Shown one piece after another: positions 1 through 64,000 of a stretch of DNA of 64,000 bases (position 1 is the stretch's first letter; the number at the start of each line of letters is the position of its first letter). This DNA is from a virus. Below the pieces are notes generated by a model. The model searched no databases and was not told the origin of the DNA. It was given only the letters and a program-made list of their open reading frames with translations. The translations under genes were made by a program, and so were the position numbers. The DNA is taken from the IMG/VR virus record IMGVR_UViG_3300037840_000227, positions 34,783 to 98,782 of that record; one strand, given 5' to 3'.

Positions 1-1
1 C

Positions 2-3000
2 GGGCTTTACGACGCCTCGCAGCAGCGGGCGCAGGACGCGCTTAGTCAGGCCAAGGCGAGGAGCGCGGCCGAGGTCAGCAATATCCAGACTCAGAATGAC
101 CTCGCCAATGAGACGGATCCAGCCAAGGCCGCTGGCTACATCCAGAAATTCCAGGGCAATGTAAACAGCGCCGCCTCCATGATCCCGGAGGGTCCGCAAC
201 GCGACAACTTCCTGACTGAACAGGCGCCGACTCTGGCGCGCTCAACCGTCGGCGTCTTCAACCATATCAATAACCTCAATAATAACCAGGACTTAGCGGA
301 CTTCACCAATAACGAGACGACGGCGATCAACGCGGCGCTCTCTACCCCGGATGACGCTCAGCGCGGCAGGGTGCTTGCGAACCTCCAGGCGCAAGGGCAG
401 GCGCTTGTCGATAAGGGCGTGATGACGCCGGAGCAGTGGGCTCTCCGGCAGCAGAATGTTGCGAAAACCTACGGCATCACCTGGACTAAGAACGAAGCGC
501 TCACCGCTGATCAAACCGGCGACACCTCGCGCATTCGCGCGATGCTGCCTAATTTCCTAACCTCGCCCGATGGGGCCGGCGGCGCAACGCCAGTGCCCAA
601 CGACTTGAATTGGGCCAAGGGCTCCGGATCATTCCAGGCCTATGGAGCGCAGAACGATCTGCCCCAGAAGGCCAATTTCCTGATGGGCGCCGCGGTATCG
701 CGGCTCGGCGCGAGCCAGACAGGCGCCGCAGCGATTGTCGGCAATGCCGTCTCAGAGAGCGGCCTTTCAACGACAGTCGGCAATTGGAAGAACGAGGATT
801 CGCACGGGCTCTTCCAATGGAATGACGCGGCAGGCGTACGGCGATGGAGTAAATTCCAGGAGTGGGCGACCTCCATCGATGCTGATCCCGGCAACCCAAT
901 GACGCAGTTGGCCTACGCCAAGGTTGAGGCAAGCCAAATGCGCGGCCCCAATGGCATGAGCGTTTGGCAGGCCGTCAATAGCGCGCCAACTGTCAAGGAA
1001 GCATCCGATATTTGGATGCGCTACTTCGAAGCGCCGAAAGATCAGGGCGCGGGCGCCAGCGCGGCAAGAGCGCGAGAGGCGATGGGCGCCTACCGCACTT
1101 ACTCGACTGGACAGCCGAATGCCTTCGTCGGACTGCCGCCGCCGGCGCAGGTCGCCTCGCCGGACAGCGCAGCGGTGACGCAAGTCGACTTCAGCCCAAC
1201 GAATCCACAGCCCATCCCGCCGCGCGCGCAATGGCCGGATGGCGCGGCCAGTGCGGCGCACACTTCCACCGGCGAGCTCGTCTATGTCGGCCATGACGGA
1301 ACGCCGCTAGGCGGCCAGACCGGCGGCGGGACGCCAGCGAATGAGGGCGGCGCGGCCCCTCTCTCACCACCGAGAAGTCAGTGGCCGGATGGTGCAAAGG
1401 CCATCGTTCACCAGGGGGATGGATCGCTCGCCTATGTCATGTCGGATGGGACGCTCGAGCCTGTGCCTGGCTCCCGCGCGACGGGCTCGCCGGGCGCGAT
1501 GGCGCCAACTAAGACAGGAACCATCCTCGATCACATACCCCCGCAAGAAAGAGCGGAACTCGGCATTTATCTCGCCAACGAGGCGACGCGGATCGAACGT
1601 CGCAATTACGAAGCCTCCAAGCAGCAGGTTACGCTAGCCAAGGAGTCAATGAAGGGAATCCAAAGCGATCTGGTGAATGGCCAGCCTGTTCCGGATCAGA
1701 CGATAAACACTATCGTCGCGCCTCTCTTGCACCACCCCAATCCAGAGGTGAAGCAGATGGCGGCGAACATCATGAACATCCGCGATAACCTCGCGCACTT
1801 CAAAGGGCAAACCCCCGCCCAGGTCGAGGATGGCATTATCAATCAGCAAGCCGAATACAACCAGGCGGTCAAGGCCAACCCTGGCGATCCACTCAATGAG
1901 ATGCGATTCCAGACCTTGCAGGCATCGAAGGCCTATCTGAAGGCATATCAGACGGACATCAGCAAGAATACGCTCGAGCGCGCGGTGCGCGAGGATGTGC
2001 TGCCGAACGGCCTCACGCCACTCAATCCGACTGATCCAAGTATCGTGCAGGAGTTCACCCAGCGCGCCGCGGAAGCGCAGAAGGTGGCTGATTTCTATCA
2101 CCTGCCGGAGCCGGTCTATCTCACCCAGCAAGATCGCGTGCAGTTCAAGCGCATGGCGGCGGCAGGCGGCCAGCCGATGGCCGAACTTGCCGCCAACGCG
2201 GTGGCGGGTCTTGGCAGCCGGGCCGGGACGATGTTCAAGCAGATCGGCGGCGACGCGCCGGCCTTTGTCAGCCTGGGCCAGCTCATGCTCCAAGGCACGT
2301 CCAAGCAGAATATCGACGACATCGCTCACTATACGGCGGCGGCGAACGATAAAGAGGCCAAGCGCGATTTGCCGCGGATCACCGATTCCGTCCTCGCCCG
2401 CTCGAAGGCGGACGATCCGCTCGGCACGACGGGGAACACCAACAATCCATTGGAGGGATTCGGGCCGGACTATCAGGGCCGCATTCGTCAGACTGCCAAC
2501 ATTCTCGGTGGCGCCTGGTCCGCGCGGGACGGCAAGGATCCCAAGATTGATCTCGATACGAATTATTACACCACGGAGTGGTTCAACCGCGCCTACACCG
2601 CCGCGCTCGGCGGTGAGATGGTGAACGGCAAGCAGTACGGCGGCGTCGCGAATTATGGCGGCGGCAATTTCTTCTCGCCATCGACATGGAATAACCACCC
2701 TATGACGCAGAAAATCCTCGTGCCGCCAAACGTGAAGGCCGAGGATATGGGCTCGCTCGTCGCCCGCATTACCGACGACGACTTGAGCAAAATGCCGCGG
2801 CCGCCTGTCGATCCCGCCGGCCATCCTATCTCCGCCGCCCAAATCAGGAATGGCTATCTTACGGCCATTCCTGATCAGGACGACGGGATATTTCATGGCC
2901 GCTATGGCGTTATTCTTGGCGATCCGCATGACGAAGGCCACCGTCCAGTGCTCAGCAAGGATGGGAAGCCCTTCGAGCTCAACCTCAGCGCAGGAACGCT

Positions 3001-3142
3001 TGCCGAGGCGCTCAAGAAGCGCTCGCCGGAATCCTATCGTGACGCGCCGCCGCCGCTCCGCGGGCCAGGCGCTCCTTTGCGGAACCTGCCGGGAATGTTA
3101 GAGGCGGGTGAGGAGCCTGCTACCGCAACTGCGACGGAGTAA
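2..3142 (+). CDS. Internal virion protein with phage lysozyme-like domain (5' partial)
   Basis: The frame is open from base 2 of the window, so the true start lies upstream; the first ATG inside is at 179. About 1046 residues are visible. Roughly 200-360 residues in is a phage tail-lysozyme-like domain: a catalytic-type Glu in NAVSESGL followed by HGLFQWND, the arrangement of the Phage_lysozyme2 family. A Pro/Gly-rich linker with two similar repeats (PPRAQWPDGA and PPRSQWPDGA, each followed by a DGTxxP stretch) comes next, then a long helical, polar C-terminal region. In podoviruses such proteins sit inside the capsid and are ejected to cut peptidoglycan during entry. The next gene starts 2 bases after the stop. 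The lysozyme domain is well supported; the internal-virion role is inferred from size and neighbours. Confidence 0.75.
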   Translation, partial: GLYDASQQRAQDALSQAKARSAAEVSNIQTQNDLANETDPAKAAGYIQKFQGNVNSAASMIPEGPQRDNFLTEQAPTLARSTVGVFNHINNLNNNQDLADFTNNETTAINAALSTPDDAQRGRVLANLQAQGQALVDKGVMTPEQWALRQQNVAKTYGITWTKNEALTADQTGDTSRIRAMLPNFLTSPDGAGGATPVPNDLNWAKGSGSFQAYGAQNDLPQKANFLMGAAVSRLGASQTGAAAIVGNAVSESGLSTTVGNWKNEDSHGLFQWNDAAGVRRWSKFQEWATSIDADPGNPMTQLAYAKVEASQMRGPNGMSVWQAVNSAPTVKEASDIWMRYFEAPKDQGAGASAARAREAMGAYRTYSTGQPNAFVGLPPPAQVASPDSAAVTQVDFSPTNPQPIPPRAQWPDGAASAAHTSTGELVYVGHDGTPLGGQTGGGTPANEGGAAPLSPPRSQWPDGAKAIVHQGDGSLAYVMSDGTLEPVPGSRATGSPGAMAPTKTGTILDHIPPQERAELGIYLANEATRIERRNYEASKQQVTLAKESMKGIQSDLVNGQPVPDQTINTIVAPLLHHPNPEVKQMAANIMNIRDNLAHFKGQTPAQVEDGIINQQAEYNQAVKANPGDPLNEMRFQTLQASKAYLKAYQTDISKNTLERAVREDVLPNGLTPLNPTDPSIVQEFTQRAAEAQKVADFYHLPEPVYLTQQDRVQFKRMAAAGGQPMAELAANAVAGLGSRAGTMFKQIGGDAPAFVSLGQLMLQGTSKQNIDDIAHYTAAANDKEAKRDLPRITDSVLARSKADDPLGTTGNTNNPLEGFGPDYQGRIRQTANILGGAWSARDGKDPKIDLDTNYYTTEWFNRAYTAALGGEMVNGKQYGGVANYGGGNFFSPSTWNNHPMTQKILVPPNVKAEDMGSLVARITDDDLSKMPRPPVDPAGHPISAAQIRNGYLTAIPDQDDGIFHGRYGVILGDPHDEGHRPVLSKDGKPFELNLSAGTLAEALKKRSPESYRDAPPPLRGPGAPLRNLPGMLEAGEEPATATATE

Positions 3143-3144
3143 AA

Positions 3145-6100
3145 GTGGCCCTCGATCCAGACGCCGCTGGCGGGGATTTCTCCAACTCCCCGGCCTTCTC
3201 AAACCACTACTCGCCGGCAACCGCCGACGCCGAGGCGCCACCGTTTTCGGATCACTTCAAGAATTTCAGCGAGTCGATGGCGGACCTTGCGGGACGCATT
3301 GGCGGCGCTGGGGTAGGCCTCGCCAAGCAGATCGGCGAGACAGAAGCCGAAGCGCCCGGCGCGCCGGATCAGAAATTCTTTGGAACGCGCGATCCTGATT
3401 TGCTCGGCCGCGTCGCCTCAACTGCGGCTTCGAGCGCCCAATATAGCGGGCCTCTCGGGTTTGGCATCGCCATGGGCGACGCTGTCGAACAGCGCAACGA
3501 CGCCATTAAGGATGCGGCCGGCGTCGAGATGAAAAACCCCTTCAGCGGGGATTATCGCGATCAGGCCGAAGCGCAGATGATCAAGGAGGCGCTGCAATTG
3601 CCCCCGGATCAGAGGCCAATCTTCGGCTCGGAGGAATGGCAGCAGCGCCAGCGTGATCTTGAGTTCTCGCTCTATCAGCAGGATCTTCACAATCTTGCAG
3701 AGAAGTATTCCGGCAATTCGGATCGCGAGCGCGACATTCTCGCCGCCATCGGCGCGGATCGCGATGTTCGCCAGGATGCATCTTCGCTCGCCAACCAGCA
3801 GGCCTCGATCGCGAACCTTGCTTATGAAAAGTCCGGCGGGGGGTTCTTCCCACTGGCCGCAGCGGCGGGTGGCGAGTTTGGCGGCGGCTTCCGCGATCCA
3901 GTTACTCTCCTTTCCTTGCTTGCCTCTGGGCCGGAACGGCAGATTGCGATGCCAGCCATCAGGCGCATTGCGACAACGATGACGGAACAGGGCGCCTTTA
4001 CTGGCCTAACGACAGCTCTCTTCGAACCAGAGGTGCAGGCCTTCAACAAGCAGCGCGGCGAGGACAATGGCCTCTGGCCGGCGCTGAAGGATATCGGCGG
4101 CTCGGCGCTCTTCGGCGGCGTTGCCGGCGGACTTATCGAGGGCGTCAAGCAGATCGGCCATGCCTTCGCCGGCTCGCAGCAACAGGCGGCGATAGAGGAA
4201 TTCATTCGGCAGGCGCAATCGCATGGGCCGATGTCGCCTGGGGCTAGGAAGTTTTGGGATGACGTGCAGGCGTGGGAGAATCGCCCGCAAGCGCCGGCTG
4301 GACTCCTCGAAGCGCCGCGGCCGCCGGGCGAGCCGCCGCCCAAGCCAACGAAGGGCGCCGCCAAGCCGCCGATCGAGGTTCCGCCTGGGGCGGAGAATCT
4401 CCCCGCCACGACAGCGATCACGCCGGGCCGGATCGAAAACGCGGAGCTCGATCACCTCGCCTCGCCGCCGGCTATCCCCGGCGTTCCGCCCTCGGAAGCG
4501 CTGCGTGTCTATGAAGGCCTCGTCCAGCACGGCGAGAACCCGGATACTGTCGCCCCGCCGGCGCCGCCAATGCACGCGCCGCCCTCTGGGCCAATCATCG
4601 TCACGCCTGATCATCAGGGAATGCCGGAACGCTCCGCTGGCTACACTGGCACGATCGATGGCAAGCCAGTCACCTATCAGTCCTTCGATCCCCGGACGCT
4701 TGGAACCGACGCCCAGGCCTTTCAGTATAAGGGCGGCGCCGATCAGGCCGGCGTGACGCACAGGCTTGCGAGCGTGCAGCGCTGGGCTCCTCTCGCAGCG
4801 GGGCATGTGGTTGTCTTCGAGCGTGATAACGGCCAGCAATTCATTGTCGACGGCCACCAGCGGCTCGGGCTGGCCAGGAGGCTCGCTGGCGCCCAAACGG
4901 ACGGGCAAATGCCCATCCGTTTCGATGGCGCGCTTCTCAAGGAATCCGATGGCTGGACGCCGGCTGATGCGCGTGCGATCGCGGCGAAGAAGAATATCCA
5001 GGAAGGCTCCGGCGAGCCGCTCGACACCGCGCGGGTTTTCCGCGACCGGCCGGATATGTGGGATGACAGCCTTCCTATCACCTCAGGACGTCTCAAGCAG
5101 GCCAAGGGCCTCGCAGAACTGTCCGAGCCGGCCTGGGAGATGGCGGTCAACGGCCTCGTTCCGCACAATTACGCCTCGCTCGTTGGCCGCATGATGCCGC
5201 AGAAGGAGAATCATGCGGCGGTGATGGCGGAGCTGGCCAAATTCAGCCCGCAGAGCGAGAACGAAGCCCGGATGATGATCGCCGACGCCAATAGCGCCGG
5301 CTTCGCGCGCGATGTGCAAGAGACGCTTTTTGGAAAAGAGGAAGCCACCCGCTCGCTGATGCGGGAGCGCGCGCAGGTCTATTCCTCGGTTATTTCATTG
5401 CTCAACGAGGACAAGCATGTCTTCCAGACTCTCGACCGGGAGGCGCAGCGAATCGAGGCGGCGGGGAATGTCCTAGTCGATACTAACGCCAGCCGGGCGG
5501 AGCGCGCCGGGCAGCTCAGTCAACTGATCGGGAAGCTTGCCGTTCGGCAGGGCCCCATCTCTGCGGCATTGAACCGCGCAGCCGCGCGCGTCGCTGCAGG
5601 GGATGAAAAGCCAAAAGATGCAGCGCGTGCGTTCCTCAGTGACATCACCGACCTTGTTGGCAAAGATGGGATTCGGCTCGACAGGTTCACCCAGGACGGC
5701 TCGCAGGGCTCCGAGGTCGCCGAAACACCGCAGGAGATCAAGGCTCAGTCGGATGCGATGGAGCGCGAGCTCTTAGCCACGCTGCCGGCGCGGGCGCCTG
5801 TCGCTACGCCAGCGCCGCCGCCTGCTGCGCCATCCGGCCTCATGTCCACTCTCGGGACCGGACTCCCCGGCGTCGATCGCATCCTGGCCGATCCTTATGT
5901 GTCCGAGGCCATCGGCAACCCGATCATCAACCGGAAGAACGACGTCCCCTACGGCGCGGGCCCCAACAACAAGGACGATCGCATCACCAACGTTGACCGC
6001 CATGTGCCCAAGACGGATACCGTCAATGGCGTGGCGTACGATCCGGCTAAGCCTGTCGTCATCCACGAGCAAGTCGAGAAGCACGTTCTCAACCGCCTCA

Positions 6101-6843
6101 TTGCCGCAGGCGTGTCGGCGGAGAAGGCTTACCCGATGGCGCATTTCGGATTTGCCGAACCTGCCGAAGAGGCATGGGTGCAAACCAACCTCGGCCAGGA
6201 TGCATGGCCTGAATATCAGGCTCATTGGGCCAAGTGGCTCAAGCCGATCGATCACGAGAACCCGAAGAACCCGCCGAAGGACTTGTTCCAGAAGCCCTAT
6301 CCGCACGACGACGATCATCTCGCGCCGCAGGACAAGGGCAGCTTCGAGGCCTCTGAAAAGGCAGGCGAGCCAGAGTCAGCGCAGATGCGCGCCGAGGCGG
6401 AGCGCATTCTCGGCCTTGAGGGCATGAGCCCGGCGGAGAGTCTCGCCCGCCATGCGGTTCATGAGGCCGTCACCGCCGCCGCGCAATCGCCAAGTCCGCT
6501 CGATCGTCAGATTGGCGAGATTATCGGCAAGGAAGCCCCTGAGGTTCTCGGAGCGGCGTTCCCGTCCGAGGCTGGCCCCGAGGGGACGCAGCAGACCCTC
6601 GTGCCGGGCGTCAAGCCGGTAACGGACGCCGATCGCCTACGCGCCGCCGCTGGCCAGCCCATGCGCGGCGGCAACGCGCCACCGGCAGAGGGGGGATTGT
6701 TCGATGAGGTGGGCCGCGCGCAGCCAGACATTTTTGATATGGTAGTCGATGATAAGGGCAACCTGCGTGAGAAGGGAGACGTTCTACAAAGCGTTTCCCG
6801 TGAAACATATCTCGCCAAACTGATCGGGGAGTGTGAGGTCTAG
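3145..6843 (+). CDS. Giant internal virion protein with ParB-like domain
   Basis: 1232 residues, GTG start two bases after the preceding stop. The first 330 residues are helical with Gly/Ala-rich hydrophobic stretches near 235-340 (such as ALFGGVAGGLIEG). A Pro-rich spacer follows, then at about 520-640 a ParB/sulfiredoxin-like fold carrying FIVDGHQRLGLARRL, as seen in large phage polyproteins. The C-terminal half is low-complexity and helical, with a segment around 910-1050 rich in His and charged residues. It sits between a lysozyme-domain protein and another 900-residue protein, a typical set of ejected virion proteins. The ParB-like fold may bind DNA or nucleotides; that function is not demonstrated here. 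No transmembrane anchor is obvious. Confidence 0.65.
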   Translation: MALDPDAAGGDFSNSPAFSNHYSPATADAEAPPFSDHFKNFSESMADLAGRIGGAGVGLAKQIGETEAEAPGAPDQKFFGTRDPDLLGRVASTAASSAQYSGPLGFGIAMGDAVEQRNDAIKDAAGVEMKNPFSGDYRDQAEAQMIKEALQLPPDQRPIFGSEEWQQRQRDLEFSLYQQDLHNLAEKYSGNSDRERDILAAIGADRDVRQDASSLANQQASIANLAYEKSGGGFFPLAAAAGGEFGGGFRDPVTLLSLLASGPERQIAMPAIRRIATTMTEQGAFTGLTTALFEPEVQAFNKQRGEDNGLWPALKDIGGSALFGGVAGGLIEGVKQIGHAFAGSQQQAAIEEFIRQAQSHGPMSPGARKFWDDVQAWENRPQAPAGLLEAPRPPGEPPPKPTKGAAKPPIEVPPGAENLPATTAITPGRIENAELDHLASPPAIPGVPPSEALRVYEGLVQHGENPDTVAPPAPPMHAPPSGPIIVTPDHQGMPERSAGYTGTIDGKPVTYQSFDPRTLGTDAQAFQYKGGADQAGVTHRLASVQRWAPLAAGHVVVFERDNGQQFIVDGHQRLGLARRLAGAQTDGQMPIRFDGALLKESDGWTPADARAIAAKKNIQEGSGEPLDTARVFRDRPDMWDDSLPITSGRLKQAKGLAELSEPAWEMAVNGLVPHNYASLVGRMMPQKENHAAVMAELAKFSPQSENEARMMIADANSAGFARDVQETLFGKEEATRSLMRERAQVYSSVISLLNEDKHVFQTLDREAQRIEAAGNVLVDTNASRAERAGQLSQLIGKLAVRQGPISAALNRAAARVAAGDEKPKDAARAFLSDITDLVGKDGIRLDRFTQDGSQGSEVAETPQEIKAQSDAMERELLATLPARAPVATPAPPPAAPSGLMSTLGTGLPGVDRILADPYVSEAIGNPIINRKNDVPYGAGPNNKDDRITNVDRHVPKTDTVNGVAYDPAKPVVIHEQVEKHVLNRLIAAGVSAEKAYPMAHFGFAEPAEEAWVQTNLGQDAWPEYQAHWAKWLKPIDHENPKNPPKDLFQKPYPHDDDHLAPQDKGSFEASEKAGEPESAQMRAEAERILGLEGMSPAESLARHAVHEAVTAAAQSPSPLDRQIGEIIGKEAPEVLGAAFPSEAGPEGTQQTLVPGVKPVTDADRLRAAAGQPMRGGNAPPAEGGLFDEVGRAQPDIFDMVVDDKGNLREKGDVLQSVSRETYLAKLIGECEV

Positions 6844-9593
6844 TGTCTTTCGAATCTTGCATCGACGGCATGATTGCTCGCGCTGAAATCTCCCGCGACG
6901 AGGGCGAGGAGATGAAGCGTCGCTATCGTGACGCCCTGCGCAGCGGGAGGGCGCCCCCGCTTGCCCGCGACGAAGCGCAGCGGCAAATGGACATTGCCGG
7001 CGTTCGCTCGCGCTGGCGCGAGAATGCATCGATCCAAGCGCTCGATCAGATCAAGAAAGACCTCATCTCCTTCCGGGATCCGTGGGGACGCCAGAATATC
7101 GTTGAAGCCGGCTACAACCTCTTCGAAAACTTCGGCTATGCTGGCTACCCGGCGGTGAAGCAACTCGGCGAAGCCTACATCGGCCTGATGCACAGCCGCC
7201 TCACCGATTATCTCCAGGCCTATGAGCGCAAAGCCATCACCGGGCGCCGTCGCGGCGGTAGGGCGCTCGACAAGGACATCAAGCGCGCGCTCTTCGGCGA
7301 GCGCGCCCCGCCGCGCGCAACGGCCTTGGCGAAATTGCTCAATCAAGAGTTTGAGTTCGCCCGGCAGACGTTCAATCGCTTTGCCGGTCCGGGCAGCATC
7401 CCTAAGATGGAGAATTGGGGCGGTCCGCAGGGGCATGACGACGCCGCCCTCTTGCGCTTCGGCCAGAGCAAGATTCCGGCGGGCTGGGATCGCGATTACA
7501 TCAAAGGCCTCGAGAAGCAGTTCCCCAACAATCCCCAAGCCTTCTCCAAGGAGGCCTGGGTGCGCTGGACGCATCCAAAACTCAATTGGACGAAGATGTG
7601 GGACCCGCTCACCGGCGAGCATTACCCCGCCTCCATGCCGCAGGAGAAGTCCTTCGCCATTCTCCACCATGTCTGGGAGACCGTGGCGACGGACGGCAAG
7701 ATCAATATGCCCCCAAGCCGCCAGGCCGTGGGGCGCGGCTCCGTCGCCACATCTCGTTCCGATCATCGCTTTCTGATTTTCAAGGATGCCGACTCGGCGG
7801 AAGAGTACAATCGTGAATGCGGCTCTGGCTCCGGCTTCAACCAGACGATGAATCACCTGCACGGGATGTGGCGGGACATCGCTCTGATGCACCGCTTCGG
7901 GCCCAACCCGAATGGCACAGTCATGTGGCTCAAGCAGGCGATCGAGGAGCAATCGAACTTCCTGAAGACCGGCCACCCCAACATGTTGCCGACGCGGGCG
8001 AAGGGCTTTATTGGCCGCGCCCATGCGCCAATAGCCCACACGCCGCGCAACACCGCCGTCAAGACCGCCCATGCTCTGCGGACGATTGATGGCTTCTGGG
8101 AACAGCTCAATGGCTACAATGCCGCGCAGAATAACCTCGCGCTCGCCGGCACGATCATGCGTAACTGGACGCTCGGCTCATTGCTGGGCTCTTCGGTGAT
8201 CCCGCATGCCGTCGCCAACCCAGCCATTCAAATGTATGCCCATTACGAGGGCGGCCTGCCAGTCGCGCGGGTGATCCCAGACTTCCTCCGTGCGCTCTAT
8301 AACCGCTCGAGGCCAGAGGAGATGCTCCGGGCCGGCGTTGATACGGAGAATGCGCTCTTCCAGATCGGCTCGCTTGCCCGGCAGCAGTCGGCATTCGCCA
8401 AGGTCGCCAACTGGACGCGGTGGCTCCCTGACCGGACAACCCACTGGTCACAGCTCATCCCCTTCCTTGACGCCTTCAAGGCCGCTCACTTCCGCGGCTC
8501 GATGGCCTATCTTTCTGATTTGCGGAAAATGTCGTGGGACAAATTGCCATCCCGCCTCAAGGGCAAGCTGCAGGGCTACGGCATCCGCGAGCCGGATTGG
8601 AAGGTGATGCAGCTCGCGCCGGAGTATCAGCCAGTCGACATGTCAGCCAATTGGATGCGCGCGACTGACATCGCCAATATGCCGGCGGAGACGCCAGAGC
8701 AGATCAAGGCGATTCTCACCGCGGCGGGGCGGCAATCGCTCGATCCGACGAACGATCAGCCGATCGCCCGGCAGGTTGCATTCGATACGGCGGTGAAATT
8801 CGTGACTTGGATGGTGGGCGAGCGCGAGGTTGCGGTTCCGCAATCCTCCATGCGGATGCGCGCCGAGTTCCTCGGCACCGCCAAGAAGGGAAGCTACTGG
8901 GGCGAACTCGCGCGTAACGCCTTCCAGTTCAAGGGTTTCGTCGGCGCGTTCATGGTGACGCAATCCCAGGCGATCAAGCGCGAGCTGGGCGGCAGCAAGC
9001 TGGGCGGCATCGGCTTAGCTAGCACCATGTTTATCGTGCTCTCCTTGCTCGGCATGGTGAGCCTCCAACTCAAACAGGCGCGCAGCGGCAAGGATTTCTT
9101 GCCGATGAACCCCGATTCCACCTCAGGCATTGCCACATGGGCGCGCGCCATCCTGACGAGCCTATCCTTTGGCTTCGCCGGCGATTTCCTCGCCGCCGAT
9201 CACACCAGCTATGGCCAGGGTCCATTCGAGACGCTTTTGGGGCCCGCGACGGCCCTCCCGGTCAGTGCCTATGAAATGGCCAAGGGGGCAGTCGAGAACC
9301 TCGGCGGCGGCTCGCGGTCCCGCAAGCCGTTCTCCGAGACGGCGGCGGATGCAGCCATAAAGCTCCTGCGGATGCAAACACCGTTCCTGTCAACGGCGTG
9401 GCCGTTCGCCGCCGCCTACAACCGCTTGGTGCTCGACAAACTGCATTACATGATGAACCCCGAGGCGCACCGAGAGGACAGGCTTGGCGAAGAGCGCCTG
9501 CGCAAACAGACGGGAGGCCAAAGTTTCTTCTGGCGTCCCGGCGAGAGCGCGCCGAGCCGCCTGCCGCAGTTCACCACCGCGCCGCCGCGCTAG
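6843..9593 (+). CDS. Large internal virion protein, membrane-active C-terminus
   Basis: 916 residues. The GTG start shares its first base with the TAG stop of the preceding gene (TAGTG), so the two are translationally coupled. Mostly helical and basic; a hydrophobic stretch at about 725-740 (STMFIVLSLLGMVSL) and further Gly/Ala-rich segments near 765-800 could enter a membrane. No enzymatic motif was recognised. By position and size it matches the third member of an ejectosome-like set (compare T7 gp14-gp16), but sequence similarity to those was not visible. It could alternatively be a tail-tube or connector-associated protein. Confidence 0.6.
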   Translation: MSFESCIDGMIARAEISRDEGEEMKRRYRDALRSGRAPPLARDEAQRQMDIAGVRSRWRENASIQALDQIKKDLISFRDPWGRQNIVEAGYNLFENFGYAGYPAVKQLGEAYIGLMHSRLTDYLQAYERKAITGRRRGGRALDKDIKRALFGERAPPRATALAKLLNQEFEFARQTFNRFAGPGSIPKMENWGGPQGHDDAALLRFGQSKIPAGWDRDYIKGLEKQFPNNPQAFSKEAWVRWTHPKLNWTKMWDPLTGEHYPASMPQEKSFAILHHVWETVATDGKINMPPSRQAVGRGSVATSRSDHRFLIFKDADSAEEYNRECGSGSGFNQTMNHLHGMWRDIALMHRFGPNPNGTVMWLKQAIEEQSNFLKTGHPNMLPTRAKGFIGRAHAPIAHTPRNTAVKTAHALRTIDGFWEQLNGYNAAQNNLALAGTIMRNWTLGSLLGSSVIPHAVANPAIQMYAHYEGGLPVARVIPDFLRALYNRSRPEEMLRAGVDTENALFQIGSLARQQSAFAKVANWTRWLPDRTTHWSQLIPFLDAFKAAHFRGSMAYLSDLRKMSWDKLPSRLKGKLQGYGIREPDWKVMQLAPEYQPVDMSANWMRATDIANMPAETPEQIKAILTAAGRQSLDPTNDQPIARQVAFDTAVKFVTWMVGEREVAVPQSSMRMRAEFLGTAKKGSYWGELARNAFQFKGFVGAFMVTQSQAIKRELGGSKLGGIGLASTMFIVLSLLGMVSLQLKQARSGKDFLPMNPDSTSGIATWARAILTSLSFGFAGDFLAADHTSYGQGPFETLLGPATALPVSAYEMAKGAVENLGGGSRSRKPFSETAADAAIKLLRMQTPFLSTAWPFAAAYNRLVLDKLHYMMNPEAHREDRLGEERLRKQTGGQSFFWRPGESAPSRLPQFTTAPPR

Positions 9594-9655
9594 CCGACTC
9601 TCGTCTAAATGTGGTAGCTATCCCCTCAAGCGCCACAATGGGCAGGGATTAGCCG

Positions 9656-10276
9656 GTGTCGACCTCACTGGACATCATCGACGGAATTCCAGATCAAATC
9701 GCGTATAAAGCGCCATGCGCTTGCGCTACTACAGGAGATTTAACTAATTCTATGATTGGGCTGATAACCGTGGATGGTTATCAGCTACTTCCGAACGACA
9801 GAGTATTGGTTTGGCAGAATAGTGATGAACGTACCAATGGAGTCTACAACGCCTCTACTGGAGCATGGGTACGGGCGGTCGATTTCACCTCAACATCTGC
9901 TATAGGAGCGGGCACGCAGGTCTACGTCTACAACGGCGTTACTTACGCCGGCTCTGTCTTTGTTTGCCAAGCCCAAATGCCAGTCGTCGGCACATCGCCG
10001 ATCACCTTCAATCGCCTTTCCATGTCGACCGCGCCAAATGTGGCGCAGCTCCCGATTACGCCCGGCCAGGCCAAGCGGGCGCTGGCGACGCTCGGCTACA
10101 ATGTCGAGACACTCGAGATGGCCATCCCGGCAGATAGCCAAAACTCGATCAACATCGCCATGAATGACGCCTTCTGGCCGATCGGCGGCGCGGCGTGGGC
10201 TTTCGTGCAGTCAACCTACGGCATTACTGGCGCGCAGGTGACGGCGATCCAAAACACGGCGACGACAAATCGATGA
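9656..10276 (+). CDS. Tail fibre / appendage protein
   Basis: 206 residues, GTG start. Residues 20-120 follow the pattern found in many phage tail-fibre proteins: GLITVDGYQLLPNDRVLV, then NGVYNASTGAWVRAVDF, then a VYVYNGVTYAGSVFVC strand ending in PITF. The N-terminal part likely attaches to the virion and the C-terminal 60 residues are less ordered. It overlaps the next gene by 4 bases (ATGA), and the pair probably forms one fibre complex. Specific host receptor not predictable. Confidence 0.7.
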   Translation: MSTSLDIIDGIPDQIAYKAPCACATTGDLTNSMIGLITVDGYQLLPNDRVLVWQNSDERTNGVYNASTGAWVRAVDFTSTSAIGAGTQVYVYNGVTYAGSVFVCQAQMPVVGTSPITFNRLSMSTAPNVAQLPITPGQAKRALATLGYNVETLEMAIPADSQNSINIAMNDAFWPIGGAAWAFVQSTYGITGAQVTAIQNTATTNR

Positions 10277-12012
10277 AGCGGATCCTCCTCGCCCTTCTCC
10301 TGTCTGTCGCCGCCGTGCCGGCGAGCGCGCAGGATGTCATCAATCGGCTCTTTTCGGTGACGCCCGGCCTTGGCGTCAGCACGGGCATTGATGTCGGCGG
10401 CCAGCAGCATGTCGTCACCACGCTTCCCTCCGGCCTCACCTATCCATCCCCCCTCGTCACCGGGCAGGGGCTTGATATCGATCCGACGGCGGGGACGCTC
10501 AATCAGGGCATCAACATCCTGCAGGCTCCGGCAGGAACGGCATCCGGGCCGGTTGACCTCAATGTCATCAACATCTCGCCTGATACAACCGTGGCGGGAG
10601 CGAACTTTGTCGACGGGCTGGCGATCATCCTCGGCTTTGGCGGCTCGAGCGTCACCGGCGGCCGGCAGGCGTTGCAGGTCATCACCAGCCTCAATGCGGC
10701 GACTGCGCTTGGCAACCCCAATCAGAACTATGTTGGCCTCGTGGCGGAGGCGCAGTCTCAGGTCAATGACAATGGCACCAACAGCGTCGCGCAAGGGCGT
10801 CTCTACGGGTTCAACCCCATCTGTCGCATGGCTGCGGCGGCGACGTTCTTCTATATCTGCAATTCGATGGAGGCCGACGTCCAGGTTGAGGCTGGCGCTT
10901 CCGTTCTTAATAAATACGGCTTTACCGTCGCCCAAACCGCTCTTGATGCGGTGCATGGCTCGACAAGCGAGGCGGCGATCTTCATTGGCGATCAGATCGG
11001 GGCGGCGGCGCCCTGGAACGTCGGGTTCCTCATCGGCGATGGCGTCAATCAGAACCCCATCTCGGCGACAGGCACACTGCTTCTCTTCAAGGGCGCCCCG
11101 ACGATCGCCAATGTCTTTGATCTTTCCAATGCGACGATCTCGACTTGCGCGCTGAAACTCGCGGCTGACTGCGCCGTCGGCGGCAATGGCAATCTCCTTG
11201 CGCCAACGATCACGGCGACAACCCTCATCACCACGCCGGCCCTGACGATCAGCGGCATCACCGGCTCGACGCAGTGCCTCCAGGTGAGCACGCTCGGCGT
11301 AGTCTCCGGCACTGGGACGGGATGCGGGGGCGGCGGCGGCGGTGGCGGCAACGTCTCTAACTCGGGCACGCCATCGGCGGGTCAGATTGCTCTCTGGGTT
11401 ACTTCGACGACGATCCAGGGCGTCGCCAACCTCCCGGTCGCCAATCTCAATGGCGGCACAGGCGCGTCGAACGCCACCTACTGGCGTGGGGATGGAACAT
11501 GGGCGACGCCGCCAGGCGGCACGGGCCGCGTTCTCCTCAATACGTTGACAGCTTCGAGCTCGGCGTCCCTCCAGGATACAACAAGCATTACGGGCACATA
11601 CGCCCATTATGAATTTGATTTCCAGAATGTCATTCCGGCTTCGAGCATCAACCAGTTCGAGATGCTCGTTTGCACCTCGACTTGCGGCTCGTTCCAGACA
11701 TCTGGCTATGCGGGCATTTTTGGCGATTATGGCAATGGAGGGGCTTCGAGCGGCACCTCGGGCTCGTCTCAGCCGCTCTCCAGCGCCGGCATTACAACCG
11801 CATCCAACCTTAGCGGCTTTGTCCGACTCGATTACCCAGCCACGGCCAACTCACCAATCAGCGGCCAGATCACCGGCGCGATCGTCAGCGGCAATTACTT
11901 CTCCACAGCCCCGCAGGGCTGGTGGAACGGCACAGGAATTACGGGAGTGCAGTTTAAGTTCTCGACAGGCAATATTGCGTCGGGCACAATCAAAATCTAT
12001 GGATTCAACTAA
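10273..12012 (+). CDS. Tail fibre / receptor-binding protein with N-terminal signal-like segment
   Basis: 579 residues from the ATG at 10273, which overlaps the upstream TGA (ATGA); earlier in-frame starts would lie deep inside the upstream gene. The N-terminus (MKRILLALLLSVAAVPASA) looks like a cleavable signal peptide, unusual for a virion protein. The body is beta-rich and Gly/Thr/Ser-rich. A run of eight Gly residues near 350-360 separates it from a C-terminal domain with LNGGTGASNATYWRGDGTW, a motif common in phage tail-fibre tips. The C-terminal 170 residues have no recognised enzymatic motif and probably contact the host surface. Confidence 0.6.
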   Translation: MKRILLALLLSVAAVPASAQDVINRLFSVTPGLGVSTGIDVGGQQHVVTTLPSGLTYPSPLVTGQGLDIDPTAGTLNQGINILQAPAGTASGPVDLNVINISPDTTVAGANFVDGLAIILGFGGSSVTGGRQALQVITSLNAATALGNPNQNYVGLVAEAQSQVNDNGTNSVAQGRLYGFNPICRMAAAATFFYICNSMEADVQVEAGASVLNKYGFTVAQTALDAVHGSTSEAAIFIGDQIGAAAPWNVGFLIGDGVNQNPISATGTLLLFKGAPTIANVFDLSNATISTCALKLAADCAVGGNGNLLAPTITATTLITTPALTISGITGSTQCLQVSTLGVVSGTGTGCGGGGGGGGNVSNSGTPSAGQIALWVTSTTIQGVANLPVANLNGGTGASNATYWRGDGTWATPPGGTGRVLLNTLTASSSASLQDTTSITGTYAHYEFDFQNVIPASSINQFEMLVCTSTCGSFQTSGYAGIFGDYGNGGASSGTSGSSQPLSSAGITTASNLSGFVRLDYPATANSPISGQITGAIVSGNYFSTAPQGWWNGTGITGVQFKFSTGNIASGTIKIYGFN

Positions 12013-12027
12013 CCACGGAGGCGAATC

Positions 12028-12432
12028 ATGAAGCATGTCTTGGCGCTGACCTTTTTCCTGTCGCCCGTCGCGGCGCTGGCCCAGCCGGTCGGCAAACCTA
12101 CCGAGGGGCTCCCGCCAGCGCCGATCACGCTGAGCGCCCAAGAACTCAATGACATCGTTACGACTCTTCGCCAGAGCGGCCTCTTCGTCCAGCAGGCGGA
12201 TGGTTCGATGCAGCCCTATGTCGGCAACGGCGCGGCGAAGGTGATCCAGTTGCTCGCAACGAAGGAAGCGGCAGCCGCTCATGACCTCGCCGAGGCGACG
12301 GCGGCGAAGGCCAAGGAAGAAGAGAAGAAGGCCGACGGCGAGAAGCCGCCACGGCCGCCCCATCGGCCCGACGGCGCCGAACGCACCGAGCCGCTCCGCG
12401 ACGGGGAACATCACACTGAGCCGGCTAAATGA
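12028..12432 (+). CDS. Small secreted/periplasmic hypothetical protein
   Basis: 134 residues with a signal peptide (MKHVLALTFFLSPVAALA), a short central helix-rich part (LSAQELNDIVTTLRQSG) and a Lys/Glu/Pro-rich tail. SD-like GGAGGCG lies upstream. Coupled to the next gene by an ATGA overlap. It follows the tail fibre and may be exported; no family was recognised. Confidence 0.55.
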   Translation: MKHVLALTFFLSPVAALAQPVGKPTEGLPPAPITLSAQELNDIVTTLRQSGLFVQQADGSMQPYVGNGAAKVIQLLATKEAAAAHDLAEATAAKAKEEEKKADGEKPPRPPHRPDGAERTEPLRDGEHHTEPAK

Positions 12433-12755
12433 AGCCGGCGGGGATTGCCGCGGCTTTCCTTATCGCTTCCTACGGGTTCCTTGGCCCGGCCAGCGGGCAC
12501 GATCGTTGGGATAACGGCGATCCAGTTCCGAGTTGGGTGAAGACCCGCTGCTGCGGAAAGTCCGATGTCCACCACATTCCGAATGAGGCCATCCGTATCA
12601 TGGCGGACGGCTATCACATCGAAGGCATCAACACTGTCGTTCCGTTTTCCCAAGCGCTTCCGTCGCCAGACGCGACTTACTGGGGTTTCTGGGCGCCCCT
12701 CGGAGAACCGAACCCTGCCATTTTTTGCTTTTTTGCACCTCCTAATGGGATGTAG
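12429..12755 (+). CDS. Small secreted Cys/His-containing phage protein
   Basis: 108 residues, signal peptide at 1-23, mature part starting HDRWDNGDPVPSW. The pattern W-V-K-T-R-C-C-G-K-S-D-x-H-H recurs in small exported proteins of alphaproteobacteria and their phages. The CC pair and His residues could bind a metal or form a disulfide. It overlaps the upstream gene by 4 bases. After it, 12756-12826 holds only a possible 28-residue frame (ATG at 12771, MKWFMLLVIIL...) that overlaps the next gene in another frame and was not called. Confidence 0.5.
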   Translation: MKPAGIAAAFLIASYGFLGPASGHDRWDNGDPVPSWVKTRCCGKSDVHHIPNEAIRIMADGYHIEGINTVVPFSQALPSPDATYWGFWAPLGEPNPAIFCFFAPPNGM

Positions 12756-12826
12756 TCGTAGGATCCTTCGATGAAATGGTTTATGCTTCTCGTCATCATT
12801 CTTAGCGACGGCCGATATCAGTCGGC

Positions 12827-13366
12827 ATGGTTCCGGCCAGCCGCGCTTTTGACGTGAAGGCTGTCGACGCATTCTTGGACGAAAAGGGAAAGCTTCTCCA
12901 AGGCGCGCCGCCGACCTGGATTCCCGGCCGCGATGGCATTGAGTTGATGGCCATTTGGAATATCGAAGACAGCTTAGGCATTGTTCGAGCGCATCTGAGA
13001 TTTAGGGTTGATCCGCAGAGCCGGAGCTACCCGAGCGTTTCGCTGATTTTTCGCAACAATCAAGTATGGCGCATTGATCTTGCGGAGCTGACCCTCTGCA
13101 AGCCAAATCCGGTATGGGCAAGGTCTGTCGGCGCGCCAAGCACGGTTTGCGGGTCCCACAGTCACGGGTGGCCCGATAATCGCGAACACATCCTAAGCCA
13201 GGAAATGTGGGAGTTGCCGTGCCGCCAACCGATAGCTCCGCAGATTAGGCGTCTTCCGCATGCCGTTCCCTGGCTGGCCGAACGGATTAACTTGACGTTG
13301 AGTCCTGATCAGCGAGACTTCGACGTGCCTCCGCAGGCGAGTTTGTTTTGGAACGACCGGTCATGA
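12827..13366 (+). CDS. Hypothetical protein, first of a coupled pair
   Basis: 179 residues, soluble, with dense conserved-looking blocks (HLRFRVD, YPSVSLIFR, VWRIDL, CGSHSHGWPDNREHIL) and a C-terminal LPHAVPWLAERINL. The His-rich SHSHGW stretch could bind metal. It ends in an ATGA overlap with the next gene, a DUF1828-like protein, so the two are probably made together. Function unknown. Confidence 0.55.
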   Translation: MVPASRAFDVKAVDAFLDEKGKLLQGAPPTWIPGRDGIELMAIWNIEDSLGIVRAHLRFRVDPQSRSYPSVSLIFRNNQVWRIDLAELTLCKPNPVWARSVGAPSTVCGSHSHGWPDNREHILSQEMWELPCRQPIAPQIRRLPHAVPWLAERINLTLSPDQRDFDVPPQASLFWNDRS

Positions 13367-13866
13367 TCTGTGAGGCTGTCCAGGGCGCGTTAAGCAACTT
13401 CGGCTCGTGTGAGGAGTCGGAGAGCGGAGCCCGCATTCCCACGCATTGCCTTTATCCGTCTTTTGAGACGGTACATGTTCATATCGTGAGGTACGGGGAT
13501 GGCTTTAAAGTTCACGATGGTTCCGGAGCCTTTCGATGTGCGTGGGATCACGGCCGTGACGCACCGATGATTACTCGCTGCCTAAGTCGGGAGGCGTCAC
13601 GCTACCACATTAGCGTTCGCGAAGGCTCCCTTGTTGCTGACGCCCCCACTATTGACTGGCTGGGGAGCGCCATCCTATCGGTGTGCAATGCGTCGGCCGC
13701 CGCCGCAAATGCGGCCGTTGCGCATTTCGCGGCCGCGGCCGAATCGGACCTTGCAGACAGAATTAATGAATCGCTCGTGCGAGAATTCACCAAGAAGCGC
13801 GTCGCGAGAGAATTTCTGTCGCGATTGTTCGGTGCGTTCAAGGCAGTGTGGGGATGGGGTTTCTAA
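13363..13866 (+). CDS. DUF1828-like protein, second of a coupled pair
   Basis: 167 residues from ATG 13363, overlapping the upstream stop (ATGA); a TTG 15 bases earlier is less likely. The N-terminal 60 residues (ARIPTHCLYPSFETVHVHIV then DGFKVHDGSG) resemble the DUF1828 fold: an I-P-T-x-x-x-Y-P strand followed by a D-G-S/G turn. The C-terminus is Ala-rich helical. The assignment rests on pattern only; function of DUF1828 is not established. Confidence 0.45.
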   Translation: MICEAVQGALSNFGSCEESESGARIPTHCLYPSFETVHVHIVRYGDGFKVHDGSGAFRCAWDHGRDAPMITRCLSREASRYHISVREGSLVADAPTIDWLGSAILSVCNASAAAANAAVAHFAAAAESDLADRINESLVREFTKKRVAREFLSRLFGAFKAVWGWGF

Positions 13867-13892
13867 CGACTCCTTGATTTCAGCCGCCTGGC

Positions 13893-14156
13893 ATGGGAAA
13901 TGTGGCTAAAATGCTACTGCCAAGGCCCAAAAGGCGCCCTCCAGTTGCAGAATCGTCGTATTTAGTGGAAAAGCTACGCCAGTTGGCTCGGGGACGACCG
14001 GCGATGACCCAAGGGCAGATTGCAGCGGAACTCGGTGTAGGCATCACCAGTGTTCACCGCTGGGCTAAAAAGCACCACATTCCGACATTGAGCCGGTCTG
14101 AGGGACGACTCGTCGCCATGGCGCAACGCGCTGGCCGTGTCGGGCGGGGCCCCTAA
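13893..14156 (+). CDS. Small helix-turn-helix DNA-binding protein
   Basis: 87 residues, basic. A helix-turn-helix is visible at about 36-62: MTQGQIAAELGVGITSVHRWAKK, read here as Q-I-A-A-E-L-G-V then S-V-H-R-W. Its stop overlaps the start of the metallophosphoesterase gene (TAATG), and that protein also begins with a winged-helix-like segment, so both may bind the same DNA. A role as regulator or as a partner of the phosphoesterase is inference. Confidence 0.6.
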   Translation: MGNVAKMLLPRPKRRPPVAESSYLVEKLRQLARGRPAMTQGQIAAELGVGITSVHRWAKKHHIPTLSRSEGRLVAMAQRAGRVGRGP

Positions 14157-15412
14157 TGGGCGCCGCGCCTCTCACGCCGCAGCAAATGGCTGCGACGCGC
14201 GAGGCCATTTCCAAAAGTTTGCGTCCGGACGGCTCCGTTAACGCAACGGAGGCCTCCAGGCTCCTCGGAATCACGCGCTCTGCGCTGCATCTTAGAATGC
14301 AGCGTCTCGACGAATACGATGAGCGCTTGCGGAAGGCCGAGCATGGCGAGCTAGGCTTCGACGCGGTGCTGCCCGGCTACACGATCAAGTCGACATCCAG
14401 CGATGGCGAGAAGACTTGGGTTAAGCAGGTCAAGGAGCACGGCGGCCAGTTCGCCACTCCAACCGAGCATACCGTCAAGGGCGTCTCGGCATTGATCGAC
14501 GCACAGGGCCGCGTCATTCAGCAATGGGTCAAGACGCGGCAGGGGGCGGTTGACCCGGCTGAATTAGCCCGCGGCTTAGAGGCGTCATTTGCTGACTTCG
14601 AGCCTAGCGCTGCGCCCAAACCGCCGCCGGAGGGGGACCTAGCGGATCAGCTTGCAGTCTTTCCTTGGGCAGACCCGCACCTCGGGCTCCTGGTGTGGGG
14701 GGAAGAGGCGGCGATCGACTGGGACCTGAATACAGCCGTGAAGGTGATGAACGATGCTTTCTCGAAGGTGATTGCGCGGACGCCCGCGACAGCCAAGGCA
14801 ATATTGCTCGTGGGCGGCGATACGATGCATGCCGACTCAAACGAAAATCGCACGCCTCAGAGCGGACATGCCCTTCAGGTTGACGGCCGGTTCCCCAAGG
14901 TCATGCAAATCACCTGTGAGACGATCGTCCGGAATGCTGATTTGCTTCTCTCGCACCACGGCGAGGTCGAGATTATCGTTGTCCCCGGCAACCATGACGA
15001 AATGAGCGCCTATGCGATCGCCTACTTCCTCAACGCCTGGTATCGCAATGAGCCTCGCATGCGGGTGGACACCTCGCCCTCTCTCTTCCGGTTCAGGGAA
15101 TTTGGGCGTGTGATGATCGCCACTACGCATGGGCACGCCGCGAAGATAAAGAACATGCCGGCGATCATGGCGGCGCGCGAGCCAGAGATGTGGGGACGCA
15201 CCCAGCACCGCTATTGCCTCGGATTCCACATCCACCACCAGCAGAAGACAGTCTCCGAAGGCGGCGGCTGCATCACTGAGACGTTCCAGATCATCGCGCC
15301 CCAGGATGCTTGGCACTTTAACCAGGGCTACCTCTCCGGGCGCTCGCTTCAATCCATCGTCTATGACAGAGAACACGGAGAGGTCGGCCGCACCCGAGTC
15401 GCAGTCCTATAG
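14156..15412 (+). CDS. Metallophosphoesterase with N-terminal helix-turn-helix
   Basis: 418 residues. An N-terminal HTH (ATEASRLLGITRSALHLRMQ, residues 25-44) is followed by a calcineurin-like metallophosphoesterase domain. Metal-binding motifs in order: ADPHLG (D-x-H), LVGGDTMH (G-D), VVPGNHDE (G-N-H-D), ATTHGH (H-G-H) and a late LGFHIHHQ (H-x-H). This is the complete set for a two-metal phosphodiesterase or nuclease. Similar phage proteins are usually annotated as metallophosphatase of unknown substrate; DNA or nucleotide cleavage is plausible given the HTH. Starts at TAATG overlap with the small HTH gene. Confidence 0.8.
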   Translation: MGAAPLTPQQMAATREAISKSLRPDGSVNATEASRLLGITRSALHLRMQRLDEYDERLRKAEHGELGFDAVLPGYTIKSTSSDGEKTWVKQVKEHGGQFATPTEHTVKGVSALIDAQGRVIQQWVKTRQGAVDPAELARGLEASFADFEPSAAPKPPPEGDLADQLAVFPWADPHLGLLVWGEEAAIDWDLNTAVKVMNDAFSKVIARTPATAKAILLVGGDTMHADSNENRTPQSGHALQVDGRFPKVMQITCETIVRNADLLLSHHGEVEIIVVPGNHDEMSAYAIAYFLNAWYRNEPRMRVDTSPSLFRFREFGRVMIATTHGHAAKIKNMPAIMAAREPEMWGRTQHRYCLGFHIHHQQKTVSEGGGCITETFQIIAPQDAWHFNQGYLSGRSLQSIVYDREHGEVGRTRVAVL

Positions 15413-15420
15413 GAGCAACC

Positions 15421-15951
15421 ATGGCGCGAGTTGGAGATTGGATTCAAACCTTCACAGGCAAGCAGTTTTGGCCGCTCGATCCCCGGCCGGATGAAATCTG
15501 CATTGAGGATATTGCCCACGCCTTATCAATGCAGTGTCGATATTCGGGGCACTCGAAAAAGTTCTACTCGGTGTGCGAGCACAGCGTCCACGTAAGTTTC
15601 ACCTGCGATCCGGCGGACGCCTTCTGGGGGCTCCTTCACGACGCCTCCGAGGCTTATATCGTCGACATTCCCCGGCCGATAAAGCCCTACCTGACGAATT
15701 ACGAAAAGCTTGAGGCCTTGGTGATGGCGGCCGTATGCGAGAAGTTTGATTTGCCGAAGGAAATGCCCGCTAGTGTGAAGACGGCGGACTTCGGGATGCT
15801 CACCTCGGAAATGGAGCAACTCATGGCGCCGCCGGCAGCCGACTGGCATATTGACCTCAATGCGCCGCGCGTGAGGCTATTCTGCTGGGATCCTGACACG
15901 GCTCGGCGCATGTTCTTGCACCGCTTCAATCAACTGGCCTTTGGGGGATGA
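15421..15951 (+). CDS. HD-domain phosphohydrolase (YfbR-like)
   Basis: 176 residues with an SD (AGGAGCAACC) just before the ATG. HD signature: an early His in YSGHSKKFYSVCEHSVHV, then LLHDASEAYIVDIPRP with the metal-binding H-D, and a distal Asp in VKTADFGML. This matches phage and bacterial HD hydrolases related to YfbR, which remove phosphate from deoxynucleoside monophosphates. It may adjust nucleotide pools for phage DNA synthesis. Coupled to the next gene by ATGA. Confidence 0.75.
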   Translation: MARVGDWIQTFTGKQFWPLDPRPDEICIEDIAHALSMQCRYSGHSKKFYSVCEHSVHVSFTCDPADAFWGLLHDASEAYIVDIPRPIKPYLTNYEKLEALVMAAVCEKFDLPKEMPASVKTADFGMLTSEMEQLMAPPAADWHIDLNAPRVRLFCWDPDTARRMFLHRFNQLAFGG

Positions 15952-16256
15952 CGATGGCCAAGCGCCTCAACCGACGCGAGCTGGCCGAGCACGTCGGTCA
16001 GCTTATCGCCTCGGAGCGGAATGCGACGCATGGCGATCCGCATATCCAGTTCGCCTGCCAGCGGGCGCTTATGGAGGTTCTCGAGCGCCATCCCTCCTTC
16101 GCCGAGCTGGGCCCCACCGAGCGCCACGCAATGGAGATGATCACGACGAAGATCTCGAGGATCGCGTGCGGAGCCAATATCCAGGACACATGGGTTGATA
16201 TCAGCGGCTATGCCCTGATCGCGGCCGAAGTTGCGGAGAAGCCGCTCACCAAATGA
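15948..16256 (+). CDS. DUF6378-like phage protein
   Basis: 102 residues, start at ATG overlapping the upstream stop. Contains R-N-A-T-H-G-D-P, then ERHAMEMITTKISRIACG and DTWVDISGYALIAAE: the H-G-D, K-x-x-R and D-x-x-G-Y-A signature of the DUF6378 family common in phage genomes. All-helical and MazG-like in layout, so it may act on nucleotides beside the HD hydrolase; that is inference. Confidence 0.6.
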   Translation: MTMAKRLNRRELAEHVGQLIASERNATHGDPHIQFACQRALMEVLERHPSFAELGPTERHAMEMITTKISRIACGANIQDTWVDISGYALIAAEVAEKPLTK

Positions 16257-16268
16257 GGGGATACGGAC

Positions 16269-16844
16269 TTGACGCATCTCAACTATGTGCGAAACACCTC
16301 CGGGTTGCCCGCAACGATTGAGCAGGCGAAATTGATGGGAACTACCCAGTATTTCACGGGTATCCCATGCGCCCGAGGGCACATAGCGCCCAGAACATTA
16401 AGTAGCCGTGGATGTGTGGAGTGTGTTCGTCTCCACCGCTTAAAATATTTGTCTGTTCCTGAGAACAGGGAGAAGCTTAGAGCCACTCGCAATAGGAAAT
16501 GCGAACGGGAGACATTCGCCAAACGGAAACGAAATCTTAAGACGTGGGCATGGACTATAATTACTAATCTGCGCTCGCGCGCGAAACAAAAGGGTCTTGA
16601 GTGCTCTATCCTTCCGAGCGACATCTTCGTTCCGACTGTGTGTCCTGTCCTTGGCATTCCTCTTATGGCGGGTGCAGAATCTCCTAAGGCCAACTGGCCT
16701 TCAGTAGACCGCGTAGATAATGCCTGCGGCTATGTGAAGGGGAATATCCGGGTGATCAGCGCACGCGCAAACCACTTAAAAAGCGACGCAACTGTCGAAG
16801 AGATAAGGAGCCTTCTTGCCTATATGGAGGGAAGGCTATTTTGA
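16269..16844 (+). CDS. Free-standing HNH-type endonuclease with zinc motif
   Basis: 191 residues, TTG start. The N-terminal part has GIPCARGHIAPR and RGCVECVR (two C-x-x-C/H-like metal sites). The C-terminal part has CPVLGIPLM then SVDRVDNACGYVKGNIRVIS and a final ARANHLKSDAT, the S-x-D-R-x-D-x-x-x-G-Y-x-x-G-N layout seen in phage-borne putative homing or HNH endonucleases. Base composition is visibly more AT-rich than neighbours, consistent with separate acquisition. Its end overlaps the start of the next gene. Confidence 0.65.
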   Translation: MTHLNYVRNTSGLPATIEQAKLMGTTQYFTGIPCARGHIAPRTLSSRGCVECVRLHRLKYLSVPENREKLRATRNRKCERETFAKRKRNLKTWAWTIITNLRSRAKQKGLECSILPSDIFVPTVCPVLGIPLMAGAESPKANWPSVDRVDNACGYVKGNIRVISARANHLKSDATVEEIRSLLAYMEGRLF

Positions 16845-17308
16845 CTACAATTGCCGTCAGAAAAGGAGCGCTTGCCACCGACAGCCGAGTCACGTCCGAG
16901 GACGGCCTTTCGCCTGAGACGACGAAGAAGGCCTGGATCAGCCAGAAGCATAAGGCGATCTTCGCCTGTGCGGGAGATCTGGCGAACGTCAACGCCGCCG
17001 CGAAAATGGTTGAGGCTAAAAGGAAATTGCCATGGGACGCGCCGACTGCTTGGGCGCACCGCGACATGCCGGACCTCGATGATTCGATCATCATTGTCCT
17101 GCGCAAGGATGGCCGCATGTTCGTCATAGAGGCGCAAGGCTGGTATGAGTCGGAGAGTCCGTTCTATGCCGTCGGCTCCGGCGCGATGGCGGCGCTAGCG
17201 GCGATGAAAATGGGCGCTAGCGCGCAGCGGGCGGTCAAGATCGCGATCGAGCTCGATCATATGTCGGGGCCTCCCGTGGTAGTCTTCAAAACCTCGGATA
17301 TTCGCTAA
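16841..17308 (+). CDS. Proteasome/HslV-like Ntn hydrolase
   Basis: 155 residues from TTG 16841. After Met removal the chain begins with Thr-Thr (TTIAVRKGALATDSRV), matching the N-terminal nucleophile Thr and the conserved Asp-Ser of proteasome beta subunits and HslV. A central AIFACAGDLANV strand and late FYAVGSGAMAALAAMKMG match the S-G and G-S-G-x-x-x-A-L-x-A motifs of that fold. Phage-borne members of this family are known but their substrates are not. No ATPase partner of HslU type lies nearby; the MoxR protein at 50.8 kb is the only stand-alone AAA+ recognised. Confidence 0.7.
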   Translation: MTTIAVRKGALATDSRVTSEDGLSPETTKKAWISQKHKAIFACAGDLANVNAAAKMVEAKRKLPWDAPTAWAHRDMPDLDDSIIIVLRKDGRMFVIEAQGWYESESPFYAVGSGAMAALAAMKMGASAQRAVKIAIELDHMSGPPVVVFKTSDIR

Positions 17309-17373
17309 TCGACAATTCGCCGTGCGCAAGCCCCTGATTGGGACTATGCTGGGGGAGACAAAGCGGGGATCTC

Positions 17374-17739
17374 ATGAGAGCGCTTATCGCTTCCCTCCTT
17401 CTCTTCGCCGCCCCGACAGTGGCCGGCGCCGTCTCTTGCGAGCAGGACGCGGCGCCTATCAAGGCTGCGATTACGGACAAGGGCGGACGCTGGATCGAAC
17501 TCAATCACGATCAGCGGATGTTTGTCGCCGCCTATTATATCCTCTCGCCCGCCACACCCTCCAACGCGCCGCTGGGGGACAAGACTGTCCTTGCCAAGTT
17601 GCCGGGCGATAAGGGAGGCCTTTTAATTTGGCTGGACGGCGACAAGGCCTGCGTGGCGCTCCCGATCCCAGACGAGCTCCTTACCCTCATGGACGATGTG
17701 ACAAGCGGCGAGGTCCATCACGTAGGAAGCGGTTCGTGA
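17374..17739 (+). CDS. Small secreted hypothetical protein
   Basis: 121 residues from ATG 17374 (preceded by GGGGAT), chosen because it begins a clear signal peptide (MRALIASLLLFAAPTVAGA). The mature part has two Cys residues (VSCEQD and KACVALP) that could form a disulfide. It lies just upstream of the endolysin; a periplasmic lysis-accessory role is possible but unproven. Confidence 0.55.
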   Translation: MRALIASLLLFAAPTVAGAVSCEQDAAPIKAAITDKGGRWIELNHDQRMFVAAYYILSPATPSNAPLGDKTVLAKLPGDKGGLLIWLDGDKACVALPIPDELLTLMDDVTSGEVHHVGSGS

Positions 17740-17748
17740 GGGCTCCCG

Positions 17749-18813
17749 ATGGGCGACTGGCTCGGGTTTGATCCAACTCCCTACACACCAGATGAATGGA
17801 TCGCGCATGTCGCGTCGCTTGATCTATCGAAGATGCTATGGAAGCCGAGCAAAATTGTTCTTCACGCCACCGGGCTACCGACATTATCGCAATGGGTTGA
17901 GCTGGGGCCGGCTCATGACGCGCGGCTACGCAACCTCGAAGCGCTTTATCAAGGCATGGGCTGGAAACATGGCCCCCATGCGTTTGTTTCACGCTCGCAT
18001 ATCAACGGGTTCTCGACTCTCTATGATCGCGGTACGCACGATTCCTGCGAAAACGCCGTCGCCTTCGGGATAGAGCAGGCTGGCAACTACAATATCGGCT
18101 ACGACGCCTACCTGACCGGCGACGGCGCGCTTGTCCGCACAAACGCGATCTTGTGCGTATCGACTTTGGCGTTGAGATTCCATGTCGCAGAAGTCGATAT
18201 CATCCCCCACTCGGCTTGCCGGGCCGACGGTCATTTCAATTGTCCGGGCAATGAAAACGACATGGGCCTCTTCGTGCGTGACGTGCGCGCCAAGATGGTT
18301 GATCTGCTGAACCACCCGGCGACCGGATCCTCCTTTTCCCTGCCGCCATGGCCGGCGCCCGGCGATCCCTTCTTCGCCCTCGGCGCGCGGGTGTGGAACA
18401 AGTGGCTATCGCTTGCCTATGACGTCCCAGCGGTTGCCGCCCTGACCGGGCGCGGCGAAGGTGAATGCTCGTTGAATGTCAAACTCCGCGGCGACAGCGG
18501 AACGGCTGGAGGGCTCTATCAGTGGCATAAGCCGCGCCGCGACTTGATTCTCGCCGGTTGCGGGATCGATGTCTGGGCGGAACCGGACATAGAGAAGCAT
18601 GTCGCGGCCGCGCACTGGGAATTGCATAATAGCGAGCGTGTCGCGCTCGAAAAGATCGAGGCGGCGACAACGATTGCCGATGCGGGCGCGGCCGTCGCGG
18701 TCTTCTATTGCCGCGCCGGCGCGCCGCTGGCTGCCCAAAAGACAGGCGCCTATGCCCAGCGGTGGGCGACACTGTTTCAAAATGATCCAAGCCTTCTTCA
18801 GGTTTCGCCCTAA
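17749..18813 (+). CDS. Two-domain endolysin: N-acetylmuramoyl-L-alanine amidase plus lysozyme-like domain
   Basis: 354 residues without signal peptide. Residues 30-190 form an Amidase_2-type domain with zinc-ligand candidates His39 (KIVLHATGLP), His77 (KHGPHAFV) and a late site in IIPHSACRADGHFNCPG. Residues about 215-350 carry a second domain: GRGEGECSLN, then RGDSGTAGGLYQWHKPRRD, which mirrors the E...G-x-x-G-L-F-Q-W signature of the lysozyme domain in the first virion gene of this window. So it should cut both the amide bond and the glycan strand. Small holin-like genes follow. Stop overlaps the next ATG (TAATG). Confidence 0.8.
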   Translation: MGDWLGFDPTPYTPDEWIAHVASLDLSKMLWKPSKIVLHATGLPTLSQWVELGPAHDARLRNLEALYQGMGWKHGPHAFVSRSHINGFSTLYDRGTHDSCENAVAFGIEQAGNYNIGYDAYLTGDGALVRTNAILCVSTLALRFHVAEVDIIPHSACRADGHFNCPGNENDMGLFVRDVRAKMVDLLNHPATGSSFSLPPWPAPGDPFFALGARVWNKWLSLAYDVPAVAALTGRGEGECSLNVKLRGDSGTAGGLYQWHKPRRDLILAGCGIDVWAEPDIEKHVAAAHWELHNSERVALEKIEAATTIADAGAAVAVFYCRAGAPLAAQKTGAYAQRWATLFQNDPSLLQVSP

Positions 18814-18926
18814 TGGACAGCGGCGACTGCGCCTTTTGGGCCGGCGTCGTTTTGTGTATAGCCGTTGGATGGATTGTCATCGGCTTAGCCTTCGAATCAG
18901 TTATGAGATGGAGAGGAAGGGAATAG
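18813..18926 (+). CDS. Short single-span membrane peptide
   Basis: 37 residues, start overlapping the endolysin stop (TAATG). One hydrophobic helix (FWAGVVLCIAVGWIVIGLAF) followed by a basic tail RWRGRE. Position next to the endolysin suggests a lysis role such as a pinholin-like or spanin-like accessory, but there is no family evidence. Confidence 0.5.
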   Translation: MDSGDCAFWAGVVLCIAVGWIVIGLAFESVMRWRGRE

Positions 18927-18930
18927 GCGC

Positions 18931-19275
18931 ATGAAATTCGAGCTCGATCCGAAGACTGTCCAGTATATCTGCGCTACATTTGCCCTGATCGGGCTTCTCG
19001 CGACTGCGTCGCCCTCCATGTTTCCGTCCTATCTGCCGGCCGGTGTCGTCGCCGATGTCATCCAGACCGCCGGCTTCTTGACTTTCCTGTGGAACGGCTT
19101 CAACGCGATCACTCATGGGTTCTCGTCCTCGAGGCCTGGCCCGTGGGCGCCGCAGGATCCCCCTGTCGTCGTCGAGGCGCAGAAAGTCGCCGATCTTCCC
19201 CCGACAGCCGGCCCGGTGCTGATCGCCGACACCAAGGCCGCGGCGACACAGGCCGTCCTTAACCACCAACCCTGA
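18931..19275 (+). CDS. Putative holin
   Basis: 114 residues. Two hydrophobic helices, about 12-30 (ICATFALIGLLATASPSM) and 38-58 (GVVADVIQTAGFLTFLW), then a Pro-rich soluble tail. Two-span proteins of this size next to an endolysin are often class II holins, which permeabilise the inner membrane so the endolysin can reach the wall. Family similarity is not certain. Confidence 0.5.
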   Translation: MKFELDPKTVQYICATFALIGLLATASPSMFPSYLPAGVVADVIQTAGFLTFLWNGFNAITHGFSSSRPGPWAPQDPPVVVEAQKVADLPPTAGPVLIADTKAAATQAVLNHQP

Positions 19276-19286
19276 AGGAGAAGCAA

Positions 19287-19631
19287 ATGAGAAAGATCGC
19301 CATCTTCGCCCTCGCGGCGTCGCTGTTCACCTCGGCTTGCGCGAGTTCGCAGATTTCGCAGACCGAGCAGGCCATTATCACCGATGTCCAGGCCATCACG
19401 GTTCCTCTGTGCGGGTTCCTGCCGGCCGCTGCGTCGATCGGCTCCATCTTCCTCGCCGGGGACCCGGCGCTTGCGACGGCCGAGCAGATCGCCAATGCCG
19501 TCTGCGCCGCAGTGAACGGGACAGCGCCTCCGGCGGCGGCCCGAGCAATGCGCAAGCGCGGCAATGGCCTCCCGGCGATCATCGTGAATGGGCGCCCAGT
19601 GGTGGTTAACGGCTCCTACGTCACGCACTAA
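19287..19631 (+). CDS. Putative lipoprotein in lysis region
   Basis: 114 residues with SD AAGGAG upstream. N-terminus MRKIAIFALAASLFTSAC ends in a lipobox-like Cys, although the -3 residue is Thr rather than Leu. A helical middle (DVQAITVPLCGFLPAA, ATAEQIANAVCAAVNG) has two more Cys residues. It could be an outer-membrane lipoprotein or a spanin subunit in the lysis cassette; neither is proven. Confidence 0.45.
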   Translation: MRKIAIFALAASLFTSACASSQISQTEQAIITDVQAITVPLCGFLPAAASIGSIFLAGDPALATAEQIANAVCAAVNGTAPPAAARAMRKRGNGLPAIIVNGRPVVVNGSYVTH

Positions 19632-19644
19632 GGGAGCGGCGCCC

Positions 19645-19842
19645 ATGTTCATCCTTTACTTTCTGATGGACCTGGGCGCCATCATCCTTGGCGTCATCGT
19701 GACGGTTGCTCTCTTCGGCGCCGACGTTATGTGGGCTGGCGATTCGCCGGGTACGGCGCCGTGGTGGATATGGGCCGTCACCGCCATAGGGCCGCTCATG
19801 ACGATTGCCGGTATCGTGGGACTTGTGAGGCTTTTCCTCTAG
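19645..19842 (+). CDS. Small two-span membrane protein
   Basis: 65 residues from ATG 19645 (preceded by AAGGGAGCGG). Two hydrophobic helices: FLMDLGAIILGVIVTVALFG and WAVTAIGPLMTIAGIVGLV, with a short Gly/Pro/Trp-rich turn. A second holin candidate or antiholin of the lysis block; family unknown. Confidence 0.5.
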   Translation: MFILYFLMDLGAIILGVIVTVALFGADVMWAGDSPGTAPWWIWAVTAIGPLMTIAGIVGLVRLFL

Positions 19843-19851
19843 GAGATTCGG

Positions 19852-20259
19852 ATGACTTCTCCTGTAACCATCGTGGCTATGTTCAATCAGGCGCTCAGTA
19901 AAGTCACGCTGAGCCAATCCGGGCCGAGCGCCGCGACTGTCCAGACGCGTGTCTGGAACCCAGGCAGTGATCCGAACGGCAATCCGGACAAGGATGTCAC
20001 CATCGCCCTGACGAATTGCGTCGCGAGCGCGGATGGCTCCCTTTTTGATTCCCTTGGCCCGCATGTCCTGTGGTTCCAGCCGAAGGTGATGATCACCTTG
20101 GCAGCCCCCAAGACAACGCCGCCGACGTGGACAGTCGAGGTGAATGTTGGGGATGCTGGGCCGGAGAGCGGTGATACCGTCGCGCGGATCAGCCAAGCCG
20201 ACTTTACCTCCGCGATCGCCTGGGTGCGCGGATGCGGATTCCCCCTTTTAGTAGACTGA
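19852..20259 (+). CDS. Hypothetical protein
   Basis: 135 residues, soluble and beta-rich (TVQTRVWNPGSDPNGNPDKD, VMITLAAP, TWTVEVNVG). AGGAGATTCGG precedes the ATG. No motif recognised. Lies within the lysis/membrane block and reads in the same direction. Confidence 0.5.
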   Translation: MTSPVTIVAMFNQALSKVTLSQSGPSAATVQTRVWNPGSDPNGNPDKDVTIALTNCVASADGSLFDSLGPHVLWFQPKVMITLAAPKTTPPTWTVEVNVGDAGPESGDTVARISQADFTSAIAWVRGCGFPLLVD

Positions 20260-20265
20260 GCATCG

Positions 20266-20520
20266 GTGTGCGGCCCTGGCGCGTTCTGGCCCTGGCTCGT
20301 CACCACGTCGTTGTGGGCATTCCTCGGCGGCGTATTCGTTAGTTACCGCTATCATCGGTTTCTCGGCGAGTTTCGCGATGAACAGCTTGAGCAAATAAAG
20401 GCCGCGTTTCTCGCGATTGGAAAGGATATTGAGGATGACGCCGGAGGCGCGCAAGAAACGGAACGAAGCAGTGCGGCGATGGATAGCCAAGAATCCGGAG
20501 AAGATCGCGGCGTACCGTAG
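20266..20520 (+). CDS. Single-span membrane protein with charged helix
   Basis: 84 residues, GTG start. One membrane helix (FWPWLVTTSLWAFLGGVFVS) and a charged helical tail (YHRFLGEFRDEQLEQIKAAF), a layout like an inner-membrane spanin (Rz), though no outer-membrane partner is certain. Its last 86 bases overlap the downstream HNH gene in another frame, so the C-terminus may have been altered when that gene entered. Confidence 0.45.
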   Translation: MCGPGAFWPWLVTTSLWAFLGGVFVSYRYHRFLGEFRDEQLEQIKAAFLAIGKDIEDDAGGAQETERSSAAMDSQESGEDRGVP

Positions 20521-21148
20521 ACGGTACTACGACGTCAACTATGAGAGAATAAGAGAGCGCGCCAAGGAGGCGGCCCGTAAACGACGGCAGGAGCGGCCGG
20601 AATATGATGCAGATGTCGCTCGTCGTTATCGAGAGCGCCATCCTGATAGATCTGCTGAGAGCGCTAAACGCTATCGCCAGAAACACCGCGAAGAGCGCGC
20701 CGTTCAAAATAAGGCATGGCGAGACGCTCACCCTGAATATACAAAAGAGCAAGCTAAGAAACGATTGGAGCGCAACCCGACGATACATGCTGAGAGGTAT
20801 GCGCATAACAAAGATCGCATGCAGATAGCCGCGCTCCAGTGGCGAAAAGACAATCCAGACAAAGCACGGGACATCAACAGCCGTAGTGCCCATAGGCGTC
20901 GTGCTGAGCGCAACAACTCTGACGAGCACTATACGCTTACTCAACTACGCGCGCTCAGGGAAAAATCAGGCGGTCGGTGCGCCTATTGTGATACTAAGGG
21001 ACGCATGACGATTGATCACATCGTCTCCTTGCGGCAGGGAGGCTCAAATAGCATACGCAATATCCAGTTCTTGTGTAAGCCATGTAACTCAGCCAAGCAG
21101 GACAAGAACCCGATAGTCTTTGCTCAAGAAAAAGGACTACTCCTATGA
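20435..21148 (+). CDS. HNH endonuclease with basic helical N-terminus
   Basis: 237 residues from ATG 20435. The first 160 residues are a series of very basic repeats with a Y-R-x-R/K core (AYRRRYYD, ARRYRERHP, AKRYRQKHR) probably wrapping DNA. The C-terminal 60 residues are an HNH nuclease: GGRCAYCDTKGRMTIDHIVS, then GGSNSIRNIQFLCKPCNSAK, giving C-x-x-C, the D-H catalytic pair, N and C-x-x-C. AT-rich relative to neighbours and overlapping both flanking genes, as expected of a mobile free-standing endonuclease. Confidence 0.8.
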   Translation: MTPEARKKRNEAVRRWIAKNPEKIAAYRRRYYDVNYERIRERAKEAARKRRQERPEYDADVARRYRERHPDRSAESAKRYRQKHREERAVQNKAWRDAHPEYTKEQAKKRLERNPTIHAERYAHNKDRMQIAALQWRKDNPDKARDINSRSAHRRRAERNNSDEHYTLTQLRALREKSGGRCAYCDTKGRMTIDHIVSLRQGGSNSIRNIQFLCKPCNSAKQDKNPIVFAQEKGLLL

Positions 21149-21918
21149 AGTTCGGCAGAAATCGTCCTATCGCTCGCGGACCTCGTTTCGCAGTCAAGAA
21201 CTATTTAATGGCGAGCCTTCCTGATCCGCCTTCGACAATCAATTACGCGCCAAAGGCGCAACCATTTCTAGCGAACCCGCTTGGTAATACAGACTTAGGG
21301 GATTGCACATGTGCCGGGATCTTCCATCTTGGGGGCCTCTGGCTCGGCAATGCCGGCGCGTCTATTCTACTTACGCAAGACCAGTGCATCGACCTTTACT
21401 GCAATGCCTGCGGTTATGTGCGGGGTAATCCGGATACGGATCAAGGCGGAGATGAGCAGACGGTGCTTAATTATGTCCAGCAGAACGGTCTCGTGCGCGG
21501 CTCCCACAAGATCACGGCATGGATGGCCGTCAATGGATTGTCGCGCAAGGAAGTCGCGACAGCTATGTGGCTCTTCGAATCACTCTATTTCGGCATTGAG
21601 TTGCCCGATGCGTGGACCGCCGACATGGCGAGCATCCAAAACGGTTTTGTGTGGGACGTAGCTGGCGATCCAGACCCGAGTCAGGGACATTGCGTCGCAG
21701 GAGTCGGGTTTAACAATAAGGGCGTCCAGATTGATTCCTGGGGTCTCATCGGAACCATTACTTGGGCGGCGATCGCCAAGTACGCGACAACTGCGGGCAG
21801 CGGAGAACTTTATACGATTCTCGGCCCTGACGCGATTGACAGGGCGACTGGAAAGTCCCCCGTCGGGTTCGATTCCAAGCAGCTCCTTGTTGACCTGGAA
21901 TCGATGGGAATTGCTTAG
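21145..21918 (+). CDS. Putative papain-like cysteine peptidase
   Basis: 257 residues, ATGA overlap with the upstream gene. A candidate catalytic Cys lies in NTDLGDCTCAGIFHLGG (residues 49-65) and a His in PSQGHCVAGVGFNNKG, followed by an Asp/Ser-Trp-Gly (QIDSWGLIG), an order of Cys, His, Asn/Asp typical of papain-fold enzymes. Related phage and bacterial proteins are usually unnamed. It might process phage or host proteins; the substrate is unknown. Confidence 0.5.
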   Translation: MKFGRNRPIARGPRFAVKNYLMASLPDPPSTINYAPKAQPFLANPLGNTDLGDCTCAGIFHLGGLWLGNAGASILLTQDQCIDLYCNACGYVRGNPDTDQGGDEQTVLNYVQQNGLVRGSHKITAWMAVNGLSRKEVATAMWLFESLYFGIELPDAWTADMASIQNGFVWDVAGDPDPSQGHCVAGVGFNNKGVQIDSWGLIGTITWAAIAKYATTAGSGELYTILGPDAIDRATGKSPVGFDSKQLLVDLESMGIA

Positions 21919-21932
21919 GCAGCCGGTGCCGC

Positions 21933-22142
21933 ATGACAAACACCTTCACCCCTGAATACTGCATCGCGCACGCTCGCTATGCCGCTGAGCAAGAGAGAGT
22001 GGCTGCGCCCTATCGGCGCGAATGGCGCACCCTCTCGCCCTATGAACAGAACAACCTCATGAAAGAGATAAGGGCTGTCCTCGATGCGCTCGAGGCGGCC
22101 GGCTATGAGAGGCCGACTGAAAAGCGGAGGGTGTTTGCGTGA
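21933..22142 (+). CDS. Small hypothetical protein
   Basis: 69 residues, charged and helical (EQNNLMKEIRAVLDALEAAG). Overlaps the next gene by 4 bases (GTGA), so it belongs to the same transcript. No family recognised. Confidence 0.5.
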   Translation: MTNTFTPEYCIAHARYAAEQERVAAPYRREWRTLSPYEQNNLMKEIRAVLDALEAAGYERPTEKRRVFA

Positions 22143-22339
22143 GCTGGCTGCTGATCTGGCTACTCATCGGCTGGATCGGCGTAGGGCTGGCCTTCGTCAA
22201 GCTGTTGTGGGGAGAGGCCAATTCTAAGAACGACTATCTGTTTGCGGTGTTCTTCACGATCGTTTACGGCGGCTTGCTCGGGCCGATCGGCGCTGCGACG
22301 GCATGGTATCTCTTCGTCTGGGAGAATAGAAAAGGCTGA
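22139..22339 (+). CDS. Small two-span membrane protein
   Basis: 66 residues, GTG start inside the upstream stop. Two hydrophobic helices (LLIWLLIGWIGVGLAFVKLL and FAVFFTIVYGGLLGPIGAA) with a short charged loop. Function unknown; one of several small membrane proteins in this block. Confidence 0.5.
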   Translation: MSWLLIWLLIGWIGVGLAFVKLLWGEANSKNDYLFAVFFTIVYGGLLGPIGAATAWYLFVWENRKG

Positions 22340-22381
22340 TTTCATCGCGCCAGCCCGTGGGAGCTTTATTTAGCCGTCGGG

Positions 22382-22411
22382 TGGAGATGATCGCAGGAGC
22401 GATCATCTCCA
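22382..22411 (+). terminator. Strong hairpin, terminator-like without U-run
   Basis: Perfect 13-base stem (TGGAGATGATCGC / GCGATCATCTCCA) around an AGGA loop, in the 147-base gap between a membrane-protein gene and the HpnG-like gene. No T-run follows, so it may be an mRNA end stabiliser or protein-binding palindrome rather than a simple rho-independent terminator. Confidence 0.5.
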
Positions 22412-22486
22412 ACGCGCTGGTTGCCGCGCTCCCGACTGACACCAATATAGCAGAAAACTTGATTGTGTTCTAATTCCCTAGTCGCC

Positions 22487-23185
22487 ATGCCACCTTCCCT
22501 CGCCATTGCATGCGGGTTCCAGCTCGAAGCCAACCTGATCGGGGAGAAGCCTGGCGTCGCAGTTGTTCAGAGCGAGGGGAGCGCGGATAAGCTCGAGGCG
22601 GGGCTCGAGGCCGCCGTCGCTGCCGGCGCCAAGCGCATTCTCAGTTTCGGAACCTGCGGTGGCCTCAACCCAGGCCTCCGCGCTGGCGACTTGGTGATCG
22701 GCGTTCTGGTGGCGGTCAACTCAACAACGAAGCTCACTTTCGATCTGCGCTGGGGCGCGCATATCAAATTCCTGCTGGACACCGATATCGCCGCGGCGCG
22801 GCTGCGCTCGAGCTTCGGCGTCATGGGCGCCTCGTTTGGCACGTTGGCGACGCCTGCCCAGAAGGCGGCCCTCAGGGCCTCCATAGGGGCCGATGTGGAT
22901 GACCTGGAGTCCTATACGGCTTGCCAAGTCGCAGGCCGCCATGGGCTTCCCCTGGCCATCCTCAGGGGAATCACGGACGCGGCGGACTTCGCTTTGCCTC
23001 CCGCGGCGCTCGCCGCGCTGACCGCAAGTGGCCAGATCGACATTTGGGCGGCGCTACAATCGCTCGGCGGCGACATTGGCCAGCTCCCCGAGCTCATTGA
23101 GCTATCCAATAATGTGGATGCCTGCTTTGCGAATCTTTCTGACGCGCTTGGCATTCTCGGGGAAGATTTCGGCTACGGCGCCTGA
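22487..23185 (+). CDS. HpnG-like nucleoside phosphorylase (phosphorylase superfamily)
   Basis: 232 residues from ATG 22487; an upstream TTG would add eight residues. Typical PNP_UDP fold motifs: ILSFGTCGGLNPGLRAGDLV (phosphate/base site), then DDLESYTACQVAGRHGLPLA with the Glu of the ribose-binding E-S/M-E motif, then LRGITDAADFALPPAALAAL. The whole order matches the hopanoid-associated phosphorylase HpnG, which removes adenine from adenosylhopane. In a phage it would be an auxiliary metabolic gene; alternatives are a generic nucleosidase that scavenges nucleosides or degrades MTA/SAH. It stands alone between intergenic gaps. Confidence 0.7.
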   Translation: MPPSLAIACGFQLEANLIGEKPGVAVVQSEGSADKLEAGLEAAVAAGAKRILSFGTCGGLNPGLRAGDLVIGVLVAVNSTTKLTFDLRWGAHIKFLLDTDIAAARLRSSFGVMGASFGTLATPAQKAALRASIGADVDDLESYTACQVAGRHGLPLAILRGITDAADFALPPAALAALTASGQIDIWAALQSLGGDIGQLPELIELSNNVDACFANLSDALGILGEDFGYGA

Positions 23186-23263
23186 GGCGCTAATTACATC
23201 GAACCCGTGGAATTAAAATCTGTGTTATGACACCCGGCAACGGTCCGAAGAAGGACAGCGGGG

Positions 23264-23974
23264 ATGACAGACGATAACAGCATCGAGCGGGAGCGTCGGG
23301 CTGGCCACGGCATTGATCCTGAGGGCGGGAGGGTTATTGACCCGACGAAGAACGTGTTGGATCTCGTCAAGGCGGAGAGCAAATACCAAGACGGTATGCG
23401 CGATCAGCTCAAGGAGATGCACAAGTTCGCGATAGATTCCTCCACCGTCTTTCAGAACTACGCGCGCGATACGGAATCGCGGATGCAGTCTTGGATGAGG
23501 GATTCCGAGACGAAGCGCGTCGATCAACTCACAACGCAAAGGGCGGATTACGAGAAGCGTATCGCCGACATGCTCGCCGAATCGGTGAAGTCGACGCAAG
23601 CGCTCGTGTCGACGCAGCTTCTACAGATTCAGGGCGCCTTCGGCGAGCGACTGAATAAACTTGAGGAATTCCGGCTCGTGAGCCAAGGCCGAAGCAGCGT
23701 GGCGGATCCGGCCCTGGCGACGTCACTAGCAGCGCTCAGCTCCGGCATTGGCGACATACAGAGCGCCTTTGCAAAGGCGCTCGCCGAATCGACGAAGGCC
23801 AGTTCAGCCGCAATAGCGGAAATGGCCGCTAGCATCACGGCCTTGAAGGAATCTCGCGATATGACGGCCGGCCGCTTCCGCGGAATTGGCGAGAGCTGGG
23901 GAATCCTCGTCGGGGCGGCGGGAGTCATCATTGCCATTGCCGCCCTGTTTTACCACGCCGGGGCTCACCCCTAA
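23264..23974 (+). CDS. Coiled-coil protein with C-terminal membrane anchor
   Basis: 236 residues. A long charged helical region (about 30-200) ends in a hydrophobic C-terminal segment (SWGILVGAAGVIIAIAALF). GGGG precedes the ATG. This tail-anchored coiled-coil layout occurs in phage proteins of unknown role, possibly in membrane remodelling or superinfection control. Confidence 0.55.
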   Translation: MTDDNSIERERRAGHGIDPEGGRVIDPTKNVLDLVKAESKYQDGMRDQLKEMHKFAIDSSTVFQNYARDTESRMQSWMRDSETKRVDQLTTQRADYEKRIADMLAESVKSTQALVSTQLLQIQGAFGERLNKLEEFRLVSQGRSSVADPALATSLAALSSGIGDIQSAFAKALAESTKASSAAIAEMAASITALKESRDMTAGRFRGIGESWGILVGAAGVIIAIAALFYHAGAHP

Positions 23975-23982
23975 CTTCCAGG

Positions 23983-24011
23983 TTTTTCTCCCGCTAAGAA
24001 TTGTGTATAAT
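23983..24011 (+). promoter_or_regulatory. Candidate sigma70 promoter
   Basis: A consensus -10 box TATAAT at 24006-24011 sits 17 bases after a weak -35 (TTTTTC). It lies in the gap after the coiled-coil gene and would start the transcript of the small genes from 24047 onward. Confidence 0.4.
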
Positions 24012-24046
24012 CCGCTGCTAGGAGCGCCGTATCTTGGGGGATACAG

Positions 24047-24250
24047 GTGAAAGAGCCGAGCGAACGTCTCCGCTAGCTTGTCAAGGCCGCCCGCAAGGCG
24101 CGGCTTGAAGTGCTCGGGCTCAATTGGAGAACCGATCTGACGGCAGAGGACATCGCACGCAAGAACCCGGATCATGAGATAGTCAAGGCGTGGCGAAAAG
24201 CCGAGGAGGAGCTTGAGGAATTCACTGCAAGGCATAGGAGACTAACGTGA
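24047..24250 (+). pseudogene. Small ORF interrupted by an in-frame amber codon
   Basis: From GTG 24047 to TGA 24248-24250 the frame reads 68 codons with one TAG at 24074-24076 (codon 10). The region after the TAG codes a plausible charged helical protein (LTAEDIARKNPDHEIVKAWR) and its stop overlaps the start of the next gene (GTGA), as for real genes here. An internal GTG could give a 46-residue product. TAG is an ordinary stop elsewhere in the window, so this is more likely a mutation or a shorter gene than recoding. Confidence 0.4.
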
Positions 24251-24474
24251 TCGAAGCATTTTTCAGGTTCCTGATTATCCTCGTCGTCCTCGCGCTCATG
24301 TTCTTCCTGGCGCTCTGGGTGATGGGCGAGATGGGGATCGTGCTGCCGGCGATGGTTCTGGTTTGCATCAAAGTGCTGGCGGTGCTCATAATTCTGCTGA
24401 TCGCTTGGCGGATGTTCGGTGGCTATCTCGGAGGGTTCAATATCTGGGGACCGCCGCCGCCCCCGCGTCCGTGA
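24247..24474 (+). CDS. Small multi-span membrane protein
   Basis: 75 residues, GTG start. Almost entirely hydrophobic: FLIILVVLALMFFLALWVMG and VLVCIKVLAVLIILLIAW, ending in a Pro-rich tail. Holin-like in size but distant from the endolysin. Function unknown. Confidence 0.5.
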   Translation: MIEAFFRFLIILVVLALMFFLALWVMGEMGIVLPAMVLVCIKVLAVLIILLIAWRMFGGYLGGFNIWGPPPPPRP

Positions 24475-24477
24475 GAA

Positions 24478-24549
24478 ATGGACGAGCGCGCCTTCATCGG
24501 TTTTGTGATAGCCTTCATTATCGGCTGGGTGTTCAGCGCCCTAGTCTAG
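24478..24549 (+). CDS. Very short membrane peptide
   Basis: 23 residues (MDERAFIGFVIAFIIGWVFS...), three bases after the preceding stop and ending just upstream of the AGGAGG that serves the next gene. One hydrophobic helix. Short TM peptides of this kind recur in the window; coding is plausible from spacing but unproven. Confidence 0.35.
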   Translation: MDERAFIGFVIAFIIGWVFSALV

Positions 24550-24559
24550 GAGGTTCCTT

Positions 24560-24829
24560 ATGAGAAAGATCGCGCTTCGCTGGCTCACCCCGCTCATGCT
24601 CTTGGGCATGACGACGTCGGCCTACGCCCAGGCCGGCTGCGACATCTTCCCATGGCCATGGTGCCCGAACGCAGAGCCTTCGATTGTCTGCGAGGGGCTT
24701 GGCTGCGGCGCGGCTCTTGGCAGTTTCGTATCGCCTACACCGCCGCCGGCTCCCCCTGCGCCAGCCCCGCACAACCACTGCGATCACAACACGGCAGCGG
24801 TATCGCATGGCGCGCACGGGCATAAGTGA
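24560..24829 (+). CDS. Secreted Cys/His/Pro-rich small protein
   Basis: 89 residues with a strong SD (AGGAGG). Signal peptide to about residue 24 (LMLLGMTTSAYAQA), then a Cys/Trp-rich part (GCDIFPWPWCPN, VCEGLGCG), a Pro-rich spacer and a His-rich end (HNHCDHNTAAVSHGAHGHK) that could bind metal. No family recognised. Confidence 0.5.
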   Translation: MRKIALRWLTPLMLLGMTTSAYAQAGCDIFPWPWCPNAEPSIVCEGLGCGAALGSFVSPTPPPAPPAPAPHNHCDHNTAAVSHGAHGHK

Positions 24830-24841
24830 GGCGGACAGGCC

Positions 24842-25030
24842 ATGAAAGATGTTGTGATGCAATATTTCATCGTCCTGATGATCCACGGCACCGGCTGTCC
24901 TAACTGCCCGGATAAACAGGCTTATCCGGTGTATATTCAAGTCCCGTCCCTGGAGATTTGCATGCAGGTCAAGGAACGCAATCCCGATATGCCCGCTGAG
25001 TGTTGGGCGAAGCCCACTGGAGAGAAGTAG
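24842..25030 (+). CDS. Small Cys-containing hypothetical protein
   Basis: 62 residues. Carries GTGCPNCPDK (C-x-x-C) and two further Cys, a layout allowing a disulfide or metal site. Followed by the convergent HNH gene on the other strand only 3 bases away. Confidence 0.45.
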   Translation: MKDVVMQYFIVLMIHGTGCPNCPDKQAYPVYIQVPSLEICMQVKERNPDMPAECWAKPTGEK

Positions 25031-25033
25031 ATT

Positions 25034-25621
25034 TCAAATGCTCTTCCATTTTTTCCTGGCGAGAATCGCGTGGACAGTTGTTTCCGACACTCCGTAATTT
25101 CTTGCGATCTGACGATTGCTGATAGTCCGGGGCGTTGCACGTATGGCTAAAACCTGCGGCTTGGTTAGTTTAGCGCCGCCATTTCTTTCACCATAGTTGC
25201 GCGTTCCATGCGCGATCATATCTTCTCTGTTTTCGACACGGGTTGCCCAACGAAGATGCTTTGGCGTTACGCAACCAAGACGCCCCTGCCCGCAAGAATG
25301 CGCAACCTCATGTTTCAGGGTGGGTGGAGGCCCATTAATTTCCTCGCAAATAATGCGGTGCACTGATTCCATCTTACCCCCCCCTATATGGACGACTCCG
25401 TATCCAACCCTCCTCGCGTATGGCCAAAACAAGCACTCGTTGCCACCATATGACTTCACAATTTCATTCATAAATCTCAATGGCTCCCCATAAGGAGTGC
25501 CTGATTTGGGTTTAAGGGGATCACCAACGCGCTTCCATTTTGCGTAATGGAAAGCGCACCATCCGAGCGCCTTATGTTTCTTGCCGCATCCTTCAATAGA
25601 ACATATTCTTTGGCCGGCCAT
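25034..25621 (-). CDS. HNH endonuclease (free-standing, homing type)
   Basis: 195 residues. N-terminal zinc motif CSIEGCGKKHKALGWCAFHY, a central HNH-type core with ESVHRIICEEINGPPPTLKH then HSCGQGRLGCVTPKHLRWAT (H, C, N/H residues), and a C-terminal HTH (ISNRQIARNYGVSETTVHAI), the modular order of phage homing endonucleases with nuclease-associated HTH repeats. It reads against the surrounding plus-strand genes and is AT-rich compared with them. Confidence 0.8.
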   Translation of the reverse strand: MAGQRICSIEGCGKKHKALGWCAFHYAKWKRVGDPLKPKSGTPYGEPLRFMNEIVKSYGGNECLFWPYARRVGYGVVHIGGGKMESVHRIICEEINGPPPTLKHEVAHSCGQGRLGCVTPKHLRWATRVENREDMIAHGTRNYGERNGGAKLTKPQVLAIRATPRTISNRQIARNYGVSETTVHAILARKKWKSI

Positions 25622-25650
25622 TTGAGAGCCCCTACGCTCGCGGTGGTTAG

Positions 25651-25682
25651 AAGCCGTAAGGTGTTGACACGCCTTACGGCTT
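25651..25682. promoter_or_regulatory. Inverted repeat enclosing a TTGACA box
   Basis: Perfect 11-base arms (AAGCCGTAAGG and CCTTACGGCTT) flank a 10-base centre that contains TTGACA (25664-25669). A weak -10 (TATTGC) follows 16 bases later. It lies between the divergent HNH gene (-) and the DUF3309-like gene (+), so an operator over a promoter is likely; a hairpin in RNA is the alternative. Confidence 0.45.
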
Positions 25683-25726
25683 CGATATTGCTACCACCTT
25701 GATACTAACTTACAAGAGCAACCACC

Positions 25727-25894
25727 ATGCTCGGACTTCTCTTAATCATCTTCCTCGTTGTGGTTCTCTTGGGTGGGATTGGCGGCGGTAGCCTTGGCGT
25801 TCCCTACGGCTACGGATTCGGACATTCCGGTATAGGGATCGTCGGTATCATCCTGATCGTTCTCGTCATTCTGTTGCTGACGGGACGCCTATAG
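25727..25894 (+). CDS. DUF3309-like small membrane protein
   Basis: 55 residues. Hydrophobic N-terminus (MLGLLLIIFLVVVLLGG), a short Gly/Tyr-rich centre (VPYGYGFGHSG), and a second hydrophobic helix (IVGIILIVLVILLLTGRL). This is the pattern of DUF3309 proteins, widespread in proteobacteria, function unknown. It is the only plus-strand gene between 25.0 and 34.8 kb. Confidence 0.65.
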   Translation: MLGLLLIIFLVVVLLGGIGGGSLGVPYGYGFGHSGIGIVGIILIVLVILLLTGRL

Positions 25895-25898
25895 GCGC

Positions 25899-26429
25899 TC
25901 ACGTCGCCCCTTGAGGCAGCGGCGAGCCAATCCTTAGCCACGCGAAGACATCCTTCGGCCGCCGTGGGCGATCGGCGCAAGCGTCGAAATAGAGCGTCGA
26001 CACAAAGGCGACATGCTCGAGGCAGAACGCGCCGTAGAAAATCCTCTTCAGCATTTCCGTGGAGACAATCGCTTGGTGTGCATCCACCGGCGACGCCAGG
26101 ATGGCGAACACCAGGAAAATGCTGCGCATCACCAAGAAGTGCGAGCGCTCCATCGGGAGAACCCCATGGGTTCCCTTCGGGCGCCCCCGCCACCCCCAAT
26201 ACATGCACACCCAGGCCGGCGCAGTGAAGGCGCAGAGGGTATCCATGCCGTCCCAATTCGGCGTTGTCGTCAGCCGCGCTACGAGGATAACGCCCGTTAT
26301 GGCCGCGCTAACGAAGGTCACATAGGATGCGCGCCAGTCGAACAGATCGCGCGCCAGCCCCGCCACCGGCTGGTAAACCGAATCGATCAGCCAATCGTCG
26401 ATTGCACGGAAGGCGCCCACCTGAATCAA
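25899..26429 (-). CDS. Multi-span membrane protein
   Basis: 176 residues. Four likely hydrophobic segments (FVSAAITGVILVARL, LCAFTAPAWVCMYWGW, SHFLVMRSIFLVFAIL, AFCLEHVAFVSTLYF). Start overlaps the end of the DHH gene (ATGA). No family recognised. Confidence 0.55.
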   Translation of the reverse strand: MIQVGAFRAIDDWLIDSVYQPVAGLARDLFDWRASYVTFVSAAITGVILVARLTTTPNWDGMDTLCAFTAPAWVCMYWGWRGRPKGTHGVLPMERSHFLVMRSIFLVFAILASPVDAHQAIVSTEMLKRIFYGAFCLEHVAFVSTLYFDACADRPRRPKDVFAWLRIGSPLPQGAT

Positions 26430-27343
26430 TCCTCCAAGAACGGCTTGCCATGCTCCGGCAGATGCACCGGCGTCGCCGCTGAGAAGCCCGCGGCGCTCTT
26501 GTGGCCGCCGCCGCCATAGGCGCGCGCGATCGGCGTCACATCATAGTCGCCGCGCGAGCGCAGGGAATACTGGAACCGTCCTGCCTCGGCCTCGAAATAG
26601 CAGGCGCCGAAGTCGGCTCCGGGCTTCTCGCAGAGCTCACCGGCGACTTCGCTGGCGGCAAAGTAAGGCGCATTGGCGATCCAGCATGCCTCCCCATGGA
26701 TTGTCGCCGGATAGGCGGATGCTTTCAATTCCTCAACCCGGCGCCGGTAATAGCGCTGGATGTCATGGCCAGAAGCGATGAGTGATTCGACGCCCTCCAT
26801 CATGAGATTCTCCCAGACGCCAAAGTCCTGCGGATAGGAGCGCAGCGCAATGGTGAACTCATCTCCGAAGGGGCGCTTCTTGCGCCATAGATCGCGGTCT
26901 TCGATGTAGTTGATAAAGGCCGGGCGCTGCCCTCCGAGGAAGAAATCCCAGGCCAACCCGGCGCCGGAGCGCTCCATGTCGAACAACGCGGCGATGGAAT
27001 GTTCCTTGATGCCAGGATCGAAGCGGCCCGGAATATGGCCGCGCGTCGGCCTCTGCCAGAGGCGATATTCCGGCGGCTTGGGAAGATCGGCGAGATCCTC
27101 TGAGGCGCTAAAATGATGATCTAAAATAACGATCGACGCTGCTTCCTTCGCCATCTCCTCGAGGACCGGCCGCTTGTAGGAGAAGTCGACGAAAAGGACG
27201 TGGCGCCCCTTCGCCGCCGGCGGCGGCTTCTGATAGACGCCTGGATAGAACTCCCAGGTGTTGTCCGGGAACGTCGACTTGACGATAAGCGCGGCGGCGA
27301 CGCCATCGTCGCACCCTCCGTGGTATATGCAAAGCGGTTTCAT
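26426..27343 (-). CDS. DHH/DHHA1-family phosphoesterase
   Basis: 305 residues. Starts MKPLCIYHGGCDDGVAAALI (the H-x-x-C-x-D-G-x-A pattern in place of DHH motif I), then LFVDFSYKR, VILDHH (the D-H-H motif), and a C-terminal DHHA1 signature YGGGGHKSAAGF. Enzymes of this group cleave phosphodiesters of short oligonucleotides, cyclic dinucleotides or pAp. In a phage it could recycle nucleotides or remove cyclic-oligonucleotide alarm signals; the second idea is speculation. Coupled to genes on both sides by ATGA overlaps. Confidence 0.75.
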   Translation of the reverse strand: MKPLCIYHGGCDDGVAAALIVKSTFPDNTWEFYPGVYQKPPPAAKGRHVLFVDFSYKRPVLEEMAKEAASIVILDHHFSASEDLADLPKPPEYRLWQRPTRGHIPGRFDPGIKEHSIAALFDMERSGAGLAWDFFLGGQRPAFINYIEDRDLWRKKRPFGDEFTIALRSYPQDFGVWENLMMEGVESLIASGHDIQRYYRRRVEELKASAYPATIHGEACWIANAPYFAASEVAGELCEKPGADFGACYFEAEAGRFQYSLRSRGDYDVTPIARAYGGGGHKSAAGFSAATPVHLPEHGKPFLED

Positions 27344-27489
27344 ATGCCGATTTCCTCCGAGTTCTCAGGCTTAGGGGCATAGCGGACGGCTTCCATCTCG
27401 AGCTTCTCGACACGCTTGCTGAGTTCCCTAAGCCATACAATGCACCAGAACACGAGCACGATCGTTAGAATGAAGAGTCCCATATCCAT
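27340..27489 (-). CDS. Small membrane protein with coiled-coil tail
   Basis: 49 residues: one hydrophobic helix (LFILTIVLVFWCIVWL) and a charged helix (RELSKRVEKLEMEAVRY). Start ATG preceded by AGAGGAC; stop overlaps the DHH start (ATGA). Function unknown. Confidence 0.5.
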   Translation of the reverse strand: MDMGLFILTIVLVFWCIVWLRELSKRVEKLEMEAVRYAPKPENSEEIGI

Positions 27490-27498
27490 AGCGTCCTC

Positions 27499-27729
27499 TT
27501 AGTGCTTGTCGAGCTCGCCCTCGAGTTCCGCGATACGCCCACCGAGGCGGTGGATTTCGCCGCGGAGTAGAACGTGCTCTTCGTGCTTCGACATATAGCG
27601 CAGCCCGACAAGGAACCCCGTCCCGATCGCCCAGCAGAACAAGCCGTGGAATGTCGGTAGCGTCCCGACGGCGAAGGCGATGACAGCGAAGATCGCCAGC
27701 CAGAATGAGATAGAGCGGGTGTGGTGCAT
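27499..27729 (-). CDS. Small membrane protein with coiled-coil tail
   Basis: 76 residues: two hydrophobic segments (FWLAIFAVIAFAVGTLPTFH and WAIGTGFLVGLRYM) and a C-terminal charged helix (LRGEIHRLGGRIAELEGELD). Same design as the 49-residue neighbour. Function unknown. Confidence 0.5.
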   Translation of the reverse strand: MHHTRSISFWLAIFAVIAFAVGTLPTFHGLFCWAIGTGFLVGLRYMSKHEEHVLLRGEIHRLGGRIAELEGELDKH

Positions 27730-27730
27730 G

Positions 27731-28129
27731 TCAGACCCCTAGCTTCACTTTGTCCATTGATCGGAGAACCGCCGTACGCCACGCGGCTCTCGCCACGGCG
27801 CTCACGGCGACTATCTCACGCCCCCTGAAATTTACAGTTGTATCGCCGGTAAACATGGTGCTGCCGTCAATATTTACCGTGAACGGCCCCTTCATATGCT
27901 GGAGCCGGCACCCGGAGACGGTCCAATCGTCCGGGGCTTCTCTCAGGGATTTGAGAATGCGTTGTGTAATTTCGTCCGTGATTAGCGCGGGATCGTTGCT
28001 GAGCCACTGGAGCAATTTCTTTATGCGGTCTTCGCACCAGTACGGTCCCAACAGCAGCGTCACCATGAACGCGAGGAAGAAGACTCCAAGGACAAGGACG
28101 CCGAAGAAAAAGAGATCGACGATGCTCAT
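27731..28129 (-). CDS. Membrane-anchored hypothetical protein
   Basis: 132 residues. One N-terminal membrane helix (LFFFGVLVLGVFFLAFMVTL), then a soluble domain with beta strands (GPFTVNIDGSTMFTGDTTVN) and a basic end. No motif recognised. A 13-codon frame just upstream (28127-28168) is too short to call. SD is weak. Confidence 0.5.
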   Translation of the reverse strand: MSIVDLFFFGVLVLGVFFLAFMVTLLLGPYWCEDRIKKLLQWLSNDPALITDEITQRILKSLREAPDDWTVSGCRLQHMKGPFTVNIDGSTMFTGDTTVNFRGREIVAVSAVARAAWRTAVLRSMDKVKLGV

Positions 28130-28177
28130 TTCGCCTCGTCCTCTTCAAGCCCGTATGTCGCGCCCATCGTGTGTCCT

Positions 28178-28747
28178 CTAATGGCTATCGTCGCAGCGGA
28201 GCCAAACGGCTATTACGGAGCCGCTACCGTTGTAGAGGCATAGCGTATCGTCAGCCGTCGTCCATGCCGTAAGGCCGTTGGTGATGTTGCCTAGAAGTGG
28301 CGATGACGCGCCATAGACTGTGTTTTCTTTGATATTAACGGTGGAGTCCGGCGCCCTCGCGACGTGTCCGCCGCCGCCGATTCCTCCGAAGCTAACCGGA
28401 GGGACAACAGGCTGCTCCAGCTCGCTATGTGGCGAGAGAGGCTCAAACTGGTTCATGCTATTCGGAGCGACATTCAACGTACTGCCGCTGCCCCCGTTGC
28501 CGTACCAAATCTGTGTCTGATTGACCGGCGGGGCAGGCGGTGGGAACGGTATCGTTGACGCCCAGATGAATAGCCGCAGGATGAGTCCCACCGCGACTAC
28601 AGCGAAGAACGCCATCGGCGGCGTCGCCATGCCGAGGAGCCATGACGGAATGTGGACCTCTTCGGCGAACTTTGCGAATGTCCGCGGACACGCTTCAACG
28701 GACTTGGTTTCTATCTTCGGCTTAGCTTGCTTACGTACTGCCATCAA
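28178..28747 (-). CDS. Single-span membrane protein with Gly/Pro-rich ectodomain
   Basis: 189 residues. A basic cytoplasmic N-terminus, a membrane helix at about 43-65 (PPMAFFAVVAVGLILRLFIW), then a Pro/Gly/Asn-rich exterior and a beta-rich end with two Cys residues (TLCLYNGSG and WLRCDDSH). Function unknown; one of the run of membrane proteins on this strand. Confidence 0.5.
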   Translation of the reverse strand: MMAVRKQAKPKIETKSVEACPRTFAKFAEEVHIPSWLLGMATPPMAFFAVVAVGLILRLFIWASTIPFPPPAPPVNQTQIWYGNGGSGSTLNVAPNSMNQFEPLSPHSELEQPVVPPVSFGGIGGGGHVARAPDSTVNIKENTVYGASSPLLGNITNGLTAWTTADDTLCLYNGSGSVIAVWLRCDDSH

Positions 28748-28753
28748 GGCCTC

Positions 28754-29092
28754 CTATTCGAATGGCTTGGCGCTCCAGTGGAGAGCCCAGTAGAGGGGCC
28801 ACACGGCGCCGGCGATGAACGGGCCAAGAACTTCCGGGCCCCACCAGCATTCTGCGAAATCGGGGCTCGAAGCCTTAGCGTTCTTCACGCAAGCATCGTG
28901 TTCCTTAACCATCGGGCCCATGATGCTGCCATAAGTGGCGAGCCCAGCGATGATGTAGGCAATGGCAAAGAAGCCGCCCCAAAACTCGCTGGTGCTGAAC
29001 GAAGCCTCGTTGCGCTTCACTCTCATTGTCCACTCCCATGGCCATTCTCCTGAAAAGCCGCTGATGATCGCGAGAACCCCAATGAGCGCCAT
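28754..29092 (-). CDS. Multi-span membrane protein
   Basis: 112 residues from the ATG at 29092. Three hydrophobic segments (MALIGVLAIISGF, GGFFAIAYIIAGLATYGSIM, LGPFIAGAVWPLYWALHW). The frame stays open to 29317 but that extension is low-quality sequence; a shorter start at 29026 is also possible. Upstream, 29093-29234 shows no convincing gene, although the frame after the next gene's stop encodes a hydrophobic stretch. Confidence 0.45.
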   Translation of the reverse strand: MALIGVLAIISGFSGEWPWEWTMRVKRNEASFSTSEFWGGFFAIAYIIAGLATYGSIMGPMVKEHDACVKNAKASSPDFAECWWGPEVLGPFIAGAVWPLYWALHWSAKPFE

Positions 29093-29234
29093 GGCCGTGC
29101 GCCCTATCACCGTAGGGATGACGAGGTATGCTGGTTGCGGCCCCTGCGCGGCGGGCGGCGGCGATGAATTCGAGCAGCGAGAGGATGACAAGCAGAGCTC
29201 CGACGAAGCCGCAAAGTCCGCTGCGGTGGGGCGG

Positions 29235-29390
29235 TCAGGGCTGGCGGCGCGGCCGTTTTTCCGGATCCCCCAGCGTCTCAATGGCGCCGATGCGCTTACG
29301 TAAGTGTGCGAGTTCACTTTGAATGTCGACGATCTTTATGTTCAAGATTCTGTTTTGAGCGTAGGCTGCTGTATCCTTTTGTTTCGTCAT
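29235..29390 (-). CDS. Small coiled-coil protein
   Basis: 51 residues, start chosen by the AAGGGGA SD. A charged helix (KIVDIQSELAHLRKRIGAIE) and a basic end. Directly after its TGA, in the same frame, a hydrophobic stretch (FVGALLVILSLLEFIAAA) appears but without a start codon, so readthrough or a recent nonsense change is possible. Confidence 0.4.
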   Translation of the reverse strand: MTKQKDTAAYAQNRILNIKIVDIQSELAHLRKRIGAIETLGDPEKRPRRQP

Positions 29391-29408
29391 GGCAGTCCCC
29401 TTTGAAAG

Positions 29409-29433
29409 AGCGCCCCGGTGTCGTCGGGGCGCT
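29409..29433 (-). terminator. Terminator-like hairpin
   Basis: Perfect 9-base GC-rich stem (AGCGCCCCG / CGGGGCGCT) with a 7-base loop between two minus-strand genes. A short CTTTC follows on the minus strand. Could attenuate readthrough from the four-span membrane gene. Confidence 0.45.
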
Positions 29434-29439
29434 GTTCTG

Positions 29440-29904
29440 TCAGATGTCGCCGTGAAGCGCTTGGCGAGCGCGCTCCGCTCGTACGGCGAAGTCATGGGCG
29501 GAATGCTGCGCCTGTTCGTACTTCGAGCCGGTCCAGCTCACGACCGTATCGGCCATGCCGAACACAACCGCGCCGACACCGCCGGCAATCGCCAATGACG
29601 CCATGAAGCCCGACACTCCGTCGCGCCAATAGTCCAGCGCCCGGTAGGCGAACACGGCGAGGCAGAGTACGGGCACGACGGCCAGCACCTTGTCGAACCC
29701 GTTGACGAGCCGGTTGTTGACGCCGACGGCGCTCGCCAGCTTGACGAACAGAGCCAGCGCAATGACGGCAGCGGCGATGTTGATTGGGATGGAGCCGAAC
29801 GCGCCCTGATACGTCGCGTTGGTGTAGGCGATTTCAAGCAGTGCGAGGAAGAGCACGAAGCTCGTTACAGCCGATACGCCGCGGCTGTTTACGTCGTTGG
29901 GCAT
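29440..29904 (-). CDS. Four-span membrane protein
   Basis: 154 residues, excellent SD (AGGAGG) before the ATG. Hydrophobic segments: SFVLFLALLEIAY, INIAAAVIALALFVKLAS, VLAVVPVLCLAVFAYRAL and FMASLAIAGGVGAVVFGM, then a charged C-terminal helix. First gene of the minus-strand membrane block. Function unknown. Confidence 0.6.
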   Translation of the reverse strand: MPNDVNSRGVSAVTSFVLFLALLEIAYTNATYQGAFGSIPINIAAAVIALALFVKLASAVGVNNRLVNGFDKVLAVVPVLCLAVFAYRALDYWRDGVSGFMASLAIAGGVGAVVFGMADTVVSWTGSKYEQAQHSAHDFAVRAERARQALHGDI

Positions 29905-30015
29905 TTGACACCTCCTAGTTGAACGGCTGGCCTGTTGTCAGTCTCGTTCGTGCATCTAAATATAGAAACCGTTGGGCCGCCGCAAGAGGGCGTCAAGGCT
30001 TCAGAACAAAATTTT
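29905..30015 (-). promoter_or_regulatory. Intergenic gap with possible promoter
   Basis: About 110 bases between the helicase stop and the membrane block. On the minus strand an AT-rich TATATTTAGAT at about 29958-29968 could be a -10 region with a TTGCGG -35 some 15-17 bases upstream. It would drive the membrane genes separately from replication. Weak. Confidence 0.3.
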
Positions 30016-31545
30016 TCACCTCACGGATTTCCATTTCGGCGTCATCCCGAAAAGCGATGTAAACCCCTCCGTCTCCGGATCGTAGTTGAAGGTCACGTCG
30101 CCCTTGGCTCCTGACCAGTTAAATCGCGATTTCTTAACCCAGATTACCGTTTCGTTACCGTGGGGGTCCGGCACGTCAATGACGATGCCATGATCCGGTT
30201 TATTAAACCACGCCGCGCTCCCGGCAATATCGTAGAGGGTCGGCACCCTAGCGTGACCGTCCTTGCCGGCGACGTCCTTCGTGGGGTGGGCGACAACGAT
30301 AACCGCCACGCGATAGCGGCTTGCGAACCGGCGAATCATCCGGAGAGCGCGGTTGTGGTACTCAGTCTCGGTCTCATGTCGTGGCTTGGCGTGCTCGACC
30401 TCGTTCCATGGATCGATCACGAGGACACTGATGCCGTCCCTAAGGACCGCATCCGCGGCGCGCTCAAGGAGCCACTCCAGCGTCATATCCTCGTCACCGT
30501 CACCGCCGGGCTCGTCGTCGATGAAAACGAAGTGGCGCCCGATTTGACGGTCGGCGCGCGCGGCGTCGAAACCATCCCACGCCGTCGGCGGTTTGCCAAG
30601 CACCGCAAGCCGCAGCTTATGACGAAGCGTCGGTACGGTTGGTATCTCGAACGATGCAAGCGCGATAGTCCAATCGTTGCATTTGGCAAGGTTGACGCAG
30701 AGATTGATTACCCAGGTGGACTTACCGAATCCGGGGATGCCAGTCACGACGATCAGCTCTCCTAGCCATAGCCGGAAGTACGGATCAAGGTCAGGAAAGC
30801 CAGTGGAGAACGTTTCTGGTTCCGGTAGATCTGGATAGTCCCCCAGCCGATAGAGCCCGCGCACTGGGTACGGTCTAGCGCCATTCAGTATCCTTGTAAC
30901 GCCTTCCGAGCCCTCGGCCCTCCGCACATCATTTAGGTCTTTGCAGCCATCAGGATAATCCAGGAACAAGCAGCGGGCGGCGGAGAGGCGGCGCAAGAGT
31001 TCAGCTTCAAGGCGTTTCCCCGGCGCATCGTTGTCGACCGCGAGAATGAATTTCTTGATGCGCCTGAGACGATCCCGGTTGTTCCAAAGGTACGCAAACT
31101 TGCCGACGTTCTCGTGGGACGGATCGATCGGCCTTAGGTCAGTTGGGTTCTCCCCCTCACGCACGGCAGGCGCCCCATCGGGCACGGAGACTGCGAATGG
31201 GAATCCGCAGTCGATGGCGGTTAACGCATCAATCTCACCCTCAGTGATGATCAGCGGCGCAACTCCGGTCTCCAGCGCCGGATCATCAAGTACATCCGCA
31301 TTCCAGAACGTACGTTTTCCTCCCTTGCGCTGCCAGAACCGTTTGCCAGAGGCGCGGTATTTTTCAGCGACGACATGGCCGCGTTCGATAAACGGGAAGG
31401 CCACGACGTTTCCGTTTCGGTCAGGAACGACCGAGCCGTCATCGGCGATACGGCCCGTATAGATGCTGAACCGAACCGCTGTGTCCTCGGATATTCCCCT
31501 CGCCTCGAGAGCCTTGACTCCGAGTTGACCGAGCGTCGAACTCAT
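30016..31545 (-). CDS. Primase-helicase (Toprim plus SF4 helicase)
   Basis: 509 residues from ATG 31545, chosen because GGGAGGA stands at SD distance; the frame runs further upstream to 31596. Toprim core at about 95-180: APLIITEGEIDALTA and FILAVDNDAPGK. A RecA-like helicase follows with Walker A TGIPGFGKST (residues 268-277), Walker B SVLVIDPWNE and a late VIVVAHPTKD. This is a T7 gp4-type replicative helicase/primase without its own zinc ribbon, which is coded just upstream in another frame. It unwinds DNA at the fork and primes lagging-strand synthesis. Confidence 0.85.
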   Translation of the reverse strand: MSSTLGQLGVKALEARGISEDTAVRFSIYTGRIADDGSVVPDRNGNVVAFPFIERGHVVAEKYRASGKRFWQRKGGKRTFWNADVLDDPALETGVAPLIITEGEIDALTAIDCGFPFAVSVPDGAPAVREGENPTDLRPIDPSHENVGKFAYLWNNRDRLRRIKKFILAVDNDAPGKRLEAELLRRLSAARCLFLDYPDGCKDLNDVRRAEGSEGVTRILNGARPYPVRGLYRLGDYPDLPEPETFSTGFPDLDPYFRLWLGELIVVTGIPGFGKSTWVINLCVNLAKCNDWTIALASFEIPTVPTLRHKLRLAVLGKPPTAWDGFDAARADRQIGRHFVFIDDEPGGDGDEDMTLEWLLERAADAVLRDGISVLVIDPWNEVEHAKPRHETETEYHNRALRMIRRFASRYRVAVIVVAHPTKDVAGKDGHARVPTLYDIAGSAAWFNKPDHGIVIDVPDPHGNETVIWVKKSRFNWSGAKGDVTFNYDPETEGFTSLFGMTPKWKSVR

Positions 31546-31738
31546 AGCGGTGTCCTCCCGAGAGCCCGCAGTGATGGCAAAAAAAACAGTATCCATCCGT
31601 GTCGGATTTCACAGATAGACACCGGATGTTTTTCTTTTTCCGGAGGTGGCTGCACTCCGGACACCGGAATAGCCGAGTGCCGACAAAATCGCGCGGGCGG
31701 CAACCCACCCGCGACAGGATCCTCTCGAAGTCGGTCAT
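31439..31738 (-). CDS. Zinc-ribbon primase-type protein overlapping the helicase gene
   Basis: 99 residues. A zinc ribbon is visible: LFRCPECSHLRKKKN and FCHHCGLSGG (C-x-x-C ... C-x-x-C), the type that recognises priming sites in phage primases. The last 107 bases overlap the helicase gene in a different frame and encode a Ser/Arg-rich tail of low quality. A run of eight T on the coding strand (31579-31586) lies just before the second Cys pair. Probably the zinc-binding half of a split primase. Confidence 0.6.
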   Translation of the reverse strand: MTDFERILSRVGCRPRDFVGTRLFRCPECSHLRKKKNIRCLSVKSDTDGYCFFCHHCGLSGGHRYEFDARSTRSQGSRGEGNIRGHSGSVQHLYGPYRR

Positions 31739-31741
31739 GGC

Positions 31742-32587
31742 TCATAGCGCCCTCAGAAGCGGTGGTGTTGAAGGCCTGGCGTCCGGCAAGTCCTCGCTGT
31801 CGTAACCGCCTGCGTTCAACCACGCCGATGGAGCCTTGATGAACTGCTTGTCCGTGCCGGCAGAACGATGCGCCTCGGCGTAGCGCTTGGCCGCGGCGAT
31901 GATGCGATCAGGATTGGCCCCCGCCTTGACGATTTTTATGAACGTCTTGGCAGCGAGCGCAGGATCGACATGCTTGGGAAACGATCGATAAAATTCCTCG
32001 GCCTTCGCTTCGATGGTAAGGCCGCCAAAGAGGGGAGGGGGAGTACTCTTTCTTTCTTTCTTCTCTGTCTCTTCTCTAGCGTTACATTGCGTTACATTGC
32101 GTTGCATGCTGGTATCTAGTTGTGATTCCTCACCTATCTGTGCTGTCACGGAGTGCCCTCCGGCACCGTTAAATTGCTCGCCAACACGCGCACTTTGTTT
32201 CATTGCGTTTCGTGCGTTTCCATGCGTTACATTGCGTTTCATGCCCTTGCTCTCCCTCCAGGCCCTTACCCGCTCAGTTGATGGGTCTTCTCGCTTAGGT
32301 TGCCTTTTCGCCCAATTGGCGAGGCAAAGATTTTCACCGATTATGCCTCTTCCCTTCATTGCTGTTACCACCCGGCCAACCGAACCGTCCTCCAAGCCTC
32401 CCCAGGCTTCGTAAGCCTCGCCGTCGAAGGTCGAGATGCTGCCGCGGGGAGTGGACTGCGAGGCGTGATCGAAGAGCGCCCACGCGACCGCCGATACCGC
32501 CGCTGGCGTGACGCTGGCGAGCTTGGCGATCAGAATCCACTTTGGGTCCGTGGGAGCTCCATGCCAGGAGCGGAACCAGTCAGTCAT
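31742..32587 (-). CDS. O-like phage replication initiator
   Basis: 281 residues from ATG 32587, which overlaps the stop of the upstream nuclease gene (ATGA) and has AAGGGA upstream. The N-terminus (MTDWFRSWHGAPTDPKWILI, then a VSAVAWALFDHASQ helix) matches phage replication organisers with a winged-helix domain. The middle (about 115-170) is a low-complexity linker encoded by repeated DNA. The C-terminal 90 residues (AEEFYRSFPKHVDPALAAKT) are helical and may bind the helicase, as in lambda O and DnaT-like proteins. Confidence 0.7.
   Translation of the reverse strand: MTDWFRSWHGAPTDPKWILIAKLASVTPAAVSAVAWALFDHASQSTPRGSISTFDGEAYEAWGGLEDGSVGRVVTAMKGRGIIGENLCLANWAKRQPKREDPSTERVRAWRESKGMKRNVTHGNARNAMKQSARVGEQFNGAGGHSVTAQIGEESQLDTSMQRNVTQCNAREETEKKERKSTPPPLFGGLTIEAKAEEFYRSFPKHVDPALAAKTFIKIVKAGANPDRIIAAAKRYAEAHRSAGTDKQFIKAPSAWLNAGGYDSEDLPDARPSTPPLLRAL
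32045..32244. repeat. Iteron-like repeats inside the initiator gene, candidate replication origin
   Basis: Plus-strand reading: three units GTTACATTGC, GTTACATTGC, GTTGCATGC at 32081-32109 and five units GTTTCATTGC, GTTTCGTGC, GTTTCCATGC, GTTACATTGC, GTTTCATGC at 32197-32244. They keep a 9-10 base spacing near the helical repeat. A pure pyrimidine-like tract (32047-32078) lies beside the first group. In lambda the origin iterons lie inside gene O in the same way. Confidence 0.6.
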
Positions 32588-33030
32588 TGCCGCCATCCCT
32601 TTGCTGCCGATTCGATTCGCGCAGTCTGAAAATCCATAATCATGTCCATAACCTCGCCCGCGCATCCCCTGGCGTCGCGATTAAGCTCGGAGCCTGTAAA
32701 TCGCATGATGCGGTAGCCGAGGCTGGTTAGGGAGCGATCACGCCGCTTATCCCTCGCCGCTTGGAATTGCGTTCGCTCATGGAAGGCATGGCCATCGCAC
32801 TCGACAACGATGTTGACCTCGCCGCCAAAGAACCGGAATGACACTACGAAATCAACGCGGTATCGCCCGACATGCCGCTGGGGGCGAACAGCGATCACAT
32901 CGTTGGCGCTTGGCGTCTTTTGTATGCGATAACCGGCGGCGGCTGCACCCTCGCAGAGAGCCAAGAGAAAGGCATCTTCGATAGGGCTTTCGGTCGCGCC
33001 GAGGAGTAATTTCCACTTCGTGATACTCAA
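32584..33030 (-). CDS. DUF559/Vsr-like endonuclease
   Basis: 148 residues. ATESPIEDAFLLAL at the N-terminus, then YRVDFVVSF, VNIVVECDGHAFHERTQFQ and RDRSLTSLGYRIMRFTGSEL: the E, D, E-C-D-G and terminal R-F-x-x-x-E/L elements of the PD-(D/E)XK fold in DUF559 and Vsr-related nucleases. Probably nicks or cuts DNA during phage replication or recombination. Coupled to the initiator gene. Confidence 0.7.
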   Translation of the reverse strand: MSITKWKLLLGATESPIEDAFLLALCEGAAAAGYRIQKTPSANDVIAVRPQRHVGRYRVDFVVSFRFFGGEVNIVVECDGHAFHERTQFQAARDKRRDRSLTSLGYRIMRFTGSELNRDARGCAGEVMDMIMDFQTARIESAAKGWRQ

Positions 33031-33197
33031 GGGAAGCTATCTCCGGCGTGGCGCGTTCTTTGGGCGCCCAAGCAACGGAGACTTGCGCTCAAGAATAAAA
33101 TATGCTGAAAAACCGAAGGAGGCCACGGTCCCGTCCTGGACTGATGGTTCAAGAATCAGGCAGCCGTTCGTCGCGGCTGCCTGATTCGCTTTGAAGG
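33031..33197. terminator. Gap holding a strong hairpin
   Basis: Within this 167-base gap, 33153-33187 forms a perfect 13-base stem (arms beginning GAATCAGGCAGCC and ending GGCTGCCTGATTC) with a 9-base loop. No U-run follows on either strand. It may be a processing site or terminator between minus-strand genes; nothing else was seen in the gap. Confidence 0.4.
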
Positions 33198-33437
33198 CTA
33201 TGCCGGGCTCGGCATCCCGTCAACGCGCGCTTCGGAAGCGCCTGGCTTGTCTGCCCTTTCCACCGGCCACCGGGCGAGCTTCATCTCGCCGTCGATGATT
33301 CGCAGCGGCTCGCCCGAGGTGATCCGCCAGAAGCGAGCCTTGGCATGGTAGGCGTAGTAGTCGGGGTGGGAGAATCGGTTGGCGGTCGCGAGCGAGCGAT
33401 AGTAGTCCGCCATGTGGAACGCATGCTGGGTGCTCAT
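33198..33437 (-). CDS. Small hypothetical protein
   Basis: 79 residues, rich in Tyr/His/Arg (MADYYRSLATANRFSHPDYY), with a beta-like middle (FWRITSGEPLRIIDGEMKLA). Overlaps the upstream small membrane gene by 4 bases. No family recognised. Confidence 0.45.
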   Translation of the reverse strand: MSTQHAFHMADYYRSLATANRFSHPDYYAYHAKARFWRITSGEPLRIIDGEMKLARWPVERADKPGASEARVDGMPSPA

Positions 33438-33559
33438 GGTGCGAGCCGGCCCCCCAAGCTAAGGCTTACTGCCGCGCTCACTGCCGCAACGCAGTAGAAC
33501 ACTGCGACTAGTCCCACACTCGCTATGACGATTTCGATAAACTCCGTCAGTTTGCCCAT
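33434..33559 (-). CDS. Very small single-span membrane protein
   Basis: 41 residues with a strong SD (AGGAGGACGG) before the ATG. One hydrophobic helix (FIEIVIASVGLVAVFYCVAA). Stop overlaps the start of the next gene (ATGA). Function unknown. Confidence 0.5.
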   Translation of the reverse strand: MGKLTEFIEIVIASVGLVAVFYCVAAVSAAVSLSLGGRLAP

Positions 33560-33575
33560 GATCCGTCCTCCCTAC

Positions 33576-33932
33576 TTACACAGCCTCGCGGGTTTTTATC
33601 CCATTCGCCGCAAGGAATTCGCGAACATCGTTAATGCTGCGGCAGACAGCCCATGGCCAGTGATTCGCGAGGCACAAGTCCCGGAAGTCTTTCTGACTTT
33701 TAGAAAGGACGCCGACGGCGGTTTTGATTTCCAGAAACAAGGCGCGTCCGCGCTCGTCCACGACGATAAGATCGGGGACGCCGGCCATGCCGCCCATCCA
33801 TTTGATCTTGGCAGCCTCAGCCTTTGTGCGAAGACCGCCCATGGGCACATGGAGACAAAGGCACCGGGGCGCCACGGTCCTTATGTATTGAACGACACTG
33901 GCCTGTAGGGACGCTTCGTCGTTGCGGCTCAC
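33576..33932 (-). CDS. VRR-NUC nuclease
   Basis: 118 residues, the usual size for stand-alone VRR-NUC proteins. Core: AGVPDLIVVDERGRALFLEI followed by K-T, giving the catalytic P-D...E-x-K, then a Q-K-x-F motif (SKSQKDFRDL). Family members are structure-selective nucleases for branched DNA and occur often in phage replication modules. Start is coupled to the HNH gene (ATGA). Confidence 0.8.
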   Translation of the reverse strand: MSRNDEASLQASVVQYIRTVAPRCLCLHVPMGGLRTKAEAAKIKWMGGMAGVPDLIVVDERGRALFLEIKTAVGVLSKSQKDFRDLCLANHWPWAVCRSINDVREFLAANGIKTREAV

Positions 33933-34456
33933 CCAAACCTCGCGAATTCTCCGAAATGCTCGGTCGCGAGACGTTTATAGGCTTCGTGCGCCGCCTCTGG
34001 TGTCTTAAAGCCAGATCGCTCTATGCGCCGATTGTTAATCTGAAGCCGTGCGATCCACCACCCTTTCCGGCGCCTGAAGAGGACGCCTTTGAATGGTGAT
34101 GCGCTATTAGAATTCTTCTTTCTGTTGGCCATATTCTTTGAGTTGTCGGCTTCCCGTAGGTTGGCGATGCGATCATCGCCTTTGTCGCCATTTTTATGAT
34201 CAATCAAACTAGCGGGGAGCGCTCCATAGAAGTATAGCCACGCCATGCGCGAAGCCTTATACGAGCGCCGGTCGACCCTGATATAACGATACCCCTTGAC
34301 ACTTACCCAGCCCGCGCGGATCTTGGCGCGGTGACGCCCGCGGCGCTCAATTATCCACTTGAACCACCCTGTCTCTGGATCGTAGAAATAGTGATCAAGC
34401 AGTCGCGCGCGGAGTGTCGCAATCTCGTCAGAGTTGAAATCAGATGCGCGCGCCAT
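33929..34456 (-). CDS. HNH endonuclease with AP2 domain
   Basis: 175 residues from ATG 34456; a longer frame to 34546 exists. HNH-3-type core: YRYIRVDRRSYKASRMAWLY then PASLIDHKNGDKGDDRIANL (H, D-H-K-N, N residues), followed by an AP2 DNA-binding domain (PFKGVLFRRRKGWWIARLQI). Typical phage homing endonuclease. AT-rich and inserted between a regulator and a nuclease gene with small overlaps. Confidence 0.8.
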   Translation of the reverse strand: MARASDFNSDEIATLRARLLDHYFYDPETGWFKWIIERRGRHRAKIRAGWVSVKGYRYIRVDRRSYKASRMAWLYFYGALPASLIDHKNGDKGDDRIANLREADNSKNMANRKKNSNSASPFKGVLFRRRKGWWIARLQINNRRIERSGFKTPEAAHEAYKRLATEHFGEFARFG

Positions 34457-34703
34457 CTCTCTGCCGCGGCTTAGGTATATAGCGAAAGTCCCGCTCGGTG
34501 AGCTCGATGCCGCGCTTTGCGGCGATGCGCTTGAGTATCTCATCATAGCGCTTGGGGACCCGCCCGTAGCGCCGCCACATCGCCATCGCCGGCAGAGTCA
34601 GCAAGACGCCGGTTTCCTCGTGAATCAAGCGCCTTATAGTCGCCTGTCCGTCGACTGCGAACTTGTCAAAGAGTGGGAAGCGGCCTTCGGCTTTTCTTGT
34701 CAT
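34440..34703 (-). CDS. Small DNA-binding regulator (tentative)
   Basis: 87 residues, basic. First gene of the minus-strand replication block, facing the recombination genes, the usual place for a Cro- or repressor-like protein. The middle (LTLPAMAMWRRYGRVPKRYD) resembles the recognition helix of Cro-like regulators. A promoter ends almost at its ATG, suggesting a leaderless mRNA. Pattern evidence only. Confidence 0.4.
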   Translation of the reverse strand: MTRKAEGRFPLFDKFAVDGQATIRRLIHEETGVLLTLPAMAMWRRYGRVPKRYDEILKRIAAKRGIELTERDFRYIPKPRQRDGARI

Positions 34704-34797
34704 CGGACACAGAAATATTCTCAGAAGGCCCTTGCGTCAAGTCACAGGCTATGCCTACCTATATTGAGACGCGAGAATGCTCACAGGGGAAACAGGC
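34704..34797 (-). promoter_or_regulatory. Divergent regulatory gap with minus-strand promoter
   Basis: On the minus strand, -35 TTGACG (complement of 34735-34740) and -10 TATTTC (complement of 34712-34717) are 17 bases apart. The predicted start falls 1-2 bases before the ATG at 34703. On the plus strand TATATT near 34762 may serve the recombination genes but lacks a good -35. Confidence 0.5.
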
Positions 34798-35331
34798 ATG
34801 CGGGACGGTATACCGAGGAATACCTCGCTTACGCAGGCGAGATTGCAGGAGCTTCTCGCATACGATGCGGCCACCGGAGTTCTGACCTGGATTGGCGGCA
34901 GTCGGCTCAACCGCGGCCGCGGGCGTCCACGACGTATTGGCACACGAGCGGGATTCCTGACACCTCACGGTTATAGAAATATTGCCGTTGACGGGATTAT
35001 TTATCGCGAGCACCGGATTATTTGGCTGCTCGTGACTGGTAAATGGCCGTCGCAATTTATGGATCACCGAAACCGCCGACGCGATGACAACCGGTGGAGA
35101 AATCTGCGTGAGGCGACGAGAGTCCAGAATGGACAAAACAGGGGTCTCAACAAAGACAATACAACCGGTGTCCAAGGCGTTTTCCCGAGCGGAACTAGGT
35201 TTATCGCACAGATTACAGTTGATGGTGAGCAAATCTATCTCGGTGCTTTTGGTACGGTCGAACAAGCTGCCGTTGCTCGGCGCTCCGCGAAGGAGCAGCG
35301 CCATCAGTTCCAGCCGGACGGTGGCCTATGA
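34798..35331 (+). CDS. HNH endonuclease with AP2-like domain
   Basis: 177 residues from ATG 34798 (SD AGGGGA); an ATG 21 bases earlier is possible. Core: YRNIAVDGIIYREHRIIWLL then SQFMDHRNRRRDDNRWRNLR (H, D-H-R-N, N) and an AP2-like end (NTTGVQGVFPSGTRFIAQIT). The third member of the HNH/AP2 group within 1 kb of the regulatory gap. Coupled to recE by ATGA. Confidence 0.75.
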   Translation: MRDGIPRNTSLTQARLQELLAYDAATGVLTWIGGSRLNRGRGRPRRIGTRAGFLTPHGYRNIAVDGIIYREHRIIWLLVTGKWPSQFMDHRNRRRDDNRWRNLREATRVQNGQNRGLNKDNTTGVQGVFPSGTRFIAQITVDGEQIYLGAFGTVEQAAVARRSAKEQRHQFQPDGGL

Positions 35332-36290
35332 GCGCGACACTTCCTGTCGTCAAATGGGACGGGAATAAGATTAGTCGTGCAGGTATTTATGAAAATGTGC
35401 CCATCGCGACATATCACAGTGGACATTTGTGTGTGGGGCCGTCGATATCTTCAACCGGCCTGCGAACGATTTTCGAAGATTCCGAGGAGGATTACTTCGA
35501 TAAGTCTCCATACAATCCAGATCGCGCCGAGGACGAGGAAAGGGACGAATTCACATTTGGCCGCGCACTTCATCACGCTATTCTTGGTGAACGAGATTTC
35601 GTGAAGCGCTTTGTTGTGCGCCCTGATACCTATGTCGACAAGAAGGGTGAAGCCAAACCCTGGAGCGGTAATGCCTTAAAATGTAAAGAATGGCTCAAGG
35701 AAGCCGCCGCCGCCGACCTGACTGTTTTGACACCGGCGATGCTTGAGCAAATCAAGGGCATGGCGATAAAGCTAGGCATGCTTCCTCTTGTCCGGGCTGG
35801 AGTCCTTAACGGGCTCGTTGAATGCTCGATGGTTTGGCAAGATGCCGAGACAGGCGTGTGGCTTTTGGCGCGGCCGGACGTCATCCCCACTGATAGTGGA
35901 AACTACGTCGACATTAAGAGCACGACGAGAACTAACTGGACCCCGCTCGTGCGAACGCTAGGTGAGTACAACTACCACCAACAGGCGGCCCTTGTTGCGG
36001 AAGGACATCGCATCCTGACTGGAAGGGAGATCGAGGATTTCTCTTTTTATTTCGTGAGAAAAACGAGACCTTATTCCGCTCGGATGGTTACGCTAAAGCC
36101 GGATGACTTAGCTTTGGGTGAGAGGCAGAATCACTTCGCTCTGCGGCGCTTCGTCAAGGCGTTCAATAGCGGGAAGTGGCCGGGTCCTGGGGGACTCCAG
36201 GAGGAAGTACAGTACATTGAGCTTAGCGACCGCCGCCGCCAAGAGATCGAAAATCGCCTAAAGAATGAAGGGGAGCTTACCTATGAGTGA
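35328..36290 (+). CDS. RecE/exonuclease VIII-like nuclease
   Basis: 320 residues. Core of the PDDEXK-type RecE family: an early FTFGRALHHAILGE helix, then LLARPDVIPTDSGNYVDIKS, which supplies D...D-x-K, followed by a late YNYHQQAALVAEGH helix with the conserved Q-x-A-x-Y/H pattern. It resects one strand of double-stranded ends for annealing by the RecT-like partner coded immediately downstream (8-base overlap). Likely role: phage recombination, replication restart or concatemer formation. Confidence 0.8.
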   Translation: MSATLPVVKWDGNKISRAGIYENVPIATYHSGHLCVGPSISSTGLRTIFEDSEEDYFDKSPYNPDRAEDEERDEFTFGRALHHAILGERDFVKRFVVRPDTYVDKKGEAKPWSGNALKCKEWLKEAAAADLTVLTPAMLEQIKGMAIKLGMLPLVRAGVLNGLVECSMVWQDAETGVWLLARPDVIPTDSGNYVDIKSTTRTNWTPLVRTLGEYNYHQQAALVAEGHRILTGREIEDFSFYFVRKTRPYSARMVTLKPDDLALGERQNHFALRRFVKAFNSGKWPGPGGLQEEVQYIELSDRRRQEIENRLKNEGELTYE

Positions 36291-37425
36291 CAACCGAGTG
36301 GCAATAATCGAGGGCAGGATTGATCAAGAAAGGGCGGCCTTGATCAAGATGGACGATCGAGTCGGCGGCGTCAGTTTTCAGGACGTTGCGCAGATGATGG
36401 AATTCGCGAAAATAATGTCCATTTCAGACAAGGCCGTACCAGCCTTCATGCGGGGCAATGTAGGCTTGTGCCTATCTATCATCGAGCAAGCAGATGGCTG
36501 GGGCTTCCGGCCGTACAGTCTCGCGCGGATGGCGTTTGTTGTGAATGATCAGGTCGCGTACATGTCACAGGTGATCCACGCAGTCATCGAGAAATGGGCG
36601 CCTCTCAAGCAGAGATTGCGTGCGGAGTACCTCGGTGAGGGGCCGGAACGCCAATGTAAGATTATCGGCCATATCAAGGGCGAGGTTGACCCTCTCGAAT
36701 ATCTTTCTCCAAAGTTGAAGGACATCAGCCCCAAAAATTCCCCCCTATGGAAGACTGATCCGGATCAGCAGCTTTTTTATTCGGCCTCCAGGGCATGGGC
36801 GAAGAGGTATTGTCCAGACATCCTTATGGGCGCCTTCTCTAAGGACGAGCTAGAGGATTCGCCATTGCATATCGGCGCCGATCGCGCCAAGGACGTCACC
36901 CCCAAGGCCAACATTGTTGGCCGCTTGAACGCCGACGCCGTTGCGCGCGCCGGGTTCAATGCCGAGGCTATCCAGGAAACGCTGGAGCAGACCGCCGCTC
37001 CGGCTCAAGATGCGGGTAGCGCGCCGCCATCAACGGCCGCTGCACCGCCGGCGGTCGCAGAGGAACCACCACTCGGGCCGTCCCCTCCCGTGTCCTCTGC
37101 GGCCGCCGAACCCTCGCCGCCTGCGGACCCCGCGCAATCATTGCCGGAGGCGGATCGGACGGAGATGCCGGAAACTAAGGAGGCCATGCCGGCGTCTCCG
37201 CCTGCGGTTATGCCGCCGCCGCCGAAGCTCGGGCAGAACTACGTCGCCTATGTGAGGCTGATGCTGCCGCACATGCGCTCAGTCGATGAGCTACAGAAGT
37301 GGTGGATGTCGGCGGAGCAAAAGAAAGTCCGCAACAAGCTCCCCAACTTTGGCCAGGAGCAATTCAAAGAGAGCGTGGCGATCATCACGGAACGGTGCAA
37401 TGAACTGGCGGCGAAGGAATTGTGA
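36283..37425 (+). CDS. RecT-family single-strand annealing protein
   Basis: 380 residues from ATG 36283 (SD GGGGAG); an ATG 18 bases upstream is weaker. RecT-like core in the first 200 residues: VSFQDVAQMMEFAKIMSISD, then FMRGNVGLCLSIIEQADGWG and LARMAFVVNDQVAYMSQVIH, the standard order of the family. A Pro/Ala-rich linker (about 230-320) leads to a small C-terminal helical domain (YVAYVRLMLPHMRSVDELQK). Binds and anneals ssDNA made by the RecE partner. Confidence 0.8.
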   Translation: MSDNRVAIIEGRIDQERAALIKMDDRVGGVSFQDVAQMMEFAKIMSISDKAVPAFMRGNVGLCLSIIEQADGWGFRPYSLARMAFVVNDQVAYMSQVIHAVIEKWAPLKQRLRAEYLGEGPERQCKIIGHIKGEVDPLEYLSPKLKDISPKNSPLWKTDPDQQLFYSASRAWAKRYCPDILMGAFSKDELEDSPLHIGADRAKDVTPKANIVGRLNADAVARAGFNAEAIQETLEQTAAPAQDAGSAPPSTAAAPPAVAEEPPLGPSPPVSSAAAEPSPPADPAQSLPEADRTEMPETKEAMPASPPAVMPPPPKLGQNYVAYVRLMLPHMRSVDELQKWWMSAEQKKVRNKLPNFGQEQFKESVAIITERCNELAAKEL

Positions 37426-37426
37426 C

Positions 37427-37825
37427 ATGCAACCGCCAGCGCGCAAGCACATCCCACTGAGCGTCAAGCTAGCCGCATGTCTTGACATGCTTGGCTTGAC
37501 CGGGAAGGCGCTCGATTGGAGCCATGAACCTGCGCTCCAGCTCCGCGCCTATGACGAGCACGATTACGATCCGCCGCAGCACGATCCTCGATTTATCCGG
37601 CCGCGCACGAAGGAAGCTCATGCCGTCTTGACAAACGGGACGGCTGTGCCGCTCTCTGGCGATAAAAGCCAGATCGCGAAGGTAAGGCGCGTGCGTGAGG
37701 GTCAAGCCGCATTCCGCGCCCGGCTGCTGGCGAAGGAGGCTGGCGAGGAGTCGCCGCGGTCGCGCTGGCCAAGCAGACCGTTCGGCGCTCAAACCAAGTG
37801 CTGGCCAAAGAGGCGCGCGCGGTGA
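37427..37825 (+). CDS. HNH-like phage protein (tentative)
   Basis: 132 residues from ATG 37427, two bases after the recT stop. IPLSVKLAACLDMLGL at the N-terminus, then LDWSHEPALQLRAYDE and RFIRPRTKEAHAVLTNG: the D-H-x-P-A-L-x-x-R plus distal H-x-x-x-T-x-G layout of a phage HNH-like family, here with W-S-H-E. C-terminal part basic. Ends in a GTGA overlap with the methyltransferase gene. Confidence 0.5.
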   Translation: MQPPARKHIPLSVKLAACLDMLGLTGKALDWSHEPALQLRAYDEHDYDPPQHDPRFIRPRTKEAHAVLTNGTAVPLSGDKSQIAKVRRVREGQAAFRARLLAKEAGEESPRSRWPSRPFGAQTKCWPKRRAR

Positions 37826-38490
37826 GGTATAGCGAACTGAACATCTCGCGTTTGGACCTTGGGGAGCATCCGTTCCCAACGCTACCCGGCGGGTTCCGCG
37901 TAATCGCCGCAGATCCTCCGTGGCATTTCCGCGCAAGGACAGCGCTCCAATGTAGCAATTGGACATCGCGCCGTGATGCTGAGAAGCACTATGGCGTCAT
38001 GGGGATAGAGGACATCAAGGCGATGCCAGTACAGGCATTGGCTTCGCCAGAGGGGTGCCATTTGTTCCTTTGGGCGACGGGGCCATGCCTTCCTTTGGCT
38101 TTTGACGTGATTGAGGCATGGGGCTTCCGGTATTCATCCGTGGCCTTCACATGGGTCAAGCTGAAGCGCTCCTATCAATTGCAGCAACTTAGTACGTTGC
38201 CGCTCGTCGAGCGCGATCTACATGTCGGATTAGGCTTGACTACGCGCAAAAATGTCGAATTCTGCTTACTGGCTCGGCGGGGCAATGCGCGGCGGGAAGC
38301 TAGAGATGTGCGCGAAGTGATCCTCTCGCCGGTGCGAGAGCACTCTCGTAAGCCAGACGAGTTTTTTGAGCGCGTCGAGCGCTATGCTATTGGCCCGTAC
38401 GTCGAGCTATTCAGCCGTCAGGAGCGATCTGGATGGTGTTCCTGGGGCAATGAGCAAGGCAAATTTCTTCCGCATGTCGCGGAGGGGTAA
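37822..38490 (+). CDS. MT-A70 family adenine methyltransferase
   Basis: 222 residues from GTG 37822 in a GTGA overlap. The catalytic DPPW (residues 31-34, VIAADPPWHF), a central HLFLWATGPCLPLAFDVIEA helix and late VILSPVREHSRKPDEFFERV with the conserved H-S-x-K-P are diagnostic of MT-A70 enzymes. It should add a methyl group at N6 of adenine in DNA, probably to protect phage DNA from host restriction. Confidence 0.85.
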   Translation: MRYSELNISRLDLGEHPFPTLPGGFRVIAADPPWHFRARTALQCSNWTSRRDAEKHYGVMGIEDIKAMPVQALASPEGCHLFLWATGPCLPLAFDVIEAWGFRYSSVAFTWVKLKRSYQLQQLSTLPLVERDLHVGLGLTTRKNVEFCLLARRGNARREARDVREVILSPVREHSRKPDEFFERVERYAIGPYVELFSRQERSGWCSWGNEQGKFLPHVAEG

Positions 38491-38505
38491 CAAGGAGGAC
38501 GACTG

Positions 38506-39387
38506 ATGTTGACGACTGAAACAAGGACTATGCCGCTAGCCCCGCGCCGAGGGGTTGACCTGACGGAGCGCAACCTCTCGTGGTTCGCCGAGCGTGTCGA
38601 GCGCGGTAAGAGAGAAATCTTCGTCGAGATTGTGACGATCACGCCGGAAATCGCCAAGCGGTTGCTGGAGCAGAACGAGTGCAACCGCCCTGTGAGCGAG
38701 TCCTTGGTGGCGCAGATCACGAAGGACATCAGTTGCGGGTATTGGGTTTTGAACGGCGAGACGATCATTGTCTCGGCGGAAGGCTTCCTCAACGACGGCC
38801 AGCACCGGCTGTTAGCCGTGGTGCGCGCTGATGCTCCGATTCAAACCGCGATGATGTTTGGCGTCTCGCGCGGGAGCCGAACGACGGTGGATCAGGGGCG
38901 TTCGCGGTCAACCGCGAATTTCATGTCGATGACGAATGTCCCCAATGCCCATCGGGCGTCGGCGGTCGCAAACCTGTGGCTGGCGTACACGAAGGGCATT
39001 CTACGCCCAGAGAACACGCGGCAGGATGTACTTGCCTTCTATCGCCAGCACAAGCGCGAGATTGACGGCGCTGTGCATCGCCTGGGGGTCAATCCATACG
39101 CCGTATCGGTAGGCTACGCACCCTTGGTGGCTTCTTTCTTGATCCTGAAGGAAGTCAATCCGACAGATACCGAATGGTTCTTCGACAAGTTTCTCTCCGG
39201 CGCTGACCTGTCGCAGGAAAGCCCCATCCTTTGGCTACGCCAGAAGATGTCGCTTATCCACGGTGACGCCGTCCGCAACTGGCTCAAGCTGGAGTTGATC
39301 CTGCGTCATTGGAACGCCTGGCGGGCGAAGAAGCAGATGACGAGGCATATCGCCTTCACCGGGCAGTATCCCGATGTGCTGCCGTGA
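38506..39387 (+). CDS. ParB-like protein
   Basis: 293 residues. A ParB-type N-terminal fold: TITPEIAKRLLEQNECNRPV, then GFLNDGQHRLLAVVRADAPI with the D-G-Q-H-R motif of the nuclease/CTP-type fold. The remaining 180 residues are helical. Stand-alone copies are common in phages; possible roles include DNA binding, nicking or nucleotide hydrolysis. SD AAGGAGGA upstream. Confidence 0.75.
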   Translation: MLTTETRTMPLAPRRGVDLTERNLSWFAERVERGKREIFVEIVTITPEIAKRLLEQNECNRPVSESLVAQITKDISCGYWVLNGETIIVSAEGFLNDGQHRLLAVVRADAPIQTAMMFGVSRGSRTTVDQGRSRSTANFMSMTNVPNAHRASAVANLWLAYTKGILRPENTRQDVLAFYRQHKREIDGAVHRLGVNPYAVSVGYAPLVASFLILKEVNPTDTEWFFDKFLSGADLSQESPILWLRQKMSLIHGDAVRNWLKLELILRHWNAWRAKKQMTRHIAFTGQYPDVLP

Positions 39388-39608
39388 TGGCGGACAAGGC
39401 AGCCAGCATAATCGCCGCGGCAATGCTCCAGGCAGCGGAACGCGCCTTGATAAGCGCCGCGCTTTCAGCCGCCCGGCGCGCACAAGAGGGAGTCACCGTA
39501 ACTGAGCGGGGCATCGTCGTCTGGACGCCCGAGGCTCGGCTGGCGGAGTTCGAGATGAGGCTCTGGGAGGAATGCGCTGATGCAGTCTCAGATCTCCACG
39601 GGGAATGA
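39387..39608 (+). CDS. Small Ala-rich helical protein
   Basis: 73 residues, ATG sharing a base with the upstream TGA. Strongly helical and Ala-rich (SIIAAAMLQAAERALISAAL), with a charged C-terminus. Function unknown. Confidence 0.45.
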   Translation: MADKAASIIAAAMLQAAERALISAALSAARRAQEGVTVTERGIVVWTPEARLAEFEMRLWEECADAVSDLHGE

Positions 39609-39957
39609 CGCGAATCACACTATCGTCTTGGCCATGCCCGGTCGGAGGATAGCCCCGCAAGTTTCGATCCATGCCATCCGCCGCTATCTCGAGCGCCGGA
39701 AGGGCTTCGCCATCAATGGCAAGGTTGACGGCCTAGCGGTGCGGGCCTTCGCCCAGGCGAACGGCATTGATGTGCAAGCGGTTCAACAATCAATCCAGGA
39801 GATTGTCGCTCGGGGCGTCGCCGCCGGCGCTCCGGCTGTGCTTTATAGGGGCTACCGCTTTTATCTTTCAGGGGAAACCGTCATCACTATGACTCGGGTG
39901 AGCAAGCCTCGCCGGCGCAAGCGGGCGCGCGTTGAAGCCGACAACGAGTTCGGGTAG
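39580..39957 (+). CDS. Hypothetical protein
   Basis: 125 residues; SD GGAGG inside the end of the preceding gene. A central AIRRYLERRKGFAINGKVDG stretch and strand-rich VLYRGYRFYLSGETVITMTR followed by a very basic tail (KPRRRKRARVE). Probably nucleic-acid binding, no family recognised. Confidence 0.5.
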   Translation: MQSQISTGNDANHTIVLAMPGRRIAPQVSIHAIRRYLERRKGFAINGKVDGLAVRAFAQANGIDVQAVQQSIQEIVARGVAAGAPAVLYRGYRFYLSGETVITMTRVSKPRRRKRARVEADNEFG

Positions 39958-39985
39958 GGTGCGCGCACTTCATGAGGGCGCCTCA

Positions 39986-41293
39986 ATGACGTTGCAAACC
40001 CAGATCCAGCCGATCATTGCCGCGCTGCAGGCGCAAGTGGCGGCGCTCACCGCCAACGCGGCGGCTTTGAATGCCGATGCGGCAAGCCTCACCTCTGACG
40101 CGGCTGGCCTGACCTCAGACGCCGCATCCGTGTCAGCGCAGGCGGCTGAGATTACGGCGACGGTTGCGATATTGAACAGCCAAATCGCAGCGTTGAACGC
40201 CATCATTGTGGTTAGTCCACCGCCGCCCCCGCCGACTGTCTCGCCTCCTGGCACGACGCTCACAGCGCCGGGCGGGACGATCACGGACAAGAAGCTGAAC
40301 GCCTGGATGATGGGTGTAACCGTTTCGGGCGGCGGCTATCAGGTGATGAAGAATGGCGTTCAGGCTTACGGCGGGACCGCCAGCAAGATCGAAATCGACG
40401 TTACCGGCTTGGTGTGGATCCAAAATCCTCAGTCGGGGACCTGGTATTACGATGTTGAGCCGGCCGGGGCGACGCCTGGCTATTGGCAACAGGCGGCTAC
40501 GGGGCCTGTGACGACGATTGTAACGCCGCCGCCAGGCGGGATGGCGATCCCCTCAGGGTGGAAGGCAGTTGTTGACGATCTGTTCGCCGGCACGAGCCTA
40601 AACCCAGCTCTATGGGGAACCGTGATGGGCGACACGCCATATCCGGATTGGAGCGATTCAGGTGGATTGCCGCCGCCAGACTCCGAGATCGGTGTTCCCA
40701 GCCAATTCGATGCGGAGTTCATGACGCCGGGCGCCGTTACGGTCAACAACGGGCTGACAATCACGGCGTCGCCAAGCACGAAATACGCGAGCCTTGGCTA
40801 TACGTGGCAGGCAGGCCTCATCAACTCGTTGGGCAAGTGGCTGACGCCGAACGGTCCATTCCGGCTCCGCGTCAAGGCGCAAGTCCCGAGCTGCATGAAC
40901 GGCGAATGGCCTGGCATTTGGATGCTTGGGACAGACGGCGCAGAGCTTGATATCTACGAGGGCGGCTATACGGCGCTGGGGCTTCCGAATCAAACCGTCG
41001 CCACCAACTTGCATACCGGCAGCAACCAGCAGCAATTCGAAAATGCTGGCGTCGATCTGTCGTTGGCGCCGCACATCTATGAGGTCGACGTGTCGCCGGG
41101 CGTGTCTGTTACCTGGTTCCGCGACGGCGTGCAGATTGCATCGACAACGAATGCTGTGCCAAACGAACAGTTCTCAGTGATCATCGACTTGCAGATGGCG
41201 ACGGGGAACGCGTCGGGATGGCATACCGTGACGAGCGGATCAACACCACAGAAGATGATCGTCAACGAAGTGCAGCTACTCGTTCCAGCTTGA
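39986..41293 (+). CDS. GH16-like glycoside hydrolase with coiled-coil N-terminus
   Basis: 435 residues from ATG 39986. Residues 1-70 are an Ala/Asp/Thr heptad coiled coil (AALNADAASLTSDAAGLTSD), then a Pro-rich linker, a small beta domain, and a C-terminal laminarinase-type beta-sandwich. The GH16 catalytic signature is present: E320-L-D-I-Y-E325 within GAELDIYEGG, preceded by GEWPGIWML. Such enzymes cut beta-glucans or similar polysaccharides. The trimeric-looking coiled coil suggests a virion depolymerase, but the gene lies in the early/recombination block away from the tail genes, so exposure on the virion is uncertain. Confidence 0.7.
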   Translation: MTLQTQIQPIIAALQAQVAALTANAAALNADAASLTSDAAGLTSDAASVSAQAAEITATVAILNSQIAALNAIIVVSPPPPPPTVSPPGTTLTAPGGTITDKKLNAWMMGVTVSGGGYQVMKNGVQAYGGTASKIEIDVTGLVWIQNPQSGTWYYDVEPAGATPGYWQQAATGPVTTIVTPPPGGMAIPSGWKAVVDDLFAGTSLNPALWGTVMGDTPYPDWSDSGGLPPPDSEIGVPSQFDAEFMTPGAVTVNNGLTITASPSTKYASLGYTWQAGLINSLGKWLTPNGPFRLRVKAQVPSCMNGEWPGIWMLGTDGAELDIYEGGYTALGLPNQTVATNLHTGSNQQQFENAGVDLSLAPHIYEVDVSPGVSVTWFRDGVQIASTTNAVPNEQFSVIIDLQMATGNASGWHTVTSGSTPQKMIVNEVQLLVPA

Positions 41294-41301
41294 GGCGAAC
41301 C

Positions 41302-41523
41302 ATGGCGAACATTGCTCCAGAAATCTCGTACGTCCCCAACGGGACATCCGCCGCCGGGCCAGGCCCCAAGGTCACTCGCCGGCCGCCGAAGCCTTCGACG
41401 ATGGCCGGGCTTGCGATGACTGCGCCCAAGGCGCCCTCGGTCAAGGATAAGGCTATGGCGTTGCGGCAGCTTCTCGCCCGACTGGCCGTCCAGGGGGCGG
41501 CGATGAAAGGCGGGGCGCAATAA
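41302..41523 (+). CDS. Small hypothetical protein
   Basis: 73 residues from ATG 41302, Pro/Ala-rich start and a helical end (DKAMALRQLLARLAVQGAAM). Stop overlaps the next start (TAATG). No family recognised. Confidence 0.45.
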   Translation: MANIAPEISYVPNGTSAAGPGPKVTRRPPKPSTMAGLAMTAPKAPSVKDKAMALRQLLARLAVQGAAMKGGAQ

Positions 41524-42131
41524 TGGCCCGCGTTCTCGCCGCTACGCCACCGCGCTCCAAGCCAGGCGCGAATCTTAGCAAGAGGCCAGAGGCGGAGAGG
41601 AAAGAGCCGCCGGTTATTGCTGAGCCGAAACTGGATAGGTCGGTGTTCTTGTTTATGTCCCCGCGGGATGGGCTTGACGGGAAGGGCCGGTTCGCTCAGT
41701 GCTCGGCATGTTCAAATTTCGTCGGGGAAGCGGCGATGGAGGGCAAGGTTCGCGGTGATAGATGCGCCATTTTTGGGAGCAATTTCCCAATTAGCGACGA
41801 CAGTTCATGTAATCTTTTTACGCCTTGGGCTATGGGGTCGCCTTGCAGAGAGTGTGTGGAGCATAATGCCGCTGAACTGGCTCGCGGACTGCGCGGGGCG
41901 GTTTCTCCTTATGAAGTCGGCTTTGTCCGAGATACCGAGGTGCGGTGCGGTCAATGTCGCATGTTCGACCCTGGGCGCCCCGGCGAGGAAGAGTCGCATT
42001 GTGACTTTTTCAGGCAGCTTACTGAAAAAATGCCAGAGATCTTCGATCTTGATAAGAGAGTTGACGCGAGCGATTGTTGTAACGCATGGAATGCGTTCCC
42101 AGTATTGGGAGAGCCAAATGGCAGCCGCTAG
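41523..42131 (+). CDS. Cys-rich protein with two zinc/iron-type repeats
   Basis: 202 residues. Two similar Cys blocks: FAQCSACSNFVGEAAMEG with RCAIFG, SSCNLFTPW and SPCRECVEH; then EVRCGQCRMFDPGRPGEE with SHCDFFRQL and DASDCCNAWNAF. Each gives C-x-x-C ... C ... C/CC, fitting a zinc ribbon or small iron-sulfur site. Overlaps the HNH gene by 14 bases. Function unknown. Confidence 0.55.
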   Translation: MARVLAATPPRSKPGANLSKRPEAERKEPPVIAEPKLDRSVFLFMSPRDGLDGKGRFAQCSACSNFVGEAAMEGKVRGDRCAIFGSNFPISDDSSCNLFTPWAMGSPCRECVEHNAAELARGLRGAVSPYEVGFVRDTEVRCGQCRMFDPGRPGEEESHCDFFRQLTEKMPEIFDLDKRVDASDCCNAWNAFPVLGEPNGSR

Positions 42132-42660
42132 GGATCCTGTAGAATGCCCGTCACCTGAAGAGTTTCGCGAATTTTTGTCCTATGACCCAGAAATTGGGGT
42201 CCTCACGTGGGCTAAGGCACCGGGCTATAACAAGGATCACCTCGTAGGTAAAGAAGCGGGAGCTCTGACGGCAACTGGGTACAGACGCCTAAGGTTTAAC
42301 GGCAAATACTGGTTAACACACCGCGTGGTGTGGATGCTGGAGACAGGACAATATCCCGCGACTGAGATTGATCACAAAGACCGTAACCGCGCCAATAATA
42401 GATTTGCTAATTTACGCTTGGCGACACCATGCCAGAACCAGTTCAATGTTGAACGCCGCAAGAGCAATACGACCGGCTTCACAGGAGTCTTCTTGCAGAA
42501 ATCTACAAATCGATATTTTGCTTCTCACAAGTCTGGGGGCAAGCGAGAACATCTCGGTTATTGGGCTACTCCAGAAGAGGCGGCGGCGGCCTATCAGGCG
42601 GCGATCGCCAAGGTCCGCGGCGAATTCCTCGTCAGAGAGGTTGTGGAGATGCGGCCATGA
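42118..42660 (+). CDS. HNH endonuclease with AP2 domain
   Basis: 180 residues from ATG 42118. HNH-3-type core: YRRLRFNGKYWLTHRVVWML then PATEIDHKDRNRANNRFANL (H, D-H-K-D, N), followed by AP2-like NTTGFTGVFLQKSTNRYFAS. AT-rich relative to flanks and overlapping both neighbours. Fourth HNH/AP2-type protein of the window. Confidence 0.8.
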   Translation: MAAARDPVECPSPEEFREFLSYDPEIGVLTWAKAPGYNKDHLVGKEAGALTATGYRRLRFNGKYWLTHRVVWMLETGQYPATEIDHKDRNRANNRFANLRLATPCQNQFNVERRKSNTTGFTGVFLQKSTNRYFASHKSGGKREHLGYWATPEEAAAAYQAAIAKVRGEFLVREVVEMRP

Positions 42661-42866
42661 CCGATGCAGTTGCTACACTCGTCACTGGCAAGACTGACAA
42701 GGAATACGCCAAGGAGCTGCGCGAGCGCGTTGAGACGGCGATAAAGCCTATCCTGGCGATCTTCGATGAGGCCAAGGACGCCGGGATCACCATCAACTTC
42801 GCGGTGGGGCCGGACTATCGCGGCAAGAATGCGATCACAGCGCTGAACATTTCGAGGCTACTCTGA
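42657..42866 (+). CDS. Small hypothetical protein
   Basis: 69 residues, ATGA overlap upstream. Helical N-terminus (KELRERVETAIKPILAIFDE) and short beta end (ITINFAVGPDYRGKNAITAL). No family recognised. Confidence 0.45.
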   Translation: MTDAVATLVTGKTDKEYAKELRERVETAIKPILAIFDEAKDAGITINFAVGPDYRGKNAITALNISRLL

Positions 42867-43114
42867 TGAGCAATGTCCAGGCCCTTAAGACGAGCAAGGC
42901 TCGGGTTGACGAGTCTGTCGTTCGCCTTCTGGAAATGGCGCTTGAGGACGCCAAGAGGGGCGATATCAAAAGCGTTGCGGTCTCGGTTCTGCTGGCGAAG
43001 GGAGGGGCTCGCTCAATGCTCTCTCAGTCCAACAACCGCTTGGCCCAGATCGGCGCTATAGTCGAGTTGCTGATGACGCTGATTCTCGATGGGAGAGGGG
43101 AGCAAGATGGCTGA
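42866..43114 (+). CDS. Small helical hypothetical protein
   Basis: 82 residues, ATG inside the upstream TGA. Helical: SVVRLLEMALEDAKRGDIKS and LAQIGAIVELLMTLIL. Overlaps the next gene by 8 bases. Confidence 0.45.
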   Translation: MSNVQALKTSKARVDESVVRLLEMALEDAKRGDIKSVAVSVLLAKGGARSMLSQSNNRLAQIGAIVELLMTLILDGRGEQDG

Positions 43115-43286
43115 GAAATGGATGAGCCACCTGAAAATTTCAGAGGGTGGGCTGCATCGATCTTTGCACATCCCGGCATCGAAAAAGATTCCGGCGGCTC
43201 GAATCGCCGAGGCTAAGCGCTCGAAGAATCCACGTATCCGCAAGCAAGCAACCTTGGCGCAGACTTTCGCCAAGGCGCGAGGGTGA
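43107..43286 (+). CDS. Small basic protein
   Basis: 59 residues from ATG 43107 with GGGAGAGGGGAGC upstream. Very basic (KISEGGLHRSLHIPASKKIP then RSKNPRIRKQATLA). Possibly nucleic-acid binding; no family recognised. Confidence 0.45.
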   Translation: MAEKWMSHLKISEGGLHRSLHIPASKKIPAARIAEAKRSKNPRIRKQATLAQTFAKARG

Positions 43287-43307
43287 GCATCCCGAAGGAG
43301 AACTCAC

Positions 43308-43553
43308 ATGATCAAGATGCTTTTAGCTAGCCTTGTCATCTCTCTAGCTCCGGCGGCAGCCGTAGCAGAGGAACACCACGGCGGCGGCGGCCATCATGGC
43401 GGCGGTGAGATGCACCGCGGCGGCGGCGATCGCCACGGCGGCGGTGAGATGCACAGAGGTCATCACCACGGCGGATTCGGGGGATGGGTAACGCCTTGCT
43501 ATGATGCATATGGTAACGTGGTTCCCTGTATCTTTGACGGCGAAGACGACTGA
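43308..43553 (+). CDS. Secreted His/Gly-rich protein
   Basis: 81 residues: signal peptide to about residue 21 (MIKMLLASLVISLAPAAAVA), then a Gly/His-rich repeat (EMHRGGGDRHGG, EMHRGHHHGG) and a C-terminal PCYDAYGNVVPC with two Cys. An 18-base direct repeat at 43398-43415 and 43437-43454 encodes the repeated GGGEMH. Metal binding in the periplasm is likely from composition. Confidence 0.55.
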   Translation: MIKMLLASLVISLAPAAAVAEEHHGGGGHHGGGEMHRGGGDRHGGGEMHRGHHHGGFGGWVTPCYDAYGNVVPCIFDGEDD

Positions 43554-43556
43554 CTT

Positions 43557-43766
43557 ATGCCAAGCGTGAGCGGTCCGCAGCATCGGCTGATGGAGCTAGT
43601 CGCCCACAACGCCGGCGCAGCCAAGCGCTTGGGCATCAAGCAAAGTGTCGGCAAGGATTTCGTCCAGGCTGATATCGGGAAGCACTTCCCTAGCAAGACC
43701 GCTTCGGCCCGCACCGCCGCCGCCTCTCGCCGGGTGAAGAGCAAGACTCTTGCCCACAGGGCATAG
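43557..43766 (+). CDS. Small basic protein
   Basis: 69 residues, starting 3 bases after the upstream stop. Contains KRLGIKQSVGKDFVQADIGK and a basic Ala/Ser/Arg end. Same general type as the 59-residue protein at 43107. No family recognised. Confidence 0.45.
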   Translation: MPSVSGPQHRLMELVAHNAGAAKRLGIKQSVGKDFVQADIGKHFPSKTASARTAAASRRVKSKTLAHRA

Positions 43767-43813
43767 GTATTTCCCGTCATTGAGTCGTCGCGAATCGGAT
43801 GCTATAAGCCGCC

Positions 43814-44347
43814 ATGCCGAAGCCTGATCAGTCAGACATCCTCCAAGAGATTAGGGGCGAGCAGAGGACTGCGCTGCAGCTCCTCAACTCGGTGCTGGAA
43901 ACTGAGACTGCGATCCTGAGGCATCTTGGGCGGGGAACGCGTGCAACGAAGATCGTCCTCTCTCTGCCGATCATCCATCGAAAGGGTAAACTAATGGCTA
44001 ATTTCGAGCTCCCAAATGACGAAGTGGTTTCCATCCCGATCAGCACGGCCGATGCGGCCGGCACGATCGAACCGTCGCCTCCGAATGACACGTTCTCCGC
44101 TGTTTCCTCTAACCCAGCGTCGCTCGGCGCTTCTGTGAGCGTCGTTGCCGGCAACCCGATGCTTGTCCTCACCCCGTTGGTGCAGGTCTCGCCGGGCATT
44201 ACCGTCACGGTGAGCGACAGCGCTGGCCTCGCGCAGGCGGCGCTTGTGGTTGACATCGTTGCGGACACAACCGACACCACGATCGTCCTCAATACGGCGG
44301 CCGCAACCGAAGTGAGCCAGCCGGTTCCTACCGCTCCTGGCCCGTAA
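43814..44347 (+). CDS. Ig-like/beta-sandwich protein, possible decoration protein
   Basis: 177 residues. Short helical N-terminus, then from Met61 a Thr/Ser/Ala-rich beta-sandwich-like stretch (FELPNDEVVSIPIS, SLGASVSVVAGNPMLVLTPL, ITVTVSDSAGLAQAALVVDI). An internal ATG at 43994 preceded by AAAGGG could start a shorter 117-residue form. A strong terminator follows at once. A structural or surface role is inferred. Confidence 0.5.
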   Translation: MPKPDQSDILQEIRGEQRTALQLLNSVLETETAILRHLGRGTRATKIVLSLPIIHRKGKLMANFELPNDEVVSIPISTADAAGTIEPSPPNDTFSAVSSNPASLGASVSVVAGNPMLVLTPLVQVSPGITVTVSDSAGLAQAALVVDIVADTTDTTIVLNTAAATEVSQPVPTAPGP

Positions 44348-44369
44348 GGCGCCACGTAGCGATCGACTT

Positions 44370-44399
44370 AACCCCGCCGGATCCTTTCGGCGGGGTTTT
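44370..44399 (+). terminator. Rho-independent terminator
   Basis: GC stem AACCCCGCC / GGCGGGGTT with a 10-base loop, running directly into TTTTC. Ends the transcript of the recombination/GH16 block. Confidence 0.85.
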
Positions 44400-44413
44400 C
44401 ACAGGGAGAAGTC

Positions 44414-44719
44414 ATGAGCCATCCCCATCACACATCCCAAGTCGCAGTTCCACCTCCGAATGCCAATCCCGACTCCCTCGCCGGGATCCTGCAATTCCTC
44501 AGCATCATTGCCGACAAGGCCGATTCTCTCGCAACGCGCCAGAAGGATTTCGCCACGCGGCTGCTCGGCGGGGAGCCAGAGGCGACTGGAGAGGGGCCCC
44601 TGAATGCCGTGCCCAGTTCGATGATTGAAGAGTTCCGATCGCTCACCTCGCGGATCGACAATGCGCTAGGCGCTTGCGACTATCAATCGGAACGCATTAC
44701 GCGCGCGCTGGGCGGCTAA
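44414..44719 (+). CDS. Small helical protein
   Basis: 101 residues, SD GGGAG 7 bases before the ATG. Helical coiled-coil-like (DSLAGILQFLSIIADKADSL and EEFRSLTSRIDNAL). Lies between two terminators, so it is a single-gene unit fed by readthrough or its own promoter. Function unknown. Confidence 0.5.
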   Translation: MSHPHHTSQVAVPPPNANPDSLAGILQFLSIIADKADSLATRQKDFATRLLGGEPEATGEGPLNAVPSSMIEEFRSLTSRIDNALGACDYQSERITRALGG

Positions 44720-44744
44720 GTCTCGGAAGTAGAGTTTGTGGAGT

Positions 44745-44769
44745 AGAAGGGCCGCGCGAGGCGGCCCTT
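44745..44769 (+). terminator. Rho-independent terminator
   Basis: Stem AAGGGCCGC / GCGGCCCTT with a GCGAG loop followed by TTC. Separates the plus-strand block from the convergent minus-strand array that ends 8 bases later. Confidence 0.8.
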
Positions 44770-44776
44770 TTCACAT

Positions 44777-45118
44777 CTAAGTCTCAAGCTTGCCGTTGAC
44801 TACGGCATCATAGAAATGGCGTAAGGCGATCTCGCGGGGGTGCTGATTTACGCTGCGCCACAATTCCTCGTTGAGGTTGTGTATGCCCGCGGCGATAATC
44901 TTGCTCGCCTCATCGAGTGTAAGTCCGGTGATCGTCGGCAGGATGACAATCCTGGCGAGCGCGCCGGCGACGGTGATGCTGGTGCTTGCCTCTAGGAAGT
45001 CTTTATCAAGCGGCTTGTTCCAGGGATGGCCCGACGATGTCGGCTTCGCTATCGGCTGGACAAAGTCGCCAAGCCTCTCGCAGATCGCATCCACGGCGGC
45101 GGTATGGGTATCCGACAT
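44777..45118 (-). CDS. N-tag array protein 1 (helical body)
   Basis: 113 residues. N-terminal tag HTAAVDAICERLGDFVQP (residues 5-22). The helical body (SITVAGALARIVILPTITGL, then IIAAGIHNLNEELWRSV) resembles that of the next upstream gene, so these two are paralogues beyond the tag. Last gene in transcription order of the array, next to the terminators. Function unknown. Confidence 0.6.
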   Translation of the reverse strand: MSDTHTAAVDAICERLGDFVQPIAKPTSSGHPWNKPLDKDFLEASTSITVAGALARIVILPTITGLTLDEASKIIAAGIHNLNEELWRSVNQHPREIALRHFYDAVVNGKLET

Positions 45119-45436
45119 TCACATCTCCTCAATCGCACCGCCGCGCGTCATGAAACCATCAAGGATGGCGAGACGATCCGAATGGTGCGCATAGCGCCAG
45201 ATAAGAGGGCCAATATCCCTAACGCCATTGGCTAACAGCGCGGCAAATTGCGACTGGGATAGTGGGGCGCCACTGAGAAGCAAAGAAAGGGCAACCGTTA
45301 CGGAATCAAGATCGGCGGCCATATCGAGCAGCCCATCGCTCGGCTGCCAGAAAGCAAGGGGGTGCCGCGTTGGCGCGATGTAATCCTCAAGGCGCTCCGT
45401 GATCGCATCCACGGCGGCGGCGTGATTATTGGCCAT
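45119..45436 (-). CDS. N-tag array protein 2 (helical body)
   Basis: 105 residues from the ATG at 45436. Tag HAAAVDAITERLEDYIAP. Body SVTVALSLLLSGAPLSQSQF and LLANGVRDIGPLIWRYA aligns with the previous member (x-x-G-x-x-x-L/I-x-x-L-I/E-W-R). Adjacent genes are separated by 0 bases. Function unknown. Confidence 0.6.
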   Translation of the reverse strand: MANNHAAAVDAITERLEDYIAPTRHPLAFWQPSDGLLDMAADLDSVTVALSLLLSGAPLSQSQFAALLANGVRDIGPLIWRYAHHSDRLAILDGFMTRGGAIEEM

Positions 45437-45692
45437 GGACAATCCCCATAAACGCCGCATCCTTGACCCGATACCCGGTCCGTACACTCGTCTTTCCGTC
45501 CATCAGCAGCCAGGTAATGGACATCCTATCGCCATCGAGACGAATCGACTCCACCGTGCCGACTCCCGGCACATAATCGCCTAAGCGCAGATCGCCCATG
45601 CAGGGGTGGTGCGCAACTGCGGCGGCCGGCGCGATGTAATCCCCGAGGTGCGCGGTAATTGCCTCAACGGCCTTGGCGTGATTGGTGCTCAA
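45426..45692 (-). CDS. N-tag array protein 3 (beta body)
   Basis: 88 residues from a TTG at 45692 that overlaps the upstream TGA (TTGA), which gives the tag its expected place: STNHAKAVEAITAHLGDYIA. The body is a small beta domain starting DLRLGDYVPGVGTVESI, with an L-R-x-G-D motif shared by other members. Function unknown. Confidence 0.55.
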   Translation of the reverse strand: MSTNHAKAVEAITAHLGDYIAPAAAVAHHPCMGDLRLGDYVPGVGTVESIRLDGDRMSITWLLMDGKTSVRTGYRVKDAAFMGIVHGQ

Positions 45693-45964
45693 AACGGAAT
45701 CTCGTCGGTTTTGACTATTGCTTCGCGAGGCACGACAATGCCGTATGTGCGATTGACGCCTATCGAGAGGTGAATGCAATCGTCAATCAGCACAACTCGG
45801 TATACATCGAGCCACTTTCCGCCCCACCATAGCTTATCGCCATTCCGCAACTGCCAGGCATGGATTTCGGTATACATCCCCGTCGGTTTAGCATTCGTCA
45901 CGCGCTCATAATCCGCAATCGCTTCGCATATTTCCGCTACGGCGCGGGCGTGGGCCTCATTCAT
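45689..45964 (-). CDS. N-tag array protein 4 (beta body)
   Basis: 91 residues from ATG 45964 in an ATGA overlap. Tag EAHARAVAEICEAIADYERV. The body has QLRNGDKLWWGGKWLDVYRV and further strands (CIHLSIGVNRTYGIVVP). A small barrel-like domain with the R-x-G-D motif. Function unknown. Confidence 0.55.
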   Translation of the reverse strand: MNEAHARAVAEICEAIADYERVTNAKPTGMYTEIHAWQLRNGDKLWWGGKWLDVYRVVLIDDCIHLSIGVNRTYGIVVPREAIVKTDEIPF

Positions 45965-46245
45965 CGCCAAACCTCGAGCGAGGCGCTGTTTTTGTAGAAA
46001 TCGCCGATAATCTCCGTGGTGCCCTCAAAGAATATTTCCCGAAAGGACGAAGGCGGCGCGTCCCTTATTTTCGTAATTGCGACAAGGCAGTCGCCAATCC
46101 CGGGCGGCGAACAGCGAACCTTATCGCCGACGCGCAGGTCAGCCACGAACACTCGGCCAAGACACCGCGGTCCCCTCTTCTCCTCGAATCCGTAATCCGC
46201 GAGGTGTGCGACAATCTCTTCGACGGCGGCGCTATGATCAGCCAC
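45961..46245 (-). CDS. N-tag array protein 5 (beta body)
   Basis: 94 residues. Tag ADHSAAVEEIVAHLADYGFE; body VADLRVGDKVRCSPPGIGDC and FREIFFEGTTEIIGDFY. Overlaps the upstream member by 8 bases. Shares L-R-V-G-D with members 3, 11 and others. Function unknown. Confidence 0.55.
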   Translation of the reverse strand: MADHSAAVEEIVAHLADYGFEEKRGPRCLGRVFVADLRVGDKVRCSPPGIGDCLVAITKIRDAPPSSFREIFFEGTTEIIGDFYKNSASLEVWR

Positions 46246-46480
46246 GGATCACCTCGACTGGAGTATGGCGGTCTAAAAAAGAACACCAGTTATGTATCCC
46301 TGGACCGTCCAACCAAAAGAGCGTGACAGTCTTCTTGCGGTGCTGGACGCGAGTGACAACGCCATAGCCAGGAACGATATCGCCGGCACGGACCGCCGCC
46401 GCACGGATCGTTCGGGGCCTTGGCTCGAGTTCCGAGATACGCTCCAAGATCGCCTCAACGGCTTGAGCGTGATCGTTCAC
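46238..46480 (-). CDS. N-tag array protein 6 (beta body)
   Basis: 80 residues from GTG 46480 that shares a base with the upstream TAG. Tag NDHAQAVEAILERISELEPR; body AVRAGDIVPGYGVVTRVQHR and TVTLFWLDGPGIHN. Close in layout to member 3 (G-D-x-V-P-G-x-G-x-V). Function unknown. Confidence 0.55.
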   Translation of the reverse strand: MNDHAQAVEAILERISELEPRPRTIRAAAVRAGDIVPGYGVVTRVQHRKKTVTLFWLDGPGIHNWCSFLDRHTPVEVIRG

Positions 46481-46704
46481 TACTCGAACTCCCAATCCTG
46501 TAGATCATGCGCCACGGCGGCGCAGGCGAGCCTATAGCGGCGCATCACGGCGTCGCTGATGGGGTGAGGCTTGGTGCGATAAACGCCGTCCTCGATGTTC
46601 TGGATCGCAGCAACCGAGTATCCAATGAGCCTAGATAGCTGCGGGCGATTATAGCGATTGCGCAAGCGCCACGTCTTTGCTTGCTCGCCGGTTGCTTGTG
46701 TCAC
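46480..46704 (-). CDS. XRE-type helix-turn-helix protein inside the array
   Basis: 74 residues, no N-tag. An HTH is visible: RPQLSRLIGYSVAAIQNIED, the Q-L-S-x-L-x-G-x-S-x-x-x-I-x-x-I-E-x-G pattern of Cro/C1-type regulators. It is embedded in the array with short overlaps at both ends, so it probably regulates this operon or its promoter. Confidence 0.65.
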   Translation of the reverse strand: MTQATGEQAKTWRLRNRYNRPQLSRLIGYSVAAIQNIEDGVYRTKPHPISDAVMRRYRLACAAVAHDLQDWEFE

Positions 46705-46913
46705 GATGGCGTATCCTTTCCTGAGTCTATGTCATAGCCACACATGGCGGCGTAATCCTTGAGGAACGCATCCCAGTCGAAGCTGGTGAGGCGGCTGCGT
46801 AAATTTAGTTGCGCCTCCACCCATGAATAGGCGTTGAATTTTGGCGCAGCGGGAGGCTGATACGGCTCCATCCGCTCTAGGATTGCGGCGACTTTCTGTG
46901 CGTGATCCGTCAT
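46701..46913 (-). CDS. N-tag array protein 7
   Basis: 70 residues from ATG 46913. Tag TDHAQKVAAILERMEPYQPP. Short body (YSWVEAQLNLRSRLTSFDWD then FLKDYAAMCGYDIDSG), helical, not like the beta bodies. ATGA overlaps at both ends. Function unknown. Confidence 0.55.
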   Translation of the reverse strand: MTDHAQKVAAILERMEPYQPPAAPKFNAYSWVEAQLNLRSRLTSFDWDAFLKDYAAMCGYDIDSGKDTPS

Positions 46914-47281
46914 AGGATTCCCCCCAGAACTCCACCAAACCAAGAACGAAGATGCTGCGGCTTCTCGGCGTCAAGCAGCGTAAGCGCCACCTTGCGCCGA
47001 TATGCTATCTCTTCAGCAGGCCTGCCGAGAAGTGTCGACACCTCATGCGCGACGAAAACATTGAGAAGGTGTATGCTAGGCCTATCTATTCCTTGACGGG
47101 CCAAATCCAGCTTTTTCTGAGCGACGATCGCTTGCATCTGAGCGAGTGAGAGTCCCGACTGCGCCCAGGGTGGCGCGCTCGCGCCCGCATCACTGCCCGG
47201 CGCGACAGCTACCGGCGGCGGCGCATATTCCTCCGCCTTGTGCAGGATTGCCTCGACTTCGGCGGCGTGCTTCTGGTTCAT
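46910..47281 (-). CDS. N-tag array protein 8
   Basis: 123 residues. Tag QKHAAEVEAILHKAEEYAPP, then a Pro/Ala-rich linker and a helical body (SLAQMQAIVAQKKLDLARQG, HLLNVFVAHEVSTLLGRPAE). Longest member. Function unknown. Confidence 0.55.
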   Translation of the reverse strand: MNQKHAAEVEAILHKAEEYAPPPVAVAPGSDAGASAPPWAQSGLSLAQMQAIVAQKKLDLARQGIDRPSIHLLNVFVAHEVSTLLGRPAEEIAYRRKVALTLLDAEKPQHLRSWFGGVLGGIL

Positions 47282-47550
47282 TTCTCTTCTCTGCGTCTTA
47301 TGAGGAGCATGGCTTCACAGGGCCAGTAACGCTGAGGCATAAAGCGCGCATTGGTGAGAAATATCATCTGGTTGTTAAAGAACTTAACTCCCAGCACTTC
47401 AAGCTCTCCTCCGCTATGCTCGTCAAGAAGCACGGTATCGCCGACTAAGACACAATCGGCGCGGGTAAGATGGCCGCGACTGGCGCGGGGTGCGCGATAG
47501 GCGTCCATCTTCTCCAGAATGTTCTCAACGGCTTGCTGATGATCGTTCAT
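47278..47550 (-). CDS. N-tag array protein 9 (beta body)
   Basis: 90 residues from ATG 47550. Tag NDHQQAVENILEKMDAYRAP; body ADCVLVGDTVLLDEHSGGEL then VLGVKFFNNQMIFLTNARFM, again with a V-G-D turn before beta strands. Function unknown. Confidence 0.55.
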   Translation of the reverse strand: MNDHQQAVENILEKMDAYRAPRASRGHLTRADCVLVGDTVLLDEHSGGELEVLGVKFFNNQMIFLTNARFMPQRYWPCEAMLLIRRREEK

Positions 47551-47825
47551 AGCAATCCCCGCTCTTTGCATTCGTTATAGGAGGGCGGGACAATTAGAAT
47601 CAGCATGCAGTGCTCCCAATCAATGTCTTTGCCGCCTTCGGTATGCGCATTAATCCACTCTCCCTCGCGCCCTATCTTCAAAATCCGTTCCTGACAAAAG
47701 GCAAGGATGTCGCCTACGCGTAAGTCCCGAGCGAGCACCGGGATACTTTCTTGCGGCGGCTGGTAATAAGGCCCCATCGCATCGAAAATCTCATCGACTG
47801 CCTTGGCGTGCGAGATGCGACTCAC
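47547..47825 (-). CDS. N-tag array protein 10 (beta body)
   Basis: 92 residues. Tag ISHAKAVDEIFDAMGPYYQP; body ARDLRVGDILAFCQERILKI and a CMLILIVPPSY strand. D-L-R-V-G-D is identical to that of member 5. Function unknown. Confidence 0.55.
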   Translation of the reverse strand: MSRISHAKAVDEIFDAMGPYYQPPQESIPVLARDLRVGDILAFCQERILKIGREGEWINAHTEGGKDIDWEHCMLILIVPPSYNECKERGLL

Positions 47826-48118
47826 GATTCAATCGCTCCGATCTTGTACAGCCAGTTGTAGATGGCCGTCGTGCGCAGGCTGTGGCTGGCCTGTTGCCAG
47901 TCGAAATTGACGCATCCGCTCATAGTGGGGCCTTCCGCGGACTGGAGAGTACGTGGAAGTTGTTGGGCGAGCCACATTACAGCGCGTCCGTAGTCGTCAT
48001 ACCTCGCAGCCTTGAAGGCGAGAGCGCGGGCCACGGGATTGGGGAGCCGAGACGTTGCGGGCGCGCTGTAATCCTGCATACGCTCTAGGATGTCCTGGAC
48101 AGCTTGGGCGTGGGTCAA
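47822..48118 (-). CDS. N-tag array protein 11 (first in transcription order)
   Basis: 98 residues. Tag THAQAVQDILERMQDYSAPA. Helical body (NPVARALAFKAARYDDYGRA, VMWLAQQLPRTLQ) with SGCVNFDWQQASH. AGAAGGAGC-type SD lies upstream (48119-48128 on the minus strand). The array promoter probably lies in or beyond the gap 48119-48179. Function unknown. Confidence 0.55.
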   Translation of the reverse strand: MTHAQAVQDILERMQDYSAPATSRLPNPVARALAFKAARYDDYGRAVMWLAQQLPRTLQSAEGPTMSGCVNFDWQQASHSLRTTAIYNWLYKIGAIES

Positions 48119-48179
48119 AATAGCTCCTTCTGGAGATGTGAGTCACCAAAGAGCGAGGTGTGAGGCAAGTCCCGCTGCG

Positions 48180-48401
48180 TCACTGGCGCGCGCATAGGCT
48201 TCGCCGCTCACGGGCGCTCGCCGCCGCCCGCGCCAGCCCTTTCCTCATATACGCCCGGGCGGTAAACCGTCCGGCGTAAATCTCCACGTAGATTTCGCGT
48301 CCGTCGAACAGCTTGAGCGAAACACCGTTCCCGCTCGGCGTTAGCTCGGCGGTATGGCTCTTCTCAGTCTCTTCGTCGTAGAGAACGATTTGCATGATCA
48401 T
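48180..48401 (-). CDS. Small hypothetical protein
   Basis: 73 residues from ATG 48401 (SD GAAGGG). Beta-rich N-terminus (MQIVLYDEETEKSHTAEL, GVSLKLFDGREIYVEIYAG) and a basic Ala/Arg end. No tag. Function unknown. Confidence 0.45.
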   Translation of the reverse strand: MIMQIVLYDEETEKSHTAELTPSGNGVSLKLFDGREIYVEIYAGRFTARAYMRKGLARAAASARERRSLCARQ

Positions 48402-48478
48402 GGCTAGCCCTTCCCCATTGCTACCGGACACCTAATCGCCCGTATATGGCGCACCTCGCGTGCGCCATAGGCTTGCGG

Positions 48479-48940
48479 TCAGGCTCGCGCATTCGCCTTT
48501 GCGTTCCAGACTGCTTCCACCATATTCTCTGCGTCGGGCGGCCCTGCCTCGTTCGGTGTCCAGGTGCGCCAATCGTCGCCGGAATATTTGCCGTCTAGCT
48601 CCTTCTCCAAGACGGCGCACACTTCATCGGAAATATCCAGCCACGCGGCCTGGTAGATTTCCGCGCCGGTCATTTCGCCTTGCGAGGTGCGATACTTAGA
48701 ATCGTTGTCGTAATCGCCAACCATCGCGATACGATCACCGCGCCACGCGCCGATAATGGCCGGTCCAGTAAGATCGCCACCGCCTGCGCCGTTCGAGGCG
48801 GACGCCAGTAAAACAATCAACGCGGCGCCGGTTCCGGGATGATTCGCCAATTGCTCCCAGAGCTTCAAGCCGCACCCGAGTCGGTGCGGGTCTATTTGCT
48901 GGCATTTATCGAGGTTAACAACCCTGTGATACTGTCCCAT
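48479..48940 (-). CDS. Conserved phage protein (MGQYxRVVNLDK family)
   Basis: 153 residues, SD GAAAGGGGA. Begins MGQYHRVVNLDKCQQIDPHR then LGCGLKLWEQL, and has IIGAWRGDRIAMVGDYDN. This start and the later W-x-G-D-R-I-x-x-V-G-D-Y-D block mark a family of unknown function found in phages, plasmids and actinobacterial genomes. No catalytic assignment is possible. Confidence 0.6.
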   Translation of the reverse strand: MGQYHRVVNLDKCQQIDPHRLGCGLKLWEQLANHPGTGAALIVLLASASNGAGGGDLTGPAIIGAWRGDRIAMVGDYDNDSKYRTSQGEMTGAEIYQAAWLDISDEVCAVLEKELDGKYSGDDWRTWTPNEAGPPDAENMVEAVWNAKANARA

Positions 48941-49012
48941 TGGATTCCCCTTTCAGGTTCGGACTCAATCGCCCGCCGTCGCCCCGCCTTTCGACGGGGC
49001 GCTAGCTGGCGG

Positions 49013-49915
49013 TCAGCCGAGAAAGTCACTCGCCAACTCTAGGATACGTTGCGCTGCGTCTGCCGTCGTCGCCCGTAGGGTTTCATCCTCGCGAAGCTCT
49101 TGAGCGTCATGCCCGCACAGATCGGCGCGCATGGCCTCTACAAGAGCGTCTAGGCGCGAGTCGTTGGTGAGATTGAGCGCCGGCAGGATGTCCACAAGCT
49201 CGCGGACATTATCGACAAGCGATGCCTTGAATGTACCGCTTGCTCGCTGGCCGTCGTCGCCCGGCTGATAGGCGCGGAGCCGTTCAATCATGTGGCTTAC
49301 AGCATCCATGATCCTGGTTTGCGTGTCCTTCATCGCGCCGTCTAGCGCCTGCCGATTAGCTGCCTCGATATCGCGGCGAATATCGCCGGCTTGATCCGCG
49401 TCAAGCTCGACTCGGAAATCAGCGGCGTCTGGGATGGGCAGGATACGGACGTCGAACGCAAAGGCGTCCTCAAGGTCGCTCGCGGGCGGATAATCGGCCT
49501 CGTCAAAAAGGTCGCCAAGCGAGCGCCGCGCGGCTTGAACATGCGCGGTATAGGCGCCCTGAAAATCGCGTACTGCATCCTCGAATGCGGTCTTTGCCTT
49601 GTGAACGGCCTTGCAATACGTGTCGTATGCCTTGGCCGGCAGGATACGGGCGCCGTTGTCGAGCCAAGGAAGCGTATGCTTGTAGTGCGCGGCGCGCGCG
49701 TCGCCAGCGGCAGCGGCGATTGACTTCACGGCTGTCTTGTCCACGAGCGCTTTGGTGAAACGTCCCGAGTCGCTGTTGGCGTGGTTTGTCTCCAGCGTTT
49801 CGGCCGTCGCGCGTTTGTCGAGCTTGCGCGCCTGCCACTGGCGGATGGTGAGGCTCGAAAGCATCGCGCGGGATGCGAGCAAGCCGTTTGTCTGTACTGT
49901 GGTTTGCATGTTCAT
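49013..49915 (-). CDS. DUF3150-like protein
   Basis: 300 residues, long helical. N-terminal LSSLTIRQWQARKLDKRATA fits the start of DUF3150 proteins (L-x-I-x-x-W-x-A-x-K-x-D), followed by DNGARILPAKAYDTYCKAVH and a C-terminal RLDALVEAMRADLCGHDAQE. In phages and plasmids such proteins often lie near MoxR/CobS-like ATPases and CobT/VWA-like proteins, as here. Possibly the third subunit of that complex; inference. Confidence 0.6.
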   Translation of the reverse strand: MNMQTTVQTNGLLASRAMLSSLTIRQWQARKLDKRATAETLETNHANSDSGRFTKALVDKTAVKSIAAAAGDARAAHYKHTLPWLDNGARILPAKAYDTYCKAVHKAKTAFEDAVRDFQGAYTAHVQAARRSLGDLFDEADYPPASDLEDAFAFDVRILPIPDAADFRVELDADQAGDIRRDIEAANRQALDGAMKDTQTRIMDAVSHMIERLRAYQPGDDGQRASGTFKASLVDNVRELVDILPALNLTNDSRLDALVEAMRADLCGHDAQELREDETLRATTADAAQRILELASDFLG

Positions 49916-49989
49916 TGTCGATCCCCAGAGTTAGAGGCTAATCGCCTCGGACCGCGCCGCCCCGAGTGGAGCGGCGCGCGCCGAGTAGA

Positions 49990-50157
49990 TCAGAGGCTAA
50001 TCGCCTCAAGATATGTCAGCCCCGCCGCCGCCAGCGCGAGGCTAACGACGACGATCCAGCCGATGGCGTCGACGCGCGCGGCTAGCTGCGAGCGGCGGCG
50101 GGCGCGGGTGTAGGCAATCCAGCTATCGAGGCTATTGAAGTGGTGTCTATCGATCAT
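49990..50157 (-). CDS. Small single-span membrane protein
   Basis: 55 residues: basic N-terminal helix (SWIAYTRARRRSQLAARVDA) and one hydrophobic helix (IGWIVVVSLALAAAGLTYL). A 15-base stretch AGAGGCTAATCGCCT near its stop (49993) is repeated at about 49934 in the gap before the DUF3150 gene. Function unknown. Confidence 0.45.
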   Translation of the reverse strand: MIDRHHFNSLDSWIAYTRARRRSQLAARVDAIGWIVVVSLALAAAGLTYLEAISL

Positions 50158-50172
50158 GAGACTCCCCTGTGG

Positions 50173-50382
50173 TTATGCCGATAAGGTTGCGAGCTTCGCC
50201 CGCAGTTTCACCAATCGCGCGGCGCTCATTGCGTCATGCGGATGATGTTTAAGGTGGCCCTCTATCGCCGCGATCACGCGGGCGACTGTTGCGCGTTGCT
50301 TCGGCGCGCAGACGTTCTGCTTGACGCGATCGCCAGTGAGTCCGCCGCGCCATGCCCTCGGGTGAATGCTGAGACTGTCCAT
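50173..50382 (-). CDS. Small basic hypothetical protein
   Basis: 69 residues, very basic (KQNVCAPKQRATVARVIAAI then HPHDAMSAARLVKLRAKLAT). SD AGGAGGAG upstream. Probably nucleic-acid binding or regulatory; no family recognised. Confidence 0.45.
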   Translation of the reverse strand: MDSLSIHPRAWRGGLTGDRVKQNVCAPKQRATVARVIAAIEGHLKHHPHDAMSAARLVKLRAKLATLSA

Positions 50383-50390
50383 TTCTCCTC

Positions 50391-50582
50391 CTAGATTGCG
50401 ATGTTGAACGGCGCGATTGAGTAGACGTCGCAGTTATCGACGCGCCGGCCGCGCCATAGCCGGATGGTTAAGCCGCGCCCCGCGATTGGAGCGACGGCGA
50501 AGCGAGCGAAAGCTAGGGCGGCGGCGCCGTCCGTGAAAGTGACGGGCCGATAACCTGGGATCGAAAGGCGATAGACGGGCAT
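50391..50582 (-). CDS. Small hypothetical protein
   Basis: 63 residues from ATG 50582 (AAAGGA upstream). Beta-rich (MPVYRLSIPGYRPVTFTDG, LTIRLWRGRRVDNCDVYSI). First gene on the minus strand from the divergent gap. Function unknown. Confidence 0.45.
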   Translation of the reverse strand: MPVYRLSIPGYRPVTFTDGAAALAFARFAVAPIAGRGLTIRLWRGRRVDNCDVYSIAPFNIAI

Positions 50583-50605
50583 TGACAATCCTTTGTCCGC
50601 TAGTT

Positions 50606-50738
50606 AGGCGCAATTCGCCCGGCGCTATCTAAGGCATATAAATACGCTGCTTGCAATGATTAAATGCTGTTGACAGGTGAAAAATAACTGGACTGTCCTA
50701 ACAATCGGGTGTAGGGAAATGGCGGGCGAATTGCGCCT
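50606..50738. promoter_or_regulatory. Divergent promoter region bounded by a 16-base inverted repeat
   Basis: Arms AGGCGCAATTCGCCCG (50606-50621) and its exact reverse complement (50723-50738) bracket an AT-rich centre. It contains a consensus -35 TTGACA at 50670-50675 for the plus strand, with no good -10, and TTGCAA with TTAGAT (18 bases apart) on the minus strand. It lies between the minus-strand small genes and the AAA+/VWA operon, so one protein could bind both ends and control both directions. Confidence 0.55.
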
Positions 50739-50762
50739 TTTGCACTAATCACGGGGACTCTC

Positions 50763-51836
50763 ATGCACATAATCCAAGCGAAACAATGCCTTAAGGCCTA
50801 TATACAGGCCGGCATTCCGACATTTTTGGAAGGACCGCCCGGTGTCGGCAAGTCGGATATTACCTATCAGGTGTCCGACGAGCTAAGCGCCTATCTTGTC
50901 GAGGAGCGGGCGTCGACTCTTGAGTCTATCGACATGCGCGGGCTTCCGTTCGTTTACAACATCGGGAATCTCGCGAGCGCCCTCGCTGGCGCGCATGCGG
51001 ATAAGGTGCAATCGATCCTCGATCAGATGGAAGTCTATGCCGGCCCAACTGTCCAATGGGCTAAGCCGCATTGGCTGGACGAATTGGAGCGCGCGCCGGC
51101 TGAACAGCTTAAAATTCTCTTCCTCGATGAGCTAGTGCAAGCAAGTCTCGCTGTTCAAGTCGCCTGTTTTCAGTTGGTATGGAATGGCCGAATCGGCCCT
51201 CACAAGCTCCCGCCTCATACCATCGTCGTTGCGGCTGGCAATCGCCAGGCTGACCGCGCCGGCGCCAATCGCATGCCAACGGCCCTCGCCAACCGATTCG
51301 GGCATATCGATGTCGAGGTGGATTCCGACACGTGGCAAAAATGGGCCAACGTCAACGGGATCGAGCCGCTGTTGTGTGCGTTTTTGAAGTTCAGGCCGGC
51401 CTCGCTTCATCGCATGCCGGAAGGCAATGTCAAAGCATTCCCCTCACCGCGCTCCTGGGTGCAAGTGGCGAAGATTCTCCATGCGGCGGATGACATCAGG
51501 CCGAAGCTAATCGAAGGGCTTGTCGGCGAAGGCGATGCAGCCGAGTTGGAGAAGTTCATTCAAATGTACAAACATCTCCCCTCCTTCGCCGAGATTATCG
51601 CTAGGCCTCAGACGGTTGCAGTCCCGACTCAACCGGACATTCAACACGCTGTGGCGTCGATGCTCTCGCGCAAGGCGGATCGGACGAATTTTGATGCAAT
51701 CTGTGTCTATGCCGGCAGATTGCCGAAGGAATTCGAAGTGAGTCTCGTGAGCGAGGCGGTTCAACGCGACGCGGGCTTGAAAACGACGAAGGGCTTTATC
51801 GCTTGGGCATCCCGCAATTCCGACATTACAATCTAA
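50763..51836 (+). CDS. MoxR/CobS-like AAA+ ATPase
   Basis: 357 residues. Walker A GPPGVGKSD (residues 24-32), Walker B ILFLDELV at about 119-126, sensor-1 region VVAAGNRQ and an arginine-rich ANRFGHIDVEVD stretch: the core of MoxR-type AAA+ proteins. These remodel or load metal into target proteins together with VWA-domain partners, and the next gene codes exactly such a partner. SD GGGGA precedes the ATG. First gene of the plus-strand operon that includes the C-tag array. Confidence 0.85.
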   Translation: MHIIQAKQCLKAYIQAGIPTFLEGPPGVGKSDITYQVSDELSAYLVEERASTLESIDMRGLPFVYNIGNLASALAGAHADKVQSILDQMEVYAGPTVQWAKPHWLDELERAPAEQLKILFLDELVQASLAVQVACFQLVWNGRIGPHKLPPHTIVVAAGNRQADRAGANRMPTALANRFGHIDVEVDSDTWQKWANVNGIEPLLCAFLKFRPASLHRMPEGNVKAFPSPRSWVQVAKILHAADDIRPKLIEGLVGEGDAAELEKFIQMYKHLPSFAEIIARPQTVAVPTQPDIQHAVASMLSRKADRTNFDAICVYAGRLPKEFEVSLVSEAVQRDAGLKTTKGFIAWASRNSDITI

Positions 51837-51848
51837 GGAGGGGACGAA

Positions 51849-53006
51849 ATGACGCCCCTACAGGCTAAAGCCGCTGAGCGCATACGGATCGCCCGTATGC
51901 GCGTCATGCTCAAAAATGGATTCTTCGGCGCGCCTCTTATGCAGATGGGCATGCGCGCCGAGGACTCGATTCCAACGATGGGAGTCGACGGCCGACATCT
52001 CTACTACAACGCCAAATGGGTGCTCGATCTCAAGGGCGATGAACTGCAGGGCGTTCTCGTACATGAGGTGCTGCATATCTGCTATCTGCACCATACGCGC
52101 CGAGGGGACCGCGATCCAGAGCTATGGAATGTCAGCGGGGATGCGGTCATTAACCTGGATGTTAAAGCCGCCGGCTTCCAGCTACCTCCCGGCGTTAACA
52201 CCCCAGGCGGGATGATCCAAATACCGGATGCAGCCGGCAAGTCTTGTGAGCAAGTATACAACATGCTCAAGAAGCAAGGCTTCAAACCGGCGCCCGGTCC
52301 TGATCCTGGCGGATGCGGCGGCGTCATGGATGCAGCCAAGCCCCATCAGGTGGTAGCGCTCGGCGAAGCGGAGCGACAGGCGCAACAAATGATCCGGGGC
52401 GCGATGGCTGTTGCGCGCGGGCGCAACGCGGGCAATATTCCATCGGCGCTCGTGCGGATGATGGCCGAACTGGATAAGCCTAAAACGAGTTGGGGCGATA
52501 CGTTCCGAGCTTGGGCGGATGAGGGCCGCAGCTATGATACCGATTGGTGTCGGCCATCGCGGCGCGATCTCGGGAATGGATTTATCCTGCCGTCAACCGT
52601 CTCGATTGCGCCGGCTCATATCGTGGCCTGGGTTGATACGTCTGGCTCCATGTCGCAAGAGGCTCTGAGCGCGATCATGGCGGAGCTTCAGGGGATGCTT
52701 GACGAGCACGTGTGCGACAAGCTCACCATTGGTTATTGCGACACGCGCGTTCAGGGTACGGAGGAGTGTGAGCCGGGCGACATTATCAAATCGGTTCCGC
52801 GCCCTGGCGGCGGTACCGATTTCGCGCCAGCAATGGAGTGGACTCGCCAGAACGTGGAGCGGCCATCGGGTGTCGTGTACCTCACCGATCTGGAATGCCA
52901 CTCGTTCGGCTTTTCGCCTGGGTGTCCCGTTTTGTGGGTGCGGTATGGCTCCTATGGCAATAATCCGCCGTACGGCCGTGTTCTCGAAATCGATCCAAGC
53001 GCATGA
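51849..53006 (+). CDS. VWA protein with HExxH metallopeptidase-like domain
   Basis: 385 residues, AGGAGG SD. N-terminal part: ELQGVLVHEVLHICYLHHTR with HEVLH at residues 72-76, a zincin-type site, and a Gly/Pro-rich DPGGCGGVMD linker. C-terminal VWA fold with MIDAS VDTSGSMS near residue 260, a T in TIGYCDT and D-L in VVYLTDLECH. This is the layout of the DUF2201-type putative metallopeptidases that pair with MoxR ATPases. Coupled to the first C-tag gene (ATGA). Confidence 0.85.
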   Translation: MTPLQAKAAERIRIARMRVMLKNGFFGAPLMQMGMRAEDSIPTMGVDGRHLYYNAKWVLDLKGDELQGVLVHEVLHICYLHHTRRGDRDPELWNVSGDAVINLDVKAAGFQLPPGVNTPGGMIQIPDAAGKSCEQVYNMLKKQGFKPAPGPDPGGCGGVMDAAKPHQVVALGEAERQAQQMIRGAMAVARGRNAGNIPSALVRMMAELDKPKTSWGDTFRAWADEGRSYDTDWCRPSRRDLGNGFILPSTVSIAPAHIVAWVDTSGSMSQEALSAIMAELQGMLDEHVCDKLTIGYCDTRVQGTEECEPGDIIKSVPRPGGGTDFAPAMEWTRQNVERPSGVVYLTDLECHSFGFSPGCPVLWVRYGSYGNNPPYGRVLEIDPSA

Positions 53007-53254
53007 GCGAGAAAGTCACTCTTACGCCAGAACAAGCGGCAGGATTGCCGACCGGTGTCCAGTGGGAACTCGTGCGCCTCGTGACTGGCAGCGTTGGCGC
53101 GCTGGACGCAGTGAACTTTGGCGCCGGTCGCGCGTTCCCGCTGTATTGGAGCCTTGTACGCAAGTGCTGGTGCTCGGTAGAACCGGACTTGCCACCGTCA
53201 ATGGCAGTCTGGGATGCCATAGATGAGCTACGGGCGACTGAGGCACGCCGATGA
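53003..53254 (+). CDS. C-tag array protein 1
   Basis: 83 residues, ATG overlapping the VWA stop. Body: LPTGVQWELVRLVTGSVGAL, then AFPLYWSLVRKCWCSVEP. C-tag WDAIDELRATEARR. Shares a L-P-x-G-x-x-W-E start and a Y-W-x-P/S-x-x-x-x-W core with members 3, 5 and 6. Function unknown. Confidence 0.6.
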   Translation: MSEKVTLTPEQAAGLPTGVQWELVRLVTGSVGALDAVNFGAGRAFPLYWSLVRKCWCSVEPDLPPSMAVWDAIDELRATEARR

Positions 53255-53598
53255 GCAAAGCGCCCAAGCCTCGCAAGCGGCGGTTCGAGCACGTCAAGGC
53301 AGGGGATGTGCTGGTTACCGCGCCGTCTGAGCGATACGGTGTCAGGGGTACGTATTTCGTTGTCGTACTGCTGCGCCAAGTCGATGCGGTATACTGTCAG
53401 ACATGCGATGAGGACGGCAGCCATGCGCGCGGCCCGAAATGGGGTAGTTCCGTTTTGAGATTGGCTCAACAAGGATTCCAGTACGTTTCCGTCTGGCGGG
53501 CTCTCGCGCACCAGGAGCAAGTCGCATCTGTCACGCATGACGCGGATGCGCTGTATGAGGCTATCGAGGCTCTTCGCGAGCGGGAGGCGCGCCGATGA
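53251..53598 (+). CDS. C-tag array protein 2 (hybrid body)
   Basis: 115 residues. Body HVKAGDVLVTAPSERYGVRG then TYFVVVLLRQVDAVYC resembles the G-D beta bodies of the minus-strand array rather than the other C-tag members. C-tag YEAIEALREREARR. Function unknown. Confidence 0.6.
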   Translation: MSKAPKPRKRRFEHVKAGDVLVTAPSERYGVRGTYFVVVLLRQVDAVYCQTCDEDGSHARGPKWGSSVLRLAQQGFQYVSVWRALAHQEQVASVTHDADALYEAIEALREREARR

Positions 53599-53858
53599 AG
53601 GAGGCGTATGTGATTCTGAACGGGGAGCAATTGCTGAAGTTGCCGGGGGGCACTGGCGCGTATCACCACGCGTGGCTAGACCCGAACGGCTATATCGTTG
53701 CCGAGTCGCTCATGGGCGGTCCTAAACTATTCTGGGCGCCGATATCGCGGGAATGGTGGGAGTACCGCGAAGCGCAGCCGCCCGACGTCTGCGATATGAT
53801 CGAGGCGATTGAGGAATTAAGAGCTTCGGAGGCAGGACGATGGGGCAAGGGCCAATAG
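53595..53858 (+). CDS. C-tag array protein 3
   Basis: 87 residues, ATGA overlap. Body LPGGTGAYHHAWLDPNGYIV, then LFWAPISREWWEYRE. C-tag IEAIEELRASEAGR with a short extension WGKGQ that overlaps the next gene by 19 bases. Function unknown. Confidence 0.6.
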   Translation: MKEAYVILNGEQLLKLPGGTGAYHHAWLDPNGYIVAESLMGGPKLFWAPISREWWEYREAQPPDVCDMIEAIEELRASEAGRWGKGQ

Positions 53859-54178
53859 ACGCGGGCGATCTGCATCGGCGCGCCCTGCGGGTTCTTGCGG
53901 GCGAGAAGATCGATTACTGGGCTCCGCAGCGCGAACTTCCTAGGGATACTCCTTTTGAACTCGCCAATTGGCAGAGGGTGCAATTCACTGGCGCGCTCGT
54001 GGCGATAGACGCAACTGGCTATTACGCGCCTGTCGTGAAGATTAAGAGCCAATGGCATAGGCTATATACCTTTGGCGAGGATTGGGGCAATCGATTGGAA
54101 AATGCACCATCGGCGCCCGATAGCATTGCAATGTGGGATGCTATCGACGCGCTCCGAGCCTCGGAGGCCGGGCGATGA
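53840..54178 (+). CDS. C-tag array protein 4
   Basis: 112 residues, with an extra 30-residue N-terminal segment (IDAGDLHRRALRVLAGEKID) before the body (FTGALVAIDATGYYAPVVKI, QWHRLYTF). C-tag WDAIDALRASEAGR. Function unknown. Confidence 0.6.
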   Translation: MGQGPIDAGDLHRRALRVLAGEKIDYWAPQRELPRDTPFELANWQRVQFTGALVAIDATGYYAPVVKIKSQWHRLYTFGEDWGNRLENAPSAPDSIAMWDAIDALRASEAGR

Positions 54179-54417
54179 AAGTTCCGAGCGAATTGACGAT
54201 AGAGAGAACCGCCGCGGGCTTGCCTTCTGGCATATGGGAGTACCATCGCGAGAGTTTTGGACTCGTCGCGGAAGATCATTCCGGCGTTCATGCGCCGTAC
54301 TGTTGGAATGTCTACGATGGAGAATGGCGCGTCTTGCTAGGCCGCGCGCACGAGCGTCACGGGCCGCACATTGAAGATGCAATCGAGGAATTGCGCGCCA
54401 GCGAGGCAAGGCGATGA
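54175..54417 (+). CDS. C-tag array protein 5
   Basis: 80 residues from ATG 54175, overlapping the upstream TGA. Body AGLPSGIWEYHRESFGLVAE then YCWNVYDGEWRVLLGRAHE. C-tag EDAIEELRASEARR. Best match to member 1 and 3 bodies. Function unknown. Confidence 0.6.
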   Translation: MKVPSELTIERTAAGLPSGIWEYHRESFGLVAEDHSGVHAPYCWNVYDGEWRVLLGRAHERHGPHIEDAIEELRASEARR

Positions 54418-54659
54418 AGTTCAACGATCTGACGAGCGATCAGCGCTATTTGCTGTTGCGGGTGAGCAGCGGGCCATGGGAGTTTCATCTCGACGTCAAT
54501 GGCTATCTCGTGGCGACTCATCGCTTCTTGAAGTGGTGTCGATACTGGAGTCCGCTGCGATCAATGTGGCTACCGCTATCGTTAGTGCCGCTCGAAGCGG
54601 CAGCGATCTGGGATGCGATCGAAGAGCTTCGCGCCTCAGAGCGGCGGAACACGAGCTAG
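54414..54659 (+). CDS. C-tag array protein 6 (last)
   Basis: 81 residues, ATGA overlap. Body VSSGPWEFHLDVNGYLVATH then YWSPLRSMWLPLSL. C-tag WDAIEELRASERR plus NTS. Ends 4 bases inside the convergent minus-strand gene. Function unknown. Confidence 0.6.
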   Translation: MKFNDLTSDQRYLLLRVSSGPWEFHLDVNGYLVATHRFLKWCRYWSPLRSMWLPLSLVPLEAAAIWDAIEELRASERRNTS

Positions 54660-54913
54660 TGATTTGATTTAATTGATGTTTCAGTCTCTAATGCTGCGTC
54701 GCGCTCTTCATCCATCGTTGATGTCGCCAGCCAGCGGTCATTGGCAAGTCTCGCGACAATCCAATGCGCCAGGCGAGCAACCGACGTCGGCGCTCTCACC
54801 GCGTCGAACATGTCGGTTATCGGAGCGTGCTCGCCACTTGCCAGCACCACGACTCGCCGGATCAGATCGACGCTCGAAACCTCGTCTCGTCGTGCTCTAA
54901 TCTGCCGGTCCAT
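54656..54913 (-). CDS. Small hypothetical protein, convergent to the C-tag array
   Basis: 85 residues, mixed charged (VDLIRRVVVLASGEHAPITD then VARLAHWIVARLANDRWLAT). Overlaps the neighbours at both ends by 4-17 bases. No family recognised; coding is plausible from packing only. Confidence 0.35.
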   Translation of the reverse strand: MDRQIRARRDEVSSVDLIRRVVVLASGEHAPITDMFDAVRAPTSVARLAHWIVARLANDRWLATSTMDEERDAALETETSIKSNH

Positions 54914-55046
54914 ATATGACGCCTGACGGGTCCGCCCGAAACGGTCCAGATGGTTGCGGCGGCGCCGGCCATTGCGGAGGCAACGGATAACCGCCTGCTG
55001 GCATGTGATCGCTCGGCGTCAAGAACTCGACGCGCTTGACAGTCAT
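54897..55046 (-). CDS. Small Pro-rich hypothetical protein
   Basis: 49 residues from ATG 55046, preferred for its GAGGA SD; the frame is open to 55133. MTVKRVEFLTPSDHMPAGG then a Pro-rich stretch. Overlaps the next minus gene by 17 bases. Weak evidence. Confidence 0.35.
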   Translation of the reverse strand: MTVKRVEFLTPSDHMPAGGYPLPPQWPAPPQPSGPFRADPSGVIYGPAD

Positions 55047-55196
55047 GCCGTCCTCGAAAAACTCAATTGCGCGCACGAGAGGGCAACGGCCCTGATGCGG
55101 GAGATTGCCGCACCCGGCAATGAGGCGGTTCAACTGCGGATGAAGTCATCTAAGTACCTGTTTCTCTTAGGTATTGGAACCTTGAGAGTGCTGGAG

Positions 55197-55249
55197 CCAA
55201 GGCATAGCACGACATCCCAGGCCGAAGCCTAGTTGTCGCTATGCCTTGG
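55197..55249 (+). ncRNA. Nested three-stem hairpin, candidate structured RNA
   Basis: Outer stem 12 bases (CCAAGGCATAGC / GCTATGCCTTGG), then after a 2-base bulge a GACA/TGTC stem, then an AGGC/GCCT stem closed by a CGAA tetraloop. All three stems are exact. It could be a small RNA, a processing site or a strong transcription end; strand is not certain because the fold is symmetric. Confidence 0.4.
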
Positions 55250-55459
55250 CGATCGATTTGGCTGGAACCCCGAGCCGCGCCGTCGCTTTCGGCCCATCGA
55301 TGCGAAACCGCCGCTTGATGGTTGCTGGCTACTTGCGGAGCGCTGTTGCTCCGGCGGCCCGCCCTTCCAGCTTTCGCACTAGGCGTTGACTTTGGCCGCA
55401 TCCCGCAATAGTCACTCGATATATCGGAACGTTGCTGTTTGCCCGTTCATTCCGATCGA

Positions 55460-55498
55460 GCGCCCGGTTGAGACGAATCAACGCGGGCGCACTCTTTT
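55460..55498 (+). terminator. Terminator-like hairpin
   Basis: Stem GCGCCCG / CGGGCGC extended by GTTGA / TCAAC with one bulged G and a 6-base loop, then ACTCTTTTAC. Would stop plus-strand transcription before the terminase gene. Confidence 0.5.
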
Positions 55499-55715
55499 AC
55501 AGCAAGCGGTTAGAGGCTTCAAAGTCACGCTTCCGCCGCCGGTTTAAGCCCTCTCCAGCGCTATCAATTCCACCCTATCCCTAGCCATCTCGCCTAACTG
55601 CAATTGACGCCAGCGGCCACGGCATTGAAGATAGCGGGCCATCTAGCGCGAACTCGACCTTGCCTAGACATTCCCCTGCTTGGCGCGCCGGAACCAACAA
55701 CCTACAATCATCCCC

Positions 55716-56441
55716 ATGCAAGGAAAGAAAAAAAAGCCAGGTGCTTTCGAGCCGCTGACCCCGCAAGAAACGGCCTTCGCCTTGGCTGTCTGCGACGGCG
55801 CAAAGCTTGGCCAAGCTGCAAAACTCGCCGGATACTCCTCCGAGCGTAATCAGGCTTGGCAGCGTCGACACAAGCCGCATATCGCTGCGTTCATCGAAAA
55901 GACGCTGCAGGAACGTGTACAGGCTAGCACGCGCACTTTCGCGAAACGGCTGGCAGCGAAGGGCGATCTACAGGCTCGCACCCTCAAAGAGCTTGAATTA
56001 CTGGCGTTTTCAGACGTGCGCCAGTTTGTGCATTGGAAACGCGAGCCAGCGGTGAATGCGCATGGCGAAGTCACAGGCATCGAAACAGACGTGCAATTGC
56101 GCGACTCTGCGGAGATACCGCCCGAGGCCGCTCGGGTCATCAAGCGCGTGACGAGGCGTGACGGCCTCATGCAAGTCGAGATGCACGACAAGCAGTCGGC
56201 GCTATTCATCCTCGCTAAGACCTTGGGAATGTTGAGCGAAGCATCTGCGCCGCCTGAGACGCCGCGACTCGTTGCAGCGGATCAGAATGCGATGGAAGCC
56301 GCCCGGCGAGTCGCCTTCATGCTGGCGATGGCGAAGCACAACTTACCGCCGCTGATCGAAGGCAAGGCGATCGAAGAGCGGGTTGAAAGCAGGGTTGATG
56401 ATTCGCTCGACAGTAAGACGATAGACGAAACAAAGCCTTAG
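55716..56441 (+). CDS. Terminase small subunit
   Basis: 241 residues from ATG 55716; a TTG at 55680 is also possible. N-terminal DNA-binding part: LTPQETAFALAVCDGAKLGQ then AAKLAGYSSE, typical of Terminase_2 family HTH. Later TLKELELLAFSDVRQFVHW and DGLMQVEMHDKQSALFILAK match the oligomerisation part of this family. It recognises the packaging site. Unusually, no large terminase follows in the window. Confidence 0.8.
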   Translation: MQGKKKKPGAFEPLTPQETAFALAVCDGAKLGQAAKLAGYSSERNQAWQRRHKPHIAAFIEKTLQERVQASTRTFAKRLAAKGDLQARTLKELELLAFSDVRQFVHWKREPAVNAHGEVTGIETDVQLRDSAEIPPEAARVIKRVTRRDGLMQVEMHDKQSALFILAKTLGMLSEASAPPETPRLVAADQNAMEAARRVAFMLAMAKHNLPPLIEGKAIEERVESRVDDSLDSKTIDETKP

Positions 56442-56637
56442 CAGGTAAGTCCGAGGGAGCGACCCTCCCCCTCCGCCGCCGGCCACGGAGATGATCGCGG
56501 CCCCCCACCCCTCGCGAGCCTACCCCCATCGCGCGCGACCCCCGGGGCCGCGTGAGAGCGATCGCGAATCCCGCCGCCGAGCCGCCATCCACACTTTTCC
56601 CATATTTTTCAAATGCCTATAGATTTCTGCGCATTAT
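56442..56637. other. GC-rich non-coding gap after terminase small subunit, possible packaging site
   Basis: About 130 bases of C-rich, repeat-like sequence followed by an AT-rich end. A weak promoter (TTTTCC at 56595-56600, TATAGA at 56618-56623, 17-base spacing) is present. Position beside the small terminase is where pac or cos sites are often found; no direct proof. Confidence 0.35.
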
Positions 56638-56650
56638 ATGAATTTCACCC

Positions 56651-56678
56651 TTGACAACAGTTCACACCTCTTTATGTT
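56651..56678 (+). promoter_or_regulatory. Sigma70-type promoter
   Basis: TTGACA at 56651-56656 and TATGTT at 56673-56678, spacing 16. Transcription would start near 56685, so the downstream regulator cannot begin at the ATG at 56638; its likely start is 56740. Confidence 0.55.
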
Positions 56679-56739
56679 CAATTTCATGACGACAGAACAT
56701 TCGCCCTCGTTTTCTCCGGCGCCTGAGGAAGAGGTTGGG

Positions 56740-56895
56740 ATGGAGCGTGTGACACTTGTTCTGTCTGTGGAAGTAGTTAGGAAGATTGATGAATTCTGGC
56801 ACACCCGGCGGTTGCGGAGTCGTTCGGCGGCGGTGCGGGAGCTGCTGGCGTTGGGGTTTGAGCGGCTGGCGGGGGATTTTGGGGAGAAGCTGTGA
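56740..56895 (+). CDS. Ribbon-helix-helix regulator
   Basis: 51 residues from ATG 56740, chosen because AAGAGG stands upstream and a promoter lies within the longer frame. RVTLVLSVEVVRKIDEFW forms the beta strand and first helix, RSRSAAVRELLALGFERL the second: the CopG/MetJ-type pattern. Probably controls its own promoter and the downstream operon of small genes. Confidence 0.65.
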   Translation: MERVTLVLSVEVVRKIDEFWHTRRLRSRSAAVRELLALGFERLAGDFGEKL

Positions 56896-57320
56896 TGGGA
56901 AAGATTAGCGGGGAGGGGCCCGGCGCCCTGACGCCTGAGGAGAGGGCGGAGAATGCAAGGCGATATCAGGAGGTTATGAGAAAAGAGCAGGCCAAGGCGC
57001 TCTTGGCGAATCGCACGGCTCTGGTGGCGGCTCACCGGGCGCATCCAGGCTCCTGGCCGGATGGGATTGATTCGAAATATGACCGCTGGTTTGTGCCGGA
57101 GCATTGGAATGAGAAGGGGGAGTTTGCCGGTCCCAAGGGATGGTTCGACACGAGCCATCCGGATCCGGGCATCGAAGATGTCACGAAAAATGCCGATGTC
57201 ACGGAAAGTCCGGCGGCCGATGTCACGGAAAGTAGGAAGGGGCGGCCAAAGAGCGAATCGGCCCTGACCGCCACCGAGCGCAAGCGCCGCCAGCGCGAGC
57301 GCGGGAAGGAGCCGAAATGA
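56895..57320 (+). CDS. Hypothetical protein with repeated DVTES motif
   Basis: 141 residues; ATG 56895 shares a base with the upstream TGA (a GTG at 56892 is also possible). N-terminal charged helix, a central SWPDGIDSKYDRWFVPEHWN block, then ADVTESPAADVTESRKGRPK: a short tandem repeat, and a basic end (RKRRQRERGKEPK). Probably DNA binding. Function unknown. Confidence 0.5.
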   Translation: MGKISGEGPGALTPEERAENARRYQEVMRKEQAKALLANRTALVAAHRAHPGSWPDGIDSKYDRWFVPEHWNEKGEFAGPKGWFDTSHPDPGIEDVTKNADVTESPAADVTESRKGRPKSESALTATERKRRQRERGKEPK

Positions 57321-57538
57321 GAATGATCGCCCAGGATGTCAGGCGCATGCTCGCCGAGGCGGCGGAGGAGATTAGACGTCTGCGCCATACCGCCGAGCTG
57401 CAGGGGGCCAAGATCGAGGGGTTCGAGATGGCCTTCGCGCTCGTTCAAGCGCAGCCCTTGCGTCCCGGCGGAACGACGGTGGGCGTCGATATCGCCTGGG
57501 AAATCGATCGGATGCTCCAGGCGGCGGAGGGGAAATGA
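57317..57538 (+). CDS. Small helical protein
   Basis: 73 residues, ATGA overlap. Helical with a heptad-like start (MLAEAAEEIRRLRHTAELQG). A 10-codon frame (57535-57567) couples it to the next gene. No family recognised. Confidence 0.5.
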   Translation: MRMIAQDVRRMLAEAAEEIRRLRHTAELQGAKIEGFEMAFALVQAQPLRPGGTTVGVDIAWEIDRMLQAAEGK

Positions 57539-57563
57539 GCGATATGATCGACGAGATCCTGAA

Positions 57564-57932
57564 ATGAACCGCAAACGTATCCAACAACTCCGCGATCATA
57601 TCGCCTCACTCCCGCCCAAGAGGATCGATCTGGCGGGATTTCTTAATGGGCTTCATCCAGACGACAGCCTCGGCGCCGCCGCTGAGGAATGCGGATCCGT
57701 CGCTTGCGTCGGCGGCTGGGCCTGCATCCTGTTCAGGCCTAATCGTAAACGGCGCGGCTTCGATTTTGCACACGAAGGCGCAAGAGCGCTCGGCCTACTG
57801 CATCCAAATTTTATATCCATAACCGCCTTGCGCCTGTTCGCCGGCGGCCCACGCGGAAGAGCGGGTAAGAAGGAGGCCCTCCGCCGCCTCGATGAACTCC
57901 TGGAGACAGGAATGATAGAGAGGTTCGAATGA
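57564..57932 (+). CDS. Hypothetical protein
   Basis: 122 residues from ATG 57564. RIQQLRDHIASLPPKRIDLA, then ECGSVACVGGWACILF (three Cys in a Gly-rich turn) and a helical end (RRLDELLETG). The C-V-G-G-W-A block recurs in small phage and bacterial proteins of unknown role. Confidence 0.55.
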   Translation: MNRKRIQQLRDHIASLPPKRIDLAGFLNGLHPDDSLGAAAEECGSVACVGGWACILFRPNRKRRGFDFAHEGARALGLLHPNFISITALRLFAGGPRGRAGKKEALRRLDELLETGMIERFE

Positions 57933-58135
57933 ACATCCGCGACTTCGAGGCTCAGTGGCTTACCGACGACACCAGATTATGGCTCCGGTTCTCGGTGGCC
58001 TTCGATGGCCAGACGGAGTGGGGCGTCTATTCCGAGGCGCTGGCGATGGATGGGGTGATCAAGCAAGACGCCTTCTTCGCCATGCTCGACGACTTGAAGC
58101 GCCGGATCCTGGAAGCGGAGGAAGAAGGGAAATGA
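57929..58135 (+). CDS. Small hypothetical protein
   Basis: 68 residues, ATGA overlap at both ends. Acidic and mixed (RLWLRFSVAFDGQTEWGVYS, FFAMLDDLKRRILEAEEEG). No family recognised. Confidence 0.5.
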   Translation: MNIRDFEAQWLTDDTRLWLRFSVAFDGQTEWGVYSEALAMDGVIKQDAFFAMLDDLKRRILEAEEEGK

Positions 58136-58338
58136 GCCGATCCTCCCTCGAAGTCGGCGCCTCCTCGATCTTTGCGGCGCTCCTGCTGTTTGTCTCCGGC
58201 TGCGTCATCGCCGGCTCCACGACGGATGGCCAAGGGGCCCTCGCCTTTATGGATTTCGTCGCGATGCTCTGGCTGGGCGCCTGGGGGATCGCCGCGGTGA
58301 TCCAACAAATCTTCGGCAACGTGCGGGATGCACCATGA
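58132..58338 (+). CDS. Small two-span membrane protein
   Basis: 68 residues from ATG 58132. Helices SSIFAALLLFVSGCVIAGST and FMDFVAMLWLGAWGIAAVIQ. Coupled to genes on both sides by ATGA. Function unknown. Confidence 0.5.
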   Translation: MSRSSLEVGASSIFAALLLFVSGCVIAGSTTDGQGALAFMDFVAMLWLGAWGIAAVIQQIFGNVRDAP

Positions 58339-58547
58339 AATTCTTCACCGTCCGCTGCGCCAAATGCGACGATACCCTCAAGATCGAGGGCCCTCTCGGC
58401 GCCAAGGCGATCGTCGTCTTCGATACCCGCGAGGAAGCGGAACACTTTCTCAAGGTCAGCATCTCAGCGCAGGATCATCCGCTCATGGTTTCGCAAGTCG
58501 ATATCGAAGAGCCAGCAGGAATACCAGCCGGGGAGACCGCGCAATGA
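58335..58547 (+). CDS. Small hypothetical protein with CxxC
   Basis: 70 residues: MKFFTVRCAKCDDTLKIEG with a C-x-x-C, then AIVVFDTREEAEHFLKVSIS. Possibly a half zinc ribbon. ATGA overlaps at both ends. Confidence 0.5.
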   Translation: MKFFTVRCAKCDDTLKIEGPLGAKAIVVFDTREEAEHFLKVSISAQDHPLMVSQVDIEEPAGIPAGETAQ

Positions 58548-59098
58548 TCGTAGGTTACGCCCGCGTCAGCAGCGATAGCCAGCATCTCGAACTCCAGCGC
58601 GAGCGCCTCGCCGCCGCCGGTTGCGAGAAAATCTTCGAGGAAAAGGCCGATCGCGCCCAGCTCGAAGCCTGCCTGACGGCGCTGAAAGTCGGCGATACCC
58701 TCGTTATCACCAAACTCGATCGCCTCGGACGATCCGCGATTGATCTTTTACGCACCGTTCATTCGCTCGCCCAGCGCGGCGTCCATTTCAAATCCCTTGG
58801 CGATGCCTGGCTCGATACGTCAACGCCGATCGGGCGATACCTCCTCATCGCCTTCGCCGGCCTCGCCGAGCTCGATCGCGAGTGGATTCTCGAGCGCGCC
58901 GCCGCCGGTCGCGAGAGCGCCCAGAAGATGGGCGTCAAATTCGGGCGCTCCCACGTCCTCACCCTGCATCAATGCGCCGAGGCCAACGCCAGATTGAAGG
59001 AGGGCGAGACCGTCAAGGCCGTCGCCAGGTCCTATAATGTCGATCCCGCCACCATCCGCCGGGCTCGCGGCATGGCTCTGCATGGAGCGATCCGATGA
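58544..59098 (+). CDS. Serine recombinase (resolvase/invertase type)
   Basis: 184 residues from ATG 58544. Catalytic Ser in GYARVSSDSQ (residue 9 or 10), then VITKLDRLGRSAIDLLRTV with the conserved Arg pair, LAELDREWILERAAAGRESA, and a C-terminal HTH (VKAVARSYNVDPATIRRARG). Small resolvase/Pin-like size. It may invert or resolve DNA, such as dimer resolution; no inversion site was found nearby. It is not a large integrase. Confidence 0.85.
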   Translation: MIVGYARVSSDSQHLELQRERLAAAGCEKIFEEKADRAQLEACLTALKVGDTLVITKLDRLGRSAIDLLRTVHSLAQRGVHFKSLGDAWLDTSTPIGRYLLIAFAGLAELDREWILERAAAGRESAQKMGVKFGRSHVLTLHQCAEANARLKEGETVKAVARSYNVDPATIRRARGMALHGAIR

Positions 59099-59553
59099 CT
59101 GATGTCGAAGCCCTGATTGGCGAGATCGAACGTTACGCAAATAGCGACGCGGCTCGGCTCCTCGCAATTGACAGCAGCGTCGCGCGTGCGCTCATCGCCG
59201 CCCTGCGCGAGAGGGAAGCGGAGTGCAAGCGTCTCCGCGCGCGCTTGGAGGACGATCATGTCTTTGTTCTCAAGGACGGACAGATGATTCGCGAGGAAGT
59301 CGAACCAGGATCGGTCCCAGATGGGATTGAATGCCGCGATTGCACGATCAAGCTTCAAGACGAGCGGATTAAGAAACTTGAGTCCGAACTCGCCACCCTC
59401 CGCGCCCTGCTCGCCGGGGAGCCGAGCGAGGCGGAGGTCAAGGCTGCGCATGCAGAATTAAACCGATATACTAATCACAATTCGTATCATATTTCTAGAG
59501 AAGCTACTCACGCGGCCCTCATCGCCGCGCGGAAGGTAGGAGCAGGGGCATGA
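59095..59553 (+). CDS. Coiled-coil hypothetical protein
   Basis: 152 residues, ATGA overlap. Two coiled-coil stretches (ALREREAECKRLRARLEDDH and DERIKKLESELATLRALLAG) flank ECRDCTIKLQ with a C-x-x-C. The last 40 residues are more AT-rich in codon choice. Function unknown. Confidence 0.5.
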   Translation: MTDVEALIGEIERYANSDAARLLAIDSSVARALIAALREREAECKRLRARLEDDHVFVLKDGQMIREEVEPGSVPDGIECRDCTIKLQDERIKKLESELATLRALLAGEPSEAEVKAAHAELNRYTNHNSYHISREATHAALIAARKVGAGA

Positions 59554-59954
59554 CTTATCCGAGATTCGGCAACGGAACTGAAATGACGCCCGACGCCGTG
59601 CTGGAGCAGTTGAGCATTCACAGCGATCATCGCTCGCACATGGCGTGCTGTATGGCGAGCTACGCCAAGGAATGCGAGGCCACCATCGCGCGATTGCGGG
59701 AAGCGCTGGAGCTTGTCCAAGACTATTGTGTAGACGGCTCTCTTTTCGAAACCAAGATACTCGGCATTGTGAACGCCGCTCTCGCCGCGCAACCCACAGG
59801 CGAGGCGCGAGGGGACATTGAGCTTCGCCGCATAGACGACGCGCTCGAAACTATTATCACGCTTGAGAACTATGAAACTAGAGTGGACGCTGTAGAGGCT
59901 GTTGTAGCTATAGCCCGCGCCGCCCGCCCGCAGCCCGACGACACGGAGGAGTGA
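59550..59954 (+). CDS. Helical hypothetical protein
   Basis: 134 residues, ATGA overlap. Helical with Cys/His near the N-terminus (SHMACCMASYAKECEATIAR) and acidic end. Function unknown. Confidence 0.45.
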   Translation: MTYPRFGNGTEMTPDAVLEQLSIHSDHRSHMACCMASYAKECEATIARLREALELVQDYCVDGSLFETKILGIVNAALAAQPTGEARGDIELRRIDDALETIITLENYETRVDAVEAVVAIARAARPQPDDTEE

Positions 59955-59958
59955 GATA

Positions 59959-60165
59959 ATGCGGCTCATGATGATAGCTGTTTCCTACCTCTTCATTGGA
60001 GCAGTAATGGTTGGGCTTGGGCTAGGCCTTCACAACCGCCGTTGTCCGAACGATCGCGAGTCGCTTATTGAGAATCGAATTGAGCTTGCGACTTGGCCAA
60101 TCGAACTTGTCATGGGGGTCGCCTATTTCTCCGCAGGGGGCCAGCTTCCGGCTTGTGAAAAATGA
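59959..60165 (+). CDS. Small membrane protein
   Basis: 68 residues: one clear hydrophobic helix (MIAVSYLFIGAVMVGLGLGL) and a second weaker segment (WPIELVMGVAYFSAG). GTGA-like coupling to the next gene. Function unknown. Confidence 0.5.
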   Translation: MRLMMIAVSYLFIGAVMVGLGLGLHNRRCPNDRESLIENRIELATWPIELVMGVAYFSAGGQLPACEK

Positions 60166-60389
60166 GCACCGTTATGCCTAACCCCCTCCTCATCCTCGCA
60201 TCGCTTCTGATCGCCGGGCAGGCATGGGGGCAGGATTTCCCGATATATCCAGACTTGTGCGAACGAGACGGCTATATCGCACCGTGCAGCGTCGTACTAG
60301 CGAACTTACAAGAGGGTGACACGCTTTTGTTTAGGTCTTACGAAATAGCTTGGATTAACCCGATTCCATTGTTTGGAGCACCGCTATGA
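60162..60389 (+). CDS. Small secreted protein
   Basis: 75 residues, ATG overlapping the upstream TGA. Signal peptide PLLILASLLIAGQAWG, mature part with two Cys (YPDLCERDGYIAPCSVV). First of three secreted proteins in a row. Function unknown. Confidence 0.5.
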   Translation: MSTVMPNPLLILASLLIAGQAWGQDFPIYPDLCERDGYIAPCSVVLANLQEGDTLLFRSYEIAWINPIPLFGAPL

Positions 60390-60808
60390 TCCGCTCTCTT
60401 CTGATCGCGGCCGCGATGTTGGTTGCTGGCGAGGCGTGGGCGACGACTTGTGAAACGTCGGAATCCATAAAAGAACGCGCGATCGCCAATGCCTATGCGC
60501 AATCCGCAAGAGAAAGTATGCCGTTCTACGGATGCAATGAGGGGTGCTCAATGGCGTCATCGGTAGCAGACTCTATGCGCATGACTGCTGAACGCTTCTT
60601 AGCCGAATCACATGCGCATCGACACATTGCCGAGCAATTGGAAGTAATCCAGTGCTCAAGCAACGTGACCCACGATATCGGCGCCAACAGTACAATGTGC
60701 ATTGGCGCTCTGACTGGTTCTTGCATCGCTTGTCCTGACGGACTTGAGCCCGTCACCCGCGCCAATGGCTCGCCGGGGTGCGCGAGAGCTGTGGAGGAAC
60801 CGAGATGA
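60386..60808 (+). CDS. Secreted Cys-rich protein
   Basis: 140 residues: signal peptide MIRSLLIAAAMLVAGEAWA, then several Cys (FYGCNEGCSMAS, VIQCSSN, STMCIGALTGSCIACPDG). The C-terminus GLEPVTRANGSPGCARAVEE resembles that of the secreted protein at 60861. Disulfide-rich periplasmic protein, role unknown. Confidence 0.55.
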   Translation: MIRSLLIAAAMLVAGEAWATTCETSESIKERAIANAYAQSARESMPFYGCNEGCSMASSVADSMRMTAERFLAESHAHRHIAEQLEVIQCSSNVTHDIGANSTMCIGALTGSCIACPDGLEPVTRANGSPGCARAVEEPR

Positions 60809-60860
60809 CACCGCAATTTGAGTATAGTAATCCACCTGCCGTTTTCCAGGAGCCCTCACA

Positions 60861-61130
60861 ATGAACCGCTTACTCCTCATCACCGCCGCCGGGTTGATCG
60901 CAAGCCAAGCCGCCGCGCAGCAACTACCCCCGTGCAAATTCCAGAAGGGAATGAACTACTGTTCCAGGGACGGCGTCCACTGGCGTCAGTCGGTGTATCG
61001 CGACTGTACGGACAACGGTCCGAATACGTGCGAAACGTCACCAAATCCTTCATGTCCGGCGAATACTGAGCTCGTCACGCGCTCCAGCGGCGCTCCGGGA
61101 TGCGCGCGGGATGTGACGGACCCGCAATGA
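60861..61130 (+). CDS. Secreted Cys-rich protein, paralogous C-terminus
   Basis: 89 residues: signal peptide LLLITAAGLIASQAAA, Cys at PPCKFQKGMNYC, YRDCTDNGPNTC and NPSCPANTEL. Its end TELVTRSSGAPGCARDVTDP parallels that of the protein at 60386 (E-x-V-T-R-x-x-G-x-P-G-C-A-R). SD AGGAG upstream. Function unknown. Confidence 0.55.
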   Translation: MNRLLLITAAGLIASQAAAQQLPPCKFQKGMNYCSRDGVHWRQSVYRDCTDNGPNTCETSPNPSCPANTELVTRSSGAPGCARDVTDPQ

Positions 61131-61273
61131 AGTACATTCGTCAGTATCCTCGCTATTGCTGCCCATATTGCGGGGCGCCCGTAGGCTATCTCGGCCGACT
61201 CTTCGCGTGGCTGTTCGGCGTTGGGTTCCACGGCTGCGACTTTAGCAATGTGCGGCAGGGGCGGTTCAAGTGA
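61127..61273 (+). CDS. Small zinc-ribbon-like protein
   Basis: 48 residues, ATGA overlap upstream and GTGA downstream. RYCCPYCGAPVG (C-C-x-x-C) plus FHGCDF near the end, with a hydrophobic middle (LGRLFAWLFGVGF). Function unknown. Confidence 0.5.
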   Translation: MKYIRQYPRYCCPYCGAPVGYLGRLFAWLFGVGFHGCDFSNVRQGRFK

Positions 61274-61677
61274 AAATCTCCTATTCCCGGCCGCCCAACT
61301 ATGACGAGATTCTCGCCGCCTTCCCGACGGCGGCGAAAGTCGGGGTTGTCTTCACGTTTGGCACTATCGTTTACAACCCGAGCCGCTCTGCGCTCAGCCC
61401 GCACATTATCGCGCACGAGCAACTCCACAGCGTCCAGCAGATCAGCGGAGCGGACGCATGGTGGCGGCGCTATATCGACGATCGCGATTTCCGCCTCCAC
61501 GAGGAAATCCTCGCCTACCGCGTCCAGTGGCAATCCTTTCTCGCCTCCAAGCACAATCGGCATATGAAGAGAGGCCACTTCAAGCATATCGTGGACGTTC
61601 TCTCCGGGCCGCTCTACAATTTCGACATCTCGAGCGCGAAGGCCGAGAAACTGATTCTGGCGGAGACATTCCCGTGA
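61270..61677 (+). CDS. Zincin-like putative metallopeptidase
   Basis: 135 residues, GTG start overlapping the upstream stop. HIIAHEQLHSVQQISG gives HExxH (H-E-Q-L-H), and RLHEEILAYRVQWQSF supplies a distal Glu-rich helix (E-E-x-x-A-Y) usable as third zinc ligand. Small single-domain zincins of this type are found in phages and bacteria, substrate unknown. Confidence 0.6.
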   Translation: MKISYSRPPNYDEILAAFPTAAKVGVVFTFGTIVYNPSRSALSPHIIAHEQLHSVQQISGADAWWRRYIDDRDFRLHEEILAYRVQWQSFLASKHNRHMKRGHFKHIVDVLSGPLYNFDISSAKAEKLILAETFP

Positions 61678-61952
61678 TCATAGATTTTCGCACCGCCGAT
61701 TCAGAGAGCGAGGTGCTCTCTTCCGACGCCAGCCTCACCACGAGGCTACTTGAGGAATGCGCACGGGTTGTCGCCAAGCGAATGCGGTGGCGGCGGCTGG
61801 CGGTAGAGGTCGGCCCGAGGCGAAACTTCATTGGCGCCATCGACGCCATGTCCAAGGAGCTCAAGACAGCCGAGGATGCGCTAGTGTCCGGCGATCGTCT
61901 CCATCTTATCGCAGCGCTCGAGAGCCTGCGATCATTTCATGAAGAAGATTAA
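61674..61952 (+). CDS. Small hypothetical protein
   Basis: 92 residues, GTG start in a GTGA overlap. Helical; MRWRRLAVEVGPRRNFIGAI then MSKELKTAEDALVSGDRLHL. No family recognised. Confidence 0.5.
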   Translation: MIIDFRTADSESEVLSSDASLTTRLLEECARVVAKRMRWRRLAVEVGPRRNFIGAIDAMSKELKTAEDALVSGDRLHLIAALESLRSFHEED

Positions 61953-61962
61953 GGGGCTGACG

Positions 61963-62268
61963 ATGGGTGATAGGAATGATCCTTGGACGTTCCCCCTTCA
62001 ATTTGACCCCCTCGGCGAGAAGGCGCTACGCCACGCCGAGGAGGATGGCGTAGCGAAAGCGCGTAATCAGATCGAACGCGAAGGTCGCATGGCCGAGTCT
62101 GAGGCGCTCCGTTATTTGGCGGAGGTGGAGTGCCCGAACGATCTCATCGAGTGGGGTCGCAACCACAAAATCGAAAATTTTGCGGAGTTGACGTGGATCA
62201 ACGGCTTTATGGCCGGGTGGCGAGCAATGACAGAGCGTCGCGAGCGCTTATTAAGGAAAAGCAAATGA
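61963..62268 (+). CDS. Small hypothetical protein
   Basis: 101 residues from ATG 61963 (SD AAGGGG). Charged helical (LGEKALRHAEEDGVAKARNQ, LIEWGRNHKIENFAELTWIN). No family recognised. Confidence 0.5.
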   Translation: MGDRNDPWTFPLQFDPLGEKALRHAEEDGVAKARNQIEREGRMAESEALRYLAEVECPNDLIEWGRNHKIENFAELTWINGFMAGWRAMTERRERLLRKSK

Positions 62269-62513
62269 TCGGAACCGAAGAAGAAGCCAAGACGAAGGCG
62301 TGCCCAATGGCGAGCGGGTTCTACGCAAGCAATCAACAAGGGGCGCCGCATTGCATCGCCTCGGCGTGCGCCGCATGGCGCTGGCTGGATGCCGAATACC
62401 CCTATTACAATCATGAAGGAGGCCTTATGCCAGCAAGGACGGGCAAGATGGGCCAGATCCTCGCTCCGAAGCTCAAGGCCGACGTCGGCTATTGCGGGCT
62501 CTTCCACAAGTGA
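62265..62513 (+). CDS. Small Cys-containing hypothetical protein
   Basis: 82 residues, ATGA overlap. KACPMASGF, PHCIASACAAWRWLDA and VGYCGLFHK give four Cys with a W-R-W motif; it recalls small phage proteins that bind metal. Role unknown. Confidence 0.5.
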   Translation: MIGTEEEAKTKACPMASGFYASNQQGAPHCIASACAAWRWLDAEYPYYNHEGGLMPARTGKMGQILAPKLKADVGYCGLFHK

Positions 62514-62809
62514 GCCAGGATCTTCCCGAGGCCCACCGCCATTATCTTCAGGCGCATGTCGCCCAGATCGCCAAGCTGTTCCGCGCGCCCGTCATAACGC
62601 TTATCGTGCGCTCGCCGGACGGCGGCAACGTCAAGGGCGATCTCGTCATCACCAACGATGATCCGCTCCTTGTCAGAAAGGCGCTGGACGAGTTAATTCA
62701 AGGCAAGGCGCGGAGGCTCACCCTGGACGGGCTCGGGGACGGTGGGCAAAACGACGAATCACAGACTGCGGCGCGCGCGCCAATGGGCTCGCGAGCTCCA
62801 GGAAAGTAA
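62510..62809 (+). CDS. Small hypothetical protein
   Basis: 99 residues, GTG start in the upstream stop. Two short beta strands (VITLIVRSPDG, GDLVITNDDP) and a helix (LLVRKALDELIQG). No family recognised. Confidence 0.5.
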   Translation: MSQDLPEAHRHYLQAHVAQIAKLFRAPVITLIVRSPDGGNVKGDLVITNDDPLLVRKALDELIQGKARRLTLDGLGDGGQNDESQTAARAPMGSRAPGK

Positions 62810-62822
62810 GGATCGAAAGAAA

Positions 62823-63221
62823 ATGCGCAGCCACACCGCCGCCGGGGCCAATGGCGAGCCAAGGGCGGTCGAGCCGAGTTTCGACATGCCGGATGATGAA
62901 GGCGCGCCGCCGCCGGTTCCGTCCAACCCAGATAGGCAGGCGATCATGCGCGCTCAATCCCTCGCGGCCGTCGCCGCGGAGCGGGCGGCCAACCCAACTG
63001 ATCTCCCAGAGAACCTCGATGCCGATCAGCGCGACGCGCTCCTCGCCGCGCAGCGAATGAAGCCAAAGTCGCCGGCGATGCGTAAGGCCTCAGGGCTGCC
63101 GGTTTCAGAAATGCGGATGCGGATGCTCGAGATGGCCTCCAGAGTGGCCGATCCGAAGGCGGGCCCCGCCGGGCTGATCGAAGCGGCCAAGCAGCTCCTC
63201 GATTTCGTCAGTGAGGGCTGA
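62823..63221 (+). CDS. Hypothetical protein
   Basis: 132 residues from ATG 62823; an earlier start at 62742 would overlap the upstream gene. Pro-rich N-terminus, then helical with KPKSPAMRKASGLPVSEMRM and RMLEMASRVADPK. Function unknown. Confidence 0.45.
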   Translation: MRSHTAAGANGEPRAVEPSFDMPDDEGAPPPVPSNPDRQAIMRAQSLAAVAAERAANPTDLPENLDADQRDALLAAQRMKPKSPAMRKASGLPVSEMRMRMLEMASRVADPKAGPAGLIEAAKQLLDFVSEG

Positions 63222-63646
63222 TGAGCGCCACGGCTCTCACCTACGCTCCCCCGCCGCCGCCCGTGACGATTGTCGGCCCTGTCCCGGGCGGCGGCGGGGC
63301 AGGAAACCGCGGGATCATGGTTCCGCGAGGCAAGCCGGATCCGGAGGGCGGCGCCGACTATCCACCTCTCGAAATCCAATTTGGCGATGACGACGCCTTC
63401 GAAAACCCGGATCACGCCGCCAAGGTCCGCCGGATTTGTGAAGACATGGACGGCGCCATTTCCCCTGTGCTGCCGGGCCGCATTCGATTCGAGTGTGCGG
63501 CTGCGGACCCGCCATTCTCGGGCTCCCCAACACTCCGAGGCGCGCCCCTCGCCGAGCGAATCTTCATCTATAGCGCTCTCTTTATTATTATAGGGCTGAT
63601 GACGATGGGCCTGTGGACGATCGTCAGGCTGCTGGGATTTCTCTGA
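63221..63646 (+). CDS. Tail-anchored membrane protein
   Basis: 141 residues. Pro/Gly-rich N-terminus, soluble middle with DHAAKVRRICEDMDGAISPV, and a C-terminal membrane helix (FIYSALFIIIGLMTMGLWTI). Overlaps both neighbours by one base. Function unknown. Confidence 0.5.
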   Translation: MSATALTYAPPPPPVTIVGPVPGGGGAGNRGIMVPRGKPDPEGGADYPPLEIQFGDDDAFENPDHAAKVRRICEDMDGAISPVLPGRIRFECAAADPPFSGSPTLRGAPLAERIFIYSALFIIIGLMTMGLWTIVRLLGFL

Positions 63647-64000
63647 TGGGCAGGCGGGTAGAGGGCACGACGCTAGGCGGTTTTGGCTGTGACTATCTCG
63701 GCTGCCCCGAGAACGGGGCCTGGGCCGCTTGCGCCTGCATCCCCTTCAAAGGCTTCACCGAGAAGGCGATGCCGCCCTTCCACTTCCTCTTCGACACCCA
63801 AGTCTGCCTCGAGCACCGGAAGGACGTGCGAATCGATAAGCTCCTCCAGCCGCGTGTTGTCGAGGCGATCAAGGAAATGGCGTTCATCAGGGGCGGCGAG
63901 GCGGCGATGGATCGCATTCGGCTCCAGTTCATGCCGTCGAACAGCGGGAAATATTTGGAATTTCAGCAAAACTGCGGGCTTGTGCCCAAGGACGACGCCA
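63646..64000 (+). CDS. Hypothetical protein, 3' partial
   Basis: Starts at ATG 63646 sharing a base with the upstream TGA and stays open to the window end (118 codons). Cys-rich start: GCDYLGCPENG, AACACIPF, later TQVCLEHRKD. Possibly zinc binding. The end of the gene is outside the window. Confidence 0.5.
   Translation, partial: MGRRVEGTTLGGFGCDYLGCPENGAWAACACIPFKGFTEKAMPPFHFLFDTQVCLEHRKDVRIDKLLQPRVVEAIKEMAFIRGGEAAMDRIRLQFMPSNSGKYLEFQQNCGLVPKDDA

Follow-up and report, generated by a model that had tools for sequence, protein, structure and literature searches.

A helix shared by eleven small phage proteins and an inserted segment of a neighbouring MoxR ATPase: a candidate docking signal

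We analysed a window of 64,000 nucleotides (positions 34,783 to 98,782 of IMG/VR virus record IMGVR_UViG_3300037840_000227), in which eleven neighbouring genes encode small proteins that all start with the same helix of about 19 residues. A copy of this tag is inserted in the MoxR-type ATPase encoded nearby, and the C-terminal helix of an adjacent DUF3150-like protein resembles its core. From these sequence comparisons, we consider the chances even that the tag serves as a portable docking helix on the phage's MoxR AAA+/metallopeptidase-VWA machine and either stems from the C-terminal helix of the DUF3150-like protein or imitates it.

Eleven neighbouring genes share an N-terminal peptide

The array occupies positions 44777-48118 as eleven minus-strand ORFs, neighbours overlapping by 0-11 nt (mostly 4 nt), and the place and strand given to all of them by an earlier sequence-only reading were confirmed. 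Gene 1 (47822-48118, 98 aa) joins tag THAQAVQDILERMQDYSAP to a helical body that has a relative in a related phage (G1, 87 kb). Beta bodies follow in gene 2 (47547-47825, 92 aa; tag SHAKAVDEIFDAMGPYYQP), which has the LRxGD turn and a relative at G1 40121-40420 (body E 4e-6), and in gene 3 (47278-47550, 90 aa; DHQQAVENILEKMDAYRAP). Genes 4 (46910-47281, 123 aa; KHAAEVEAILHKAEEYAPP) and 5 (46701-46913, 70 aa; DHAQKVAAILERMEPYQPP) have singleton bodies, helical in the former and short helical in the latter. An untagged XRE/HTH_31-like gene (46480-46704, minus strand) lies next, in agreement with the regulator that had been read inside the array; its product is 64% identical to that of the related phage, where the gene holds the equivalent place. 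Beyond it, beta bodies recur in genes 6 (46238-46480, 80 aa; DHAQAVEAILERISELEPR), 7 (45961-46245, 94 aa; DHSAAVEEIVAHLADYGFE, LRVGD), 8 (45689-45964, 91 aa; AHARAVAEICEAIADYERV, LRNGD) and 9 (45426-45692, 88 aa; NHAKAVEAITAHLGDYIAP, LRLGD). The last two, gene 10 (45119-45436, 105 aa; NHAAAVDAITERLEDYIAP) and its paralogue gene 11 (44777-45118, 113 aa; THTAAVDAICERLGDFVQP), have helical bodies. An AF2 model of the gene 9 product (mean pLDDT 72) places a helix at residues 3-16 with strands after it, and a helix is predicted for the tag both in this array protein and in the ATPase.

The similarity of the tags, noticed in the sequence-only reading, lies well above chance. A profile HMM built from the eleven starts and searched against all six-frame ORFs of the whole 98,782-bp record retrieved all eleven array members (E 2e-10 to 2e-7) and no other significant match, the neighbouring MoxR ATPase following at E 0.16; when the tags of the related phage were included, the ATPase match became significant (full-sequence E 5.5e-5). 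Identity between tags averages 42% over 55 pairs and falls to 7% (ungapped) in the next 19 residues. Where two tags have the same residue, codon usage predicts that 178 of the 436 codon pairs should be identical, and 207 are. Since synonymous sites are thus near saturation, the tag has been conserved as a peptide, by selection at the protein level, and not as recently copied DNA; the same observation rules out a DNA-level cause such as a recombination site or recent copying. Three tag-pattern scans over 2.9 million viral contigs confined the tags to the lineage of this phage. No match was found by tblastn of the tag consensus, one array protein and the XRE protein against named phages. When the entire array was used in an alignment-based search for similar loci, none of 93 pattern matches was confirmed, because confirmation rests on one divergent member.

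Behind the tag, six array members and one protein of the related phage have bodies that form a small beta family with the LRxGD turn. The helical bodies are a looser set, in which 10 groups with 11, 1 groups with relatives in the other phage, and some weak cross-links occur. Profile comparison gave no similarity between the beta and the helical groups. The bodies thus fall into two main types plus singletons, and the at least three different bodies that had been claimed are not clearly present. Searches of the array proteins against Pfam, PHROGs, PADLOC and NCBIfam returned nothing significant, and Foldseek assigned no confident fold to the beta-body model.

The tag recurs within the neighbouring MoxR ATPase

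The MoxR-type AAA+ ATPase is encoded at 50763-51836 on the plus strand (phrog_1297, E 7e-82; Pfam AAA above cut-off), and NorQ and CbbQ are the best Foldseek matches of its low-confidence model. The next plus-strand gene (51849-53006) encodes a protein with a putative metallopeptidase domain (DUF2201_N, E 2.8e-35, HEVLH) and a VWA-like domain (DUF2201, E 5.9e-25, DTSGS MIDAS). MoxR-VWA machines are widespread in phages, hundreds of phage records matching the two genes, and no experimental work on their function in tailed phages was found in the literature searched.

A 28-residue insertion (50967-51050; residues 69-96) lies in the ATPase loop from RGLPF to VQWAKP, and its residues 77-95 are a copy of the tag, AHADKVQSILDQMEVYAGP. 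The MoxR protein of the related phage, which is 63% identical, lacks the insertion, as do those of six other phages. The copy scores 32.5, compared with 28.2 for the best of 591,464 decoy windows, many from loci picked for tag-like patterns. An AF2 model of the ATPase is poor, the insertion having pLDDT <50, and its placement cannot be derived from the model; comparison with NorQ equates the loop with the helix-2 insert, which sits at the ring mouth. An AAA+ ATPase was among the partners that the sequence-only reading had named, and the recurrence of the tag inside this one favours that candidate. A weak internal copy, NP-DHAAKVRRICEDMDGAISP (63410-63466, plus strand), lies inside ORF 63221-63646. 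The C-terminal segment of the ORF product is hydrophobic and probably anchors it in a membrane, and the related phage has an orthologue that retains NPDHAAKVR.

A DUF3150-like protein ends in a similar helix

Upstream of the array, in the same minus-strand run, a gene at 49013-49915 encodes a DUF3150-like protein of 300 aa. This label rests on 32% identity to a DUF3150-annotated protein of phage MinM2 and on homologues that match PF11348 below threshold; the protein itself has no Pfam match. Such a gene is the third member of MoxR-DUF3150-VWA cassettes, and also occurs in MinM2, several IMG/VR phages and Burkholderiales plasmids.

The C-terminal helix of this protein, DAAQRILELASDFL (49019-49060, minus strand), resembles the tag core over about 14 residues that form an amphipathic helix, a likeness spotted post hoc. 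When 1,114 proteins are ranked by how well their C-termini match the tag core, ranks 1-4 all go to DUF3150-like proteins, which are homologous to one another and hence not independent. Their mean match was reached by 0 of 5,000 column shuffles and by 0 of 5,000 shuffles that kept the hydrophobic pattern. The tag HMM independently placed one of these four top among the VWA loci, at a level that is not significant. The likeness fades in more distant members (MinM2, Tunturi_3, L103, L105 and the plasmid copies), and an internal segment of the protein, RIMDAVSHMIERLRAYQPG, was rejected as a tag copy because its score lies within noise. The DUF3150-like protein was a second candidate of the sequence-only reading, favoured now by the resemblance of its C-terminal helix to the tag core.

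A related phage carries its own tagged array

The association of tagged genes with the MoxR-VWA pair is found in two phages. In the relative, six tagged genes with other bodies surround the same XRE gene, and its MoxR and metallopeptidase-VWA genes adjoin this array. The number of bodies, which had been proposed as a check, differs between these two phages, with six in a different mix against eleven here. A search of the relative found no DUF3150-like gene; with the insertion also missing from its ATPase, neither feature is universal.

Beyond the VWA gene, both phages carry a further array whose products share a C-terminal helix. In the window it comprises six overlapping plus-strand genes (53003-54659; starts at 53003, 53251, 53595, 53840, 54175 and 54414), and the helix is I/WDAIEELRASEARR. 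Its last six residues are partly explained by the ribosome-binding site for the following gene, codon identity there being 33 where 20 would be expected; no such effect is seen in the helix part (26, with 32 expected).

In seven named phages and 38 further IMG/VR loci, no tagged array was detected beside the MoxR/VWA pair. Among candidates considered, a gene run near MoxR in Bacillus phage G consists of full-length repeat proteins, and three similar genes of MinM2 are paralogous over their whole length. In marine phages, a C-terminal module of about 78 aa occurs in two VWA-flanking genes; these look like partial paralogues, and for that reason we do not treat them as a separate tag system.

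A proposed docking role and its alternatives

The common helix, the copy in the ATPase and the likeness to the DUF3150-like tail together indicate that the array proteins are probably interchangeable attachments to one machine. A docking signal for one common partner had been proposed from the sequence, and this proposal is now better supported by the ATPase insertion, the DUF3150 likeness and the array of the relative; the binding itself we infer. The N-terminal helix of an array protein would fill the docking site of the DUF3150-like C-terminal helix, offering its body to the machine, and the small beta or helical bodies may act as interchangeable adaptors, clients or regulators. The XRE protein would control the array, while the ATPase's own helix, present in cis, could serve as a built-in competitor or as a second docking point. 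More tentatively, the docking helix of one subunit may have been made into a plug-in connector, grafted onto an XRE-switched array of interchangeable small proteins and put into the motor as a competitor, and the second array may connect to this machine through another helix, at the C-terminus. If so, the phage would have a modular type of adaptor system undescribed in viruses. A tag set marking likely clients or adaptors, and an insertion that hints at a docking surface, would make the function of MoxR-VWA machines testable with small proteins.

It is unlikely, in our estimate, that the tag is instead a homotypic assembly helix, whose copies would pair with one another and with that of the ATPase, the DUF3150 likeness being chance or one more such copy. 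Homotypic pairing was proposed for effector-associated domains (EADs; PMC7159879) on the basis of just this architecture, in which a core component has one copy and adjacent genes have many, and a helix is predicted for the tag in both contexts. Yet the relative has a six-gene array while its ATPase has no copy, a 19-residue helix is far below the size of a folded adaptor domain, and the DUF3150 ranking would be left unexplained.

That the tag marks substrates seems improbable, whether it hands the array proteins over to the metallopeptidase-VWA protein to be processed or turned over or acts as a degron. The VWA partner does carry the putative metallopeptidase domain with its HEVLH motif, and for jumbo phages a role of such pairs in the processing of structural proteins has been suggested (PMC7824862). 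However, no fixed cleavage site is apparent in the tag, the ATPase copy would turn the motor into its own substrate, and adaptors suit the diverse folded bodies at least equally.

About equally improbable is that the tag is a virion-targeting signal, with bodies that are packaged in the head as internal proteins and then ejected into the host. The capsid-targeting sequence of phage T4 contains a conserved (I/L)xE maturation site. An I-x-E of this kind occurs in 7 of the 11 tags, and the arrangement has the same form as in T4, a conserved N-terminal sequence on diverse small bodies (PMC3012670). The motif is nevertheless missing from members 2, 4, 7 and 9 and from three of the relative's six tags; neither record contains an S49 or S78 peptidase, in searches that were both positive on controls; and a scan of ten head and tail genes showed genes of T7 type and no protease among the ten. 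The copies in the ATPase and the probable membrane protein, as well as the C-terminal look-alike of DUF3150-like proteins, also misfit a cleaved packaging signal.

Least probable is an old tandem-duplicated family whose first helix evolved slowest, with no common partner: tandem duplication is the usual origin of such gene runs and some bodies are plainly paralogous (10 and 11; the beta group), but beta and helical bodies have no profile similarity even though their tags are 42% identical, and the helix is also inserted in an unrelated protein, the ATPase.

Comparison with known systems

The view that no phage system of this form had been described does not stand, since the internal proteins of T4 share its logic, as do bacterial EADs; the array differs from each in one defining feature. 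In T4, a capsid-targeting sequence is carried by diverse small proteins with an anti-restriction function (PMC3012670). In both cases one phage encodes several small, otherwise unrelated proteins that begin with the same short sequence (PMC3012670). In contrast to T4, the (I/L)xE motif is not conserved in the tag, the copies here adjoin a MoxR-VWA cassette and lie inside its ATPase, and no S49/S78 protease was found.

EADs belong to MoxR-vWA and GTPase conflict systems, for which homotypic interaction has been proposed (eLife 2020, PMC7159879). The likeness lies in a core-protein copy, additional terminal copies on the diverse products of adjacent genes (eleven here and six in the relative), copies closest within a lineage, and a MoxR-vWA core (PMC7159879). 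The core-component copy of an EAD is always fused and typically terminal, whereas here it is an insertion within MoxR and missing in the relative; the terminal look-alike helix of the DUF3150-like protein is only suggestive of an EAD-type core copy. The array is also phage-borne, and a helix of about 19 residues takes the place of a folded domain. EADs are themselves small and non-enzymatic, and their partners are usually enzymatic effectors or signalling domains; the bodies of the array are small and not recognisable as enzymes. No VMAP, iSTAND or FtsH third component was identified. The array may show a viral counterpart, reduced to 19 residues, of the adaptor coupling that has been proposed for MoxR-vWA conflict systems of bacteria.

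The core machine itself is the known phage pair of a MoxR AAA+ ATPase and an adjacent vWA protein with an N-terminal metallopeptidase domain (phrog_1297/phrog_1314; PMC7824862). NorQ-NorD and CbbQ-CbbO, which are cellular enzymes, differ from it in that only one VWA partner is present and a tagged array is absent (PMC13036017). They likewise consist of a MoxR ring and a VWA partner. The two main MoxR-VWA contacts of NorQD are made by the helix-2 insert and by the C-terminal end of the VWA partner (PMC13036017), the kinds of position at which the inserted tag and the C-terminal look-alike lie here.

A conserved helix on variable bodies

Eleven neighbouring minus-strand genes (44777-48118), overlapping one another by 0-11 nt and enclosing an XRE-type gene, begin with a common helix of about 19 residues, as the sequence-only reading had described. 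A search with an HMM of this tag against six-frame ORFs of the whole record recovered 11/11 members (E 2e-10 to 2e-7). Tag identity averages 42%, versus 7% for the following 19 residues, and 207 of 436 same-residue codon pairs are identical, against 178 expected; the tag is therefore an old peptide, conserved at the protein level. Of the varied bodies first proposed, a beta group and helical groups stand, without detectable mutual similarity, and singletons are added to them.

Array size differs between related phages, a check proposed with the sequence-only reading. Scanning 2.9 million viral contigs with a degenerate DNA pattern of the tag turned up one other array, in the related phage IMGVR_UViG_3300043788_000049 (87 kb), where six tagged genes surround an XRE protein that shares 64% identity with the window's. 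Adjoining this array are a MoxR ATPase (57% identical to the window's, 50763-51836, +, by blastp; 63% by pair alignment, gap uncounted) and a metallopeptidase-VWA gene (58%; window, 51849-53006, +). Two further tag patterns gave no third array in the same contigs; two are known in total, the relative's in a possibly incomplete record. One member there (L009:4983-5528) has an HNH-like segment ahead of the tag, and HNH genes might drive the shuffling of arrays. A run beside the MoxR gene of Bacillus phage G (locus L071, 290-4847) was rejected as a tag array, consisting of full-length repeats with LSEDFIREFxDKVDW units.

Tag-like sequences outside the array

The MoxR ATPase next to the array contains AHADKVQSILDQMEVYAGP inside a 28-residue insertion (residues 69-96) between RGLPF and VQWAKP, which is missing from all seven ATPases compared, those of the relative and six other phages. 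This copy scores 32.5, above all 591,464 decoy windows (maximum 28.2), many of them drawn from loci picked for tag-like patterns. We infer that the loop with the insertion may be the same element as the helix-2 insert of NorQ, an equivalence taken from sequence order because this region is poorly modelled by AF2. ORF 63221-63646 (+), whose protein has a C-terminal hydrophobic segment, holds a weaker internal copy of the tag; the copy recurs in the relative's orthologue, with NPDHAAKVR kept and the remainder strongly diverged.

The tag core is similar to the helix at the C-terminus of DUF3150-like proteins (KQAQDILDQIGAFI, AEAQAILDMMSGYL, DAAQRILELASDFL in the window, SKADKILKKVQSYM). When the C-termini of 1,114 proteins were scored with the tag profile, these four, which are homologous to each other, ranked 1-4, on a likeness that spans about 14 residues and was spotted post hoc; their mean z of 4.22 was reached by 0/5,000 column shuffles and 0/5,000 hydrophobic-pattern-preserving shuffles. 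Since the likeness weakens in remoter members and the four share a common ancestry, the link to the tag is suggestive rather than proven. The window's gene (49013-49915, -) shares one minus-strand run with the array; none was detectable in the relative, whose record may be incomplete. DUF3150-like, MoxR and VWA genes form the closest cassettes in other phages (L077-L079); Synechococcus phage MinM2 and Burkholderiales plasmids carry the trio as well.

A second array

Downstream of the VWA gene, six overlapping genes (53003-54659, +) share a C-terminal helix, DAIEELRASE / NLFDIIEELRA, which a profile located only at the C-termini of these genes and of the relative's counterparts. The next gene's ribosome-binding site partly accounts for the final residues, not for the helix. 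The relative has five counterparts (32926-35650, minus strand), one body resembling a membrane-spanning segment.

In another phage group (L080 and about 15 similar loci), both genes flanking VWA (L080, 9345-10001 and 11106-11987) have a common C-terminal module of about 78 aa ending EVLLEDALLGDD / NEVMLESSLLGGN; no similarity was detected in the remainder of these bodies.

The phage and its virion genes

The virus record totals 98,782 bp (IMG/VR), of which bases 34783-98782 form the window. A T7-like virion is suggested by the head and tail genes that lie upstream: a terminase that apparently contains an intein, head-tail connector, major head protein, and tail proteins phrog_394 and phrog_376. 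Named relatives of the capsid protein are all distant, the best being Pelagibacter phage EXVC031P (26%).

The terminase large subunit (L002:12945-15674; 909 aa) carries a central intein-like insertion, GGGKLLDINELLPTPHG...FIPTHN, without which the relative's measures 544 aa. A 1,232-aa protein (3145-6843, +) matches parts of two proteins of the relative, a 2,993-aa giant and a separate one of 388 aa. Two small genes of the relative (62569-62799 and 66690-66911; locus L016) hold pieces resembling the portal/connector protein, the latter at 67% over 40 residues; the former has PDIFDMIAEVHRIE near its C-terminus, resembling the C-terminal tag of the second array. HNH genes are numerous in both phages.

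Proposed mechanism and known systems

The simplest account of the array would be a docking helix common to its proteins, either a copy of the DUF3150 C-terminal helix or convergent with it, through which variable small proteins may attach to a MoxR-VWA-metallopeptidase machine as adaptors, inhibitors or substrates. In NorQD, loss of the partner's last two C-terminal residues abolishes co-purification (PMC13036017), a precedent for a C-terminal element as main anchor.

T4 internal proteins (PMC3012670) are similar in form, but their maturation site is unconserved in the tags, and searches found neither an S49 nor an S78 protease. Effector-associated domains (PMC7159879) follow a similar coupling logic; we do not claim membership because the tag is far shorter, lies internally in the core protein and was not found in any core protein of the relative. 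The MoxR/metallopeptidase-VWA pair itself is known from phages and has been proposed to help assemble virions, with processing of peptides (PMC7824862).
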